64,000 nucleotides of DNA, from positions 1-64,000 of the forward strand of contig NZ_JQKB01000022.1 in assembly GCF_000745835.1 (NCBI RefSeq), written 5' to 3'. A model generated the notes under the pieces. That model had not been told where the DNA came from and did no database searches. It saw nothing but the letters and a program-made list of their open reading frames with translations. Shown piece after piece: positions 1-64,000 of the stretch (positions are counted from its first letter, which is position 1; every line of letters begins with the position of its first letter). The position numbers and the translations under genes were made by a program. The DNA is from Belnapia moabensis DSM 16746. Its GTDB lineage: Bacteria; Pseudomonadota; Alphaproteobacteria; Acetobacterales; Acetobacteraceae.

Positions 1-104
1 GTGGCCCGCTGCGTATGCTTGAGCGGGCGGTTCCGGTCGCCGATGATCGCACTCAGGCGGGTGCGGTCGGCCGATCCAACGATGACACTGACGGTCTGGG
101 CCAT
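1..104 (-). CDS. IS630-type transposase, N-terminal fragment cut by window edge
   Basis: The reading frame starts at an ATG on the minus strand and runs off the left edge after 34 codons. It opens MAQTVSVIVGSADRTRL and continues with a basic ADRTRLSAIIGDRNRP stretch. That resembles the N-terminus of IS630-family transposases, just before the helix-turn-helix, as remembered. No DDE catalytic region is in view, so activity cannot be judged. The element would lie mainly left of the window. Its inner end probably falls between the start codon and position about 185, close to the mccA stop. A TA at 183-184 is a possible target dinucleotide, because IS630 elements insert at TA, but this cannot be proved without the other end. 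Confidence 0.6.
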   Translation of the reverse strand, partial: MAQTVSVIVGSADRTRLSAIIGDRNRPLKHTQRA

Positions 105-187
105 AGCCGGAGAATTCCACCGCAGCGGCCCGCTGTGAATCCTCCGTCTGGGTCAGTGCACTAGGAGAAACCCATCCCCGGCTAAGG

Positions 188-2133
<1,946 letters not shown>

Positions 2134-2137
<4 letters not shown>

Positions 2138-3741
2138 ATGCGGAACACGCCGAAGCGCGTCTCCCCGATCGGCGCATTGCAGGCGGCGGACAGGCCGAGG
2201 CCGAGGACGTCGCGCGTCAGGGCCGGGTCGATGATGCCGTCGTCCCAGAGCCGCGCGGTGGCGTAGTAGGGCGAGCCCTGCGCTTCGTACTGGGCGCGGA
2301 TCGGCGCCTTGAAGGCAGCTTCTTCCTCGACGGGCCAGCTACCGCCTTTCGCCTCGATATTGTCGCGACGAAGGGTGGCAAGAACGCTCGCCGCCTGTTC
2401 GCCGCCCATGACGCTGATGCGGCTGTTCGGCCAGGTGAAGAGCAGGCGCGGCGAATAGGCCCGGCCGCACATTCCGTAATTGCCGGCGCCGAAGCTGCCG
2501 CCTATCAGCACGGTGAATTTCGGCACGGAGGTGGTGGCGACGGCGGTGACGAGCTTGGCGCCGTCCTTGGCAATGCCACCCGTTTCGTATTTCCGTCCGA
2601 CCATGAATCCGGCGATGTTCTGAAGAAAGAGCAGCGGAATACCGCGCTGGCTGCACAACTCGACGAAATGCGCGCCCTTCTGCGCCGATTCCGAGAAGAG
2701 GATGCCGTTATTGGCGAGGATGCCGACCGGATGGCCCCAGATGCGAGCGAAGCCGCAAACCAGCGTCGCGCCATAACGCGCCTTGAACTCGTCGAGCTCC
2801 GAACCGTCAACGATGCGGGCGATTACCTCCCGCACGTCATAAGGCTGGCGCACGTCCTGCGGGACGATGCCGTGCAGCTCTGCCGGGTCGTAACGCGGTG
2901 GCACGGGCGCGGAAAGGCCGAGACTGCTGGATTTCCAGCGGTTCAGCCGCCCGACGATCCGCCGCGCGAGGCCGAGCGCATGCATGTCGTCCAGCGCGAA
3001 ATGGTCGGCGACGCCGGAGAGGCGGGTATGGACGTCGGCGCCGCCGAGATCCTCGGCACTGACGATCTCGCCCGTCGCCGCCTTCACCAGCGGCGGGCCA
3101 CCGAGGAAGATGGTGCCCTGCTCCTTGACGATGATCGCCTCGTCGCACATCGCCGGAACATAGGCGCCGCCGGCGGTGCAGCTGCCCATCACCACCGCCA
3201 CCTGCGGAATGCCCTGCGCCGACATATTGGCCTGGTTGTAGAAGATGCGGCCGAAATGCTCGCGGTCAGGGAAGATCTCATCTTGGTTCGGCAGGTTGGC
3301 GCCGCCGCTGTCAACGAGGTAAAGACAAGGCAGGCGATTCTGTAGCGCGATCTCCTGCGCGCGGAGATGCTTCTTCACCGTGATCGGGTAGTAGCTGCCG
3401 CCCTTCACCGTCGCATCATTGGCGACGATGACGCATTCCTGCCCGGCGACGCGGCCGATGCCGGTGAGGATGCCGCCGGCCGGAACCTCGCCACCATACA
3501 TACCATGTGCCGCCAGCGGCGAGAGTTCAAGGAAGGGCGCGCCCGGATCGAGCAGTCGCTCGACGCGCTCGCGTGGCAGCAGCTTGCCACGAGACATGTG
3601 GCGCTGCCGCGCCGCCTCCGGCCCGCCGAGAGCGGCCTGTGCGGTGTGGCCGGCGAGTTCCGCGAGCAGCGCCTGCATCGCCTCGGCATTGGCGCGGAAC
3701 TCCGTGCCGCGGGTATCGATGGCGGAGGTGAGGACGCTCAT
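2134..3741 (-). CDS. mccB: 3-methylcrotonyl-CoA carboxylase, carboxyltransferase beta subunit
   Basis: The 535-aa carboxyltransferase moves the carboxyl group from biotin on MccA to 3-methylcrotonyl-CoA, giving 3-methylglutaconyl-CoA. Family-typical segments include [30 protein letters not shown] with [33 protein letters not shown], and [16 protein letters not shown] near the C-terminus. The [14 protein letters not shown] block is more typical of methylcrotonyl- than propionyl-CoA carboxylases. Length equals the usual MccB. It overlaps ivd upstream by 4 nt (ATGA) and mccA downstream by 4 nt, so the three are translationally coupled. It should form a hetero-oligomer with MccA in the cytoplasm. 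Confidence 0.93.
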
Positions 3742-4913
3742 GCCGTCTCGCGGAAGAGTTCACGGCCGATCAGCATGCGGCGGATCTCGCTGGTGCCGGC
3801 GCCGATCTCGTAGAGCTTGGCGTCCCGCAGTAGCCGCCCGGTCGGCGTCTCGTTGATATAGCCCATGCCGCCGAGGATCTGGATGGCATCGAGGGCGATG
3901 CGCGTCGCAGCTTCAGCGGCGAAGAGGATGGCGCCGGCTGCGTCCTTGCGCGTAGTCTGGCCACGATCGCAGGACCGTGCCACCGCATAGACATAGGCAC
4001 GGCAGGCATTCAGCGCCGTGTACATGTCGGCGACCTTGCCCTGGATGAGCTGGAACTCGCCAATCGGCTGCCCGAACTGCTTGCGTTCGTGGATATAGGG
4101 CACCACGATGTCGAGGGCTGCCTGCATGATGCCGAGTGGCCCCGCTGCAAGCACGGCACGCTCGTAATCGAGCCCGGACATGAGCACCCTTACGCCCTCG
4201 TTCACTCGACCGAGGACATTTTCCTCAGGCACCTCGCAGTCTTCGAAGACCAGCTCCGATGTCGGCGAGCCGCGCATGCCGAGCTTGTCGAGCTTCTGGG
4301 CCGGACGGAAACCCTTGAATCCTTTTTCAAGCAGGAAGGCTGTAATGCCGCGCGGTCCGGCTTCCGGATCGGTCTTGGCGTAGACCACCAACGTCTCGGC
4401 ATAATGCGCATTGGTGATCCAGAGCTTGGTACCATTGAGGATGTAGCGGTCGCCGCGCTTGTCGGCGCGCAAGCGCATCGAGACCACATCCGAGCCGGCG
4501 CCTGGCTCGCTCATCGCCAGCGCGCCAAGATGTTCGCCGCTGATGAGCTTCGGCAGGTAGCGACGCTTCTGCTCCGCATTCCCGTTGCGGGCGATCTGAT
4601 TGACACAGAGATTGGAGTGCGCGCCGTAAGACAACCCGACCGACGCACTGGCCCGGCTCACTTCCTCCATCGCCACGCAATGGGCAAGATAGCCCATATT
4701 GGCGCCGCCATGCTCGTCGTCTACGGTGATGCCATGCAAGCCGAGCGCGCCCATCTCCGGCCAAAGATGGCGTGGGAAATCATCGGTGCGGTCGATCTCG
4801 GCCGCGAGCGGCGCGATGCGGCTTTCGGCGAAGCCGCGCACGCTGTCCTGCAACGCATTGATCTCCTCACCGAGTCCATGGTCGAGACTCGGGATGGTGA
4901 CATTGCCGGGCAT
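3738..4913 (-). CDS. ivd: isovaleryl-CoA dehydrogenase
   Basis: This FAD enzyme oxidises isovaleryl-CoA to 3-methylcrotonyl-CoA, the substrate of the carboxylase encoded next. The 391-aa protein has the acyl-CoA dehydrogenase signatures [14 protein letters not shown] and KLWITNAH and the C-terminal [16 protein letters not shown]. The catalytic Glu used by most family members (in YEGT) is replaced here by YEIGAGTS. A glutamate sits instead in [20 protein letters not shown], around residue 245, which matches the isovaleryl-CoA dehydrogenase catalytic Glu254 position known from the human enzyme. This makes the substrate assignment stronger than usual for the family. It overlaps the upstream synthetase by 1 nt. 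Confidence 0.9.
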
Positions 4914-6532
4914 CAGCCCTCTCCCCTGGTATAGCGGCGCCGCAGCTCGCCACGCATCACCTTGCCGGTTGCGGTGAGCGGCAGCGCATCGGTGAAGTGC
5001 AGCACACGTGGGTAAACATGCGCGGCGAGTCGCGTCTTGACATGGTCCTGCAAGGCACGGGCCAGCGCGCCATCCGCCGTGATGCCTGGCGCCGGGACGA
5101 CGACCGCGGTAACGGCCTCGGTACGCAGTGGATCGGGTAGGCCAATAACGGCAGCCATGGCGACGGCGGGATGCGCAGTGAGACAGTCCTCGATCTCGCC
5201 TGGGCCGATGCGGTAACCAGCGGAGGTGATGACATCGTCATCGCGGCCGAGGAAGCGAAACCAGCCCTCCTCGTCCTGCTCACCTTGATCGCCGGTCAGC
5301 AACCAATCGCCCATGAACTTGGCCGCAGTCGCCTCGGGCTTGTTCCAGTAGCCAAGGAACATCACTGGATCGGGGCGGCGGATGGCGATGGTGCCCTGCT
5401 GGCCGGGCGGCAACACGTGCCCTGCGACATCCAGCACGGCAACCTCATGTCCTGGCACCGCCCGCCCCATCCAGCCTGGCCGCGCTGGCATCAACGCGGC
5501 ACAGGACGAGATGACGAGGTTGCACTCGGTTTGGCCATAGAACTCGTTGATCGTGCACCCGAAGGTGCCGCGGGCCCAATCCAGCAACTCGCCACCGAGC
5601 GTCTCACCGCCACTGCCGATGCTGCGCGGACGTGCGCCAAACCGCGATGGGTTGGGCACTAGGCGCAACATCTTCAAAGCAGTGGGCGGGAGGAAGACAT
5701 TCCGGACATCATTCTCCGCCATTAGATGGAAGGCGAATTCCGGGTCGAACTTCGCCATGCGATGCGCGAGCACCGGCACGCCGTGGTAGAGACTCGGCAA
5801 CAGCACGTCGAACAGGCCGCCGATCCAGGCCCAATCCGCTGGCGTCCAGAACAGGTCACCCGGTTGCGGGAAGAGATCTTGCGGCATCTCCACCCCGGGC
5901 AGATGACCGAGCAGTACGCGATGCGCATGCAGTGCACCTTTCGGGGCACCGGTGGTGCCCGAGGTGTAGATGATGACCGCCGGATCGTCCGCCACCGTCT
6001 CATGGGGCGTGAAGGAATCGCTCGCCCGTGCCATCTCCAGCCGCAGATCGAGGGCTCCCTCCCCTACTCCATCCGTGCTCAGGATCAGGCGCAACGCCGG
6101 AAGGGCGAGGCCCGGCAATTTCGCCAGCCCGACCGTATCCGTGATCATCGCCACAGCTTCGCAATCGCGCAGCCGGTACTCCAACGCCTGCTCCTGGAAA
6201 AGCTGAAACAGCGGCACGGCAATTCCGCCGAGCTTGTAGATGGCAAGATGCGCGATCGCTGCTTCCGGCACCTGCGGCAGCAACACTGCAACGCGGTCCC
6301 CAGACCGAATGCCATGCGCGACGAGCGTATTGGCGAGGCGGTTGCTCTCGGCCTTCAACGTGTCGAAGCTGATGCGGTCCCTGCCGCCCTCAGGCCGGAT
6401 GTGCAGAAGCGCCAGGCGCCCGCTGCCATCCGCCCAACGGTCGCAGCAAGCTGTGCCGATGTTGAAATGCTCCGGCACATGCCAGCGAAAGGCGCTTCGG
6501 ATAGCCTCGTAGCTGTCGCCCTGCAGCAACAT
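4913..6532 (-). CDS. acyl-CoA synthetase (acetyl-/medium-chain type, AMP-forming)
   Basis: An adenylate-forming ligase of 539 aa that should activate a carboxylate to its CoA thioester via an acyl-AMP. Visible motifs are the P-loop [14 protein letters not shown], the [10 protein letters not shown] adenine motif, [34 protein letters not shown] and the C-terminal lysine in [14 protein letters not shown]. The overall pattern resembles medium-chain/acetyl-CoA synthetase-like enzymes. The start chosen is the ATG at 6532, overlapping the PaaK-like stop by 1 nt (TGATG); an in-frame extension to 6601 would run into that gene. Lying directly before ivd-mccBA, it may produce isovaleryl-CoA or a related branched acyl-CoA. 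The substrate is inferred from context only. Confidence 0.8.
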
Positions 6533-7737
6533 CAGGTTGGCACCGGACGCGTATCGTCGATCACCTTGCCATCGTTCGGCAATATCCCGGGCTGGACACA
6601 CTCAACCAAGCCACGCAACTTGGTCACGGCTTGCAAAGCCTTGGCCAAGGCGTCCGCAGCTTCGGCCGGCGCCTCGGCGCGGAGCAGCATGGTGTCACGG
6701 TCAGCATGCAACGAGACGATCAGCCGCGCCCTGGCCACCCCCGGTACCGCCCGAAGTACTGCCGCCACCTGCTCGGGCCGCACGAACATGCCGCGTATCT
6801 TGGCTGCCTGATCGGCGCGGCCCATCCAGCCGCGGATACGCCGATTGGTACGGCCGCAAGGCGATTGCCCAGGCAGGATTGCGGAAAGGTCGCCAGTTGC
6901 AAAGCGGATCAGCGGGTGGTGCGGATTGAGCGTGGTGACGACCACCTCACCCACTTCGCCGTCCGGGACGGGATCGCCCGTGCCGGGGCGCACGATTTCG
7001 AGGATGATGCCCTCATCGAGAATCAGCCCCTCGCGCGCCGGGCTCTCATAGGCGATGAGGCCGAGGTCGGCGGTACCGTAGCTCTGCAGAACCGTCAGGC
7101 CGCGCTCCGCATACCAGTCGCGCAGGGTCGGCAAATAGGCGCCACCGGTGACATGGCCAAGCTTCAACGAAGAGAGATCGAGGCCGAGCTCACCACCTCT
7201 TTCGAGGATGGCTTTAAGATACTCGGGTGTTCCGCTGTAGCAGCGCGGGCGAAGCTGTGCCGCCGCTTGCGCCTGCAACTCGGTGTTACCGGTGCCTGCG
7301 GGAAAGACCGGGCAACCGAGCGCCCGTGCGCCACCTTCCAGCATGCTGCCCGCTGGCGTGAAATGATAGGCGAAGCAGTTGTGCAACAGCTCACCACTGC
7401 GCAAGCCGGTCGCATGCAAGGCGCGTGCGTAACGCCAGTAGTCCGGCACCGCGACCTCCGGTTCGTAGATTGGCCCGGGCGAGGCGAAGATCCGTGCGAG
7501 TTGTCCGAAGGATGCCGCTACCACTCCTCCAAAAGGCGGATTCATTGCTTGTTGTGTGAGAAGGTCGGACTTACGCGTCACCGGCAGCGTAGCGAGCGGC
7601 CCATCCGGCAATCCAGCGTAGTGTGGCGCATGAGCACGCGCATGAGCAACCTGCTCTGCCAACGCTCGCGATTGCGCCGCCTGACGAGCATCCGCGCTAC
7701 GGATTTCAAGCGTGTCGAAATAGTCTGCTAGAGCCAC
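6532..7737 (-). CDS. PaaK-like adenylate-forming enzyme (phenylacetate-CoA ligase family)
   Basis: A 401-aa relative of phenylacetate-CoA ligase. Conserved parts are QSYGTADLGLIAYE (adenine-binding region), HPLIRFATGDLS (ribose-binding Asp), RGWMGRADQAAKIRGMFVRPEQV and the C-terminal NDGKVIDDTRP with the expected lysine. The usual Ser/Thr/Gly-rich phosphate loop (SSGTTGKP) is not present; the matching place reads ASPGPIYEP. Either this branch binds ATP differently or it does another reaction. The start is a GTG inside the last codons of livF (10-nt overlap). It lies between the LIV transporter genes and the second acyl-CoA synthetase, so a role in activating or handling the imported acid is likely. 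Substrate unknown. Confidence 0.72.
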   Translation of the reverse strand: MALADYFDTLEIRSADARQAAQSRALAEQVAHARAHAPHYAGLPDGPLATLPVTRKSDLLTQQAMNPPFGGVVAASFGQLARIFASPGPIYEPEVAVPDYWRYARALHATGLRSGELLHNCFAYHFTPAGSMLEGGARALGCPVFPAGTGNTELQAQAAAQLRPRCYSGTPEYLKAILERGGELGLDLSSLKLGHVTGGAYLPTLRDWYAERGLTVLQSYGTADLGLIAYESPAREGLILDEGIILEIVRPGTGDPVPDGEVGEVVVTTLNPHHPLIRFATGDLSAILPGQSPCGRTNRRIRGWMGRADQAAKIRGMFVRPEQVAAVLRAVPGVARARLIVSLHADRDTMLLRAEAPAEAADALAKALQAVTKLRGLVECVQPGILPNDGKVIDDTRPVPT

Positions 7738-8525
7738 CGCTTCCTCCGCTTGTAGCTCTTGAGGTTCTTGAAGCTCTTTCGCTCGGCGCCATGGCCGCCG
7801 AGGTAGAATTCCTTCACATCCTCATTGTCCGCCAGCGCCTCGGCTGTACCGTCGAGCACAACCTTGCCTTGTTCCATCACATAGGCATAGCTGGCGATAG
7901 AGAGTGCCATTCTCGCATTCTGCTCGACCAGCAGGATAGTGATGCCGAGTTCCTCGTTCAGCCGGCGAATGATGGCGAAGACCTCCTTCACGAGCAACGG
8001 CGAGAGGCCCATCGACGGCTCGTCCATCAGGATCAGCTTTGGCCGTGCCATCAGCGCGCGGCCGATGGCGAGCATCTGCTGCTCGCCGCCCGAGAGGTAT
8101 CCGGCCAGGCCAGTGCGCTCACGTAGCCGCGGAAAATAGCCATAGACGCGATCGATGTCCGACTTCACCTCATTGTCGGTGCGGGTGAAGGCACCGAGAC
8201 GCAGGTTTTCGAGGCAGGTCATGTCGGCGACGATGCGGCGTCCTTCCATCACCTGGAAGATGCCACGCCGCACGATCATGTGCGGGTCGATGCCGTCGAT
8301 CCGCTCGCAGGCGAAGCGAATCTCGCCGCGGGTGACTTCGCCCTCCTCGGTCTTGAGCAGGCCGGATATCGCCTTAAGCGTCGTCGACTTGCCGGCGCCG
8401 TTGGCTCCGAGCAGAGCTACGATCTGGCCCTGCGGCACCTTCAACGAGAGGCCGCGCAGCACGAGGATGACGTCGTTGTAAACGACCTCGATGTTGTTCA
8501 CCTCGAGAAGTGGCGCGGCCTCCAT
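7728..8525 (-). CDS. livF: LIV-type ABC transporter ATP-binding protein (LivF)
   Basis: A cytoplasmic ATPase subunit of 265 aa belonging to a branched-chain-amino-acid-type ABC importer. It shows Walker A GANGAGKSTT, the LivF-like VMEGRRIVADMTCLENL segment, the signature YLSGGEQQMLAIGRAL and Walker B LILMDEPSMGLSP. The C-terminus has an added basic tail (SFKNLKSYKRRKRWL), longer than usual for LivF, which reaches into the start of the PaaK-like gene. It pairs with LivG at the other end of the operon. The cargo need not be an amino acid: with CoA ligases and beta-oxidation genes in the same operon, a carboxylic acid is more likely. Confidence 0.88.
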   Translation of the reverse strand: MEAAPLLEVNNIEVVYNDVILVLRGLSLKVPQGQIVALLGANGAGKSTTLKAISGLLKTEEGEVTRGEIRFACERIDGIDPHMIVRRGIFQVMEGRRIVADMTCLENLRLGAFTRTDNEVKSDIDRVYGYFPRLRERTGLAGYLSGGEQQMLAIGRALMARPKLILMDEPSMGLSPLLVKEVFAIIRRLNEELGITILLVEQNARMALSIASYAYVMEQGKVVLDGTAEALADNEDVKEFYLGGHGAERKSFKNLKSYKRRKRWL

Positions 8526-8530
8526 GGTTG

Positions 8531-9817
8531 CTACCAGCCAAGCCAGTCAGCGCGACGGTCCAGCGTCACCGTCTTCACCGACTCCAGCCGCATCACACCG
8601 CTCTGTATGAGGTCACCGACACTGCCTTGGCTGGTGTCGCCCGTGACGCGGGCCCGGTACAGCGCGACTGTGAGCTGCCCGCGATGATCGGCCGGCGTAA
8701 AATTGGACGGCGCACAAACGCCATCGAAGCCGTTTGGCACCCAATTCTGTCGGGCGTAGAAACTGTCGCGGATGCGCTCGCCCGTCACTTGGCCACCATT
8801 CGCTGCGGCAGTGTCCATCGCCTCGGCAAGCAGCATCGCGCTGCAGATGCCAGCGAGGTAATGCACCGGGCGATAGGCCGTGCCGCCTTGATCCGAGATA
8901 CGGCTGATCGCCTGCGCATTCGTCATGCCCGGGGCAGGCTGCCCCCAGACTGCAGCCGTGCGCACCGGGAACACGACACCATTCGCCGCCGTGCCGGCCG
9001 CCTTCATGGCATTCTCGTCCATGCCCCAGACATTGCCGAGAAACTGCACATTCACCCCGGCCGCCTGGCATGCGCGCAGGACCGAGATATTGGAGCCGGC
9101 GGTATTGCCCAGATACGCGTAGTTGGCGCCCTGCTGCTTCAGCGTCAGGCACTGCGCGGTATAGTCACCCGGCGTAAGCGCGAAGACGATCGCCGGCAGC
9201 ACATCAAAGCCGAGCTCCGCAGCCAATGCCTCGCCAGCTGCCTTGGGCGAGTTCGGATAGGGATGGTTGCCACCCATATGGACGTATTTCGGCTTCCCTT
9301 GCCCGCCCCTTCCCTTCCAATCTTCCGCAGCCCAGATCAGCATCGCGCGCAAGGAGTCGGAATAGGATGGGCCGTAGAAGAAGTTGTAGGGCGCCGGCTC
9401 GACACCCTGCCGGCCGGACCTGCCGCCGGCATCGGTGAGTGCCGCCGAATAGGAACCGGAGACGTAAGGAACGCGGTCGCGCGTGACGAACCGGACCAAT
9501 GCCTCCGTATCCGCCGTGCCCCAACCATTGATGGCGACGACACGATCGCGGCTCCAAGCCTGGTATTGGCTAACGGCTCGCGGTGCCTGATAGCCATAGT
9601 CGAAGGCAAGCGCGTTCACTTGGCGTCCGGCAACTCCGTTGCGCGTGCGGTTGATCCAGGCCCAGGTATCGTTGACGCCCTGCGCGAAGGGCGTACCGAC
9701 ATCGCTGGTGGCACCGGAAAGATCCATCAGATGCCCGACCGGGATCGGCTGAGCCGCCGCCGGCAGGGTGAGCGCCATGGCAGCGGCCAAGCTAAGGATC
9801 GTTGTTCTCGTTGTCAT
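8531..9817 (-). CDS. LIV-type ABC transporter periplasmic substrate-binding protein
   Basis: A 428-aa exported binding protein. The start at 9817 follows a good ribosome binding site (GGGGAGGATAAGA), and residues 1-28 form a signal peptide ending AAAQP. The mature protein begins IPVGHLMDLSGATSDVG, the standard opening of type I periplasmic binding proteins of the LivK/AmiC group. Unlike short amino acid binders it is long and has INGWGTADTEALVRFVTRDRVPYVSGSYSAA. The pocket cannot be read from sequence. It sits between livM and livF, so it captures the ligand for this transporter. The ligand is inferred to be a carboxylic acid because the operon encodes acid activation and oxidation. Confidence 0.85.
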   Translation of the reverse strand: MTTRTTILSLAAAMALTLPAAAQPIPVGHLMDLSGATSDVGTPFAQGVNDTWAWINRTRNGVAGRQVNALAFDYGYQAPRAVSQYQAWSRDRVVAINGWGTADTEALVRFVTRDRVPYVSGSYSAALTDAGGRSGRQGVEPAPYNFFYGPSYSDSLRAMLIWAAEDWKGRGGQGKPKYVHMGGNHPYPNSPKAAGEALAAELGFDVLPAIVFALTPGDYTAQCLTLKQQGANYAYLGNTAGSNISVLRACQAAGVNVQFLGNVWGMDENAMKAAGTAANGVVFPVRTAAVWGQPAPGMTNAQAISRISDQGGTAYRPVHYLAGICSAMLLAEAMDTAAANGGQVTGERIRDSFYARQNWVPNGFDGVCAPSNFTPADHRGQLTVALYRARVTGDTSQGSVGDLIQSGVMRLESVKTVTLDRRADWLGW

Positions 9818-9831
9818 TCTTATCCTCCCCA

Positions 9832-10896
9832 TCAATGCGAATACGGGTAGAGCTTCCAGTAGGATTTGATCAGCCGCCAGCGACGCGCGAGGCCGTCCGG
9901 CTCGAAGATCAGGAAGAGGATGATCGCGGCACCGACCGCCATTTCACGTAGGAACGAGATCGAGGCGCCGAGCTTCAGCGCACGGTCGATCGCGCTACCC
10001 GACAGCAAATCCGCCCCCGCTTGCACCACCTCCGGCAGTAGCACCATGAAGGCCGCACCCATCAAACTTCCCATCACACTGCCCAGGCCGCCGATGATGA
10101 CCATGCCCAGGAATTGGATGGAAAAGAGGATGTTGAAGGCCTCGACGCTGACGAAGAGTAGATAATGCGCATAGAGCGCGCCGCCGATGCCGGCATAGAA
10201 GGAAGCGATGCCGAAGGAAAGCGTACGGTAATAGGCGAGATTGATGCCCATAACCTCGGCGCTCAGGTAGTGGTCACGCACGGCGACCAGCGCTCTGCCA
10301 TCCCGTGTTCGGATCAGGTTGGCGGCACCGAGATACATCACCACCACATAGGCCAGGACGACGTAGAAATAGCTTTCTTCACGATCCGCTACCCAGCTGC
10401 CGAGCGCGAAAGGCTCGGTGATGCGTCCCGCGACGCCGCCGGTGAACCATTGGGCACGCGCGAAGAAGTCCTCGAGGATGAACTGTGCGGCCAAGGTCGC
10501 TATGGCGAGGTAGAGCCCTTTCAACCTCCCTGCCGGCGCGCCGAAGACAAGGCCGACAACCGCCGTCATCGCCCCAGCGATGGGGATGCAGAGGGCGACC
10601 GGGATGTGCCAGCGCTCATGCAGCCAGGCGGAGGCGAAGGCGCCGAAGCCGAAAAAGGCCGCATGGCCGATGCTGATCTGGCCGGTGAAGCCGACCAGGA
10701 TGTTGAGGCCGAGCGCCGCTATGCCGAGCGTGCCGATGTTGATCAGCAAGCCAAGCTCGTATCGGCCAAGCAGGAACGGCAGCCCGCAAGCGAGGATCAA
10801 GCCGAGCAGCACGGCGCGACGGCTGTTCCGCGTCGGGAAGATCGTCATGTCTTCCCGATAGCTGCTGCGGTATTCCCCGGCGGGAGCGAGATCCAT
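9832..10896 (-). CDS. livM: LIV-type ABC transporter permease (LivM)
   Basis: A 354-aa inner-membrane permease. The N-terminus MDLAPAGEYRSSYREDM is followed by many hydrophobic segments. The LivM signature NILVGFTGQISIGHAAFFGFGAF is clear, and a later conserved loop reads RDHYLSAEVMGINLAYYRTLSFGIASFYAGIGGAL. The start at 10896 overlaps the livH stop by 1 nt (TGATG). A much longer in-frame extension exists but would run across livH and has no membrane-protein character, so it was not used. It forms the translocation channel with LivH. Confidence 0.92.
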   Translation of the reverse strand: MDLAPAGEYRSSYREDMTIFPTRNSRRAVLLGLILACGLPFLLGRYELGLLINIGTLGIAALGLNILVGFTGQISIGHAAFFGFGAFASAWLHERWHIPVALCIPIAGAMTAVVGLVFGAPAGRLKGLYLAIATLAAQFILEDFFARAQWFTGGVAGRITEPFALGSWVADREESYFYVVLAYVVVMYLGAANLIRTRDGRALVAVRDHYLSAEVMGINLAYYRTLSFGIASFYAGIGGALYAHYLLFVSVEAFNILFSIQFLGMVIIGGLGSVMGSLMGAAFMVLLPEVVQAGADLLSGSAIDRALKLGASISFLREMAVGAAIILFLIFEPDGLARRWRLIKSYWKLYPYSH

Positions 10897-11789
10897 CAGA
10901 CGCGCTCGATATTCTTGGTGCCGAATAGCCCATAGGGCTTGATCAGCAGGATGACGATGAGGGCGTAGAAGGGCGCGATGGTGACCATGTTGCCCCAGTT
11001 CAGCCAACCGGCGTCGAGATACTGCGCCCAGTTCTCCAGCACGCCGACGATCAGCCCGCCAAGCACCGCGCCGATGACGCTGTCGAGACCACCGAGGATC
11101 ACCGCAGGGAAGACCTTGATGCCATAGACCGAAAGCGCCGAGGACACGCCGTTCACCACCCCCACCACCACACCGGCGACGGCCGATACAACGGCCGAAA
11201 TCGCCCAGGACATGGCGAAGACCTTCGGCACGGAGATGCCGAGGGACTGCGCCACCTGCTGGTCGAAGGCCGTCGCCCGCATCGCCAGTCCATGCTTCGA
11301 GGCAGTGAAGAACCAAGCGAAACCCGCCATGATGAGCACGGAAATGCCGAGCGACATCAGGTAGGCCGTCTGTACCTCGAGCCCGAGCAGGTTCACCCGC
11401 TCCGTGCTGAAGATCGGCGGAAAGGGCTTGGCGAAAACGCCGAAGATCCACTTCATCAGCGCCTGGAAGAAGATGCCGAGGCCGATCGTCGCCATGATGA
11501 CGCTGATGACCGGCTCGCCGATCAATGGCCGCAGCACCACCACCTGCAGGATCACCCCGAACAACGTCATAAAGGCGAGGGTGACAAGGAAGCCGGCCCA
11601 GAAGGGCATCTGCCATTCCGTCAGCAGCCACCAGCAGACCCAGGCGCCGACCAGCAGGAATTCGCCCTGAGCGAAATTCACCACCTGGCTCGCCTTGTAG
11701 ATGAGCACGAAGCTCATCGCAACGACGCCGTATAGCGCACCGACGATGAGGCCGTTGAGCGTCAGTTGCAGCAGCAGCGTCCAGTCCAT
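10896..11789 (-). CDS. livH: LIV-type ABC transporter permease (LivH)
   Basis: A 297-aa inner-membrane permease of the LivH family. It opens MDWTLLLQLTLNGLIVGALYG and has the family motif ASQVVNFAQGEFLLVGAW. A coupling-loop-like segment, MRATAFDQQVAQSLGISVPKV, sits near the middle, and VILGGLDSVIGAVLGGLIVG near the C-terminus. It starts 4 nt after the stop of the long-chain ligase gene and overlaps livM by 1 nt. It partners LivM as the second membrane subunit of the first LIV system in the window. Confidence 0.92.
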   Translation of the reverse strand: MDWTLLLQLTLNGLIVGALYGVVAMSFVLIYKASQVVNFAQGEFLLVGAWVCWWLLTEWQMPFWAGFLVTLAFMTLFGVILQVVVLRPLIGEPVISVIMATIGLGIFFQALMKWIFGVFAKPFPPIFSTERVNLLGLEVQTAYLMSLGISVLIMAGFAWFFTASKHGLAMRATAFDQQVAQSLGISVPKVFAMSWAISAVVSAVAGVVVGVVNGVSSALSVYGIKVFPAVILGGLDSVIGAVLGGLIVGVLENWAQYLDAGWLNWGNMVTIAPFYALIVILLIKPYGLFGTKNIERV

Positions 11790-11793
11790 CGCT

Positions 11794-13695
11794 CTACTCC
11801 GCCGCCTGCGCCAGCGCCGGCGCATCCATCGAGACCACGCGCAAGGTGGTGCGGATGCGCTGCCGCGTGCCATCCTGGAAGGCGATGGTGGTGTCCACCG
11901 GAATGGCCTGCGCGCCGCCATAAAGAGCGGCGATGATGTCGGCATACTTCTCGTTGATGACGCCGCGGCGGACCTTGCGGGTGCGCGTCAATTCGTCGTC
12001 ATCCGCATCCAGCTCCTTGTAGAGGAGCACGAAGTCGCGGATGCGCTGTGGCTCCGGCAGGGTGACGTTCACCCGGGCGACCTCGCCTCGAAGCAGCTCC
12101 AGCACCTGCTCCCGGGCGGAAAGGTCCGTGTAGGTGGTGAAGGCGATGCGGTTGCGCTCGGCCCATTTGGAGACGATGGGGAAGCGGATGCAGATCATTG
12201 CCGCCAGATGCGGCCGTCCATCGCCAAGCACCACGGCCTCGGCGACATAGGGACTGAATTTCAGCTTGTTCTCGATGTACTGAGGGCTGAAGCGGTCACC
12301 GCGGCTGGTGGTCGCGATGTCCTTGATGCGATCGATGACAACCAGATGGCCCGCCTTGTCGAAATATCCGGCATCGCCGGTATGCATCCAACCGTCCCGC
12401 ACATCGCCCGGCTCGCCCTGACCGAGATAGCCGCAGAACATATTGGGGTGACGGGTGACGATCTCGCCGACGCCGTTATGGTCTGGCTGGTCGATGCGTA
12501 TCTCGACGCTCTCATCGAAAGGCACGCCGACCGTGTCAAAATTCACATCCGCCGCCCGGTGGATGGTGTAGGCGCCAAGCAGCTCCGTTTGGCCGTAGAG
12601 CTGGCGCAGTGGCACGCCCATGGCAAGGAAGAAACGGAAGGTGTCCGGCCCGAGCGCGGCGCCGCCTGTCGCCGCCGAGCGTAGGTTGCTGAAGCCGAGC
12701 CGGTCGCGTAGCGCCCGAAAGAGCAACTGGTCGGCAAGCGTCGAGCGCTGGCCCCGGTCCAGCGCAGCCAGGCCGCGTTCCATACCGAGTTCGAACATGC
12801 GGCGCTTCAGCGGTGAGGCATCCATCACCCGCGCACGCACATCGGCGGCAATCTGCTCCCAGAGGCGCGGCGCGAAGAGGACGAAAGTCGGGCCGATCTC
12901 GCGGAAATCGGCCATCATCGTCTCGGGCTCCTCGACGAAGTTCACCTTCATCCGGGCCAGCAGGCCGAAGCCGAGGACGTAGATCTGCTCCATGATCCAC
13001 GGCAGCGGCAGCACGGAAACGTACTCGTCCTCAGGCCCCTTGGGGTCGGCGCCGATATAGGAGGCGCAGTGGCGGATCAGCGCGCCGGACTGCAGCATGG
13101 CGAGCTTCGGCCGCGCGGTGGTGCCGGAGGTGGTGCAGAGGATTGCCACCTCCTCGCCACGCGTCGCCGCGACAAGCGCGGCATAGGCGCCGCCATCTGC
13201 CGCATGCGCCGCCTCGCCGCGCCGCACTAGCTCCTCGATCGGCATGAGGCGCGGATCGGCATGCTTCCGCATCCCGCGCGGGTCCATGTAGAGGATGTGG
13301 CGCAGCGCAGGCGCCCGGCCTTCGAGGTTGAGCAGCTTGTCGACCTGCTCCTCATCTTCGGCGATCACCGCTGCGGCGCGACTATGCTCGAGCAGGTAGG
13401 CGACCTCGTCATCCAGTGCATCGCGGTAGATACCGAGCGAGCGGGCGCCGATGGCATGGGTGGCGACTTCGCCCATTACCCAGTCCGGCCGATTGTCGCC
13501 GATCAGCCCGATCACATCGCCGGCGCCAAGTCCGAGTGCGCGCAGGCCGAGGGCGAAGCTCCGCGTCCGCGCCTCGACCTCCGCCCAGGTGAAGCTGCGC
13601 CAGATGCCGAAATGCTTCTCGCGCATCGCCACCTCCCGGCCCGCCACGGCGGCGTTACGGGAGAGCAGCTTCGGCAGGGTATCGGCCTCGCTCAT
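11794..13695 (-). CDS. long-chain-type acyl-CoA ligase (AMP-forming) embedded in LIV operon
   Basis: A 633-aa adenylate-forming enzyme resembling FadD15-type long-chain fatty-acid-CoA ligases. Motifs are the phosphate loop CTTSGTTARPKLAMLQ (Gly to Ala within the loop), RQLYGQTELLGAYTIH, DGWMHTGDAGYFDKAGHLVVIDR and DRFSPQYIENKLKFSPYVAEAVVLGDGRP. It sits between livG (4-nt ATGA overlap) and livH (4-nt gap), inside the transporter operon. The arrangement livG-ligase-livHM-binding protein-livF-paaK is one I recall from other proteobacteria. It implies that uptake and CoA activation are coupled (vectorial acylation), which is inference. The acyl chain is unknown. Confidence 0.85.
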   Translation of the reverse strand: MSEADTLPKLLSRNAAVAGREVAMREKHFGIWRSFTWAEVEARTRSFALGLRALGLGAGDVIGLIGDNRPDWVMGEVATHAIGARSLGIYRDALDDEVAYLLEHSRAAAVIAEDEEQVDKLLNLEGRAPALRHILYMDPRGMRKHADPRLMPIEELVRRGEAAHAADGGAYAALVAATRGEEVAILCTTSGTTARPKLAMLQSGALIRHCASYIGADPKGPEDEYVSVLPLPWIMEQIYVLGFGLLARMKVNFVEEPETMMADFREIGPTFVLFAPRLWEQIAADVRARVMDASPLKRRMFELGMERGLAALDRGQRSTLADQLLFRALRDRLGFSNLRSAATGGAALGPDTFRFFLAMGVPLRQLYGQTELLGAYTIHRAADVNFDTVGVPFDESVEIRIDQPDHNGVGEIVTRHPNMFCGYLGQGEPGDVRDGWMHTGDAGYFDKAGHLVVIDRIKDIATTSRGDRFSPQYIENKLKFSPYVAEAVVLGDGRPHLAAMICIRFPIVSKWAERNRIAFTTYTDLSAREQVLELLRGEVARVNVTLPEPQRIRDFVLLYKELDADDDELTRTRKVRRGVINEKYADIIAALYGGAQAIPVDTTIAFQDGTRQRIRTTLRVVSMDAPALAQAAE

Positions 13696-14510
13696 GGGGC
13701 GAGCGCCTCCTCCGGCTCGCTGACGACCTCATCCGCCTCGCCGAGATAGGCGCGCCTGACATGCGGATCGGCGAGCACCTCCTGCGGCGATCCCTCGGCG
13801 ATCTTCCTGCCGAAATCGAGGACCATGACGCGGTGCGAGATGTCCATCACCACGCCCATGTCGTGCTCGATCATCAACACGGTCATGCCCCATTCCTCGT
13901 TGAGGTCTAGGATGTAGCGGGCCATGTCCTCCTTCTCCTCGAGGTTCATCCCGGCCATCGGCTCGTCGAGGAGGATCAGCTTCGGACGCAGCGCAATAGC
14001 GCGGGCCAGTTCCACCCGCTTGCGCAAGCCATAGGAGAGCGTGCCGGCCGGCGCCTTCCGCACATGCTGAATCTCGAGGAAGTCGATGATCTCCTCGACC
14101 TCGCATCGGTGCGCGATCTCCTCGCGCTGCGCTCCGCCCAGCCAGTAAGGCATGCCGGTGAGGAAACCGTGCCGCATGAGGTGGTGGCGGCCGACCATGA
14201 TGTTGTCGAGCACGCTCATATGGCCGAACAACGCCAGGTTCTGGAAAGTGCGGCCGATGCCGATGGCGGCGCGCTTGCGCGTCGGCAGGCGGGTGATGTC
14301 GGCGCCGTCGAAGCGGATGCGCCCTGAGGTCGGGCGGTAGCGGCCGGAGACGCAGTTGACCATGGAGGTCTTGCCGGCACCGTTCGGGCCGATGATCGAG
14401 AAGACCTCGCCGGCTTTCACCTCGAAGGAGACCTCGGTGAGCGCGCGCACGCCGCCGAAGCGCAGCGTCACACCCTCCGCGGCGAGAATCGCCATGCCGG
14501 GCTCAGCCAT
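13692..14510 (-). CDS. livG: LIV-type ABC transporter ATP-binding protein (LivG)
   Basis: A 272-aa ATPase subunit, first gene of the 14-kb minus-strand operon. It has Walker A GPNGAGKTSMVN, the LivG-typical GIGRTFQNLALFGHMSVLDNIMVGRHHL region, signature TLSYGLRKRVELARAI, Walker B LILLDEPMAGMN and the switch HDMGVVMDISHRVMVLDFG. The start was set at MAEPGMAILAAEGVTLRFGG; upstream in-frame codons reach into the regulator promoter and past the operator, so they are unlikely to be translated. Its stop overlaps the ligase start by 4 nt. Expression should be governed by the TetR palindrome just upstream. Confidence 0.88.
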   Translation of the reverse strand: MAEPGMAILAAEGVTLRFGGVRALTEVSFEVKAGEVFSIIGPNGAGKTSMVNCVSGRYRPTSGRIRFDGADITRLPTRKRAAIGIGRTFQNLALFGHMSVLDNIMVGRHHLMRHGFLTGMPYWLGGAQREEIAHRCEVEEIIDFLEIQHVRKAPAGTLSYGLRKRVELARAIALRPKLILLDEPMAGMNLEEKEDMARYILDLNEEWGMTVLMIEHDMGVVMDISHRVMVLDFGRKIAEGSPQEVLADPHVRRAYLGEADEVVSEPEEALAP

Positions 14511-14579
14511 GATGCAGGCGATGAGGCGCAGTTGCGGCCACGATCGGTCCCTCCCCGGCGGGGTTGTATCCCCCGCTGC

Positions 14580-14601
14580 TAAACGAACATATGTTCGTTT
14601 A
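14580..14601. promoter_or_regulatory. Perfect 22-bp palindrome: probable TetR operator
   Basis: The two halves (TAAACGAACAT and its reverse complement) match at every position over 22 bp. The site lies in the 154-bp gap between livG and the divergently transcribed TetR gene, where a TetR-family dimer that controls itself and its neighbour is expected to bind. It overlaps the proposed -10 elements of both promoters. Confidence 0.82.
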
Positions 14602-14615
14602 TCGATTGACCGCAA
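14586..14615 (-). promoter_or_regulatory. Candidate promoter for the liv/ligase/ivd/mcc operon
   Basis: Reading on the minus strand, TTGCGG (14610-14615) and TATGTT (14586-14591) are separated by 18 nt and resemble -35 and -10 boxes. The -10 box lies inside the palindromic operator, so a bound repressor would block it. It is about 76 nt upstream of the livG start. A weaker plus-strand pair beginning with TTGTAT at 14564-14569 could serve the tetR gene. Confidence 0.45.
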
Positions 14616-14664
14616 GAGGTTTCGCGGCCCAGTTTGCGCCTGGGGAGGGAGTGGCGTCCACGAG

Positions 14665-15264
14665 ATGGCACGCATCACAGGGTCGAATGGCGAACGCACG
14701 GCAGCCGCTATCCGTCAGGCGGCACTGCGCCTGATCCATGAGCGGGGCTTCGCCGCGATGAACCTGCGCGAACTGGCAGCCGCGGTCGGGATCAGCCCTG
14801 CCTCGCTCTACAACCACATGTCAACCAAGCAGAGCCTGCTCTTCGACCTGATGCTGGAGCACATGACGGCGCTGCTGGAACAGACGGATGCGGTGCTGTC
14901 CGCTGCCGGTACGGAGCCGCTGGCCCGGCTCGAGGCCTTCATCGGCCACCACGTCCTCTACCATCTGGAGCGTAAGCGCGAGGTCTACATCGCCAATTTC
15001 GAATTGCGCGCGCTTGATCCGGCCAATGCGGCACGAATCATCGGCATGCGCCATGACTACGAGGCGCGGCTGATTGACCTGTTGGAGGAGGGTGCGGCTA
15101 CGGGCCTGCTGAGCCTCGGCGATGCGCGGATCAGCGCCTATGCGATGCTGGCCATGCTGACTGGAGTCTGCACCGGGTACCGGCCGGATGGGCGGCTGGG
15201 CCCCGCCGAGATCGTTGCACTTCATACGCGACTGGCGCTGGAGGGCATCCTCCGCCGAGTTTAG
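14665..15264 (+). CDS. TetR/AcrR-family transcriptional regulator of the liv/ligase/ivd/mcc operon
   Basis: A 199-aa protein with the N-terminal TetR helix-turn-helix: TAAAIRQAALRLIHERGFAA, then LRELAAAVGISPASLYNHM and STKQSLLFDLM. The rest is the ligand-binding helical domain, which probably senses an acyl-CoA or acid from the neighbouring pathway (inference). The start at MARITGSNGER was preferred because earlier in-frame codons run back through livG, the operator and its promoters. It is divergent from livG and shares the palindromic operator. Its TAG stop shares the tetranucleotide TTAG with the stop of the converging AA_synth gene. Confidence 0.87.
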   Translation: MARITGSNGERTAAAIRQAALRLIHERGFAAMNLRELAAAVGISPASLYNHMSTKQSLLFDLMLEHMTALLEQTDAVLSAAGTEPLARLEAFIGHHVLYHLERKREVYIANFELRALDPANAARIIGMRHDYEARLIDLLEEGAATGLLSLGDARISAYAMLAMLTGVCTGYRPDGRLGPAEIVALHTRLALEGILRRV

Positions 15265-15845
15265 CGCAGCCCGTCCTGGCCGACGATCTCCGTCGTGGTC
15301 AGCCCGCCGATGCGCGGCATTGGCCGCCCTCCACCGGTCAGCGCCAGGCAGAGCAGGATTTCCCGCGCCCGTGGCGCATCCGGCACCCGCGCCTCGATGG
15401 CGTCGAAATGGCTGCGGACGAAGGCGGCGTCCTTGTGGCCGAGCGGCACGTCGATCGCGGTGCCCGGCCCACCTGCCTTCTTGGCCGAAGGGATCAGCGC
15501 CGGCCCCTTGCCGAGCGCGGCTCGGACCGGCGCCCCCATCTTCGGGTGCAGCAAGGCGGCGGCATGTTCGAGTTCGCCTGCCTCCCCCACCACGGCGGCC
15601 TTGCCGAAGCTCTCCACCTGCTCGCCCGGGATGCCGAGTGCGGCGATGGCGTGCTCCGCCAGCAGCGCCCCGAGCGTCTCGCCCTGGGCGACCAGTTCGG
15701 AGAGATCATCCATGTAACGGCCGGCGAAGGGGTTCTCGATGACGGCGCAGGCGACGGCGCGGCGGATCGGCCGAGGCAGGTCGCGCCCCATCTCCCGCCG
15801 CGTCTCGTCCAGCAGAACCACGAGCTTCCGGATCACCGCCCCCAT
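15261..15845 (-). CDS. AA_synth-family protein (PF06684-like), exact function unknown
   Basis: A 194-aa soluble protein starting MGAVIRKLVVLLDETRREMG. It resembles the small 'amino acid synthesis' family, whose members are about 190 aa and have little firm biochemistry. Characteristic stretches are NPFAGRYMDDLSELVAQGETLG, ALGIPGEQVESFGKAAVVGEAGELEHAAALLHPKMG and TAIDVPLGHKDAAFVRSHFD. It is the last gene of the four-gene minus-strand operon, beginning 4 nt after the radical SAM stop. I recall this family near 6-hydroxynicotinate-reductase-like and UPF0280 genes in other alphaproteobacteria, which fits its position here. The family name should not be read as evidence for amino acid synthesis. 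Confidence 0.7.
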   Translation of the reverse strand: MGAVIRKLVVLLDETRREMGRDLPRPIRRAVACAVIENPFAGRYMDDLSELVAQGETLGALLAEHAIAALGIPGEQVESFGKAAVVGEAGELEHAAALLHPKMGAPVRAALGKGPALIPSAKKAGGPGTAIDVPLGHKDAAFVRSHFDAIEARVPDAPRAREILLCLALTGGGRPMPRIGGLTTTEIVGQDGLR

Positions 15846-15849
15846 TGTC

Positions 15850-16959
15850 TCAGGCCCTTCCCGCCAGATTGGCCAGCCGCGCGCCATGCCCGATGACGGC
15901 GCCGAGCGAGCCGAGATTGCGCCGGTCCGCCAGCGCCGCGACGGCCGCCAGCGGACGCCCTTCCTTCAACCGCGCGAAAGAATCTCCGATGGAGACCGAG
16001 AAGTGCAGCATGATGCTGGCGTCGCGGTAGCAATCGGTGGTGCAGGCTTGGCAACCATCGCGCATCACCTTGTCCGGGGTGAAGTCCCAGACCGAGGAGA
16101 GCGGCTCCTTCCAGTCCTCGCAGCGCCAGAGATCGTAATTCCAGTCCAGGTAAAAATACTTGTAGCCGGCATGGCAGATGAAGCGCTCGCCCTGGCCGGT
16201 GAGGCGGCGGCGCATATCGGCGATGGCGGCGCGCGGATTGTGCACCGGGATCACGCCACGAGCCTGCTCCACCCCGTCGAAGGCCGCCAGCAGCTCCGCC
16301 TGCGACATGTCGACCAGCTCGCTATCCTCGGAATAGACCAGGGAGGAGGAGCCGAGCGCCGCTTTCCGCGGATAGGAGAAGGTGACGGCGGCGAAGCCGA
16401 GTTCCTTCAGAAAGCGCCCGAGCGCGGCGTAGTCCTTGACCAGCCGGGTCATGGCGACGCTGGCGATTGGCGTCACGCCCTTGGCGGCAAGGCGGGTATT
16501 GGCTTCTTTGATACGGGTGCAGACGCCCCTCAGCCCACGATTCTCCTCATGCAGATGCGCATGCTCGCTGTCGATGGAGATGAAGAGCGTGGTGATGCCG
16601 GCCGCCGCCAAATCATCCACCTTGGGCGGCAGCAGCCAGCCATTGGTGACGAGGGTAGGCTGCGTGCCCTGCGCCGTCGCCTCGCGGGCCATGTCCAGGA
16701 TCTTCGGGTGCAGCAGCGGCTCGCCGCCCATGAAGGTGACGAAGCGCACATTCGCCTGCTCGCGCAGCCGGGTCAGCGCGGCCGGGAAGCGCTCCGCATC
16801 CAGCCAACTCCGATGCTTCACGAAGCCCTTGTTGTGGGCGAAGTTGCAGAAGTCACAGGTGGCGTTGCACATATTGGTGACGGAGACGTTGCAGATCGCC
16901 GGCCCCCCGCGCGGCACCAGCCGCAGCAGGTCGAATACCCCCGATGTCTTGCTCGCCAT
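15850..16959 (-). CDS. radical SAM protein with SPASM-like C-terminal cysteines
   Basis: A 369-aa radical SAM enzyme. The CxxxCxxC motif binding the catalytic 4Fe-4S cluster is at C31, C35 and C38 (MCNATCDFC), followed by the SAM-binding FVTFMGGEPLLHP. The C-terminal third has further cysteines (FICHAGYKYF, WRCEDW, DGCQACTTDCYRD), arranged like an auxiliary-cluster SPASM/twitch domain. Substrate unknown. The ATG start overlaps the stop of the upstream membrane-protein gene by 1 nt; a GTG one codon earlier is also possible. It lies in one operon with an enamidase-like amidohydrolase, an LPG-synthase-type membrane protein and an AA_synth protein. It lacks the features I remember for HpnH. Confidence 0.8.
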   Translation of the reverse strand: MASKTSGVFDLLRLVPRGGPAICNVSVTNMCNATCDFCNFAHNKGFVKHRSWLDAERFPAALTRLREQANVRFVTFMGGEPLLHPKILDMAREATAQGTQPTLVTNGWLLPPKVDDLAAAGITTLFISIDSEHAHLHEENRGLRGVCTRIKEANTRLAAKGVTPIASVAMTRLVKDYAALGRFLKELGFAAVTFSYPRKAALGSSSLVYSEDSELVDMSQAELLAAFDGVEQARGVIPVHNPRAAIADMRRRLTGQGERFICHAGYKYFYLDWNYDLWRCEDWKEPLSSVWDFTPDKVMRDGCQACTTDCYRDASIMLHFSVSIGDSFARLKEGRPLAAVAALADRRNLGSLGAVIGHGARLANLAGRA

Positions 16960-17957
16960 CACCCATCCCTCGGTTCAACGGGACGCATAGACCCGGTTTC
17001 CGCCCGCTGCCAAGCGATAAGGCCGGGGAGTGACAGGCAGACCTCCCGCGTTCGCCTTACCAGGGCCACGGCGAGGGCCGTCGCGGCCGGCACGCCGACC
17101 AGCGCGGCGGCACCGATGATCGCCCCCTCCTGCACCGCCAGCGCCCCCGGCAGCATAAAGCCGACATTTCGCAGGGCCTGGGCGAGGCTCTCGATCACCA
17201 GCGCATCCGCGAGTGTGATAGGGTGACCGAGCAGCCAGAGCGCGCCGGCGATCTCGACCGCCCCGAGCAGCCAGGACAGGGTGTGCCATAGGGTCGCGGC
17301 CGCCAGCCGCGGCCAATCCGTATGCAGTTCGAGAATCGCCGCCTGCAACCCCCGCACCCAGCTGGGATCGATGGCCGGCCAGCGCCGGGCGAGTCGCCCG
17401 AGGCCGCGCTCCAGCAGCGTCAGCGGCAGCCGGCGTTGGAACAGCACCATGGCCCCTGCCCCAGCCAGCGCGATCCCGAAGCCCGCCGCGGCGAAGCCGA
17501 GCAGCCCTGGCCCATCCCCGACGCCCAGCAGCAGCGCGACGCCGGCCAGGGTGAAGAAGAGCTGCGACACCGCCTCGAGCGTCAGGTCAACGGTCGCTGT
17601 CGCCCCCGCCATCTGGCTGGAGACCCCATGCCGCGAGAGAAGCCGCGCCGCGGCCGCCTGGCCGACCAGCGCCCCGGCCGGCACCAGCGCGTTGGCCGAT
17701 TCGCGGTACCAGCGGAGCTGCGCCATGACCAGGAAGGGCGGCCGCGCCGCGGGCGGCAGCAGCGCCCGCCAGGCGGCGGCCGTCAGCAGGATCTGCGGGA
17801 TATGCACGGCAGCCGAGATGCCGACCGCCGCCGGCAGATCGGCCAGCACCGCCCCGAGCCCCGACAATTCGCCGGCATTGAGGGCGATCACCGCCCCCAG
17901 CGCCAGTACACCGAAGACCACCCCGTTGCGGAGACCCTGGCGCCAGCCGGAAATCAA
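16959..17957 (-). CDS. LPG-synthase-type (HpnL-like) integral membrane protein
   Basis: A 332-aa polytopic inner-membrane protein with about eight hydrophobic segments and no soluble enzyme domain. The pattern (RWYRESANALVPAGALVGQAAA, a second conserved membrane loop at LRNVGFMLPGALAVQEGAIIG) resembles the transmembrane part of lysylphosphatidylglycerol synthases and HpnL-like proteins, which are thought to flip or carry lipid-linked molecules. It uses a TTG start overlapping the amidohydrolase stop by 4 nt, and its own stop overlaps the radical SAM start. No hopanoid genes are in the window, so a hopanoid role is not supported; the coupled radical SAM enzyme suggests a modified lipid or small molecule. 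Function unknown. Confidence 0.72.
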   Translation of the reverse strand: MISGWRQGLRNGVVFGVLALGAVIALNAGELSGLGAVLADLPAAVGISAAVHIPQILLTAAAWRALLPPAARPPFLVMAQLRWYRESANALVPAGALVGQAAAARLLSRHGVSSQMAGATATVDLTLEAVSQLFFTLAGVALLLGVGDGPGLLGFAAAGFGIALAGAGAMVLFQRRLPLTLLERGLGRLARRWPAIDPSWVRGLQAAILELHTDWPRLAAATLWHTLSWLLGAVEIAGALWLLGHPITLADALVIESLAQALRNVGFMLPGALAVQEGAIIGAAALVGVPAATALAVALVRRTREVCLSLPGLIAWQRAETGSMRPVEPRDG

Positions 17958-19153
17958 TGCCCGAGCGTCTCCGGGACCCGTTCGGCCGGCGGAGTGTTGC
18001 GGCTGCGCCCGCAGCGCATCGCTCCGTCGATCATGACGCCGCCAATGCCGGGGATGTCGCCGAGCTCCACGCTGTGCAGGAGGTCCCGCCCCGCCGTGTG
18101 CTGCGCCCGGTCGAGAAAGACGAGGTCGGCGGCCCGGCCGGCCTCGATCAGCCCGGCATCGAGATTGCGGATCCGCGCGGTATTGCCTGTCGCCATGGCG
18201 AAGGCCTGATCTGCCTTGATGCCGCCCAAGGAGGACAACAGCGATATCATCCGCAGGATGCCGAGCGGCTGCACTCCCGAGCCCGCCGGGCTGTCCGTGC
18301 CGAGGATCACTCGATGCAGCTGGCCGAGGTCACGCGCCGCCTGCACCGCGGCGATCGCCACCCGCTCATTGCCGTTATGGACGAGCTCGATGGCGCGGCT
18401 GCTCCGCTCGCAGAGCTCGCAGACATGCGCCTCCGGTAGGCTGGTATGGCCGCCATTGATGTGGCCGATGATGTCGGCATCCGCCTCCAGCACCGTATCC
18501 TTGTCGATCAGCCCGCTGCCTGGGATGGATGGGCCGCCGGTATGGATGGTGCTCTGGATGCCGTGCTTGCGGGCCCAGGCGACCATCTCCCGCGCCTCGT
18601 AGCCCGCCTTCACCGAGCCGAGGCCGACCTCGCCCAGCAAGGTAACGCCGGCAGCGGCGAGTTCGGCAAAATCGCTCTCCACCATCCCCTTCTCCAGCAC
18701 CGGTGCGCCGGCCAGCACCTTCACCCCGGCCGGGCGGGCGTTGAAGAAGGCGCGCTGGGCGGTGATGGCCAGCGACTTCAGCCCGACGATGTCTTTCGGC
18801 CGCCCGGGCAGATGGACCTCGCCGGCCGAGATCATGGTGGTGACGCCGCCGTGGAGGTTGCTCTCGACCCAGCCCATCTGGTTCTGCCGCGGGGTCCAAT
18901 CGCCGATCACCGGGTGGACATGGCTGTCGACCAGGCCGGGCGCGACCGCGCAGCCATGCGCGTCGATGACGGAGTCCGCCGCGCCACGCTCGGCCAGTTC
19001 CCGGGCCCGGCCCACGGCCGCGATCTTCCCGTCCTCGATCAGGATGGCATCGGCCTCGAGCACCGGCTTGGCGAGGTCGCCCGACAGCAGGAGCCCGATA
19101 TTCCGCACCAGGATGCGGCCCTTCGCTGGACCCGACGCCTGTTCCACCGCCAT
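17954..19153 (-). CDS. enamidase-like amidohydrolase
   Basis: A 399-aa metal-dependent amidohydrolase. The metal-binding HxH is in APGLVDSHVHPVIGD; later conserved parts are IQSTIHTGGPSIPG, ADIIGHINGGHTS and the Asp in LGTDSPAGSG. The overall look is that of enamidase of Eubacterium barkeri, which opens 1,4,5,6-tetrahydro-6-oxonicotinate to 2-formylglutarate. Its divergent neighbour resembles 6-hydroxynicotinate reductase, the enzyme before enamidase in that pathway, which strengthens the call. Two starts are possible (19153 or 19168); 19153 has the better-placed GGGGG ribosome binding site. First gene of the minus-strand operon, probably controlled by the MarR protein. Confidence 0.72.
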   Translation of the reverse strand: MAVEQASGPAKGRILVRNIGLLLSGDLAKPVLEADAILIEDGKIAAVGRARELAERGAADSVIDAHGCAVAPGLVDSHVHPVIGDWTPRQNQMGWVESNLHGGVTTMISAGEVHLPGRPKDIVGLKSLAITAQRAFFNARPAGVKVLAGAPVLEKGMVESDFAELAAAGVTLLGEVGLGSVKAGYEAREMVAWARKHGIQSTIHTGGPSIPGSGLIDKDTVLEADADIIGHINGGHTSLPEAHVCELCERSSRAIELVHNGNERVAIAAVQAARDLGQLHRVILGTDSPAGSGVQPLGILRMISLLSSLGGIKADQAFAMATGNTARIRNLDAGLIEAGRAADLVFLDRAQHTAGRDLLHSVELGDIPGIGGVMIDGAMRCGRSRNTPPAERVPETLGH

Positions 19154-19196
19154 GGCCTGATCCCCCATGCCCTTCCGGCACTCTAGCTCCGGTCCA

Positions 19197-19216
19197 TTCG
19201 TAAGCCTAGAAACGAA
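19197..19216. promoter_or_regulatory. Candidate MarR operator (TTCGT-N10-ACGAA)
   Basis: A 5-bp inverted repeat with a 10-bp spacer lies in the 82-bp gap between the amidohydrolase start and the MarR gene. The size (20 bp) and place are right for a MarR dimer controlling both directions, but the central bases are not symmetric and the half-sites are short. Confidence 0.42.
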
Positions 19217-19235
19217 ATGCGACGTGGAGGCGGGG

Positions 19236-19661
19236 ATGGAGGAGAGTGAGGACTACGTGCTGGAGGAGCAGATCGGCCACCTGCTACGCCGGGCCTATCA
19301 GCGCCACCTCGCCCTGTTCCAGAGCATCATGGGCGAGGATGGGCCGACCTCCATGCAATTTGCCGCCCTCCATATGCTGTGGCGGCGTGGTCCGCTCTCG
19401 CAGAACCTGCTCGGCCGGCTGCTGGCGATGGACCCGCCGACGGTGAAGGGCGTTGTCGCCCGGCTGATGGCACGTGGCCTGGTGGTGCGGGAGCGCGATC
19501 GTTCCGATGCCCGGATGCTGCTGGTGGCGCTGACGCCGGCGGCTCAAACCGCCCTGCCGGGCTGGGTCGAGAAGGCCAGGGCGGTGACCGCCGCCACCCT
19601 CGCGCCGCTGCCGCGGGATGAACAGGCGCGCGTCGGCGTCATCCTCCGCCGGATGGGATGA
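19236..19661 (+). CDS. MarR-family transcriptional regulator
   Basis: A 141-aa winged-helix protein. The start at MEESEDYVLEEQIGHLLRRAY follows GTGGAGGCGGGG, a strong ribosome binding site; an in-frame upstream extension overlaps the divergent promoter. The MarR core is visible as GPTSMQFAALHMLWRRGPLSQ, LLGRLLAMDPPTVKGVVARL and the wing LVVRERDRSDARMLLVALT. It is the first gene of the plus-strand set with the reductase and UPF0280 proteins and is divergent from the enamidase operon, so it is the likely local regulator, presumably sensing the aromatic substrate or an intermediate (inference). Confidence 0.85.
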   Translation: MEESEDYVLEEQIGHLLRRAYQRHLALFQSIMGEDGPTSMQFAALHMLWRRGPLSQNLLGRLLAMDPPTVKGVVARLMARGLVVRERDRSDARMLLVALTPAAQTALPGWVEKARAVTAATLAPLPRDEQARVGVILRRMG

Positions 19662-19725
19662 TTCTCGTTGTGGCCGGGCAGCCGGGCTGGCAAACTCGTT
19701 AGTGACACAACAATCGGCAGGCCCG

Positions 19726-21213
19726 ATGAGCACCGACCGCACCGCCCTGTTCGGCGCCCGTGAGGGCAATGAGGGCATCGTCCGCTGCGATGCCTGCCCC
19801 GTGCTGTGCCGCATCCGGCCCGGCCGCAGCGGCGCCTGCAGCCGCTACGCCAACCAGGACGGCACCCTCATCCGCACCGACCCGCTGGTGCTGATGCAGC
19901 GGACGGTCGAGGCAGGCGGCGAGACGGTGCCCTTCCTCGAAGGGTCGGAGGATTGGGCCGGCGGGCTCGCGCCGCGGGAGGAGATCTTCGTCTCCGCCAT
20001 CGGTGCCGGCACCACATACCCGGACTACAAGCCGGCGCCCTTCATCGTCGGCTCCCGCCATGCCGGCGTCGATACCGTCACCGTCGTGACCGAGGGCATC
20101 TTCAGCTATTGTGGCCTCAAGGTGAAGATCGACACCGACCGCCACCTCGGCCCGGAGACGGCGGCCGTCCGCGTCGATGGCGAGCAGATCGGCCATGTCA
20201 CCACCGCCGAATACGGCAGCCAGATGCTCAGCCTCGGAGGCGTGCGGCACCTGACCGGCGGCTCCAAGCGCGAGGGCAACGTCACCTGCGCCAGCATGCT
20301 GACGCTCTGCAGCAAGGGCGCGATCGAGGTCTCGATCGATGGCGGGGCGACGCTGGTGCTCCAGGCCGGTCAGGCGCCCATCGTCGATGGCGTGCCGGAG
20401 CGGCGTATGCGGGTGGGCTGCGGAAGTGCTGCCATCGGCATCTTCGCCCAGCAATGGCACGGGCATGTGGATGAGGTGATCGTGGTCGACGACCACATCA
20501 CCGGCGTGCTCTCCGAGCATCAGGCCGGGAAATGCCTCGACGTGCCACCCACCGGCATCCGCGTCCGCGGCCGGCGCTCGACGCCCGGCCGCTACTTCCA
20601 GGTCGCGCATCCGGGGAATGGCTGGGGCGGGACGGATATCAAGGACCCGCTCGCCGTCATAGAGAGCATCGACCCGAAGACCGCCTGGCCCGGCCTCCGC
20701 CTGCTGATGACCAGCACGACGGGCGAAGACCACCTCTATGTCGAACTAGACGAGGCGCTGCGCCCCGTCCCGGTGCCGGCACCGCCCGCTGTGCTGAAGA
20801 CCGTCGAGCGTATCGGCGAGAATTGCGAGCCTGCGATGACCTCAATACTGTTCATGGCCGGCGCCGGCGGTTCGCTGCGGGCGGGCGTCACCGAGAACCC
20901 GGTGCTGCTGACGCGGGAGGTTCAGCGCTCCCTCGTCCGCGTCACGATCGGCGGGGCACCCTGCACGCTCTGGCCGGGCGGCGGCATCACCGTCATGGCG
21001 GATGTGCTGCGGGTGCCGGACGGGGCCTTCGGCTATGTGCCGACACCGGCCCTCGTCGCGCCGATCGAGTTCACCCTCCGGGCCGACCTCTATGCCCGGC
21101 TCGGCGGGCATGTGGACCACGCCGTGCCCCTGGAGCGTTTACTGGCCGATTACGGCGAGGGAGCGCGGCGTGAGCCATGGGTCGACGGCAATCCCTGGCC
21201 GGCCGCGAACTGA
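19726..21213 (+). CDS. 6-hydroxynicotinate-reductase-like iron-sulfur protein
   Basis: A 495-aa protein that I recognise as resembling the 6-hydroxynicotinate reductase family. The N-terminus has a cysteine cluster CDACPVLC followed by GRSGACSRY, a plausible 4Fe-4S site; further cysteines occur in GIFSYCGLKVKID, GNVTCASMLTLCSKG and RMRVGCGSAA. The Eubacterium barkeri enzyme reduces 6-hydroxynicotinate to the tetrahydro-6-oxo form with ferredoxin. Here the enamidase-like gene for the next step is divergently encoded. The start at MSTDRTALFGARE is 64 nt after marR, and the 3' end overlaps UPF0280 by 37 nt. The real substrate may be another hydroxylated N-heterocycle; no nicotinate dehydrogenase is in the window. 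Confidence 0.72.
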   Translation: MSTDRTALFGAREGNEGIVRCDACPVLCRIRPGRSGACSRYANQDGTLIRTDPLVLMQRTVEAGGETVPFLEGSEDWAGGLAPREEIFVSAIGAGTTYPDYKPAPFIVGSRHAGVDTVTVVTEGIFSYCGLKVKIDTDRHLGPETAAVRVDGEQIGHVTTAEYGSQMLSLGGVRHLTGGSKREGNVTCASMLTLCSKGAIEVSIDGGATLVLQAGQAPIVDGVPERRMRVGCGSAAIGIFAQQWHGHVDEVIVVDDHITGVLSEHQAGKCLDVPPTGIRVRGRRSTPGRYFQVAHPGNGWGGTDIKDPLAVIESIDPKTAWPGLRLLMTSTTGEDHLYVELDEALRPVPVPAPPAVLKTVERIGENCEPAMTSILFMAGAGGSLRAGVTENPVLLTREVQRSLVRVTIGGAPCTLWPGGGITVMADVLRVPDGAFGYVPTPALVAPIEFTLRADLYARLGGHVDHAVPLERLLADYGEGARREPWVDGNPWPAAN

Positions 21214-22085
21214 TCACAGCCCGGCCGATGCATGCGCAGGTCGCCGCCCTCCCCGATGGTCGCCTGCATCTGCAGGAAGGCCCGATCGACCTGGTGATCG
21301 GGCTCGAGGGCCCGCGCTCGGCCGTCGCCGACGCTACCACCCGTGCCATCGCCGCCTTCGAGGGATTGCTCGCCGGGTTGGTGGCGGAGCTGCCTTTGCT
21401 GCGCACACCTATCGGCCCCGACCGCCCGGTCCCGCACGGCCCCGTCGCCCGTCGCATGGCGGAGGCGGTCTGGCCCTTCCGTGCCGGTTTCATCACCCCG
21501 ATGGCCGCCGTCGCCGGGGCCGTGGCGGAGGAGGTGCTGGCGGCCCTCGCCGAAGCGCCCGGCCTGACCGCAGCCTATGTGAATAATGGTGGCGACATCG
21601 CCCTCTTCCTCGCGCCGGGCGCCAGCCTGCGAATCGGCGTCGTCGCGCATCTGGCTCGCGTCGTGCCGGAAGCGCTGATCCGCCTTCGCGCCGAGGACCG
21701 GGTCCGTGGCATCGCCACCAGCGGCTGGCCTGGCCGCAGCTTCTCCCTTGGCATTGCCGATGCGGTGACGGTGCTGGCATGCAGCGCTGCGACCGCCGAT
21801 GCCGCGGCGACCGTCATCGCCAATGCGGTGAATGCGGACCACCCGGCCATCCGCCGTGCGCCGGCTGCCTCGCTCGATCCAGACAACGATCTCGGCGAGC
21901 GGCTGGTGACGGTTGGTGTCGGGCCGTTGCCCGCCGAGGTGGCGGAGGCCGCGCTCGATGCCGGCGAGGCGCGGGCGGAGGCCTTGCTCTCGGCCGGGCT
22001 GATCGAGGGCGCCTCGCTGGTGCTCGGCGATGCCGTGCGCATCGTCGGCGCGACAGGGCTCATACCGAAAGATATTGCTCCCTGA
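21177..22085 (+). CDS. UPF0280 family protein (ApbE-like fold)
   Basis: A 302-aa protein of the UPF0280 family, distantly related to the flavin transferase ApbE. Typical stretches are GPIDLVIGLEGPRSAVADAT, GAVAEEVLAALAEAPGLTAAYVNNGGDIALFL, RGIATSGWPGRSFSLGIADAVTVLACSAATADAAATVIANAVN and the C-terminal LLSAGLIEGASLVLGD. The ATG at 21177 lies inside the reductase gene (37-nt overlap), so the two are tightly coupled. An ApbE-like protein coupled to a reductase suggests covalent flavin attachment or another maturation step; this is inference. The 3' end overlaps the converging livF gene by 26 nt. Confidence 0.75.
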   Translation: MGRRQSLAGRELITARPMHAQVAALPDGRLHLQEGPIDLVIGLEGPRSAVADATTRAIAAFEGLLAGLVAELPLLRTPIGPDRPVPHGPVARRMAEAVWPFRAGFITPMAAVAGAVAEEVLAALAEAPGLTAAYVNNGGDIALFLAPGASLRIGVVAHLARVVPEALIRLRAEDRVRGIATSGWPGRSFSLGIADAVTVLACSAATADAAATVIANAVNADHPAIRRAPAASLDPDNDLGERLVTVGVGPLPAEVAEAALDAGEARAEALLSAGLIEGASLVLGDAVRIVGATGLIPKDIAP

Positions 22086-22761
22086 CGTCATCCGCCGCGA
22101 GCAACTGCGGCATGCTGCCGCTCCAGCGGATGCGACCTTTCTCGATGATGGTCGCCCGGTCGCTGACGAGTTGCGCGAAATGCAGGTTCTGCTCGGAAAG
22201 GAGGATGGAGAGCCCCTCCGACTTCAGCGCCCGGATCGCCTCCGCCATGCGCTCGATAACCACGGGCGCCAGACCCTCGCTCGGCTCGTCGAGCAGGATC
22301 AGCCGCGGATTGCCCATCAACGTGCGGGCGATGGTGAGCATCTGCTGCTCGCCGCCGCTCATCCGCCCGCCGGGCCGGTCCTGCATGGCACCGAGGCTGG
22401 GGAAGAGGGCGAAGAGCCGCTCCGGCGTCCAGGGCCGCAGCCCCGCGGTCGGCGGTCGACGTCCGACCTCCAGATTCTCCAGCACCGAAAGCTCGGTGAA
22501 GATTCGCCGCTCCTCCGGCACATAGCCAAGGCCAAGGCGGGCGATCTCGAAGGGCTCGCGCCCGGCGATCTCGGCGCCGGCGAAGCGCACGCGGCCGGCG
22601 GCGGGCGGGACGAGGCCCATGATCGCCTTCATCGTCGTGCTCTTGCCCGCGCCGTTGCGGCCTAGCAGCACGACCACCTCGCCGGCGCCGACATCGAGCG
22701 CAACATCGTCGAGGATATGCGCCCGCCCGTAATAGGCCGAAAGGCCCGCCACGCTGAGCAT
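22060..22761 (-). CDS. livF: second LIV-type ABC transporter ATP-binding protein (LivF)
   Basis: A 233-aa ATPase subunit with Walker A GRNGAGKSTTMKAIMG, the LivF marker YVPEERRIFTELSVLENLEVG, signature MSGGEQQMLTIARTL and Walker B LILLDEPSEGLAP. The ATG at 22761 overlaps the livG stop by 1 nt; a TTG one codon upstream is an alternative. Last gene of the second LIV operon, converging on and overlapping the UPF0280 gene by 26 nt, so there is no space for a terminator between the two units. Confidence 0.88.
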   Translation of the reverse strand: MLSVAGLSAYYGRAHILDDVALDVGAGEVVVLLGRNGAGKSTTMKAIMGLVPPAAGRVRFAGAEIAGREPFEIARLGLGYVPEERRIFTELSVLENLEVGRRPPTAGLRPWTPERLFALFPSLGAMQDRPGGRMSGGEQQMLTIARTLMGNPRLILLDEPSEGLAPVVIERMAEAIRALKSEGLSILLSEQNLHFAQLVSDRATIIEKGRIRWSGSMPQLLAADDVREQYLSV

Positions 22762-23519
22762 CAATGCGCTCCCGTCACCGCACCGGAGCCGAGATAGACT
22801 TCCCGCACTCTTGGGTCGGCCCTCACCACCGCCGGCGCGCCCTTGGCGATCAGCCGGCCGCGGTCGAGCACCAGGATACGATCGGCATGGCTGAAGACCA
22901 CATCCATGTCATGCTCGGTGAAGAGCACGGCGATGCCGCTTTCCCGCGCGATCTGCGCCGTCAGCGCCATCAGGGAGACTCGCTCCTGCGGCGCCATCCC
23001 CGCGGTCGGCTCATCCATCAGCAGCAGCTTCGGCTCGTTGGCCAGCGCGATGGCGAGCTCCACCCGCTTGAGGTCGCCATAGGCGAGGATGCCGCAGGGC
23101 CGCGCCGCCTGGTCGGCCATCCCGAGCCGCTCCAGCAGCGCCCGCGCCGGCGCCGCATCCATCCGCGCCACCGGCCGCCAGAGTCCACCGAGGCGGCGAT
23201 GGTGCGAGAGCAGCGCCATCTGGACATTCTCCAGCACCGTCATGGAGCCGAAGGTCGCGGTGATTTGGAAGGTCCGCCCGACGCCCAGCCGCCAGACCTG
23301 CCGCGGTGCCAGCCCGGTGATGTCCTGACCCAGCAGCCGCACCGCGCCGGCATCAGGCCTGAGCTGCCCGTTCAGCATGTTGAAGCAGGTGGACTTGCCA
23401 GCGCCGTTCGGCCCGATCAGCGCCAGCATCTCGCCCGGGGCCACGGAAAAGGAGACGCCCTGCACCGCACGCACGCCGCCGAAGCTCTTCTCAAGCCCCG
23501 TAACCTCAAGCGTCGCCAT
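22761..23519 (-). CDS. livG: second LIV-type ABC transporter ATP-binding protein (LivG)
   Basis: A 252-aa ATPase subunit with Walker A GPNGAGKSTCFNMLNG, the LivG-type GVGRTFQITATFGSMTVLENVQMALL segment, a C-loop in the form ILAYGDLKRVELAIAL, Walker B LLLMDEPTAGMAP and EHDMDVVFSHADRILVLDRGR. Its start overlaps the end of the fused permease gene by 14 nt and its stop overlaps livF. With the fused permease and the Tat-like binding protein it makes a complete importer. Confidence 0.9.
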   Translation of the reverse strand: MATLEVTGLEKSFGGVRAVQGVSFSVAPGEMLALIGPNGAGKSTCFNMLNGQLRPDAGAVRLLGQDITGLAPRQVWRLGVGRTFQITATFGSMTVLENVQMALLSHHRRLGGLWRPVARMDAAPARALLERLGMADQAARPCGILAYGDLKRVELAIALANEPKLLLMDEPTAGMAPQERVSLMALTAQIARESGIAVLFTEHDMDVVFSHADRILVLDRGRLIAKGAPAVVRADPRVREVYLGSGAVTGAH

Positions 23520-25353
23520 GGCGAGCCTCCCAGCGCGCCCGGGTAGCCCCGGCCAGCCCCTGCGGGAAGAACAGCACCAGCAGCACGATGACCGCGCCGA
23601 GGATGAGCCGCCAGAGATCGGTGAGCCTGACCAGTTGCTCCTGCAGCCCGGTGAAGGCGAGCGCCCCGATGATCGGGCCGGACAGCGTCTGCACCCCGCC
23701 GAGCAGCACCATCAGCAACGCATCGACGCTGCGCGGAATGCCCATATAGGTCGGGAAGACGCTGCCCTTGCCATAGGCGAACAACCCACCCGCGATACCA
23801 GCCGCCGCCGCCGCCAGGGCGAAGCCGAGCCAGCGGATGCGGAAGGCGTCGATGCCGATCGCCTCGGCGCGCAAGGCGCTGTCCCGCTGCGCCCGCAGCG
23901 CATAACCGAAGGGCGCATGCACGACGCGCCGCAGCAGCAGCGTCGCCCCAAGGCAGAGCGCCAGCGCTAGGTAATAGAAGACAAGCTTCGGCGCCGCCCA
24001 GGCATCCGGCCAGACGCCGAGGATGCCGTTGTCGCCCCCCGTCACCTCCACCCACTGGAAGGCGACCGACCAGGCGATCTGCGCGAAGGCCAGCGTCAGC
24101 ATCGCCGCATAGACGCCGGAGAGACGGACGCAGAAATAGCCGAACACCAGGCCGAAGACGCCCGCCGCCAGCGGCGCCAGGGCCAACCCGGCCAGCATCG
24201 GCGCACCGAGCCATTGCGCCGCCAGCGCCGCCCCATAGGCGCCAAGGCCGAAATAGGCCGCATGGCCGAAGCTCGCCATCCCGCCCGGCCCCATGATGAG
24301 ATGCAGGCTGGCGGCGAAGAGCACGGCGGTGGCCAGCTCCGTCAGCACGGAGATGGCGTAATCGCCGAGGAAGGGCGGCACCACGACCGCCAGGCCGAGC
24401 GCGGCGAGCGCCAGCCAGCGCAGCGCAGCGGGCGCCGGGCCGATCACCGGTTCCGCACTCCCTTGCCCGCCTCGCGCCGCCGCCTCCGGCTTGCCGAGCA
24501 GCCCATGCGGCCGCACCACCAGCACCAGCGCCATGACGAGGAAGACGAGCACCAGCGTGATCTTCGGCACGATCAGGATGCCGAAGGCATGCAGCTCCCC
24601 GATCAGCAGCGCCGCCAGCGCCGCGCCTGTCAGGCTGCCAAGCCCACCCACCACCACCACCACGAAAGCCTCGGTGATAATGGAAAGGTCCATATGCAGG
24701 TTGACGCTCTCCCGCGGCAGCTGCAGCGCCCCGCCGAGGCCTGCCAGCAGGCTGCCGAGGAAGAACACGGACGTGAACAGCATGCGCTGGTTCACGCCGA
24801 GCGCGCCGACCATCTCGCGGTCCTGCGTCGCCGCCCGCACCAGCGTGCCCCAGCGCGTGCGGCGGAAGAGCAGCACCAGCAGCCCGAGCACCACCGGCCC
24901 GACGCCGATCAGGAACAGCTCATAGAGTGGAAAGCGCAGCCCGAGGATCTCGGCGCTGCCGCGCAGTCCCGGTGCGCGTGGGCCGAGCAGGTCCTGCGCG
25001 CCCCAGATCATCTGCGTCAGCTCCTGCACGATGAGCACGACGCCAAAGGTGGCAAGCAACTGGAACAGCTCCGGCGCCCGGTAGATCCGACGCAGGAGCA
25101 GCATCTCGACCGCCAGCCCGATCAATCCGACCAGCACCGCCGCCCCAATCACTCCACCCCAGAAGCCGAGATGGCCGCGCGGCAGATGGGTGACGAGGGT
25201 GTAAGCGAGGTACGCACCCAACATGTAGAAGGAGCCATGGGCGAAATTCACCACCCGGCTGACGCCGAAGATGACCGTGAGGCCCGAGGCCACGAGGAAG
25301 AGCGAGGAAGCGCTCGCCAGGCCGCTCAGGGCCTGGAGGACCAGGTTCTCCAA
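23506..25353 (-). CDS. fused LivH-LivM permease of the second LIV system
   Basis: A 615-aa membrane protein in which both LIV permeases are one chain. Residues 1 to about 290 are LivH-like (VSRVVNFAHGSFYMLGAYLA; TQDREMVGALGVNQRMLF), and a linker around residues 290-310 is rich in Gly, Ala and Glu. The rest is LivM-like (GPGGMASFGHAAYFGLGAYG; QRDSALRAEAIGIDAFRIRW). No frameshift or internal stop is seen. It starts at a TTG 11 nt after the binding-protein stop with a weak ribosome binding site. Fusion fixes a 1:1 ratio of the two halves. The first LIV system in this window keeps them separate. Confidence 0.87.
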   Translation of the reverse strand: MENLVLQALSGLASASSLFLVASGLTVIFGVSRVVNFAHGSFYMLGAYLAYTLVTHLPRGHLGFWGGVIGAAVLVGLIGLAVEMLLLRRIYRAPELFQLLATFGVVLIVQELTQMIWGAQDLLGPRAPGLRGSAEILGLRFPLYELFLIGVGPVVLGLLVLLFRRTRWGTLVRAATQDREMVGALGVNQRMLFTSVFFLGSLLAGLGGALQLPRESVNLHMDLSIITEAFVVVVVGGLGSLTGAALAALLIGELHAFGILIVPKITLVLVFLVMALVLVVRPHGLLGKPEAAARGGQGSAEPVIGPAPAALRWLALAALGLAVVVPPFLGDYAISVLTELATAVLFAASLHLIMGPGGMASFGHAAYFGLGAYGAALAAQWLGAPMLAGLALAPLAAGVFGLVFGYFCVRLSGVYAAMLTLAFAQIAWSVAFQWVEVTGGDNGILGVWPDAWAAPKLVFYYLALALCLGATLLLRRVVHAPFGYALRAQRDSALRAEAIGIDAFRIRWLGFALAAAAAGIAGGLFAYGKGSVFPTYMGIPRSVDALLMVLLGGVQTLSGPIIGALAFTGLQEQLVRLTDLWRLILGAVIVLLVLFFPQGLAGATRARWEARHGDA

Positions 25354-25364
25354 GGCGGCCTGCG

Positions 25365-26582
25365 TCAGGCCTGGGGCCGCAACGTCCGGACGACGTCATC
25401 CGCGGGCAGGTAGTCCTTGCCATCGGCATAGCGCCAATCGGCCATAGCACCCTTGCCGTTCTTCAGCACGGTACGGCCGACGAAGGCGCCCATGGTGGAT
25501 TGGTGGTCAATGGCGCGGAACTGCACTGGGCCAAGCACAGACTGGAATTGCAGGCCGGCCATGCCATCGACCAGCCCCTCGGTCTCGAGCGACGGCGACT
25601 TCTTCAGCAGCGCCGCGATCGCCATCACCGTGTCATAGCCGACGACGCTGCCGAGACGCGGATAGTCGTTCCAGCGGCGGCGATAGGCCTCGCGGAAAGG
25701 CGTATGAGCTGGCGTGTCGATCTGCTCCCAGGGATAACCGGTGACGATCCAGCCCTCGGGCGCCTCGTCGCCGAGCGGGTCGAGATATTCCGGCTCGCCG
25801 GTCAGCAGGGAGACGACACGGCGCCGTTCGAACAGCCCGCGGGTCGAGCCCTGACGCACGAAATTGGTGAGGTCGGCGCCGAAGGTGACGTTGAAGATCG
25901 CCTCCGGATTGGCCGCAGCCAGGGCCTGCACCGTCGCGCCGGCATCGATGCGGCCGAGCGCCGGGAATTGCTCGGCGACGAACTGCACATCCGGCCTGGC
26001 GCGGCCCAGCAGCTCCTTGAACCAGCGCACGGCGGACTGGCCATACTCATAGTTGGGCGCGACCGTTGCCCAGCGCTTCACGGGAAGCTTCGCCGCCTCC
26101 TCCACCAGCATGGCCGATTGCATATAGGTGCTGGCACGCAGCCTGAAGGTATACCGGTTGCCCTTGCTCCAGACGAGCGCATCGGTCAGCGGCTCGCTGG
26201 CGACGAAAAGCTTCTTGTTCTGGTTGGCGAAGTCGCCGAGCGCCAATCCGACATTGGAGAGGAAGCCGCCGGCCAGCAGGGTGACCTTCTCGGCATTCAC
26301 CAACTCCCCGGCGAGGCGGACGGCATCCTCGGGCCGGCCGGCATCGTCGCGGAAGACCGTCTCGATCCTGCGGCCATTGATCCCGCCGGCGGCGTTCACC
26401 TGCTCCTGCGCCAGCGTCCAGGCATTGCGGTAGGGCTGCAGGAAGGCGGGCTGGGCGCTGTAGCTGTTGATCTCGCCAATGCGGATCGGCTCGCCCTGAG
26501 CTCGGGCGATGCCCGGCGCCGCCAATGCCGCCATGCCGGCACCCGCCAGAATATGGCGGCGTCCGATCGCCCGTTCCATCAT
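25365..26582 (-). CDS. periplasmic substrate-binding protein of the second LIV system
   Basis: A 405-aa binding protein with a twin-arginine-like leader (GRRHILAGAGMAALAAPGIARAQ), suggesting Tat export of a folded protein. The mature part begins EPIRIGEINSYSAQPAFLQPYRNAWTL and continues INGRRIETVFRDDAGRPEDAVRLAGELV, standard for the LivK-type fold. The group around SAQPAFLQPYRNA recalls binding proteins annotated for aromatic acids, but the ligand cannot be fixed from sequence. It is the first gene of the operon; the 140 bp upstream hold its promoter and the 3' flank of the acyl-CoA dehydrogenase gene. Its neighbours suggest an N-heterocyclic or dicarboxylic acid as cargo (inference). Confidence 0.85.
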   Translation of the reverse strand: MMERAIGRRHILAGAGMAALAAPGIARAQGEPIRIGEINSYSAQPAFLQPYRNAWTLAQEQVNAAGGINGRRIETVFRDDAGRPEDAVRLAGELVNAEKVTLLAGGFLSNVGLALGDFANQNKKLFVASEPLTDALVWSKGNRYTFRLRASTYMQSAMLVEEAAKLPVKRWATVAPNYEYGQSAVRWFKELLGRARPDVQFVAEQFPALGRIDAGATVQALAAANPEAIFNVTFGADLTNFVRQGSTRGLFERRRVVSLLTGEPEYLDPLGDEAPEGWIVTGYPWEQIDTPAHTPFREAYRRRWNDYPRLGSVVGYDTVMAIAALLKKSPSLETEGLVDGMAGLQFQSVLGPVQFRAIDHQSTMGAFVGRTVLKNGKGAMADWRYADGKDYLPADDVVRTLRPQA

Positions 26583-26695
26583 GAAGCCCCCGGTCTCGCT
26601 GCGACTGCGAAGGCGATATGGAACCGCAATATCCGTTATCGTGCAAACGATTTTCGCGGCCCCGTCGCGCTTGAACGCATCTCGCGGAGGCGAAT

Positions 26696-26715
26696 GGGGC
26701 GCCTTCCGGCGCCCC
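26696..26715 (-). terminator. GC-rich hairpin after the acyl-CoA dehydrogenase operon
   Basis: An 8-bp perfect stem (GGGGCGCC / GGCGCCCC) with a TTCC loop lies 7 nt beyond the stop of the last beta-oxidation gene and before the second LIV operon. No T-run follows, so it may act only as a partial or Rho-assisted terminator, or protect the 3' end. Confidence 0.5.
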
Positions 26716-26722
26716 GGACCCG

Positions 26723-27868
26723 TTAGGCAGCCGCGACGAGGCCGCCGGTCTCCGACAGATAGCGGACGTAATGGTCGGCATCGCCGAACATCGCGTCGTT
26801 CACCGTCAGCCGCTTGAAGTAATGGCCGGCGGCGTATTCGATGGTCATGGCGATGCCGCCATGCAGCTGGATGCTCTGCTGGCCGACGAAGCGCGCCGAG
26901 CGGCCGATCTGCACCTTCACCGCAGCCATCGCCTTGCGACGCTCCGCCGGGTTGCGCTCGGCGGCCGACATGGCGGCGAAGTAGGACATGGAGCGCGACT
27001 GCTCCAGCGCGACAAGCATGTCCGCGGCGCGATGCTGCAGCGCCTGGAAGCTGCCGATGGGTCTGCCGAACTGCTGGCGCGTCTTCATGTAGTCGATGGT
27101 CATGTCATGCGCCGCCTGCATGGCGCCGACCGCCTCGCCGGCGAGCGCGGCTATGCACTCATCGACCACCTGATCGACCAGCGGCAGCCCGTCCTCCGGA
27201 TTGCCGAGGACCGCGACCGCCCGTGCGCCGGAGAACTCGACCTCAGCCGCCCGCTGCCCATCGACGGTGCGGTAGCCGCGCCGCTCCACGCCTGGTCCCT
27301 TGGCATCGACGAGGAAGACGCCGATGCCCTTGTGGTCGCGCTGGCCGCCGGCGGTGCGGGCGGTAACGATCAGCCGGTCGGCGCTGTCGCCATGCACCAC
27401 ATAGCCCTTGCGGCCATTGATGACCCAGCCATCGCCATCCTTCTTCGCTGTCGTTGCCACGTCGAACAGGTCGTAGCGCGACTGCCGCTCCACCTGGGCG
27501 AAGGCCAGGAGCATCTCGCCCGAGGCGACCTGCGGCACCAGCTCGTTGCGCAATTCCTGCGAGGCGCCGTGGCGGAGAAAGCCGCCGCCGATGACGACGG
27601 TGCTCATCCAAGGCTCGAGCGTGATGTAGCGCCCGATCTGCTCGGCGACGATCAGCGTCTCGACGGGTCCGCCGCCGAAGCCGCCCTCATCCTCGCCGAA
27701 AGGCAGGCCGAGCAGCCCGAGCTCGGCATACTGTGACCAGACCTCGCGGCTCCAGCCATCGGCCGACTTCATATAGGCCTTGCGCTGCTCGAAGCCGTAT
27801 TTGTCGCCGAGCAGCCGGGCCACGCTGTCCTGCAGCAGGCGCTGCTCTTCCGTCAGGTCGAAGTCCAT
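26723..27868 (-). CDS. pimD: pimeloyl-CoA dehydrogenase-type acyl-CoA dehydrogenase, small subunit
   Basis: A 381-aa acyl-CoA dehydrogenase-fold protein beginning MDFDLTEEQRLLQDSVARLL. It resembles PimD, the small subunit of pimeloyl-CoA dehydrogenase in Rhodopseudomonas palustris. Typical parts are FLRHGASQELRNELVPQVASGEMLLAFA, MKTRQQFGRPIGSFQALQHRAADM and QLHGGIAMTIEYAAGHYFKRL. The C-terminal loop that holds the catalytic Glu in most relatives reads MFGDADHYVRYL, so the base is not in the usual place. Paired with the next gene upstream (6-nt gap), it should form a hetero-oligomer. Substrate: a dicarboxyl-CoA is inferred from family resemblance and gene order. Confidence 0.75.
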   Translation of the reverse strand: MDFDLTEEQRLLQDSVARLLGDKYGFEQRKAYMKSADGWSREVWSQYAELGLLGLPFGEDEGGFGGGPVETLIVAEQIGRYITLEPWMSTVVIGGGFLRHGASQELRNELVPQVASGEMLLAFAQVERQSRYDLFDVATTAKKDGDGWVINGRKGYVVHGDSADRLIVTARTAGGQRDHKGIGVFLVDAKGPGVERRGYRTVDGQRAAEVEFSGARAVAVLGNPEDGLPLVDQVVDECIAALAGEAVGAMQAAHDMTIDYMKTRQQFGRPIGSFQALQHRAADMLVALEQSRSMSYFAAMSAAERNPAERRKAMAAVKVQIGRSARFVGQQSIQLHGGIAMTIEYAAGHYFKRLTVNDAMFGDADHYVRYLSETGGLVAAA

Positions 27869-27874
27869 GTTCCC

Positions 27875-29077
27875 TCAGAGCCCCAGGAAGGCTTTGGCCA
27901 TGATGTTGCGCTGGATCTCGTTCGATCCGCCGTAGATGCTCTGCTTGCGCCAATTGAAGTAGACGCCGGCCAGGCCGAAGGCCCAATCGGGCGCGACATC
28001 AACCTCGTTGCTGCCCTCCTCCTCGTCCGGGTCGCCATCCGCCCAGGCATAGGGACCGGCCGCCTTCATCAGCAGCTCGGAGCACATCTGCTGGATCTCG
28101 GTGCCCTTGATCTTGAGGACCGAAGTGGCCGGATCGGGCTTCTTGTCCTTCCGCTTGGACTCAGTGGCGATGACGCGCATGACGGTCATCTCGAGCGCCT
28201 TCAGCTCGACCTCTATCTCCGTCACCTTGCGGCGGAAATCGGGGTCCTCCATCAGCGGCCGGCCGCCGTCCATGCTCTCCTGGGCGATGACCTTCAGCCG
28301 GCGGATGCGCTCGCGCGAGGCACCGACGCGGGCTTGGCCGAAGCGCTCATTACCGAGCAGGAATTTCGCGCAGTCCCAGCCGCGGTTCTCCTCGCCGACG
28401 AGGTTCTCCGCCGGGATCTTCACGTCGTCGAAGAAGACCTCGTTCACCTCATGCCCGCCCTCTATGGTGATGATCGGGCGGACCGTGATGCCGGGCGTCT
28501 TCATGTCGCAAAGCAGGAAGGAGATGCCCTCCTGCTTCTTCGCGTTCGGGTCGGTGCGAACCAGGAGGAAGATCCAGTCCGCATGCTGGGCAAGCGTCGT
28601 CCAGGTCTTCTGCCCGTTGACGATGTAATGGTCGCCCTCGCGCACCGCCCGCGTCTTGAGCCCGGCGAGATCGGAGCCGGCGCCCGGCTCGGAGAAGCCC
28701 TGGCACCACCAATCATCGAGGTTCAGCATGCGGGGCAGGTACTTTTTCTTCTGCTCCTCGGTGCCGAATTCGATGATGACCGGCCCGCACATGTTGATGT
28801 TGAAGCCGAGCGGCGAGGGTGCCGGCGCCTGCTGCAGCTCCTCGCGGAAGATATAGCGCTGCGCGAGCGTCCAGCCCGGGCCGCCATGCTCCTTTGGCCA
28901 TTCCGGCGCGGCCCAGCCGCGGGCGTTCAGCTTGCGCTGCCAGTCCACCACCTGCTGCTTGGTGGGCGAGCGGCCTGCGACCATGCGTTCGCGCGTCTCG
29001 GCCGGCAGCTCCTTGGCGATGAAATCGCGGACTTCCTGGCGGAAGGCGATTTCCTCATCGGTGAAGCGGAGGTCCAT
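27875..29077 (-). CDS. pimC: pimeloyl-CoA dehydrogenase-type acyl-CoA dehydrogenase, large subunit
   Basis: A 400-aa acyl-CoA dehydrogenase resembling PimC. Family parts: [82 protein letters not shown] and YGGSNEIQRNIMAKAFLGL. The position of the common catalytic Glu (YEGT) is a Gly here (YGGS). An acidic insert (DGDPDEEEGSNEVDV) precedes the last helix and is typical of this two-subunit group as I recall it. The start at MDLRFTDEE was chosen for its AGGAGAG ribosome binding site 6 nt upstream; the longer reading frame adds a charged stretch without a better site. Confidence 0.78.
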   Translation of the reverse strand: MDLRFTDEEIAFRQEVRDFIAKELPAETRERMVAGRSPTKQQVVDWQRKLNARGWAAPEWPKEHGGPGWTLAQRYIFREELQQAPAPSPLGFNINMCGPVIIEFGTEEQKKKYLPRMLNLDDWWCQGFSEPGAGSDLAGLKTRAVREGDHYIVNGQKTWTTLAQHADWIFLLVRTDPNAKKQEGISFLLCDMKTPGITVRPIITIEGGHEVNEVFFDDVKIPAENLVGEENRGWDCAKFLLGNERFGQARVGASRERIRRLKVIAQESMDGGRPLMEDPDFRRKVTEIEVELKALEMTVMRVIATESKRKDKKPDPATSVLKIKGTEIQQMCSELLMKAAGPYAWADGDPDEEEGSNEVDVAPDWAFGLAGVYFNWRKQSIYGGSNEIQRNIMAKAFLGL

Positions 29078-29102
29078 CGGGTCTCTCCTTTTTGTTCTCG
29101 GT

Positions 29103-31178
<2,076 letters not shown>

Positions 31179-31261
31179 GGGGCGTTCCTCGTTCTTGGTC
31201 ATGACTGGCCGCGCATCCTGTTGCCCGGCCCCTCCCCCTGTCAACGGGGACCGATAGCAGG

Positions 31262-31801
31262 CTAACTGCCGATGGCGCCGGCTTGCTGCAACCCGGTATA
31301 GAGCAATGCCACCACCGCCATCACGGCATAAGGGCTGGCTCCCCGCAACAGCGCGATGGTGCAGAGCGCGAGCGTCACCATCTCCAGCCAGCCAGCGCCA
31401 TCTGCCTGAAGCAGCGCATAGACTCCAGCGAAGATGAGCCCGACCGCGACCGGCGCCAGCCCACGCTCGATCATCCGGCGCGCCGGGCTGTCCCCCCGCC
31501 TCCGCCACCAGTGCCCGACCGCCAGCAGCAGGCAGGAGGACGGCACATAGAGGCCGAGCGCCCCCGCCAGCGCGCCGAGGAATCCAGCCGCCTGCCAGCC
31601 CACCAGGGCGCAGATCAGCGAGCCCGGCCCCGGCGCCGCCCGCGAGATGGCGAAGAGGTCGGTGAACTGCCCGGCCGACATCCAGCCATGCACATCGACG
31701 GCCTGGCGCTGCATCTCCGCGAAGATGGATGGCCCACCGCCGAGCGAGACCAGCGAGAGCGGCGCGAAGACCAGCAGCAGCGCAACCAGCCGCTCAGCCA
31801 C
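31262..31801 (-). CDS. chrA: chromate transporter, second half (short CHR domain)
   Basis: A 179-aa membrane protein of the chromate ion transporter (CHR) family. The markers are SLVSLGGGPSIFAEMQRQAVD, the loop MSAGQFTDLFAISRAAPGPGSL and several hydrophobic helices. Full-length ChrA proteins carry two such domains; here they are separate genes, as in the short-chain CHR pairs. It starts inside the end of the first half (8-nt overlap), so both should be made in equal amounts. Chromate or sulfate export is the family expectation; the real substrate here is not shown. Confidence 0.85.
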   Translation of the reverse strand: MAERLVALLLVFAPLSLVSLGGGPSIFAEMQRQAVDVHGWMSAGQFTDLFAISRAAPGPGSLICALVGWQAAGFLGALAGALGLYVPSSCLLLAVGHWWRRRGDSPARRMIERGLAPVAVGLIFAGVYALLQADGAGWLEMVTLALCTIALLRGASPYAVMAVVALLYTGLQQAGAIGS

Positions 31802-32351
31802 GCGCGCGTCCCCCTGCCCAGGCGAGGGCGATGCTGGCCGGAATCAGCACTGCCACCACCGGGATCATCGGCCAGCGCAGCAAGCCTATGGTGATGAAGG
31901 TCACCGCCACCACTACCCAGGACGAAAGGTCCCGAATCCGCCGCGCAGTCCGGAGCCCCGTCGCCAGCGAATTCGCCAACCCCGCCGCCGCCACGCCCCC
32001 AAGCACCACGGCGAAGCCAGCAACCCCGGTTCCCCAGCTATAGAGCAACGCGAGGCCAAGGATGACGACGAATGGCGGCCCGAGGATGCCGATAAAGGCC
32101 ATCGCCGCCCCCGGCACGCCACGCAATTGCTGGCCGATATAGAGAGCGAGGTTCACGCTGTTCGGTCCCGGCAGGACCTGGCCCAGGGCGACGCCGGCAA
32201 GGAAGCCCTCTTCACTCATCCAACGCCGCCGTTCGACGATCTCGCGGTGCATCCAGCCGGCGAGACCGCCACCGAAGCTCGCCAGGCCCATGGCGGTGAA
32301 GACGCGCAGGATGTCGGGCAGACTGGCCTGCGGCGGATCCGGTTCAGGCAC
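31794..32351 (-). CDS. chrA: chromate transporter, first half (short CHR domain)
   Basis: A 185-aa membrane protein, partner of the preceding CHR gene. The core motif is TAMGLASFGGGLAGWMHREIVERRRWM, followed by GVALGQVLPGPNSVNLALYIGQQLRG, the best conserved part of ChrA. The reading frame is open further upstream, but that stretch is proline/arginine-rich and not membrane-like. The GTG at 32351 follows GGGGGA at a suitable distance and was chosen; the adjacent GTG at 32354 is equally in frame. The two halves would assemble as an antiparallel pair in the inner membrane. Confidence 0.82.
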   Translation of the reverse strand: MPEPDPPQASLPDILRVFTAMGLASFGGGLAGWMHREIVERRRWMSEEGFLAGVALGQVLPGPNSVNLALYIGQQLRGVPGAAMAFIGILGPPFVVILGLALLYSWGTGVAGFAVVLGGVAAAGLANSLATGLRTARRIRDLSSWVVVAVTFITIGLLRWPMIPVVAVLIPASIALAWAGGRARG

Positions 32352-32354
32352 CAC

Positions 32355-32726
32355 ATCCCCCGATGGTTGCGCCAGGCAGTGTTCCGCCCTTCGCCGCCGC
32401 TGTCGAGGCCGCTGCCTTTCCCGGCGCCCGCTGGGTCGCCAGCGCGCCGGGCACAAGCCAACGGCCGCGCCTGGGCCATCCGCCTGCCCTCGCCTCTGAT
32501 GAAGGGGCCGAATCATCCAAGATCGAAGCAAGCGAAGGTCGCACGAAGTGCCGAGCCGCAGAACGGCGCCGCAGGAGAACGGGGATGAACGGAGCAGGCC
32601 AGCACACGGAACAGCGCGGCCAGACGCGATGCGACCCGGGCCGTAGCCGGCCTGGCCCTTGTCCTGCCGGCTTCACCCCTGGCACAGAACAGCCGGCAAT
32701 CTCCCTACATTGAAAGAAATGCGACG
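32355..32726. other. 372-bp intergenic region, no convincing gene
   Basis: This gap lies between divergent genes (split chromate transporter and haloperoxidase-like hydrolase), so it must contain both promoters. One plus-strand reading frame (32363-32713) crosses it, but its Pro/Arg/Ala-rich product has no recognisable domain and no good ribosome binding site, so it was not called. No strong promoter boxes, repeats or hairpins stood out. Confidence 0.6.
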
Positions 32727-33560
32727 ATGAGCCAGGACACCATCACCACCCAGGACGGCACCCGGATTTTCTACAAGGACTGGGGATCAGGCCAGCCCAT
32801 CGTCTTCCACCACGGCTGGCCGCTCAGCAGCGACGACTGGGACGCCCAGATGCTGTTCTTCCTGTCCAAGGGCTTCCGCGTCATCGCCCATGACCGCCGC
32901 GGCCATGGCCGGTCCAGCCAGACGGACAAGGGCCACGAGATGGACACCTACGCCGCGGATGTTGCGGCGCTCGCCGCGCATCTCGATTTGAAGGGCGCCA
33001 TCCATGTCGGCCATTCCACTGGCGGAGGCGAGGTTGCCCGCTATGTCGCCCGCCACGGCGGCAACGGCCGCGTGGCGAAGGCCGTGCTGATCGGCGCCGT
33101 GCCGCCGATCATGCTGAAGACGGCGGCCAATCCCGGCGGCCTGCCGATCGAGGTCTTCGACGGCTTTCGAAGGGCCCTCGCCGCCAACCGCGCACAGTTC
33201 TTTCGCGACGTGCCGTCCGGCCCCTTCTACGGCTTCAACCGGCCGGGCGTGGAAACCATCCCGGGCGTGGTCAACAATTGGTGGCGCCAGGGCATGATGG
33301 GCGGCGCCAAGGCCCATTACGACTGCATCAAGGCCTTCTCCGAGACGGACTTCACGGAGGACCTGCGGCGCATCCAGGTGCCGACGCTGGTGATGCACGG
33401 CGAGGACGATCAGATCGTGCCCATCGCGGATTCGGCCCCGCTCTCTGCCAAATTGCTGCCGCATGCCACGCTGAAGACCTATCCCGGCCTCCCGCATGGC
33501 ATGGCCACCACGCACGCCGATGTGATTAACGCCGACCTGCTCGCCTTCATCACGGGCTGA
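32727..33560 (+). CDS. alpha/beta hydrolase, cofactor-free haloperoxidase/perhydrolase type
   Basis: A 277-aa alpha/beta hydrolase. It opens [37 protein letters not shown], typical of non-haem chloroperoxidases. The nucleophile elbow is GHSTGGGE (Ser97), the acid lies in [11 protein letters not shown], and the catalytic His is in [10 protein letters not shown] near the C-terminus. The length matches the family (about 275 aa). Such enzymes form peracids from acids and hydrogen peroxide and often act as esterases; the natural substrate is unknown. No signal peptide, so cytoplasmic. It stands alone, with only a weak purine-rich site before its ATG. Confidence 0.87.
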
Positions 33561-33756
33561 GCCTAGCGCATGCTGCGGCCTCCCATGCCGGAAGCCGCAG
33601 CATTGGGCGCAGGCGGGGCGCTGCTGCGGCTGATCCGCCTATTGCCCCAACCGGTCGCCCTCTCATTGCCATGACGGCGCCCCAGTCTCGCCCCGTCCGC
33701 GATGGTTGATGCAGCCTTCCCGGCTGACGCGCGTTGCGAGGGCGGATCGGAGATTG

Positions 33757-34110
33757 ATGAGAATGAGACCGAGGCTTTGGCTGGCGGCCCTGGCGGCACT
33801 TCCACTCGGGGCCTGCGTGCAAGTTGAACCGGCCCCCTATTACGGCGCGCCAGCCTCCAGCACGGCGGCTGGCGCGGTGACCGGCGCGGCGGCGGGTGGC
33901 CTTCTCGGCGCGGTGCTCGGCCAAGGCGGCGGGGCGATCGTAGGCGGGGCCGCGGCGGGTGCGCTGGTCGGCGGGCTCATCGGAAACTCCGCGGATCGAC
34001 GGGGCGAGGCAGCCGCGCAGGGCTATTACGCTCCGCCGCAATACCAGCCGCAGCCCTATGCCGACCCCTATGGCCGGCCCTATGAGGAGCAGGCACCGCG
34101 AGGCTGGTAG
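33757..34110 (+). CDS. glycine-zipper outer-membrane-type lipoprotein
   Basis: A 117-aa small lipoprotein. The start MRMRPRLWLAALAALPLGAC gives a signal peptide ending in the lipobox LGAC, after which the Cys would be lipidated. A glycine-zipper region follows (GAVTGAAAGGLLGAVLG, then GGAIVGGAAAGALVGGLIGN), and the tail is rich in Tyr, Pro and Gln. This pattern is shared with SlyB/Rick17kDa-like and YMGG-type proteins that insert into or bridge to the outer membrane. The start was placed after GGAG at 33749-33752 rather than at the longer frame, which has a charged non-signal N-terminus. Exact role unknown. Confidence 0.75.
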   Translation: MRMRPRLWLAALAALPLGACVQVEPAPYYGAPASSTAAGAVTGAAAGGLLGAVLGQGGGAIVGGAAAGALVGGLIGNSADRRGEAAAQGYYAPPQYQPQPYADPYGRPYEEQAPRGW

Positions 34111-34180
34111 CCGGCACGCTTCCCCCTGGCGCTGCCCATCGGCATGATCCTCGGCAAAACGAGACGCGGGAGGATCGTCC

Positions 34181-35143
34181 ATGCACAGGCGCCAATTGCT
34201 GGCAGCTGCCGCCGCACTGCCCGTCCTAGCCCAGGCGCAGCCGGCATGGCCCAGCCGGCCGATCCGCCTGATCGTCCCCTTCCCGCCCGGCGGCCCGAAC
34301 GACATCATTGCCCGGCTTTACGCCCAGCCGCTCACCGCCACGCTCGGCCAGCCGGTGGTGATCGAGAACAGACCCGGCGCGGGCGGCGTCCTCGGCGTCG
34401 ACGCAGCGGCCAAGGCGCCGCCAGACGGGCATAGCCTGGTGCTGACCAGCAGCGGCGCACTGGTCATCATCCCGCACGTCACCAATACGGTGCCCTACAA
34501 TGTCCCGCAGGACCTGACCCCGGTCAGCATCGTCACCCTGGTGCCGGAGGCGCTTGTGGTCGCTCCGAGCCTTGGCGTGACCGACCTCGCCGGATTGCGG
34601 GCATTGGCGAGGCGGCCCGGCACGCATCTCGCCATCGGCACCGCAGGTGCAGCCGGCATTTCCCATCTCGCTGCCGAGATGTTGCGGCTGAAAAGTGGAA
34701 TGGAGCTTACCGTCGTCCCTTATCGCGGTGCGGCGCCGGCAGTGACGGATTTGCTCGGCGGCCAGATCCAGCTGCTATTCGCCGATTTGCCCGTTGTGCT
34801 GCCGCATCTGCGGAGCGGCGCCCTGCGCGCCCTGATGCTGGCCAGCACCCGCCGCAGCCCTGCCCTCCCCAATCTTCCGACCACAGCCGAGGCCGGCTTG
34901 CCGGAAGTGCTGGCCGACAATTGGTACAGCCTGCTCGGCCCCGCCGGCCTGCCTGTCACCGTCGTGGAGCGGCTCTCCGCCGCGCTGAAGGAGGCGAGCG
35001 AGGTGCCTGCGGTGCGGGACAGCCTCCGCGAACAGGGCGCCACTGCACATTGGACCAGCCCCGAGGCCTTCGCCGCCACCATCGCCGAGGAGTCGGCCCG
35101 TTGGCGGCGCGTCGCCGAGGCCGCGCATATCAGGCTCGACTGA
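34181..35143 (+). CDS. orphan Bug/TctC-family periplasmic solute-binding protein
   Basis: A 320-aa periplasmic binding protein of the tripartite tricarboxylate receptor (Bug) family. The signal peptide is MHRRQLLAAAAALPVLAQAQ; the mature part begins with the family block RPIRLIVPFPPGGPNDIIARL, then VVIENRPGAGGVLGVDAAAK and APPDGHSLVLTSSG. Later YRGAAPAVTDLLGGQIQLLFADLP is also standard. No TctA/TctB membrane genes are nearby, which is usual for the many orphan Bug proteins of these bacteria. The ligand is presumably a carboxylate or similar but cannot be read. GGGAGG precedes the ATG. Confidence 0.9.
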   Translation: MHRRQLLAAAAALPVLAQAQPAWPSRPIRLIVPFPPGGPNDIIARLYAQPLTATLGQPVVIENRPGAGGVLGVDAAAKAPPDGHSLVLTSSGALVIIPHVTNTVPYNVPQDLTPVSIVTLVPEALVVAPSLGVTDLAGLRALARRPGTHLAIGTAGAAGISHLAAEMLRLKSGMELTVVPYRGAAPAVTDLLGGQIQLLFADLPVVLPHLRSGALRALMLASTRRSPALPNLPTTAEAGLPEVLADNWYSLLGPAGLPVTVVERLSAALKEASEVPAVRDSLREQGATAHWTSPEAFAATIAEESARWRRVAEAAHIRLD

Positions 35144-35166
35144 ATCTCGTCCGATCGGAGTTTGCC

Positions 35167-35592
35167 CTAGCCGGGCCGCTTCCCCGACTCACCCGCCACC
35201 GCTCGCGGCTGCACCACTCCACCGAGATCGCCGAGCGCCCGAGCCAGCATCGCCGCCCCCATGGGTGGCACGAATATCTGCGTCATCGCCGCCGCCGCAT
35301 GGCGGAACTGCAGGAGGATGCGGCCATCCTCGGCGACGCTCGCCATGCAGCCAGTGGTGTCGAGCGGCGGCCGATCAGCCGGAACGATGGCGGTGCGCAG
35401 GGCATCGCCCCGCTCGATCCGCTGGCGGTGCGCGTCATCCGCACCGGAGCGCAGATTGAGCAACAGGCGCTCTGCCAAGAGCAAGGGGATTGTGAGGCCG
35501 AGCGGTCCTGCCGCCGTTTCCAGTACGATGCGGACTCCATCCGCATCTGCCACCACCTCGTCCGAGACGCCGATGACTGGGTGGTCGCTCAT
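35167..35592 (-). CDS. hypothetical protein, 141 aa
   Basis: A small soluble protein starting MSDHPVIGVSDEVVADADGV. It has no signal peptide, membrane segment or motif that I recognise. The composition is ordinary for the region, and the reading frame continues upstream only by running through the tRNA-Lys gene, so the internal ATG was used. The C-terminal half (ILLQFRHAAAAMTQIFVPPMGAAM) is hydrophobic in places but not a clear membrane helix. It lies downstream of tRNA-Lys on the same strand and converges with the Bug gene (23-bp gap). Function unknown. Confidence 0.55.
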   Translation of the reverse strand: MSDHPVIGVSDEVVADADGVRIVLETAAGPLGLTIPLLLAERLLLNLRSGADDAHRQRIERGDALRTAIVPADRPPLDTTGCMASVAEDGRILLQFRHAAAAMTQIFVPPMGAAMLARALGDLGGVVQPRAVAGESGKRPG

Positions 35593-35702
35593 TGTGATGT
35601 TCCGGACTTGCAAATTATTGGCCAAGCAGGATGCGCTTCGGCTCCCGCTTCGATCCAGTCTTAAAGTTGTGTGAACGGCCCGGGTTTCACAGGCCACGTC
35701 AA

Positions 35703-35778
35703 TGGTGAGCCGGGTGGGATTCGAACCCACGGCCACGAGATTAAAAGTCCCGTGCTCTACCAGCTGAGCTACCGGCTC
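35703..35778 (-). tRNA. tRNA-Lys(TTT)
   Basis: The minus strand folds as a 76-nt tRNA with the CCA end encoded. The acceptor stem GAGCCGG pairs with CCGGCTC followed by A-CCA. The D arm is GCTC-AGCTGGTA-GAGC, and the anticodon stem CGGGA/TCTCG holds the loop CTTTTAA, giving anticodon TTT. The T arm is GTGGG-TTCGAAT-CCCAC. It reads AAA and AAG codons. Confidence 0.96.
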
Positions 35779-35781
35779 ACA

Positions 35782-35806
35782 GGCGCCCATCAATGAGACG
35801 GGCGCC
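35782..35806. repeat. Inverted repeat between the cyclophilin and tRNA-Lys genes
   Basis: GGCGCCC (35782-35788) and GGGCGCC (35800-35806) form a 7-bp stem with an 11-nt loop directly upstream of tRNA-Lys on the minus strand. It could end or weaken transcription from the cyclophilin genes or mark a processing site. No T-run follows, so its role is uncertain. Confidence 0.4.
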
Positions 35807-35839
35807 CCCAAAACCCCGAGGACGCCCGCCTGTCAAGTC

Positions 35840-36433
35840 TCAAGCGGCAGCGGGGGCATCTGCGGCGATGCTCGCCTTGATCAGCTTGTCCGGCCCCTGG
35901 ACCATGCCGTTGCCGCCGGAGCCACGCTTGATCTTGTCCACCGCCTCCATGCCAGAGACGACGCGGCCCCAAATCGTGTACTGACCGTCGAGGCTCGGCG
36001 CCGGCCCGAACATGATGAAGAACTGGCTGTTCGCGCTGTCCGGGTTGCTGGTCCGCGCCATGCCGCAGGTGCCGCGCACGAAGCGCGCCTTGGCCGGCGG
36101 CGAGAATTCGGCCGGCAGGTCCGCATGGCCAGCATCCCGCGCGCCACCCGTGCCGGTGCCGGTCGGGTCGCCGCCCTGAGCCATGAAGCCCTCGATGACG
36201 CGATGGAAGGGCGTGCCGTCATAGAAGCCGGCGCGCACCAGCGTCTTGATCCGCTCCACATGCTGCGGCGCCAGGTCGGGCCGCAGCTCGATCGTCACCT
36301 TGCCGTCCTTCAGCTCGAGGATCAGCGTGTTCTCCAGCGCCGGATCGGGCGTGGCGGCGGCGGGGGCCGCGGCGGCCTCGCCGATCGGGGGTTCGCCGGG
36401 GATCTGGGCGGGGCTGCCGGCTTCGTCGCTCAT
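35840..36433 (-). CDS. cytoplasmic cyclophilin-type peptidyl-prolyl isomerase
   Basis: A 197-aa cyclophilin that catalyses cis-trans isomerisation of proline peptide bonds. After a 35-residue Ala/Pro-rich N-terminal segment without a signal peptide, the domain begins LILELKDGKVTIELRPDLAPQHVERI. Active-site parts are FYDGTPFHRVIEGFMAQGGDPTGTGTG (catalytic Arg in FHRV) and RGTCGMARTSNPDSANSQFFI. It is one of two adjacent cyclophilins: this copy lacks an export signal, the other has one. The gap to the upstream copy is 23 bp, so both likely lie in one transcript with coaD and gyrA. Confidence 0.92.
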   Translation of the reverse strand: MSDEAGSPAQIPGEPPIGEAAAAPAAATPDPALENTLILELKDGKVTIELRPDLAPQHVERIKTLVRAGFYDGTPFHRVIEGFMAQGGDPTGTGTGGARDAGHADLPAEFSPPAKARFVRGTCGMARTSNPDSANSQFFIMFGPAPSLDGQYTIWGRVVSGMEAVDKIKRGSGGNGMVQGPDKLIKASIAADAPAAA

Positions 36434-36456
36434 GGCTCTACTCCTCGAAAACTGTG

Positions 36457-37002
36457 TCAGGCGGTGACGATGCGAGCGCGGATCAGCTTGTCCGGGTTCT
36501 GCACGATCCCGTTGCCGCCGCTGCCCCGCTTGATCTTGTCGACCGCATCCATCCCGGCGACCACCTTGCCCCAGATCGTGTACTGGTTGTCGAGGCTCGG
36601 CGCCGGGGCGAACATGATGAAGAACTGGCTGTTCGCGCTGTTCGGGCTGCTGCTGCGCGCCATGCCGCAGGTGCCGCGCAGGAAGCGGTACTTGTTGGTG
36701 AACTCGGCCGGCAGGTCGGGCAGGTCCCGCGCCCCGCCCGTGCCGGTGCCGGTCGGGTCGCCGCCCTGAGCCATGAAACCCTCGATCACCCGATGGAAGG
36801 GCGTGCCGTCGTAGAAGCCGCGGCGGACCAGCAGCTTGACCCGCTCGACATGCTTCGACGCTACATCAGGCAGGAACTGGATGGTGACATTGCCGTCCTT
36901 CAGCTCAAGCTGCAGCCGCTCCTCGGCTTGCGCCAGGGCGGGGGCTGCGAGGCTGCTGGTCGTGGCGAGGGCAGCAAACCCGGCCAGGTCGCGTCGGCGC
37001 AT
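36457..37002 (-). CDS. exported cyclophilin-type peptidyl-prolyl isomerase
   Basis: A 181-aa cyclophilin with an N-terminal export signal MRRRDLAGFAALATTSSLAA ending APALAQA, which looks like a Tat or Sec leader, so it works in the periplasm. The domain shows FYDGTPFHRVIEGFMAQGGDPTGTGTG and RGTCGMARSSSPNSANSQFFIMFAPAPSLDNQYTIWG in consecutive blocks. It is very close in sequence to the cytoplasmic copy next door, including a 41-nt identical DNA stretch, which points to tandem duplication with later sequence exchange. It begins 29 nt after coaD. Confidence 0.92.
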   Translation of the reverse strand: MRRRDLAGFAALATTSSLAAPALAQAEERLQLELKDGNVTIQFLPDVASKHVERVKLLVRRGFYDGTPFHRVIEGFMAQGGDPTGTGTGGARDLPDLPAEFTNKYRFLRGTCGMARSSSPNSANSQFFIMFAPAPSLDNQYTIWGKVVAGMDAVDKIKRGSGGNGIVQNPDKLIRARIVTA

Positions 37003-37031
37003 TCTTTTCTCCCCAATGAAGCCAGTCGGGC

Positions 37032-37536
37032 TCAGCCGGCCTGAAATTCCTGGATCCGGACCAGGGTCCGTTCCAGCACCCGCGGCGGCACGAAGCTGCT
37101 GATGTCGCCCCCGAGCCGCGCGATCTCCTTGACCAAACGCGAGGCGATGAATTGGTTCGTCTCGCTGGCCAGAAGGAATACCGTCTCAATCCCGTCATCC
37201 AGGCGACGGTTCATACCCGCCATCTGGTACTCGTAGTCGAAATCCGTGACCGAGCGAAGGCCGCGGAGGATCATTCCCGCACCGACCTTCCGCGCGACCT
37301 CGACCACGAGCCCCTCGAAGGGCAGCACCTCGATCCGCGCGCCACTGCGCTCGGCAATGGGCATGGCCTCGGCCCGCACCAGCTCCACTCGCTGCTCGAG
37401 CGTGAAGAGCGGGCCCTTGCCGGTATTGATGGCCACGCCGATCACCAGCCGGTCGAGCAACCGCGCCGCCCGGCCGATGACATCGAGATGCCCGTTGGTC
37501 ACCGGATCGAAGGTGCCGGCATAGAGCCCGACGCGC

Positions 37537-37544
<8 letters not shown>
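37032..37544 (-). CDS. coaD: phosphopantetheine adenylyltransferase
   Basis: CoaD transfers AMP from ATP to 4'-phosphopantetheine to give dephospho-CoA, the fourth step of CoA synthesis. The 170-aa protein has the nucleotidyltransferase motif [19 protein letters not shown] (TxxxH type), then [25 protein letters not shown] and ETVFLLAS at the C-terminal half, all conserved in bacterial CoaD. The start [13 protein letters not shown] lies 8 nt inside the end of gyrA; the longer frame adds arginine-rich residues from inside gyrA and was rejected. It is co-transcribed with gyrA and the cyclophilins. Confidence 0.95.
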
Positions 37545-40344
<2,800 letters not shown>

Positions 40345-40437
40345 GCGTCTCGGTTTCCTTGGGGCTCGGCCGGCCCTGCCGGAACGGCAATGACCGGACG
40401 CCCGGCGGGCCTCGGCCCGCGGGTTATGTCGGCCCTA

Positions 40438-40466
40438 TATATAGGCATTAGCGGGCTATTCGCCAA
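40438..40466 (-). promoter_or_regulatory. Candidate gyrA promoter
   Basis: On the minus strand TTGGCG (40461-40466) and TATATA (40438-40443) are spaced by exactly 17 nt, about 94-122 nt upstream of the gyrA start. The -10 box lies inside a 12-bp AT-rich palindrome CCTATATATAGG (40434-40445), the most AT-rich spot around. Confidence 0.58.
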
Positions 40467-40480
40467 ATCCCCGGCCCGAT

Positions 40481-40509
40481 TTGACACCTCTCATAGCTGA
40501 CGGAACACT
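40481..40509 (+). promoter_or_regulatory. Candidate promoter of the dimethylformamidase-like gene
   Basis: A consensus -35 box TTGACA (40481-40486) is followed after 17 nt by AACACT, a weak -10. A transcript would start near 40516, just before the GGAGG site (40527-40531) and the TTG start at 40538. This argues against translation starting at the upstream TTG, which is part of the -35 box itself. Confidence 0.5.
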
Positions 40510-40537
40510 TGCGGTCTCATTGCGCCGGAGGCCGTCC

Positions 40538-42736
40538 TTGCTCCCCATCACCGGCTATGCCGACCGTTGGAGCGTGAAGCCCGGAGAGGTCATCCGTTTC
40601 ATGGTCAGCGTGCAGGGCGGCGCCCCCTATTCGGCCCGCGTAGCGCGGGTCCATTGCGGCGACCCGAACCCAGCCGGCCCCGGCTACCGCGAGGTGCCGA
40701 TGGAATGCGCCATTCAGGGCCAGCACCAGGGGCTGGAGCAGCCCATCCGCCTCGGCAGCCATGTTGCGATCCCGGCCCTCGATCTCGGCCCGGCCGACGG
40801 CTTGATCGGCCTTGTCGCCACTGTCTGGCCGACCCTGCCGGAGCGGCCAGGCGTGGTCTTTGCCTGGCGGGGCGGCGGCGTCAGCCTGGTCCTCGGAGTC
40901 GGTCCGGAGGGTGCCTTCTGCGAAGTTGACGGCCAACGCGTCGCCACGGGCGTGCCGCTCACCCCGCGCGCCTGGCATGACATCGCCGTGGCGCTGGATT
41001 CGGCGAGCGGCACCCTCACCCTGCGCCAGCAGCCACGCAAGCCGCGGATCGACCGCGCCGAGGCGGCGGAGGCCACGGCCCCCTTCCCCGCCCGGCCAGC
41101 CGGGATGGGCAGCGCGACCATCGCCTGCGACCCTGCGATGGAGCGGCATTTCAACGGCAAGATCGAGCGGCCGCGCCTCGCGGCCGGGCTCGATGCCACC
41201 ACCCTACTGGCCACCCAGGAAGCGGGCGCTTCCCTGCCCGCCGGCACGCTGCGAGCCGAATGGGATTTCTCGATCGGCATGACCGGCGACCGGGTGGCCG
41301 ATATCGGGCCCGGCCATTGGCATGGTCGCTGCGTCAACCTTCCCACCCGCGCCGTGACCGGCAGCCGGTGGACCGCCACCCATCAGCGCTGGACCGAGGC
41401 GCCGGAGCAATGGGCCGCCATCCACTTCCATGACGATGATATCGGTGATGCCGGCTGGCAGCCTTCACTCAGCCTGACCATCCCGGAGGGCTGGCCGAGC
41501 GGCGTCTATGCCTTGCATCTCGAAGGCGCCGGCTGGCGGGACAACATCGCCTTCTATGTCCGCGCCGTGAGGCCCGGCCAGCGGGCCAAGGTCGCCTTCC
41601 TGGCGCCCACTTTCACCTACACGATTTACGGGAATTTCGCCCGGCCAGGCCGTCAGGCGCAGCTCCATGATCGCGCCGTCGCCTGGGGCGCGCTGCAGCA
41701 ATCGCCGGACGGGCACCCCGAATACGGCTTCTCGACCTATAACTGGCACACAGATGGCAGCGGCATCGCCTATGCCTCCATGCGCCGGCCGATGATCGAC
41801 AAGCGGGTAAACCATATCCAGATGATAGATCCCTCGCCCGAGGGGTCTGGCACCTACTGGATCACCGCCGACAGCTACGTAACCGACATGCTGGACCGGC
41901 ACGGGATCGACTACGAGGTCGTCACCGACCACGATTTGCATGCGGAGGGCGCCGCGGCGCTTGCCCCTTACAGCGTGGTGCTGACCGGCCAGCACCCGGA
42001 ATACCATTCAGACCGCACGCTGCACGGCATAGCCGACTACATCGGGGGCGGCGGCCGCTTCGTCTATCTTGGCGGCAACGGCTTCTACTGGAAGGTTGTG
42101 CCGCACGGAGAGGGCCCTTGGGCGCTCGAGGTCCGCCGCGCCGAGGGTGGCATCCGCCTCTGGGCCGCCGAGCCGGGCGAATCCTACCATGCCTTCGACG
42201 GCAGCTACGGAGGGCTCTGGCGCCGCCTTGGCCGGCCGCCGCAGAGCGTCGTTGGCATCGGCTTCAGCACCCAGGGCGATTATAATGGCCACCCCTACCG
42301 CTTCGCCCCCGGCATCCTTGACCCGCGGGTCGCCTTTCTGCGCGAGGGGATGGAGGCGGCGCCCGGCCAGGAATTCGGCGAACGCGGCTTCATGGGCGGC
42401 GGTGCAGCGGGCCATGAGCTGGACCGGGCGGATACCCGCCTCGGCACCCCGCACCATGCGCTGATCGTGGCGACGGCCATCGTCACCGAGCCGAGCTACG
42501 CCCCGGTGAATGAGGAGCGCTACGACCACACGCTCTGGCCGCGGCAGCATGACGAGGTGATGCGCTCCGACATCACCTTCTTCGAGGCGTCGAAGGGCGG
42601 CGCAGTGCTCTCCTTCGGCTCGATGAACTATATCGGCGCCCTGCCGGTGGACGGTTACACGGCGCCGGCGGCCAGGCTAGTGCTGAACGCCATCCGCCGC
42701 TTCATGGACCCGGCGCCCTTCCCGGGCTTCGAGTAA
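40538..42736 (+). CDS. N,N-dimethylformamidase large-subunit-like protein
   Basis: A 732-aa protein resembling the large subunit of N,N-dimethylformamidase, an iron amidohydrolase with two Tyr and one Glu as ligands. An N-terminal lectin-like region (residues about 60-230) leads into the catalytic domain. GQHPEYHS (His486, Glu488) matches the family's His-x-Glu pair, and tyrosines in FTYTIYGNF (361, 364) and YGFSTYNWHTDG (396, 401) are candidate ligands. C-terminal GSMNYIGALP is also typical. The TTG start has GGAGG 6 nt upstream. No small-subunit gene is next to it, and many such proteins act on unknown substrates. It ends 6 bp from the converging ssb. Confidence 0.76.
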   Translation: MLPITGYADRWSVKPGEVIRFMVSVQGGAPYSARVARVHCGDPNPAGPGYREVPMECAIQGQHQGLEQPIRLGSHVAIPALDLGPADGLIGLVATVWPTLPERPGVVFAWRGGGVSLVLGVGPEGAFCEVDGQRVATGVPLTPRAWHDIAVALDSASGTLTLRQQPRKPRIDRAEAAEATAPFPARPAGMGSATIACDPAMERHFNGKIERPRLAAGLDATTLLATQEAGASLPAGTLRAEWDFSIGMTGDRVADIGPGHWHGRCVNLPTRAVTGSRWTATHQRWTEAPEQWAAIHFHDDDIGDAGWQPSLSLTIPEGWPSGVYALHLEGAGWRDNIAFYVRAVRPGQRAKVAFLAPTFTYTIYGNFARPGRQAQLHDRAVAWGALQQSPDGHPEYGFSTYNWHTDGSGIAYASMRRPMIDKRVNHIQMIDPSPEGSGTYWITADSYVTDMLDRHGIDYEVVTDHDLHAEGAAALAPYSVVLTGQHPEYHSDRTLHGIADYIGGGGRFVYLGGNGFYWKVVPHGEGPWALEVRRAEGGIRLWAAEPGESYHAFDGSYGGLWRRLGRPPQSVVGIGFSTQGDYNGHPYRFAPGILDPRVAFLREGMEAAPGQEFGERGFMGGGAAGHELDRADTRLGTPHHALIVATAIVTEPSYAPVNEERYDHTLWPRQHDEVMRSDITFFEASKGGAVLSFGSMNYIGALPVDGYTAPAARLVLNAIRRFMDPAPFPGFE

Positions 42737-42742
42737 CCAGGC

Positions 42743-43276
42743 TCAGAACGGGATATCGTCGTCGAGGTCGCTTGCCCCGCCCTTCGGCTTGTCCCAGCCA
42801 CCACCGCCCCCACCGCCGCGGGAGGAGCCACCCCCGCTCGAGCGCTCATAGCCGCCGCCCGAAGACCGGCCGCCGCCGCCATAGCCGCCACCGCCGCTCT
42901 CGCCCATCTCGCCGCCGGCGCCGCCGCGGCCGTCGAGCAGGGTCAGCTCGCCCCGGAAGCGGCTGAGGACCACTTCGGTCACCTCCCGCTCATTGCCGTC
43001 CTTGTCGGTGTATTTCCGGCTCTCCAGCTGGCCTTCCAGATAGACCTTGCTGCCCTTCTTCAGATACTTCTCGGCAATCTCGCCGAGCTTCTGGTTGAAG
43101 ATGGCAATCCGGTGCCACTGGGTCCGCTCCTTCCGCTCGCCCGAGGCGCGGTCCGCCCAGGACTCGCTCGTGGCAATCGAAAAACTCACCACCCGGTCGC
43201 CCGACTGCATGTTGCGGACCTCGGGGTCACGCCCCAGATTGCCCACCAGGATCACCTTGTTGACGCTGCCGGCCAT
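42743..43276 (-). CDS. ssb: single-stranded DNA-binding protein
   Basis: SSB coats single-stranded DNA during replication, recombination and repair. The 177-aa protein begins [21 protein letters not shown], with the OB-fold parts [29 protein letters not shown] and [22 protein letters not shown]. The linker (residues about 118-165) is very rich in Gly and Ser, and the C-terminal tip DLDDDIPF is the acidic peptide that binds partner proteins. The start at 43276 gives the normal N-terminus; the longer frame runs into the promoter. It is divergent from uvrA, with a LexA box over its promoter. Confidence 0.95.
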
Positions 43277-43342
43277 GCCGTCCGAACCCCTGGAACCTGA
43301 AAGGGGAGGACCATGCCTGCCGAAGGCCCTTCCCGCCAGCCC

Positions 43343-43371
43343 CATATAATGTCATCACTATCAGAACACAA
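43343..43371 (-). promoter_or_regulatory. Candidate ssb promoter
   Basis: On the minus strand TTGTGT (43366-43371) and TATATG (43343-43348) are 17 nt apart, with a start expected about 60 nt before the ssb ATG. The -35 box lies inside the LexA site. A TATAAT on the plus strand at 43345-43350 overlaps it and could serve uvrA. Confidence 0.55.
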
Positions 43372-43378
43372 GGCGAAC
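43364..43378. promoter_or_regulatory. LexA (SOS) box between ssb and uvrA
   Basis: GAAC-N7-GAAC, the direct-repeat LexA site of alphaproteobacteria (GTTC-N7-GTTC on the other strand), occurs once, in the shared ssb/uvrA promoter region. LexA bound here would cover the ssb -35 box and the expected uvrA transcript start, giving DNA-damage induction of both genes. Confidence 0.82.
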
Positions 43379-43411
43379 GTGGGCGCCGCGCCCCGTGGAG
43401 CACGACCCCGC

Positions 43412-46290
<2,879 letters not shown>

Positions 46291-46294
<4 letters not shown>

Positions 46295-46896
46295 CCCGGC
46301 AGCTTGCTCCGCTTCGCCCCCATCCCCCGCATAAACCGGTCACGGATCTGCGGGGGATCGCGTTCCGTCTGCGTCACCGGCGGCTGGTCGTCGAGCTTTA
46401 CCGCGATGAAATGCGGTCCGTCGGTTGCGATGCATTGGCCGACCAGCCGCTCGAAATCGGCTTCATCCGCTGCCCAGGCCGCGCCGGTGAGGCCGCAGCC
46501 CCGGGCAATGGCGGCGAAATCCGCCCGCGCCGCCGGCGTCTCCTGCCCACCGGTGATCTGGTACATGCCGTTGTCCAGCACCAGGATCGCCAAGTTCTTC
46601 GGCGCCAGCGTGGCGACGGTGGCGAGGCAGCCGAGTTGCATCAGCAGTGAGCCGTCGCCCTCCACCGCGAAGACCTTGCGCTTCGGCTGCGCCAGCGCCA
46701 CGCCGAGGGCGATCGGCACCGCGAGTCCCATGCTTCCCAGCATGTAGAAATTCTGCGCCCGGTGCCCGGCCGACCAGAGGTCGAAATTGGTGTTGCCGAT
46801 GCCGCCGATGACGGCCTCCTCATGCTCCAGCCGCGCCACCAGCCTCTGCATGAGGTCGAAGCGGTACATCCGCTTCGCATTATGCGCCGCGATCAC
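46291..46896 (-). CDS. ThDP-dependent decarboxylase, beta (cofactor-binding) subunit, ComE-like
   Basis: A 201-aa protein corresponding to the C-terminal half of ThDP-dependent 2-oxo acid decarboxylases. The ThDP/Mg motif is [18 protein letters not shown] continuing to [14 protein letters not shown]. Its partner is encoded immediately upstream; together they look like sulfopyruvate or phosphonopyruvate decarboxylase. It uses a GTG start overlapping the alpha gene by 4 nt (GTGA). The longer frame is histidine/proline-rich antisense-type sequence and was rejected. The 2-oxo acid is unknown; sulfopyruvate is not supported by other coenzyme M or sulfolactate genes here. Confidence 0.8.
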
Positions 46897-47423
46897 GCCA
46901 CCACCTGTCGCGTCACCGCCTTGCCGCCGGTCAGCAGCGGCGAGAGGATCAGCGCCGCCGGCATCTGCGTCAGATGCGCCTGGCGGATGGTGCGGTCCAT
47001 GATGAACTCGCATTCGTCGAGCCGGGTGATGACGTGGTGCTCCATCGCCAATGCCTCTAGCGTCGGCCGCATCGTCCGCCACACCGCTGCCTGGCCGAGA
47101 TTGAACTCGCCCATCGTCCCCCGCTCGCTGATCATCAACAACACCGGGATCTGGAAGGCGCAGGGCAGGCTCGCCAGCACATTGGCGAGCGTTGCGAAGC
47201 CGCTGGTCTGCATCAGCACCATTCCCTTGGTGCCCGCCATCCAGGCGCCGGCGACGACGCCGACCGCCTCCTCCTCACGTGCCACGGTGAAGGCGTGGAA
47301 AAAGGGATCGGCATGGATCGCCGCGATCAGCGGCTTCAGCACATTGTCCGGCACATAGGGGATGAGGCGAACCTCGTTCGCTTTCAGCACGTCAAGGGCG
47401 ATTTGGTGCCAACCCCGCTCCAT
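46893..47423 (-). CDS. ThDP-dependent decarboxylase, alpha (PYR-domain) subunit, ComD-like
   Basis: A 176-aa protein that forms the pyrimidine-binding half of a two-subunit ThDP decarboxylase. The glutamate that activates ThDP is expected in AREEEAVGVVAGAWMAG; QTSGFATLANVLASLPCAFQIPVLLMISERG is the following conserved block. It begins MERGWHQIALDVLKANEVRLIPYVPDNVLKPL. It is 5 nt downstream of the VOC gene and overlaps the beta gene by 4 nt. The VOC protein and TetR regulator suggest a small inducible operon for a 2-oxo acid or its reactive aldehyde product (inference). Confidence 0.8.
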   Translation of the reverse strand: MERGWHQIALDVLKANEVRLIPYVPDNVLKPLIAAIHADPFFHAFTVAREEEAVGVVAGAWMAGTKGMVLMQTSGFATLANVLASLPCAFQIPVLLMISERGTMGEFNLGQAAVWRTMRPTLEALAMEHHVITRLDECEFIMDRTIRQAHLTQMPAALILSPLLTGGKAVTRQVVA

Positions 47424-47428
47424 GCCGG

Positions 47429-47824
47429 TCAGACCGTCTCGCTCGGCGGGTAGTTGAGTTCCACCGCTACGCCATCCGGGTCGAAGAGGAAGAGCTGGGT
47501 CTGCCGATCGCGTGGGATCACTCGCTCCTCATGCTCGATTCCCCTCTCGGCGAGCCGCGCCTTCATCTCGGCAAGGCCCGTGCAGGAGAAGGCGATATGG
47601 TCCAGCAAGCCGGTCGGCCCGACATTCCGAGGGATGTGCGCATCCCGCTCCCGTGGCCCGATCAGGTGGACGGTCGGCTCCCCGCCGCAATAGAGCCAGT
47701 AGCCCTCGAAGCCGAGCGGCGGCCGGTAGCCGATCTCGAGGCCGAGGACATCCACGTAGAAATCCTTGGTCCGCTCCAGGTCGGCGGGCCGGATAGTATA
47801 ATGGTTCAGCCCGTGCAGCGGCAT
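47429..47824 (-). CDS. VOC-family (glyoxalase/dioxygenase-like) protein
   Basis: A 131-aa vicinal-oxygen-chelate protein with two beta-alpha-beta-beta-beta units. It begins MPLHGLNHYTIRPADLERTKDFYVDVLGLEIG. Likely metal ligands are His in LNHYTI, His in LLDHIAFSC and Glu in GVAVELNYP, the arrangement seen in glyoxalase I and fosfomycin-resistance-type proteins. It is the first gene of the three-gene operon with the ThDP decarboxylase subunits, 95 bp from a divergent TetR gene. It might isomerise, detoxify or cleave a substrate or product of the decarboxylase; the reaction is unknown. Confidence 0.8.
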   Translation of the reverse strand: MPLHGLNHYTIRPADLERTKDFYVDVLGLEIGYRPPLGFEGYWLYCGGEPTVHLIGPRERDAHIPRNVGPTGLLDHIAFSCTGLAEMKARLAERGIEHEERVIPRDRQTQLFLFDPDGVAVELNYPPSETV

Positions 47825-47849
47825 GACGCCCCTCCCTTGCCAGGCAGTC

Positions 47850-47861
47850 GGTCATTCGACC
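47850..47861. promoter_or_regulatory. Candidate TetR operator (GGTC-N4-GACC)
   Basis: A short inverted repeat lies in the 95-bp gap between the VOC gene and the TetR gene. Place and symmetry fit a TetR site, but the half-sites are only 4 bp, so this is weak. Confidence 0.33.
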
Positions 47862-47919
47862 ATATCTCGATAGCCGGCGCCGGTCCTGTCAAGACGCGCC
47901 GCAGGACAGAGGGACCGCC

Positions 47920-48570
47920 TTGACCGAAACGCCCAGGCTGGCCGAGGCCGTCCCCAGCGCCCGGGAGCGCATCCTCGACATGGCCCAGGCGCTCTTCGCC
48001 GAGCATGGCTATGCCGCCGCCTCGACCCGCGCCATTGCCCAGGCCGCCGGGGTGAACCTCGCCCAGCTCCACTACCATTTCGGCGCGAAGCGGGAGCTGT
48101 TCAAAGCCGCCTACCGCCGCGGCGCCGAACAAGTGACGGAAGCCCGTCGCCGCGCCCTCGCCGAGGCCCGCACCGAGTTCGGCGAAGTGCCGATCCCGCT
48201 GGAGGCGCTGGTCCGCAGCTTCGTCACCCCATTCATGCTGAACGGCGAGACGCCTGAGGGTCGCGCCACCATGCGCATGCATGCCCGGCTGCACACCGAG
48301 CCGGACGACATCGCAAAGGAGGTCCTCAGCGCCGTCTATGACGAGACCACCCTCGCCTATGTAGCCGAATTCCAGCGTGTCCTGCCGCAGCTGCCGCATG
48401 AAACGCTGTGCTGGCGCCTCTATTTCATGATGGGCGCCTATCGCTACACCCTGCTCCGCACTGGCCGGCTGGAGACCATGTCCGGTGGCGCATGCGACAG
48501 CGGCAATTTCGAGCGCGCGGTGGCGGAGATCACGCCCTTCCTCTGCGCCGGCCTCGCTGCCCCTCCCTAA
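47920..48570 (+). CDS. TetR-family transcriptional regulator
   Basis: A 216-aa regulator with the TetR DNA-binding domain SARERILDMAQALFAEHGYAAASTRAIAQAAGV then NLAQLHYHFGAKRELFKAAY in successive blocks. The C-terminal half resembles the domain found in many CerR-like regulators. It uses a TTG start after a GGACAGAGGGA site; no later ATG keeps the helix-turn-helix whole. Divergent from the VOC/ThDP operon, which it probably controls. Its TAA stop lies in CTAA, shared with the TAG stop of mfd on the other strand. Confidence 0.85.
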   Translation: MTETPRLAEAVPSARERILDMAQALFAEHGYAAASTRAIAQAAGVNLAQLHYHFGAKRELFKAAYRRGAEQVTEARRRALAEARTEFGEVPIPLEALVRSFVTPFMLNGETPEGRATMRMHARLHTEPDDIAKEVLSAVYDETTLAYVAEFQRVLPQLPHETLCWRLYFMMGAYRYTLLRTGRLETMSGGACDSGNFERAVAEITPFLCAGLAAPP

Positions 48571-51500
48571 GCGGCTTTGGCCTGCGCCACCACCTTCACC
48601 AGCGCCCCCAGCAGCTCCTTTGCCACGCGGATGCGCTGCGGCAGCTCCATCTCGCGCAGCAGCGCCAGCTTGTGGTCCGGCCGCAGCTTCACCAGCCCCT
48701 TCTGCGCCGTCACCCAGGCGATCAGCCCGCCCGGGTTCCGGAACTGGTTGCGATGGAAGCCGAGCACCACGCCCTTCGGCCCGGCATCCAGCTTCTCGAC
48801 GCCCGCCGCGCGGCAGAGCGATTTGATGGCGACCACCTGCAACAGATTCTCGACCTCGGCCGGCAGCGGCCCGAAGCGGTCGGCGAGCTCGGCCGCCATC
48901 GCCTCCACCTCCGCCTCGCCCGCCAGCGAGCCGATGCGCCGGTAGAGGCCGAGCCGCACCGGCAGGTCCCGCACATACTCCTCCGGAATCAGCACCGGCA
49001 GGCCGAGATTGATGTTCGGCGTGAACTCCCGGGCATAGTCGCCCTCGGACTTCTTCTTCCGCCCCTGCCCGGCCTTCAGGTCGGCGACCGCATCCTCCAG
49101 CATCTGCTGGTAGAGCTCGATGCCGACCTCGCGGATATGCCCGCTCTGCTCGTCGCCCAGCAGGTTGCCGGCACCACGCAGGTCGAGGTCGTGCGAGGCC
49201 AGGGTGAAGCCGGCGCCCAGGTTGTCGAGCGTCTGCATCACCTCCAGCCGCTTCTGCGCCGCGGCCGAGAGCCGGTGCGAGGGCGGCCAGGTCAGATAGG
49301 CATAGCCCCGCTGCTTGCCGCGCCCGACCCGCCCGCGCAGCTGGTAGAGCTGGCCGAGGCCGAACATGTCCGCCCGGTGGATGATCAGCGTGTTGACCGC
49401 CGGCATGTCGAGCCCGCTCTCGACGATATTGGTTGAGAGCAGGATGTCGTGCTTGCCGTCGCCGAACTCCGTCATGACCTTCTCGAGATGGGTCGGCGCC
49501 ATCTGCCCATGCGCCTCGACGATGCGCGCCTCGGGCACGATCTCGCGCATCCGCTCGGAAACCTTCGCCATGTCCTCGAGCCTTGGGACCACGCAGAAAA
49601 TCTGCCCGCCGCGGAACCGCTCGCGCTGGATCGCCTCGCGCAGCACCACCCCGTCCCAGGGCATGATGAAGGTGCGCACTGCCAGCCGGTCCACCGGCGG
49701 CGTGGCGATCAGGCTCATCTCCCTGACGCCGGTCAGCGCCAGCTGCAAGGTGCGCGGGATGGGCGTCGCCGACAGCGTCAGCACATGCACGTCGGTCTTG
49801 AGGTTCTTCAGCCGCTCCTTGTGCGCGACGCCGAAATGCTGCTCCTCATCGACGATGACGAGTCCAAGCTCGGCAAACTCCACGCCTTTGGCCAGCAGGG
49901 CGTGCGTGCCGATGACGATGTTGATGGAGCCGTCCTTCAGCCCCTCCTTCACCTTAGCCGCTTCCTTCGCCGTCACCATGCGGGAAAGCTGGGCGACGTT
50001 CACCGGCAGCCCGGCGAACCGGGCGGAGAAGCTGCGGTAGTGCTGCCGCGCCAGCAGCGTGGTCGGCACGACGACGGCCACCTGCACGCCGGACATGGCG
50101 ACGACGAAGGCCGCCCGCAGCGCCACCTCCGTCTTGCCAAAGCCGACATCGCCGCAGATCAACCGATCCATCGGACGGCCGCTCGCCAGGTCTTCCAGCA
50201 CATCGGCAATGGCGCGCTGCTGGTCCTCCGTCTCGGCGAAGGGAAAGCGGGCGCAGAACTCGTCCCAGGCGCCCTCGGGCGGTGTCGCCAGCATGCCCTC
50301 GCGCAGCTGCCGCTCGGCGGCAATGCGGATGAGCTGCCCGGCCATGTCCTGGATGCGCTGCTTGGCCTTGGCCTTCCGCGACTGCCAGGAGGACCCGCCT
50401 AGCTTGTCGAGCGCGACCCCCGCCGTCTCCGTCCCGAAGCGCGACAGCACCTCGATATTCTCGACGGGCACGAAAAGCTTGTCGCCGCCGTCATAGAGCA
50501 GCCGCAGGCAATCATGCGGCGCGCCATTCACCTCGATGGTCGAAAGCCCGTCATACCGCCCGATGCCATGGTCCTGATGCACGACCAAGTCGCCCTGCTC
50601 GATCCCCGTCGCATCGGCGATGAACTGGTCGGCCCGCTTCCGCCGCCGCGGCGGCCGGGCGATGCGCTCGCCGAGCAGGTCCTGCTCGCCGACGACCGAG
50701 AGGCCGAAACCGAGCCCCGTCGCCGTGGCAGGCGCGAGGAAGCCCCGCTCCAGCCCGATGACCGCCAGGCCGACGACGCCCTTCGGCAGCTGCCCGAGCT
50801 CCGCCAGGCTCTCCACCGGCTCCGCCGCCACCCGGCTTTCCCGTAGCAGGTTGCCGAGCCGCTCGCGCGAGCCGCGCGTCCAGGCGACGACGACCGGCCG
50901 CCTGCCTTGCTGGACCATCACCTCGGCATGCTCGGCATAGGCGGCGAAGACATTCTGCCCCGCCGCCCGCGCCTCGGTGAAGAGCCGTCCCGGCCGCCCG
51001 CCGGCCTCGATCCCCTCCGCGCCATCGGCCTGGGCGAAGGGCGAGAAGCGCAGCAGCGGCCCCCCCGCCAGCATCGAGTCCCAGCCACGCTGGTTCAGGT
51101 AGAGCGTCCCCGGCGGCGCCGGACGGTAGGGCACCTCGCCCTCATTCGCCCGGATCGGTGCCCGCCGCGCCTCGTAATGGTCGGCGATCATCTCGAGGCG
51201 CGCCGACACCACGTCTTCCGCCTGGTGGTCGAGGCTTACCGAGGCCTCGGGCAGGTAGTCGAGCAGCGTCTCCATCCGCTCGTGGAAGAGCCCGGCCCAA
51301 TGCTCCATGCCCGGATGCTTCCGCCCGGCGCTGACCGAGACATAGAGCGGGTCCTCGGCCGCCGCGTTGCCGAAAAGGTCGCGCCACGCAGCCCGGAACC
51401 GGCTGATCGAATCGGCATCGAGGAAGACCTCGCCCACCGGCCGCAGCCAGAGCTCTTGGAGCGCCTCGCCGCTCCGCTGCGTGCCGGTATCGAAGCGCCT

Positions 51501-52067
51501 GAGGCTCTCGATCTCGTCGCCGAACAGATCGAGGCGGATCGGGTCCGCTTCGCCTGCCGGGAAGAGGTCGATGATCCCGCCCCGCACCGCATACTCGCCC
51601 GGCTCCATCACGGTGCCGGTGCGGCCATAGCCATTGGCCTCTAGGAAGGCGGTCAGCGCCTCCGGCTTCACCCGCCCGCCCTTTCGGAGCTGCAGCGTCG
51701 ATCCGGCAAAGGCCTCCCGCGGCGGCACCTTCTGCACCAGGGCATTGACGGTGGTGACGACGATCCGCGGCCGGTCCCCGGTCTCCAGCAACCGGGTCAG
51801 GGTCGAGACGCGCTCGGCGACGATCTCGGGATTGGGCGAGACCCGGTCATAGGGCAGGCAGTCCCAGGCCGGGAAGCGCAGGACCTCGACCCCGGGCGCG
51901 AAGAAGGCCAGCGCCTCGGCCAGCCGCGCCGTGCGGGCATCGTCCCGGCATACGTGCAGGATCGGCGCCTCGGACTCGGCCCGGCGCCGCGCCAGCAGCA
52001 GCGCATCGAAGCCTTCCGGCGCGCCGTGAACGGTGAGGCCGCGGGTTGCCGTCTCGGCCTCGCTCAT
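48567..52067 (-). CDS. mfd: transcription-repair coupling factor
   Basis: Mfd removes RNA polymerase stalled at lesions and recruits UvrA. The 1166-aa protein has the N-terminal UvrB-like part (FPAWDCLPYDRVSPNPEIVAERV; YAVRGGIIDLFPAG), the polymerase-interacting domain (GDLVVHQDHGIGRYDGL), the translocase with Walker A LICGDVGFGKTEVALRAAF, box II DEEQHFGVAHKERLK, STNIVESGLDMPAVNTLIIHRAD, and the C-terminal TRCF domain (EFTPNINLGLPVLIPEEYV). The start at MSEAETATRGL overlaps the sdhE stop by 4 nt. The sdhE-mfd pair, divergent from recG, is an arrangement I remember from other alphaproteobacteria. Confidence 0.96.
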   Translation of the reverse strand: MSEAETATRGLTVHGAPEGFDALLLARRRAESEAPILHVCRDDARTARLAEALAFFAPGVEVLRFPAWDCLPYDRVSPNPEIVAERVSTLTRLLETGDRPRIVVTTVNALVQKVPPREAFAGSTLQLRKGGRVKPEALTAFLEANGYGRTGTVMEPGEYAVRGGIIDLFPAGEADPIRLDLFGDEIESLRRFDTGTQRSGEALQELWLRPVGEVFLDADSISRFRAAWRDLFGNAAAEDPLYVSVSAGRKHPGMEHWAGLFHERMETLLDYLPEASVSLDHQAEDVVSARLEMIADHYEARRAPIRANEGEVPYRPAPPGTLYLNQRGWDSMLAGGPLLRFSPFAQADGAEGIEAGGRPGRLFTEARAAGQNVFAAYAEHAEVMVQQGRRPVVVAWTRGSRERLGNLLRESRVAAEPVESLAELGQLPKGVVGLAVIGLERGFLAPATATGLGFGLSVVGEQDLLGERIARPPRRRKRADQFIADATGIEQGDLVVHQDHGIGRYDGLSTIEVNGAPHDCLRLLYDGGDKLFVPVENIEVLSRFGTETAGVALDKLGGSSWQSRKAKAKQRIQDMAGQLIRIAAERQLREGMLATPPEGAWDEFCARFPFAETEDQQRAIADVLEDLASGRPMDRLICGDVGFGKTEVALRAAFVVAMSGVQVAVVVPTTLLARQHYRSFSARFAGLPVNVAQLSRMVTAKEAAKVKEGLKDGSINIVIGTHALLAKGVEFAELGLVIVDEEQHFGVAHKERLKNLKTDVHVLTLSATPIPRTLQLALTGVREMSLIATPPVDRLAVRTFIMPWDGVVLREAIQRERFRGGQIFCVVPRLEDMAKVSERMREIVPEARIVEAHGQMAPTHLEKVMTEFGDGKHDILLSTNIVESGLDMPAVNTLIIHRADMFGLGQLYQLRGRVGRGKQRGYAYLTWPPSHRLSAAAQKRLEVMQTLDNLGAGFTLASHDLDLRGAGNLLGDEQSGHIREVGIELYQQMLEDAVADLKAGQGRKKKSEGDYAREFTPNINLGLPVLIPEEYVRDLPVRLGLYRRIGSLAGEAEVEAMAAELADRFGPLPAEVENLLQVVAIKSLCRAAGVEKLDAGPKGVVLGFHRNQFRNPGGLIAWVTAQKGLVKLRPDHKLALLREMELPQRIRVAKELLGALVKVVAQAKAA

Positions 52068-52384
52068 GGCCGGCGCAGGCCCTCGGGCAAGCCGGCGCCG
52101 GGGGCCGCGCATTCGACGGCCATGCGATCGAGCATCGCCGTCCGGCATTCGGGCGGGATGGGGCGGCGCCCGGTCAGCCAGTCGGACAGGTCGACATCCG
52201 GATATTCCAGCACCGCCTCCAGCTCATCCAGCTCCGCCTCGCTGAAGCTGGCGACCAGCCGTTCGACGAAGGCGCCGATCATCAGGTCGGCCTCCTTCGT
52301 GCCGCGATGGCGGGCGCGGAAGAGCAGGCGCCGGCGGCGCGGGTCAAGCTGAAGCGGTTCGGAAGGAGAGTGATCGCTGGGCAT
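52064..52384 (-). CDS. sdhE: FAD assembly factor SdhE (succinate dehydrogenase assembly factor 2)
   Basis: A 106-aa small protein that helps attach FAD covalently to SdhA. The family motif RRRLLFRARHRGTKEADLMIGAF contains the conserved RGxxEAD segment, given here in part. It is followed by FSEAELDELEAVLEYPDVDLSDWLTGR, with the typical acidic helix pattern. The start MPSDHSPSEPLQLD gives the usual family length; a longer frame (MAPYMPAPRPDSD) is possible from 52423. It overlaps mfd by 4 nt and is divergent from recG. Confidence 0.9.
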   Translation of the reverse strand: MPSDHSPSEPLQLDPRRRRLLFRARHRGTKEADLMIGAFVERLVASFSEAELDELEAVLEYPDVDLSDWLTGRRPIPPECRTAMLDRMAVECAAPGAGLPEGLRRP

Positions 52385-52471
52385 GTCGCTGTCTGGCCTG
52401 GGGGCTGGCATATAAGGGGCCATGGGAATCCTGTCAGCCCGACGCAGAAGCCGCATCGGCGGTTCGGTGCG

Positions 52472-54553
52472 ATGAATCCGGAGCAAACCGAGCTTACCCC
52501 CCTCTTCGCGCCCCTGGGCAGCCTGCCCGGGGTGGGGCCGATGATTGCCAAACGCATGGCTGAGGCGGTCGGCGGCACGCGCGTGCTCGATCTCCTGTTC
52601 CACCTGCCGGAGCGCTATGCCACCCGCACCCGCATCGGGAGCCCGGCCGAGGCACCGGCCGATGCGGAAGTCATCCTCCCCGCCCTGGTGGTCAGCCATC
52701 GCGCCGCCCGCTCCCGCACCGGCCGCGGCTATGTCGAGATCCGCGCCGAGGCCGCGGGCAAGCCCCTGCTGATCCGCTTCATCAACGGCAGGCTCGAATG
52801 GCTGCGCCAGCTCCTGCCGGCGGGCACGGAGCGCCTGTTCGCCGGCAAGGTGAAGACCGAGGCCGGCGCCTATTCGATGATCAACCCGTTGACTGCCACC
52901 GGCCCCGAGGGCTTGCCGGAGCTGGAGCCGGTCTGGCCGCTGGTCCAGGGCCTCCGCACCGGGCAGATCGCCAAGGCCATGGCCCCGGCGCTCGACCGCA
53001 TTCCGCCGCTGCCGGAGTGGCATGACCCCGCCCTGCTCCGCCGCGAGGGCTGGCCCGGCTTCGCCCTGGCCTTCAGGACCCTCCAGGCGCCCGAGGCCCC
53101 GCCGCCGCCCATCCACCGCACACGCCTCGCCTATGACGAGGCGCTGGCCGGCCAGGTCGCCTTAGCCTTGGTCCGCCGGCGCGTTCGCCAGCGCCCCGGC
53201 CGGGCGCTCGAAGGCGATGGCCACCTCCGCGCCCAGGCGCTCGCAGCCTTCGGCCACCCCCTTACCCCCTCCCAGGCCCATGCGCTGCGCGAGATCGATG
53301 CCGACCTCGCCGCCCCCCACCGCATGCTCCGCCTGCTCCAGGGCGATGTCGGCGCCGGCAAGACGTTGGTGGCCGCCCTCGCCATGCTCCGCGCCGTCGA
53401 GGCCGGCACCCAGGCCGCGCTGATGGCCCCGACCGAGCTCCTCGCCCGCCAACACGCCCGCACCCTCGGCCGCCTCTGCACCCCGGCCGGCGTGCGGGTG
53501 GAGCTGCTGGCCGGCAGCGTGAAGGGCGCCCAGCGCAAGCGCGTCCTCTCCGGCCTTGCCAGCGGCTCCGTCAAGATCGCCATCGGCACTCATGCCCTGT
53601 TCCAGGAAGGCGTCGCCTTCCGCGACCTCGGCCTTGCCGTGGTGGACGAGCAGCACCGCTTCGGCGTCGCCCAGCGCCTCCTGCTGGCCGAGAAGGGCGG
53701 CGAGGCGGATATGCTGGTGATGACAGCTACCCCCATCCCGCGCACCCTGTTGCTGACGCAATGGGGCGAGATGGCCGTCTCCCGCCTCGCCGGGAAGCCG
53801 GCAGGCCGCCAGCCCATCACCACCACCCTGCACGGCCTCCGCAGCCTACCCGATGTGGTCGCCGGCATCGGCCGGGCCATCGAGCGCGGCGCCCGGGTCT
53901 ACTGGGTCGTGCCCCATGTCGCCGAATCGGAGCTGGTGGACATGGCCGCCGCCGAGACCCGCTTCGCCGAACTGTCGGAGCGCTTCCCCGGCCAGGTCGG
54001 CCTTGCCCATGGCCGCCTCGACCCGGATATCCGCGAGCAGGCCATCCGCGACTTCGCCGCCGGCCGGACGAAGCTGCTGGTCGCCACCACGGTCATCGAA
54101 GTCGGCGTCGACGTGCCGGAGGCGACGGTGATGGTGGTCGAGCACGCCGACCATTTCGGCCTCGCCCAGCTCCATCAGCTCCGCGGCCGGGTCGGACGCG
54201 GCGCCGAGGCCAGCTACTGCATGCTCCTCTACGACGAGGCGCTCGGCCTCGCCTCCCGCGAACGCCTGTTGACGCTGCGCGACACCGAGGACGGCTTCGC
54301 CATCGCCGATGCCGATTTCCGCCTGCGCGGCGCCGGGGAGGCACTCGGCACCCGCCAGTCCGGCGCCCCCGTCTTCCGCCTCGGCCTGCCGGAGGCGGAG
54401 GCACAAGACGGCCTCGTCACCATGGCCAACCGCGACGCCGCGCTTCTCCTGGAGAAGGACCCGGCGCTTACCACCCCCCGTGGCCAGGCCATCCGCCTGC
54501 TGCTTCGCCTCTTCGGCAAGGAGGCCGCAATGGAGACCTTGCGGGCCGGATAG
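52472..54553 (+). CDS. recG: ATP-dependent DNA helicase RecG
   Basis: RecG reverses stalled replication forks and migrates branched DNA. The 693-aa protein starts MNPEQTELTPLFAPLGSLPGVGP. It has the wedge (OB) domain in residues about 50-170, helicase Walker A LLQGDVGAGKTLVAALA, box II VDEQHRFGVAQR, motif III MTATPIPRTLLLTQWG, and the C-terminal ATTVIEVGVDVPEATVMVVEHADHFG with QLRGRVGRG following. Length matches the family. The in-frame upstream extension to 52046 crosses sdhE and was rejected. Divergent from sdhE-mfd. Confidence 0.96.
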   Translation: MNPEQTELTPLFAPLGSLPGVGPMIAKRMAEAVGGTRVLDLLFHLPERYATRTRIGSPAEAPADAEVILPALVVSHRAARSRTGRGYVEIRAEAAGKPLLIRFINGRLEWLRQLLPAGTERLFAGKVKTEAGAYSMINPLTATGPEGLPELEPVWPLVQGLRTGQIAKAMAPALDRIPPLPEWHDPALLRREGWPGFALAFRTLQAPEAPPPPIHRTRLAYDEALAGQVALALVRRRVRQRPGRALEGDGHLRAQALAAFGHPLTPSQAHALREIDADLAAPHRMLRLLQGDVGAGKTLVAALAMLRAVEAGTQAALMAPTELLARQHARTLGRLCTPAGVRVELLAGSVKGAQRKRVLSGLASGSVKIAIGTHALFQEGVAFRDLGLAVVDEQHRFGVAQRLLLAEKGGEADMLVMTATPIPRTLLLTQWGEMAVSRLAGKPAGRQPITTTLHGLRSLPDVVAGIGRAIERGARVYWVVPHVAESELVDMAAAETRFAELSERFPGQVGLAHGRLDPDIREQAIRDFAAGRTKLLVATTVIEVGVDVPEATVMVVEHADHFGLAQLHQLRGRVGRGAEASYCMLLYDEALGLASRERLLTLRDTEDGFAIADADFRLRGAGEALGTRQSGAPVFRLGLPEAEAQDGLVTMANRDAALLLEKDPALTTPRGQAIRLLLRLFGKEAAMETLRAG

Positions 54554-54627
54554 GCCCCAGGGGTCTTGCAAACCCGGCGCTTCCCGGTAAGTCCCCCGGC
54601 CGGACTGTATCGTTGGGGGGTTCCGCC

Positions 54628-55356
54628 TTGGCCGCGCTGATCGAGATCGAGCGCCTGACGAAACGCTTCGCCGGCTTCACCGCGGTGGACGACATCTCCT
54701 TCAGCGTGGAACGCGGCGAGGTGCTCGGCTTCCTCGGCCCGAACGGCGCCGGCAAATCGACCACCATGCGAATGCTGGCCGGCTTCATGCCGCCCTCTGC
54801 AGGCACCGCCCGCATCTGCGGCGCCGATGTGGTGGACCAGCCCGTCGCGGCCAAGCGCAACCTCGGCTTCCTGCCCGAGGGCGCCCCTACCTACCCGGAG
54901 ATGACCGTCGCCGGCTTCCTCGCTTTCACCGGCCGCATCCGCGGCTTCCGCGGGAGCGAACTCGCCGACCGCACCGCCCATGCCATGGCCCTCACCCAGC
55001 TCGAAGGTGTCCGCCTCCAACCCATCGAGACGCTCTCCAAGGGCTACAAGCGCCGCGTCGGCCTGGCCCAGGCCCTGCTGCACGACCCGCCCGTCCTGGT
55101 GCTCGACGAGCCGACCGACGGCCTCGACCCCAACCAGAAGCACGAGGTGCGCGAGCTGATCCGCCGCATGGCGCCCGAGAAGGCCATCGTCATCAGCACC
55201 CATATCCTGGAGGAGGTCGGCGCCGTCTGCACCCGCGCCATCATCATCGCCCGCGGCAAGCTGGTGGTGGACGCGCCACCCTCGGTGCTGGAGGAGCAAG
55301 GCAGCAGCCTCGACGACGTCTTCCGCCGCCTCACCCTCGGGCAGGAGGCCGCCTGA
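54628..55356 (+). CDS. ABC transporter ATP-binding protein (GldA-like, auxiliary-type exporter)
   Basis: A 242-aa ATPase subunit with Walker A GPNGAGKSTTMRMLAG, Q-loop region LGFLPEGAPTYPEMTVAGFLAF, signature LSKGYKRRVGLAQALLHDP, Walker B VLVLDEPTDGLDP and switch ISTHILEEVGAVC. It resembles ATPases of ABC-2-type exporters paired with GldF/GldG-like proteins. The TTG start (54628) has GGGGGG 7 nt before it; the longer frame overlaps recG and reads as GC-rich antisense sequence. It overlaps the next gene by 1 nt (TGATG). First gene of a four-gene coupled unit. Confidence 0.85.
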   Translation: MAALIEIERLTKRFAGFTAVDDISFSVERGEVLGFLGPNGAGKSTTMRMLAGFMPPSAGTARICGADVVDQPVAAKRNLGFLPEGAPTYPEMTVAGFLAFTGRIRGFRGSELADRTAHAMALTQLEGVRLQPIETLSKGYKRRVGLAQALLHDPPVLVLDEPTDGLDPNQKHEVRELIRRMAPEKAIVISTHILEEVGAVCTRAIIIARGKLVVDAPPSVLEEQGSSLDDVFRRLTLGQEAA

Positions 55357-56087
55357 TGCGCGCCGCCCTCACCGTCGCCCGCCGTGAGCTGGCCGGCTAT
55401 TTCGCCACGCCCGTCGCCAGCGTCTTCATCGTCATCTTCCTGGTCCTCGCCGGCGCGCTGACCTTCACCCTCGGCAATTTCTTCGGCCGCGGCCAAGCCG
55501 ACCTCATCCCCTTCTTCTCCTTCGTGCCCTGGCTCTTCCTGTTCCTCGTCCCGGCGCTGACCATGCGTCTTTGGGCGGAAGAGCGCCGCCAAGGCACCAT
55601 CGAGCTGCTGCTGACCCTGCCCCTGCCGCAATGGGCGGCGGTCCTCGGCAAATTCCTCGCCGCCTGGGCCTTCTGCGGCATCGCCCTCGCCCTGACCTTT
55701 CCGCTCTGGATCACGGTCAATCTCCTCGGCTCGCCCGATAACGGCGTGATCCTCTCCGGCTATGTCGGCTGCCTGCTGGTCGCCGGCGCCTATCTGGCAC
55801 TCGGCGCCGCGGTCTCGGCGCTGACGCGGAACCAGGTGATCGCCTTCGTCCTCGCCGTCGCCCTCTGCTTCCTCTTCGCTGCGGCCGGCAGCCCGGTCGT
55901 CACCGAATTCCTCAACAGCCGCCTGCCGGTGCTGGCCGAGATCGCACGCGGCCTCTCGGTCGCCGATCGCTTCGGCGGCTTCACCCGCGGTATCATCGCG
56001 GCGCGGGACATCATCTACTTCGCCAGCTTCATCGGCTTCTTCCTCTTCATGAATGCCGTCGTGCTCGACCATCGGAAGGCGGACTAG
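55356..56087 (+). CDS. ABC-2-type permease (GldF-like)
   Basis: A 243-aa inner-membrane protein with six hydrophobic segments. It begins MRAALTVARRELAGYFATPVASVFIVIFL; the RREL...YFxTPxAYV pattern is typical of GldF-like permeases. The second conserved loop is TMRLWAEERRQGTIELLLTLPL. It couples to the preceding ATPase (1-nt overlap) and precedes the GldG-like gene by 4 nt. Outside Bacteroidetes this transporter has no established role in gliding; the cargo is unknown. Confidence 0.85.
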   Translation: MRAALTVARRELAGYFATPVASVFIVIFLVLAGALTFTLGNFFGRGQADLIPFFSFVPWLFLFLVPALTMRLWAEERRQGTIELLLTLPLPQWAAVLGKFLAAWAFCGIALALTFPLWITVNLLGSPDNGVILSGYVGCLLVAGAYLALGAAVSALTRNQVIAFVLAVALCFLFAAAGSPVVTEFLNSRLPVLAEIARGLSVADRFGGFTRGIIAARDIIYFASFIGFFLFMNAVVLDHRKAD

Positions 56088-56091
56088 TCCC

Positions 56092-58038
56092 ATGAGCGAG
56101 ACCACCCCGCGCCGCGGCAGCCGTCGCATCGGCACCTCCGCCATCGCTTTGCTGGCCGCCGCCGTCCTCGCCATCGGCGTCAACATGCTCGCCGACCGCC
56201 TGCTGCCCCGCGCCCGCATCGACCTGACGAGCCAGGGCCTCTACACCCTCTCCGGTGGGACGAAGCAGATCCTCGGTGGGCTGCAGGACCCGATCACTCT
56301 GCGCCTCTTCTATTCGCGCCGCCTCGGCGCCGAGATCCCGATGTACGGCGCCTATGCCGACCGGGTGCGCGAGATGCTGGCCGAGTATGTCTCGCTCTCG
56401 AAGGGCAAGGTGAAGCTCGAGGTCTTCGACCCCGAGCCCTTCTCCGAAATCGAGGACCGCGCCATGGCCTACGGCCTGCAGGGCGTCCCCGTCGACCAGT
56501 CCGGCGAGCAGGTCTATTTCGGCCTCGCCGGCACCAACCTCGTCGATGACGAGCGCGTCCTCGCCTTCTTCCAGCCGGACCGCGAGCGCTTCCTCGAAGC
56601 CGACCTGACGCGCCTCGTCTACGAGCTCTCCAACCCCCGCCGCCCGACCATCGGCGTGATGTCCACCCTGCCCCTGAACGGCGACCCGCGCGCGCTGATG
56701 CTGCGCCAGCCCCAGCTCGCCCAGCCGGCAGCGGTGATGACGCAGCTCCGCCAGTACTTCACCGTGAAGGACGTCCCGCTCGACGCGCAGGTGATCGAGC
56801 CGGATGTGCAGGTCCTCATCCTCGCCCATCCGCAGGGCCTTTCCGATGCCGCGCAGTATGCCGTCGACCAGTTCGTCATGCGCGGCGGCAAGCTCTTCCT
56901 GCTGGTCGACCCGCATTCCGAGAGCCAGGCCGCCCGCCCCGGCCCGACCGGCCAGCCGCCGACCAACACCGCCTCCTCGCTCGACCGGCTGCTGAGTGCC
57001 TGGGGCGTCGATGCCCCCTCCGACAAGGTGGTGCTCGACCTGCGCGGCGCCTGGCGCGTCCGCGCCGGCCCCGGCGACCGCGTCCAGGCCGTGGACTACC
57101 TCGCCTGGTACAACCTCCAGGGCGACAGCCTGAACCGCTCCGAGGTCTCGCTCGCCCAGCTCGACCAGGTCACCGTCGCCTCCGCCGGCGAGCTCCGCAG
57201 GCGCGAGGGCAGCACGGTGGAGTTCACCCCCCTGCTGACCTCCTCCGCGCAGAGCATGGTGGTGGACGCCGCCCGCGTCAGCCAGGACCCGAGCCCGGCA
57301 CGCCTGCTCGCCGATTTCCGCGCCGATGGCAGCCGCCACGTCATCGCCGCGCGGCTCCGCGGTGAACTGACCTCCGCCTTCCCCGATGGCCCGCCGCCAC
57401 TCGCCGACGGCCAGCAGCGGCCGGAGGGCTTCCCCGCCCATCTCGCCCGCAGCCAGGGCCCGGCCAACCTCGTCGTCATGAACGACAGCGACATCCTGGA
57501 GGACCGCTTCTGGGTCCGCATCCAGGACTTCTTCGGCCAGGCGATGGCGACGCCGATCAGCGGCAACGGCGCCTTCGTCAGCAACATCACCGATACGCTC
57601 GTCGGCTCCGACGCGCTGATCTCGCTCCGCTCCCGCGGCGAGAGCCTTCGCCCCTTCGAGCTGGTCGAGGACATCCGCCGCAACGCCGATGCCCAGTACC
57701 GCCAGACCGAGCGCCAGCTCACCCAGAAGCTGGAGGAAACCGAGCGCCGCCTGCGCGAACTGCGCCAGGGCACGCCGGCCGCCCCCGGCGCCGAGCGCAA
57801 CGCCAACCAGGCCGTCATCACCCCTGAGCAACGCGCCGAGATCGACCGCGCCCGCGAGGAGATCATCGCCACCCGCCGCCAGCTCCGCGCCGTGCAGCTC
57901 GAACTGCGCCGCGACATCGAGGGGCTGGAGACGACGCTGCGCCTGGTCAACATCGCCCTCGTCCCGGCGCTGCTGACGCTCTTCGCCATCGGCCTCGCCG
58001 TGGTGCGGCAGCGCCGCCGCGCCGCGGCCCGGGCCTGA
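56092..58038 (+). CDS. GldG-like ABC-associated membrane protein (ABC_transp_aux)
   Basis: A 648-aa protein anchored by one N-terminal (SAIALLAAAVLAIGVNMLA) and one C-terminal membrane helix (VNIALVPALLTLFAIGLAVV), with a large periplasmic part between. The family block RIDLTSQGLYTLSGGTKQIL and the following LRLFYSRRLGAEIP are typical of GldG. YAVDQFVMRGGKLFLLVDP is the conserved middle. Before the last helix lies a Glu/Arg-rich coiled-coil (residues about 540-620). The start after the permease was placed at MSETTPRRGSRRIG; the earlier frame lies within the permease gene. It likely acts with the ABC pair; the function in this phylum is unknown. Confidence 0.82.
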   Translation: MSETTPRRGSRRIGTSAIALLAAAVLAIGVNMLADRLLPRARIDLTSQGLYTLSGGTKQILGGLQDPITLRLFYSRRLGAEIPMYGAYADRVREMLAEYVSLSKGKVKLEVFDPEPFSEIEDRAMAYGLQGVPVDQSGEQVYFGLAGTNLVDDERVLAFFQPDRERFLEADLTRLVYELSNPRRPTIGVMSTLPLNGDPRALMLRQPQLAQPAAVMTQLRQYFTVKDVPLDAQVIEPDVQVLILAHPQGLSDAAQYAVDQFVMRGGKLFLLVDPHSESQAARPGPTGQPPTNTASSLDRLLSAWGVDAPSDKVVLDLRGAWRVRAGPGDRVQAVDYLAWYNLQGDSLNRSEVSLAQLDQVTVASAGELRRREGSTVEFTPLLTSSAQSMVVDAARVSQDPSPARLLADFRADGSRHVIAARLRGELTSAFPDGPPPLADGQQRPEGFPAHLARSQGPANLVVMNDSDILEDRFWVRIQDFFGQAMATPISGNGAFVSNITDTLVGSDALISLRSRGESLRPFELVEDIRRNADAQYRQTERQLTQKLEETERRLRELRQGTPAAPGAERNANQAVITPEQRAEIDRAREEIIATRRQLRAVQLELRRDIEGLETTLRLVNIALVPALLTLFAIGLAVVRQRRRAAARA

Positions 58039-58048
58039 GGAGAGACGG

Positions 58049-59071
58049 ATGCAACGCCGGACCCTGCTGCTGCTCGGCGGCGGCGCCATCGTGACGGTGG
58101 GCGCCGCCCTGCTTCTCACACCCCAGGTCTTGCAGGAAGAGGTCGCCCCGCCCGCCGCCAGCCTCGCCTTCCCCGGCCTCGCCCCCCGCCTCGCCGAGGC
58201 GGCAAGGATCGAGATCCGCAAGCAGGAATCGGTGCTCACTCTGCTCCGCCAGGGCGAGGCCTGGGTCCTGCCGGAAAAGGGCAACTACCCCGTCCGCCCC
58301 GAGCGCGTGCGCGAGCTCCTTGTCGGCCTCACCGAACTTCGCCTGGTGGAGCCTCGCACCGCCGATCCCGGCCAGCATGACCGGCTCGGTGTCGAGGATC
58401 CCGCCCGCCCCGGCAGCACTGGCCTGCTGCTGCGCGTCCTCGCGGCCGGCGGCCAGCCGATCGCGGAGCTGGTCATCGGCCGCCGCCGCGTCCGCACCCA
58501 GGGCAATGTCCCGGAAAGCGCCTATGTCCGCCGCCCGGCCGAGAGTCAGGCCTGGCTCGCCGAGGGCCGCCTGCCTGCCGATGCCGATGCGCAGCTTTGG
58601 CTCGACCGCGACATCGCCAACATCGCCGCGGACCGCATTCGCCGCGTCACCATCCGCCGCGCCGGTGAGCCGGAGCTGGTGCTCGCCCGCGGCGACGAGG
58701 CCGAGGCGAAGCTCCGCCTCGAACAACCGATAGATCCCCGCCCGCTCGACGATGTCTCTCTCGACGAGGTGGGACGCAGCTTCGAATTCCTCACTTTCCT
58801 CGATGTGAAACCCACCGCGGAGAGCCCCGGCACTGCCCTCGGCGAGACGCGCTTCGACCTGATCGACGGCCTGGCCGTCACCGTGGCCCCGCGCCATGAC
58901 GGCGAGACCGTCTGGATTGGCCTCGCCGCCGAGGGCCCGGGCAGCGAGCCGCTGAACGCCCGCTGGCGGAACTGGATCTACCAGGTGGGAGTGTGGAAGG
59001 AGAAAGCCTTCATCCCTCGCTTCGAGGACCTGCTGCCCCGCGCCGCGCCGCCCCCGCAGCCTACCCAATGA
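58049..59071 (+). CDS. DUF4340-domain protein associated with GldFG-like ABC system
   Basis: A 340-aa protein with an N-terminal membrane anchor (LLLLGGGAIVTVGAALLLTPQVL) and a periplasmic DUF4340 domain, visible as QEEVAPPAASLAFPGLAPRL, WVLPEKGNYPVRPERVRELLVGL and TADPGQHDRLGVEDP. This domain usually follows GldG-like genes, as here (10-nt gap). It overlaps the NUDIX gene by 4 nt (ATGA). Its role is unknown; constant co-occurrence suggests it is part of the complex. Confidence 0.8.
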   Translation: MQRRTLLLLGGGAIVTVGAALLLTPQVLQEEVAPPAASLAFPGLAPRLAEAARIEIRKQESVLTLLRQGEAWVLPEKGNYPVRPERVRELLVGLTELRLVEPRTADPGQHDRLGVEDPARPGSTGLLLRVLAAGGQPIAELVIGRRRVRTQGNVPESAYVRRPAESQAWLAEGRLPADADAQLWLDRDIANIAADRIRRVTIRRAGEPELVLARGDEAEAKLRLEQPIDPRPLDDVSLDEVGRSFEFLTFLDVKPTAESPGTALGETRFDLIDGLAVTVAPRHDGETVWIGLAAEGPGSEPLNARWRNWIYQVGVWKEKAFIPRFEDLLPRAAPPPQPTQ

Positions 59072-59496
59072 CCACCCGCGAATATCCCGACCGCCCCTGG
59101 GTCGGCATCGGCATCGTCGTCTTCGACGGCGACCGCGTCCTTCTTGCCCGCCGCGGCAAGCCGCCGCGCGTCGGCAGCTGGTCCCTCCCCGGCGGCGCCC
59201 AGCATCTCGGCGAGCGGGCCGAGGCCGCCGCCCGCCGCGAGCTCTTCGAGGAAACGGGCATCGAGGCCGGCCCACTCGAATTGGCCGCCGTGGTCGATGC
59301 CATCACCACCGATCCCGGCGGCGCCACCCGGTACCACTACACGATCATCGATTTCTGCGGCCGCCGCGCCGGCGGCGAGGGTCGCCCCGGCGACGATGTC
59401 TCCGCCATCGCCTGGGCGCTGCCGGAAGAGCTCGCCGCCTATGACCTGACGCCCGACGTGCTCAGGGTTATCGCCGAGGCTCGCCAACGGCTGTAG
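59068..59496 (+). CDS. NUDIX hydrolase
   Basis: A 142-aa NUDIX protein. The Nudix box is in two blocks: GGAQHLGERAEAAARREL and FEETGIEAGPLE, fitting GX5EX7REUXEEXGU. The N-terminus VGIGIVVFDGDRVLLARRGKPPRVGSW resembles ADP-ribose pyrophosphatase/MutT-like members that act on nucleotide diphosphate derivatives. The ATG overlaps the DUF4340 stop by 4 nt, so it is translated with the ABC operon although a functional link is not obvious. Substrate unknown. Confidence 0.88.
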   Translation: MTTREYPDRPWVGIGIVVFDGDRVLLARRGKPPRVGSWSLPGGAQHLGERAEAAARRELFEETGIEAGPLELAAVVDAITTDPGGATRYHYTIIDFCGRRAGGEGRPGDDVSAIAWALPEELAAYDLTPDVLRVIAEARQRL

Positions 59497-59523
59497 CTTG
59501 GCCCCTGAACAGGAGGCCGAGCC

Positions 59524-60516
59524 ATGCCGGGACGCCGCAGCATCCTCACCACGGGCGCCACGTTCCTCGCCGTCCCGGCCCTCGCCCAGCCCATCGCCGG
59601 CGGCCGGCCGATCCGGCTGATCGTCCCCTTCCCCCCCGGCGGCGCCGTCGACATCCTTGGCCGGCTGATCGCCGAGCGCCTCGGCCCTGCCGTCGGCCAG
59701 ACCATCGTCGTCGAGAACCGCGGCGGCGCCGGCGGCAATATTGGCGCCGATGCCCTGGCGAAATCGCCGCCCGACGGCTCCACCATCGGCCTCGCCAGCG
59801 CCACCACCCTCTGCGCCGCGCCCTTCCTGTACAGGTCGCTCGCCTTCGACCCGCAGCGCGACCTCGCCCCCGTCTCCAACGTCACCACCGGCCCGGTACT
59901 CTGCGTGGTGAATGCCGAGACGGCGGCGAAGCACGGCTGGAGCGACTTCGCCGCCCTTATCGCCTGGTCGAAAGCCCATCCGGAGCAGGTGACGATGGGC
60001 TCCTCCGGCACCGGCACCACCAGCCACCTCACCATAGCCGCAGTGACCCAAGCAACGGGCGCACGCATCACCCATGTCCCATACCGCGGCGGCGGCCCGG
60101 CCATCTCCGACCTCCTCGCCGGCACCATCGACATGATGTTCGACGTAATGCCGGCCCTCATGCCGCATGTGGCGGCCGGCCGCTTCAAGCCGCTCGCCGT
60201 CAGCAGCGCCGAGCGCCTGCCTTTCCTGCCCGATGTGCCGGGGATGAAGGATCTCGCCTTCCTCGGCCTCGGCGAGATCGACATCCAGAGCTGGAACGCG
60301 GTGATGGCCGCCGGTGCCACGCCCGTCCCGTTGCTGCTCCAGCTCAACGAGGCAGTGCGCCGAATCGCTGCCGACCCTGCCTTCGTGGAGCGCCTCCGCC
60401 CGCTCGGCTACCAGGTCCTCACCAGCGAGTCGCCGGGGGCGCTTGCCGCACGCATCCGCGCCGAGACGCCACGCTGGAAGCGCCTGGTCGAGATTTCAGG
60501 TGCCAAGCTGGATTAG
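59524..60516 (+). CDS. orphan Bug/TctC-family periplasmic solute-binding protein
   Basis: A 330-aa Bug receptor. After a signal peptide (GRRSILTTGATFLAVPALAQ, Tat-like RR) the mature protein has RPIRLIVPFPPGGAVDILGRLIA, VVENRGGAGGNIGADALAKS and PDGSTIGLASATTL, and later GSSGTGTTSHLTIAAVTQ with VPYRGGGPAISDLLAGTIDMMF, all family-standard. GGAGG precedes the ATG. No TctAB genes nearby. It is only distantly similar to the other Bug protein in this window (34181), so they are not a recent duplication. Its stop shares TTAG with the stop of msrP. Confidence 0.9.
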   Translation: MPGRRSILTTGATFLAVPALAQPIAGGRPIRLIVPFPPGGAVDILGRLIAERLGPAVGQTIVVENRGGAGGNIGADALAKSPPDGSTIGLASATTLCAAPFLYRSLAFDPQRDLAPVSNVTTGPVLCVVNAETAAKHGWSDFAALIAWSKAHPEQVTMGSSGTGTTSHLTIAAVTQATGARITHVPYRGGGPAISDLLAGTIDMMFDVMPALMPHVAAGRFKPLAVSSAERLPFLPDVPGMKDLAFLGLGEIDIQSWNAVMAAGATPVPLLLQLNEAVRRIAADPAFVERLRPLGYQVLTSESPGALAARIRAETPRWKRLVEISGAKLD

Positions 60517-61445
60517 CCCCACAGCCTCTCCCGCTGCAGGCCCGAGTAGAGCCCGGAGACGAACTCCCCATAACCGTTGAAGAGCTGCGTCGGCACCCGC
60601 TCGCCGGTGCCCAGCACCCGCTCGCTCGCCTGGCTCCAGCGCGGATGCGGCACCTCGGGGTTGATATTCGCCCAGAAGCCATACTCTTGCGGCTGAATCG
60701 CCTCCCAGAAGCTCTTCGGCCGCTCCGCCACTAGGCTGATCCGCGTCAGCGACTTGCCCGCCTTGAACCCATACTTCCACGGTTGATGGAACCGGATCGG
60801 CCCACCATTCTGCGCCAGCAGCGGCTTGCCGTAGGCGCCGACGACGAGGAAGGAGAGGTCGTTCCCCGCCTCCTCGATGGTGCAGCCCTCGACATAAGGC
60901 CAGGGATACCAGGATTGCCGCAGCCCCGGCATCACCGCCGGCAACGCCGCCGTCTCGAAGCGGACATACTTCGCACTCGACTGCACCCCGACCGCCGCGA
61001 GCAGTGCCGTGAGCGGAAAGCCCGTCCAGGGCACCACCATCGACCAGGCCTCGACGCAGCGCAGGCGGTAGACCCGCTCTTCCACCGGCATCGCCTTGAT
61101 CAGGTCCTCGACCGAGAATTCCCGCGGCCGGTCGACCAACCCATCCACCTTCACGGTCCAGGGCGAGAGCGGCAGCTTCTGCGCGGGTCGGTAGATGCCC
61201 TTGTCGGTGCCGAACTCGTAGAAGTTGTTGTAGGTGGTCACCTCTCGCTCGGCAGTGATGGCCCGGCCCGGCTCATACCGGCCATTGCGAGTCGACTGGG
61301 GGAAATCAGCCGCCCGCGCGAGGCCCGGCATGGCGATGGAGGCCAGCCCCGCCGCCTTCAGCGCCGCCCGTCGGCCGAAAACCAGGGCCTCCGGCGTCGC
61401 CGCGCCCTCCGGAATCTCCCAGCCACGCCGCTTGCGAATGAACAT
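60513..61445 (-). CDS. msrP: protein-methionine-sulfoxide reductase, molybdopterin catalytic subunit
   Basis: MsrP repairs oxidised methionines in periplasmic proteins. The 310-aa protein has a Tat leader (GRRAALKAAGLASIAMPGLARA), the molybdenum-ligand Cys in YRLRCVEAWSMVVPWTG (around residue 133), and conserved C-terminal parts NGGPIRFHQPWKYGFKAGKSL and PQEYGFWANINPEVPHPRWSQA. Length fits the YedY/MsrP family. The haem membrane partner MsrQ is not adjacent within this window, so electrons may come from elsewhere or msrQ lies apart. It converges with the Bug gene and shares its stop tetranucleotide. Confidence 0.93.
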   Translation of the reverse strand: MFIRKRRGWEIPEGAATPEALVFGRRAALKAAGLASIAMPGLARAADFPQSTRNGRYEPGRAITAEREVTTYNNFYEFGTDKGIYRPAQKLPLSPWTVKVDGLVDRPREFSVEDLIKAMPVEERVYRLRCVEAWSMVVPWTGFPLTALLAAVGVQSSAKYVRFETAALPAVMPGLRQSWYPWPYVEGCTIEEAGNDLSFLVVGAYGKPLLAQNGGPIRFHQPWKYGFKAGKSLTRISLVAERPKSFWEAIQPQEYGFWANINPEVPHPRWSQASERVLGTGERVPTQLFNGYGEFVSGLYSGLQRERLWG

Positions 61446-61560
61446 CTCTCTACTCCTGCGCGAAGAAGGGCCACGACCCAGCCCTTCCGATTTGGCTCCG
61501 CATCAGTGTTTCGCCAGGGACACAGCAAGGGTTACCCACACACGTCTCACGCGAATTGGA

Positions 61561-61588
61561 TTGTATTCCATCTCCTGCACACTATCCT
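61561..61588 (+). promoter_or_regulatory. Candidate promoter of the CtrA-like regulator gene
   Basis: TTGTAT (61561-61566) and TATCCT (61583-61588) with a 16-nt spacer lie in an AT-richer patch about 45 nt before the start codon. No TTAA-N7-TTAA CtrA box was seen near it. Confidence 0.35.
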
Positions 61589-61633
61589 GTGATCACCAAC
61601 AGCGTCCTAGATGACCCAGCGGCGGAGCAGAGC

Positions 61634-62413
61634 ATGCATATCCTCCTTGCCTCCCCTTCGGCCAATGCCGCGACCCTCGTCGCGGGCCTTGCCGATCTCG
61701 GCCTCCGCTGCGACGATATCGACGCCCTCGACGATCTGCCCTCCGCCCTGGCGCTGAGCGGCCCGTATGATGGCCTCATCCTGCGCATCGACGGCTCCGT
61801 CCGCGAGGCCCAGTCCGCCATCGCCGATCTCCGCCGCCGCGGCCTCAAGCTGCCCGTCGCCGTGCTCTGCGGCCGCACCCCGCAGCCGGCCGAGGAGGAG
61901 GCGCTGCTCCATGCCGGCGCCGATGACGTGCTCGCCAACCCGATCCATCTCCGCGTGCTCGCCGCCCGCCTCCAGGCCCTCGCCCGCCGCGCCCGCGGCC
62001 ATGCCAGCGCCCGCCTGGTCTGCGGCAATGTCACGCTCGACCAGGCGCAGCACGCCGCCGTCGTCGATGGCCGCCGCGTCAACCTGACCGCCCGCGAGTT
62101 CGACTTCCTCGAGACGCTGATGCTGCACAAGGGCGTGCTCCTGACCAAGGAGCGCTTCATGAGCAGCCTCTATGCCGACGGCATGGCGCCCGACAGCAAG
62201 ATCGTCGACGTCTTCGTCTGCAAGCTTCGCCGCAAGCTCGCCGATTGCGGCGCGGCGGAGATGATCCGCACCGTCTGGGGCCGCGGCTACGTCGCCTTCG
62301 AGCCGAGCCAGGCTGCGGTCGAGACCGCCCGCAACGCCCGCCAGCCGGAGGCGGCCATCGACCCGGTGCCGCGGGGCTGGACCCGGCGCAGCCAGGTGCT
62401 GGCGACAGCCTGA
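61634..62413 (+). CDS. CtrA-type transcription factor with degenerate (pseudo-) receiver domain
   Basis: A 259-aa OmpR/CtrA-type regulator. The C-terminal winged helix (residues about 145-235) has LTAREFDFLETLMLHKGVLLTKE and SKIVDVFVCKLRRKLADCG, extremely close to the KIIDVFICKLRKKL signature of CtrA. The N-terminal receiver fold is present, but against CtrA as I recall it the acidic pair is S7-P8-S9, the phospho-acceptor Asp51 is R51, the switch Ser is C79 and the conserved Lys is N102. It therefore cannot be phosphorylated in the usual way. A 25-residue tail follows the DNA-binding domain. The start ATG has GGAG 6 nt upstream. No histidine kinase is adjacent. Confidence 0.85.
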   Translation: MHILLASPSANAATLVAGLADLGLRCDDIDALDDLPSALALSGPYDGLILRIDGSVREAQSAIADLRRRGLKLPVAVLCGRTPQPAEEEALLHAGADDVLANPIHLRVLAARLQALARRARGHASARLVCGNVTLDQAQHAAVVDGRRVNLTAREFDFLETLMLHKGVLLTKERFMSSLYADGMAPDSKIVDVFVCKLRRKLADCGAAEMIRTVWGRGYVAFEPSQAAVETARNARQPEAAIDPVPRGWTRRSQVLATA

Positions 62414-62415
62414 CA

Positions 62416-62440
62416 TCGAGAGGGGCGCCGCTCCTCTCGA
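62416..62440 (+). terminator. Hairpin directly after the CtrA-like gene
   Basis: TCGAGAGG (62416-62423) and CCTCTCGA (62433-62440) form a perfect 8-bp stem with a 9-nt loop, starting 3 nt after the stop codon. There is no T-run, so termination may be partial. Confidence 0.52.
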
Positions 62441-62464
62441 ACCCACCCCCGCCAAGGGCCGAAA

Positions 62465-62492
62465 GGCCCCTGGACCCCTTGCCTCAGGGGCC
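62465..62492 (+). terminator. Second hairpin downstream of the CtrA-like gene
   Basis: GGCCCCTG (62465-62472) pairs perfectly with CAGGGGCC (62485-62492) around a 12-nt loop. It lies in the 165-bp gap before the transglycosylase gene, 25 nt beyond the first hairpin, and may act as a backup terminator. Confidence 0.42.
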
Positions 62493-62578
62493 AGCATGAA
62501 CTGCCCGGGCAATCCTGGCACGCCCCTTGCGCTGGTATCCCCCGCCGCCCGCATGGCGCGGGCCTGGGATGCCGAGCG

Positions 62579-63304
62579 ATGCCCTACCGTCTCCTGTTCC
62601 TCCTGGCGCTACTCCTGCGTCCCCTGGCCGCGGTGGCAACACCCAATCCCTGCGCCGCCGCCATCGCCACCGTGGAACGCGATGCCAACCTCCCGCCCCG
62701 GCTGCTGGCCGCCATTGCCCGCGTCGAATCCGGCCGCCGCGACCAGGCGACCGGCACGGTCGAAGCCTGGCCCTGGACCATCAATGCCGAGGGCCGCGGC
62801 AGCTTCTTCCCCGACAAGGCGGCAGCAATTGCCGCCGTCCGGTCGCTGCAGGCCCAGGGCGTGCGCTCCATCGATATCGGCTGCATGCAGATCAACCTCC
62901 GCCATCACCCGAACGCCTTCGCCAGCCTTGAGGAGGCCTTCGACCCGCTCGCCAATGCCCGCTACGCCGCCCGCTTCCTCACCGAGCTGAAATCCACCCG
63001 CGCCGACTGGATGGCCGCCGCCGCCGCCTATCACTCCCAGACGCCCGAATATGCCGAGCCCTACCGCGCCCGCATCGCCGCCGCCTGGTCGCAGGAGCAG
63101 GCGCGCCCCGCCCCTGCGCCGCAGGTGGTGCTGCCCCTCTTCCGCCCGAGCCAGCCCGGCGGCGGCTTCATGCTCTCGAACGGATCCGACCGCGCACCCA
63201 TCATCGCCAACACAAATCCGGGCAGCGGCCGTGGCCTCCTGGCCTATCGCAACGCTCCCATCCCGCTTGTCGGGCGAGTGCCGATGCTGCCGCCGCGCCT
63301 CTAG
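62579..63304 (+). CDS. lytic transglycosylase-like (SLT) exported protein
   Basis: A 241-aa exported protein. The signal peptide is MPYRLLFLLALLLRPLAAVA, followed by the SLT fold: LPPRLLAAIARVESGRRD with the catalytic Glu in VESG, IDIGCMQINLRHHPNAF and MAAAAAYHSQTPEYAEPY. These match VirB1-type lytic transglycosylases that open the peptidoglycan strand. The C-terminal third (PAPAPQVVLPLFRPSQPGG onward) is proline-rich and low in conserved motifs. No secretion-system or flagellar genes are adjacent, so the partner machine is unknown. The ATG at 62579 was preferred over an upstream frame that lacks a signal peptide. Confidence 0.85.
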   Translation: MPYRLLFLLALLLRPLAAVATPNPCAAAIATVERDANLPPRLLAAIARVESGRRDQATGTVEAWPWTINAEGRGSFFPDKAAAIAAVRSLQAQGVRSIDIGCMQINLRHHPNAFASLEEAFDPLANARYAARFLTELKSTRADWMAAAAAYHSQTPEYAEPYRARIAAAWSQEQARPAPAPQVVLPLFRPSQPGGGFMLSNGSDRAPIIANTNPGSGRGLLAYRNAPIPLVGRVPMLPPRL

Positions 63305-63771
63305 TCGGCGTTGTTGAAGATCCGCTGCATCACCCGGTCACCGACGCGCAGCCCCAGCCGCTCGGCCGTCCCCGCCGCCAGCTCCAGCGTCGCCCGCACC
63401 GGTCCGCGGCTGTCGATGGCGGCCAGCGAATAAGGCACCGTCCGCTCGGCGATCCGGTGGATGCGCCCATCCGCGGTAATGAAGACCATGTCGAGCGAGG
63501 TGATGGTGTTGCGCATCCACATGCTGGATTCGCGCGGCTGCCCCCAGTCGAAAAGCATCCCCTCATCCGGCCCGACGCTCGGGCGGAACATCAGCCCGAC
63601 CATCTGGTGCTCTGTGGTCAGCGCCATCTCCACCCGGAACTCATGCCGCTTGCCGTCGCGCGTGACGATGACGAGCTTCTCCTCCGGCAGCCGCGGCTGC
63701 GGCTGGTTTTGCGCGGGAGCGGGGGTGGCGAAAAGCAGGCCGGTAAGGCCAAGAAGGGAGCGTCGAAGCAT
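63301..63771 (-). CDS. DUF192-family exported protein
   Basis: A 156-aa protein with signal peptide MLRRSLLGLTGLLFATPAPAQ and a DUF192 domain, recognised from FRVEMALTTEHQMVGLMFRPSVGPDEGMLF in part, then SMWMRNTITSLDMVFITADGRI and RATLELAAGTAERLGLRVGDRV. The domain is widespread in bacteria and of unknown biochemical function. The start at 63771 begins the signal peptide; the longer frame puts a charged stretch before it. Its stop shares CTAG with the transglycosylase stop. Confidence 0.85.
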   Translation of the reverse strand: MLRRSLLGLTGLLFATPAPAQNQPQPRLPEEKLVIVTRDGKRHEFRVEMALTTEHQMVGLMFRPSVGPDEGMLFDWGQPRESSMWMRNTITSLDMVFITADGRIHRIAERTVPYSLAAIDSRGPVRATLELAAGTAERLGLRVGDRVMQRIFNNAD

Positions 63772-63817
63772 GGTGTTCAGCTTGGCACCGCCGCGCCGCG
63801 CCCGCCATACTCCCCAC

Positions 63818-64000
63818 ATGGAAGCGCTCCGCACCATCCGCACCCCGAGCCTCGAGATCGCCTATGCGGAACAGGGCCAGCCCGATGGCCCGCCGGTGCT
63901 CCTGCTCCACGGCTTCCCCTACGCCCCGCAGGCCTATGCCGAGGTCGCCCCCCGCCTCGCCGCAGCCGGCCTCCGCTGCATCATCCCTTATCTGCGCGGC
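63818..64000 (+). CDS. alpha/beta hydrolase, N-terminal part (runs off window)
   Basis: The first 61 codons of an alpha/beta hydrolase: MEALRTIRTPSLEIAYAEQG, then PPVLLLHGFPYAPQAYAEVAPRLAAAG. The HGFP motif is the oxyanion-hole loop of the epoxide hydrolase/haloalkane dehalogenase-like group. The nucleophile elbow lies beyond the window, so the type cannot be fixed. It is divergent from the DUF192 gene with a 46-bp gap. Confidence 0.82.
   Translation, partial: MEALRTIRTPSLEIAYAEQGQPDGPPVLLLHGFPYAPQAYAEVAPRLAAAGLRCIIPYLRG

Follow-up and report, generated by a model that had tools for sequence, protein, structure and literature searches.

The window, a stretch of 64,000 nucleotides from Belnapia moabensis DSM 16746 (contig NZ_JQKB01000022.1, positions 1 to 64,000), contains two operons that diverge from a single MarR regulator gene. 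All genes named in the original prediction were confirmed, and the features are as follows (E values or bit scores in brackets).

15261..15887, minus strand: AA_synth/DUF1185 protein (PF06684, 9.6e-70; solved relatives 2qtp, 1.7e-76, and 3byq, 5.8e-38)
15850..16962, minus strand: radical SAM enzyme with a CxxxCxxC motif and five C-terminal cysteines (PF04055, 1.7e-17)
16959..17957, minus strand: HpnL-type membrane protein (PF03706, 2.9e-20; TIGR03476, 217.2 bits, cut-off 195.65)
17954..19168, minus strand: predicted enamidase, an amidohydrolase (PF01979, 1.4e-16; match to 2VUN)
19167..19661, plus strand: MarR regulator (PF12802, 7.3e-12; PF01047, 8.6e-11)
19722..19725, no strand: junction of the hydroxylase deletion (blastn against relative L154)
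open frame 19618-21213, conserved start at about 19726, plus strand: predicted 6-hydroxynicotinate reductase, Hnr (from annotated relatives)
21177..22085, plus strand: UPF0280 protein (NF003322, 366.8 bits, cut-off 290)
22060..26582, minus strand: branched-chain-type ABC uptake transporter (second ATPase gene, permease and binding protein by Pfam and NCBIfam; first ATPase gene assigned by sequence)
26723..31508, minus strand: two acyl-CoA dehydrogenases and an enoyl-CoA hydratase/3-hydroxyacyl-CoA dehydrogenase (Pfam)

The predicted coupling of the membrane protein and radical SAM genes to the amidohydrolase gene by short overlaps was borne out, with 4 nt shared at both junctions. The radical SAM and AA_synth genes overlap by 38 nt as annotated; this overlap disappears if AA_synth starts at the internal Met-15 (15845), 4 nt past the radical SAM stop codon, which is its likely start. 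Hnr loci were surveyed in 80 named relatives; in 54 of them the sequence extended 5 kb or more to each side. AA_synth was present in 54 of the 80 loci and is a frequent companion of the nicotinate cluster. Transporter genes of similar type flank the Hnr gene in many relatives, and the ABC transporter at 22060..26582 is probably the substrate importer of the cluster. The acyl-CoA genes possibly encode the lower pathway.

A nicotinate cluster without its hydroxylase

The amidohydrolase matched the solved enamidase of Eubacterium barkeri (2VUN) over residues 18-400 of 404 (E 3.2e-112). The alignment showed that the HxH, Glu, His, His and Asp positions, which we take to be the ligand set of the amidohydrolase superfamily, are retained, and by this near full-length match the protein is a predicted enamidase of the E. 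barkeri type. The reductase is a member of the family annotated as 6-hydroxynicotinate reductase, an assignment made through annotated relatives rather than through the E. barkeri Hnr sequence. Relatives with 60-80% identity were found in 26 plasmid records, 17 of them carrying this annotation, and C21, C24, C28 and C38 were invariant among 44 aligned sequences. Hnr gave no Pfam match above the curated cut-off and no NCBIfam family, a phmmer search yielded a single match at E 0.19, and its structural model (mean pLDDT 77) had no PDB match at E 0.001. In two of the 80 Hnr loci (L061 and L067) the frame running from hydroxylase to Hnr contained no stop codon; long open frames are frequent in GC-rich DNA.

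Hnr would convert 6-hydroxynicotinate to 1,4,5,6-tetrahydro-6-oxonicotinate, from which the enamidase would release 2-formylglutarate and ammonia. As predicted, these are consecutive steps of the nicotinate fermentation of E. barkeri, reportedly described by Alhapel et al. 2006, in which the radical SAM enzyme and the membrane protein have no place. The window shares both steps with that route but lacks the hydroxylase.

A molybdenum hydroxylase was located within 5 kb upstream of Hnr in 70 of the 80 relatives, and four of eight genomes of the same genus (G002, G003, G004 and G007) have retained it. In the window, a clean deletion of a segment that measures about 3.57 kb in relative L154 removed the hydroxylase gene: blastn aligned window positions 19100-19722 up to L154 position 12028, and the alignment resumed with window positions 19724-19898 at 15603 (L154 reverse-complement coordinates). 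The predicted absence of a nicotinate dehydrogenase thus held for the window, where the nicotinate dehydrogenase frames of the cluster matched Hnr alone, through one frame that continues into its own reductase. A relocated hydroxylase was sought among the 14 MoCoBD matches of the genome; since the best identity was 28-33%, the assembly contains no orthologue. The missing hydroxylase is therefore a recent loss, by deletion inside the genus. Strains with this deletion should use 6-hydroxynicotinate and not nicotinate, unless another hydroxylase serves. This would apply to the window species, G001, G005 and B. arida, whereas members of the genus that retain the hydroxylase would be expected to use both.

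The suggestion that the substrate may differ was not sustained. The idea that another N-heterocycle is degraded was rejected on account of the deletion within the genus and the closeness of the other genes to those of the full cluster. Nor does the locus represent an undescribed pathway, as had been proposed. A reductive nicotinate cluster has been published for Azorhizobium caulinodans, Bradyrhizobium and strain SG-6C, and according to that report (PMC3511419) it has in common with the window Hnr, the enamidase, an ABC transporter and two conserved unknown proteins, which by content were taken as UPF0280 and AA_synth. The same source gives 42% identity between the SG-6C Hnr homologue and E. 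barkeri Hnr. Unlike the cluster described there, the window has the hydroxylase deleted and the radical SAM/HpnL pair inserted. Because of the deletion, we class the locus as a shortened descendant of this proteobacterial cluster and not as a complete member.

The UPF0280 gene was found within 2.5 kb downstream of Hnr in 79 of the 80 loci. Foldseek searches with the predicted model of the protein (pLDDT 91) placed FmnB, ApbE and Ftp within the best 20 matches, at E values of 1e-5 to 1e-3, and comparison with ApbE structures gave TM-scores of about 0.3-0.5 and identities of 10-18%. The modelled fold thus resembles that of ApbE flavin transferases, with moderate TM-scores. S182 and D208 were invariant, these positions being matched to ApbE by eye. 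In contrast to the ApbE, FmnB and Ftp proteins, the UPF0280 alignment, compared with PMC12052999, showed no invariant His at the position of the ApbE base, and the ApbE target motif D-x-x-[S/T]-G-A-[S/T] was not found in Hnr, which has the non-canonical D-H-I-T-G-V-L. UPF0280 may flavinylate Hnr, in that it would attach the covalent flavin that Hnr presumably carries.

The radical SAM/HpnL pair and its distribution

The radical SAM enzyme had been described as SPASM-like. Five C-terminal cysteines (C263, C281, C304, C307 and C311) were indeed invariant among ten aligned homologues, but no SPASM family was detected in Pfam at E 0.01. The best named models all scored under their cut-offs (BlsE, 76.9 bits against 400; MoaA, 71.1 against 284.05). 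The best PDB match was also BlsE (2e-16, residues 28-189); this cytosylglucuronate decarboxylase has the radical SAM core in common with the window enzyme and is its best characterised relative, but the match is limited to the N-terminal half. The enzyme is not HpnH (34.6 bits, cut-off 225.05), nor is it HpnJ, which was absent from the best 25 of 63 families; at 1e-100, TIGR03471 (HpnJ) matched only the C26 gene of the genome. The membrane protein passes the curated TIGR03476 cut-off for HpnL and is a second copy in the genome, 39% identical to the other HpnL, which sits in a normal hpnI-J-K-L run.

Close homologues of the radical SAM enzyme (at least 73% identical) were compared in 22 loci, i.e. 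21 fetched loci and the window. HpnL adjoined the radical SAM gene in 19 of them, in surroundings of several kinds, and no HpnL was present in the stretch read of L208. The pair is thus conserved across genomes and was not found by chance in one genome alone. A chance juxtaposition without coherent function, kept through operon polarity, would fit the rarity of the enzyme, which 30 of 395 genomes of the order carry, but this recurrent adjacency and the retained cluster-binding cysteines make it highly improbable. A class-wide search at E 1e-25 found the enzyme in four of 385 genomes, its own included, and a phylum-wide profile search at E 1e-55 in its own alone of 398; at E 1e-20 the plasmid collection yielded no match.

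Twelve of the 22 loci lay inside the nicotinate cluster, with the pair between enamidase and AA_synth in three genera and the HpnL and radical SAM matches 0-209 nt apart in the in-cluster loci other than the window. Its persistence within the nicotinate operon of three genera might reflect a role shared by the pair and the operon. The enzyme might accordingly convert a substrate variant or an intermediate, or mature a catabolic enzyme, with HpnL as transporter or anchor; the conserved position, the 4-nt overlaps in the window and the single MarR gene between the divergent operons speak for this. It is nevertheless unlikely, since the pair was present in only two of the 80 Hnr loci, the other ten close-homologue loci lay outside the cluster, and homologues are linked to hpnJ (see below). 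A genome-wide search for Hnr covered four of these ten genomes: three (G118, G170 and G274) showed none and G203 carried it on another contig. The radical SAM gene and its HpnL partner form a module of their own, which probably has no part in N-heterocycle breakdown.

Linkage to hopanoid genes

In six genomes of a single genus (g68), hpnJ was located near the radical SAM gene, at about 2.1-3.7 kb in five and, in L205, as a 455-nt fragment at the contig end, 4.8 kb away. In genome G432, a homologue with 46% identity lay about 0.1 kb from hpnJ in a run of hpnK-I-J-radical SAM-hpnN (HpnK, 355.9 bits, cut-off 232.6; HpnI, 317.6 and 310; HpnJ, 799.3 and 577.6; HpnN, 928 and 751.85), where HpnL scored well under its cut-off (109.8 against 195.65). 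Linkage to hpn genes was thus observed in seven of 33 homologue genomes, from these two lineages, and not in the window. The radical SAM gene was not found in one other genome of the family of G432 (68% complete). Pfam searches with 20 neighbour proteins of standalone copies (L144-L149) showed no shared family; hpnJ was recognised in a later search.

HpnH scored above cut-off in all 17 genomes tested, each of which carries the radical SAM enzyme. HpnJ did so in 31 of 33 genomes with the enzyme, versus 20 of 27 family genomes and three of 20 other-family genomes without it; the comparison genomes were chosen by the authors from those already listed, and the Fisher p values of 0.02 within the family and 0.11 outside are uncorrected for kinship. 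As HpnH and HpnJ are common in the family, their co-occurrence with the radical SAM enzyme is a weak argument.

The pair might instead modify a polyprenyl- or sugar-linked lipid other than a hopanoid. The wider family of HpnL is that of the lysylphosphatidylglycerol-synthase membrane proteins (PF03706), the nearest solved relative of the radical SAM enzyme is BlsE, though with an NCBIfam score far under cut-off, and ten of eleven stretches read around homologues with 40-47% identity contained none of hpnI, J, K, L and N. Given the TIGR03476 score and the linkage to hpnJ and to an hpn run, we regard such a lipid or glycan module as rather unlikely. The bacteriohopanetetrol (BHT) cyclitol ether genes hpnI-J-K-L and the transporter gene hpnN offer a close comparison: HpnL of the window lies above the family cut-off and relatives of the radical SAM enzyme adjoin hpnJ or hpnN, although the enzyme itself is neither HpnH nor HpnJ.

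The reading we favour, and consider fairly probable, is that one locus holds two things, a truncated reductive nicotinate cluster and a passenger pair that is most likely hopanoid-modifying, i.e. an undescribed hopanoid-tailoring pair within the nicotinate operon. The pair would modify the side chain or the cyclitol/amino-sugar head group of BHT lipids, while HpnL would move the hopanoid in the membrane or present it there. The insertion of the pair between the enamidase and AA_synth genes would date back to an ancestor of Belnapia, Paracraurococcus and one related genus. More tentatively, and as a possibility only when taken jointly, the enzyme would add to HpnH, HpnJ and the ring methylases a further radical SAM step of hopanoid synthesis, for which it would have an HpnL of its own and the BHT cyclitol ether or its amino-sugar precursor as substrate. 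The pair would have been captured under MarR control, while UPF0280 would be an Hnr-specific flavin transferase whose target site differs from the ApbE one.

To our knowledge, no gene accounts for the step from ribosylhopane to bacteriohopanetetrol, for the additional hydroxyl groups found in pentols and hexols, or for the cyclitol-ether isomers of unknown structure, nor has HpnL been assigned a function. According to a 2025 survey (PMC12583986), apart from hpnA, B, L and M there are no obvious candidates near hpn clusters. The pair would supply a candidate enzyme for such gene-less steps, with HpnL as its natural partner. The UPF0280 result offers a testable role for a family without an assigned function that adjoins 79 of 80 Hnr genes. 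If true, the capture of the pair under MarR control would link membrane lipid decoration to N-heterocycle use.

Gene content and the nicotinate cluster

Family searches recovered all genes named in the original prediction, arranged as follows.

Genes of the cluster and its flank in the window
15261-15887, minus strand: AA_synth protein, last in minus-strand transcription order (family searches)
15850-16962, minus strand: radical SAM enzyme (rSAM), third in that order (family searches)
16959-17957, minus strand: HpnL-type membrane protein, second in that order (family searches)
17954-19168, minus strand: amidohydrolase (enamidase), first in that order (family searches)
19167-19661, plus strand: MarR, divergent from the amidohydrolase operon (family searches)
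About 19726 (conserved start) to 21213, plus strand: 6-hydroxynicotinate reductase (Hnr), divergent side
21177-22085, plus strand: UPF0280 protein, divergent side, after the reductase (family searches)
22060-26582, minus strand: branched-chain-type ABC transporter, beyond UPF0280
26723-31508, minus strand: beta-oxidation genes, beyond the ABC transporter

A second branched-chain-type ABC transporter and an AMP-binding ligase flank the cluster at 8531-14699, and relatives likewise have related ABC genes on the flanks of the cluster. The closest named relative among the matches listed was B. arida, with 95% identity in the reductase and 98% in the rSAM.

The enamidase aligned with the solved Eubacterium barkeri enamidase 2VUN over residues 18-400 of 404 (E 3.2e-112). 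The positions that form the metal site in the amidohydrolase superfamily were kept in this alignment. Family and structure-sequence searches with the reductase gave no NCBIfam family, no Pfam match over the cut-off and no solved relative; relatives at 60-80% identity were found in 26 plasmid records, 17 of which were annotated as 6-hydroxynicotinate reductase. A scan of named genomes yielded at least 593 relatives, and the best 80 were taken for neighbourhood counts. In 79 of these 80 loci UPF0280 was located no more than 2.5 kb downstream of the reductase, and in 70 a molybdenum hydroxylase lay no more than 5 kb upstream of it; among the ten loci without such a hydroxylase, L079 is cut at a contig end. 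AA_synth was found in at least 54 and the window-type enamidase in at least 21 of the 80, both being lower bounds because only 54 loci have at least 5 kb on both sides. Annotated examples from Neorhizobium and Sagittula carried the reductase, a Liv-type transporter, MarR and ferredoxin-NADP reductase together. PMC3511419 reports the nicotinate cluster from Azorhizobium, Bradyrhizobium, Rhodopseudomonas and strain SG-6C, and gives 42% identity between its reductase and the E. barkeri enzyme. The pathway is therefore already known, and its designation as undescribed was not upheld.

Several variations of the cluster were also observed. In the Neorhizobium and Sagittula loci (L172, L173), the 6-hydroxynicotinate reductase has HyuA and HyuB (hydantoinase/oxoprolinase) genes in its neighbourhood and no amidohydrolase among the annotated genes shown; HyuA and HyuB may represent an alternative ring-opening step. 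In two of the 80 loci (L061, L067) a hydroxylase match and the reductase share one stop-free open frame, which is possibly a fusion of consecutive enzymes or merely a long GC-rich frame. Where the window has a single AA_synth gene, several relatives (L080, L083, L084, L087 and others) showed two adjacent unequal ones after UPF0280, which perhaps encode a two-subunit enzyme. The part of PMC2954203 available proposes a role of AA_synth in amino-acid metabolism from its fold and Liv-transporter neighbours, and does not mention nicotinate for it.

The missing hydroxylase had been taken as a hint that the substrate may differ. The absence itself was confirmed, but not this reading of it. Within the genus, the hydroxylase adjoins the reductase in four of eight genomes (G002, G003, G004 and G007), the G004 protein comprising Fer2, Fer2_2, Ald_Xan_dh_C and both MoCoBD domains, and is absent beside the reductase in the window, G001, G005 and B. 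arida. Relative to the G002 locus (L154), about 3.57 kb is missing from the window; the gap opens 61 nt past MarR and closes two bases short of the reductase start. A search of the remaining assembly gave no orthologue, its best molybdenum hydroxylases being 28-33% identical to the cluster enzyme. The absence is thus a lineage-specific deletion and does not point to a different family of substrates. Since its defining hydroxylase gene is gone, the window locus is here called a truncated descendant of the full nicotinate cluster.

UPF0280 as a candidate flavin transferase

Alhapel and colleagues reportedly found covalently bound flavin in E. barkeri Hnr in 2006. Because UPF0280 adjoins the reductase in 79 of the best 80 loci, it presents itself as a candidate flavin transferase for Hnr. 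The predicted structure (pLDDT 91) matched DVU1097 (2o34) first, followed by the flavin transferases FmnB, ApbE and Ftp (E 1e-5 to 1e-3, TM-scores about 0.3-0.5); in Pfam, ApbE was reached at 0.0027, under the cut-off. Compared with ApbE, UPF0280 keeps Ser and Asp but has no invariant His, and Hnr carries D-H-I-T-G-V-L in place of the ApbE target motif D-x-x-[S/T]-G-A-[S/T], both of which call for caution about this role. One literature search for UPF0280 by name found no paper, and the available text of the ApbE review PMC12052999 does not name it.

Distribution of the rSAM/HpnL pair

The rSAM was detected in 19 of 249 genomes of the family (E 1e-20) and in four of 385 of the class (E 1e-25), and its profile (E 1e-55) in 30 of 395 genomes of the order and one of 398 of the phylum; all counts include the window genome, which is the single phylum hit. 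A neighbourhood survey covered the window and 21 loci with rSAM identity of at least 73%, some of them on short stretches (the contig of L147 starts 1 kb before the pair). It placed the pair between enamidase and AA_synth in 12 of the 22 loci (Belnapia, the Paracraurococcus genus g25 and genus g87) and outside this position in ten. The pair is a module separate from the nicotinate cluster.

Four of the ten genomes with an outside pair were searched genome-wide; the reductase was not found in G118, G170 and G274, and was present on another contig in G203. In G118 the pair lies between transporters resembling those bounding the cluster, while catabolic genes are absent from the stretch, indicating either that these were lost around the pair or that the pair was there first. 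Positions 1-6100 of this locus (L145) showed repeated matches, about 1.2 kb apart, to cluster-flanking DNA of relatives, probably reflecting substrate-binding protein genes in several copies.

The rSAM has an HpnL gene directly beside it in 19 of the 22 loci. An HpnL of 48-49% identity lies 5.8 kb from the rSAM, beyond hpnJ, in L206 and L207, and none was found in the stretch read of L208. In a tree of 22 rSAM proteins (16 close and six distant; six later loci of genus g68 were left out), the 12 cluster-borne copies grouped with one standalone copy (G274) at moderate support (83/79), and three standalone copies fell outside this group. The tree fits a single capture of the pair by the cluster, without proving it.

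Association of the pair with hopanoid genes

The window HpnL scored over the TIGR03476 cut-off (217.2 vs 195.65). A second HpnL of the genome (282.6 bits) is located on another contig in an hpnI-hpnJ-hpnK-hpnL run; the two are 39% identical, and the window copy is therefore an extra paralogue. In genus g68, hpnJ was found near the rSAM in six of the eight genomes with rSAM; in five it lies about 2.1 to 3.7 kb away and is over the HpnJ cut-off, and the L205 contig ends on a 455-nt piece of hpnJ, 4.8 kb from the rSAM. In G432, a genome of another family, the same-strand run hpnK-hpnI-hpnJ-rSAM-hpnN contains a 46% identical rSAM relative, about 0.1 kb from hpnJ; a partial HpnL match 5 kb away stays under the cut-off.

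HpnH was over the cut-off in all 17 rSAM genomes tested, a figure with no rSAM-free family control beside it. HpnJ was over the cut-off in 31 of 33 genomes with rSAM, the misses being G1159 (contig ends inside hpnJ) and G361 (81% complete). Among control genomes without rSAM, which were picked by us from genomes already listed in the analysis, this held for 20 of 27 of the family and three of 20 of other families (Fisher p 0.02 within the family and 0.11 outside, neither kinship-corrected). Against the hopanoid link, the stretches read around ten of 11 homologues at 40-47% identity contained none of hpnI, J, K, L and N. The pair probably serves hopanoid metabolism.

Besides CxxxCxxC, the rSAM has five C-terminal cysteines. 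Among characterised enzymes it comes closest to cytosylglucuronate decarboxylase, an rSAM enzyme that acts on sugars, with the likeness limited to the N-terminal half. According to the available text of PMC12583986, HpnI adds N-acetylglucosamine, HpnK deacetylates and HpnJ then makes the bacteriohopanetetrol (BHT) cyclitol ether. Based on this chemistry and the sugar-acting relative, the rSAM would modify the head group or side chain of BHT lipids, with HpnL as its putative membrane partner. According to the same text, hpnL has no established function, the BHT-forming enzyme has yet to be identified, and the surroundings of hpn clusters offered no obvious additional candidates. The pair is not described in the available parts of PMC12583986 and PMC5462960, from literature on HpnL, hopanoids and radical SAM and on hpnI/J/K and the cyclitol ether.

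The locus is a nicotinate cluster of known kind that a deletion has trimmed and that carries a conserved pair. The pair is of interest to hopanoid specialists, and UPF0280 to N-heterocycle specialists.
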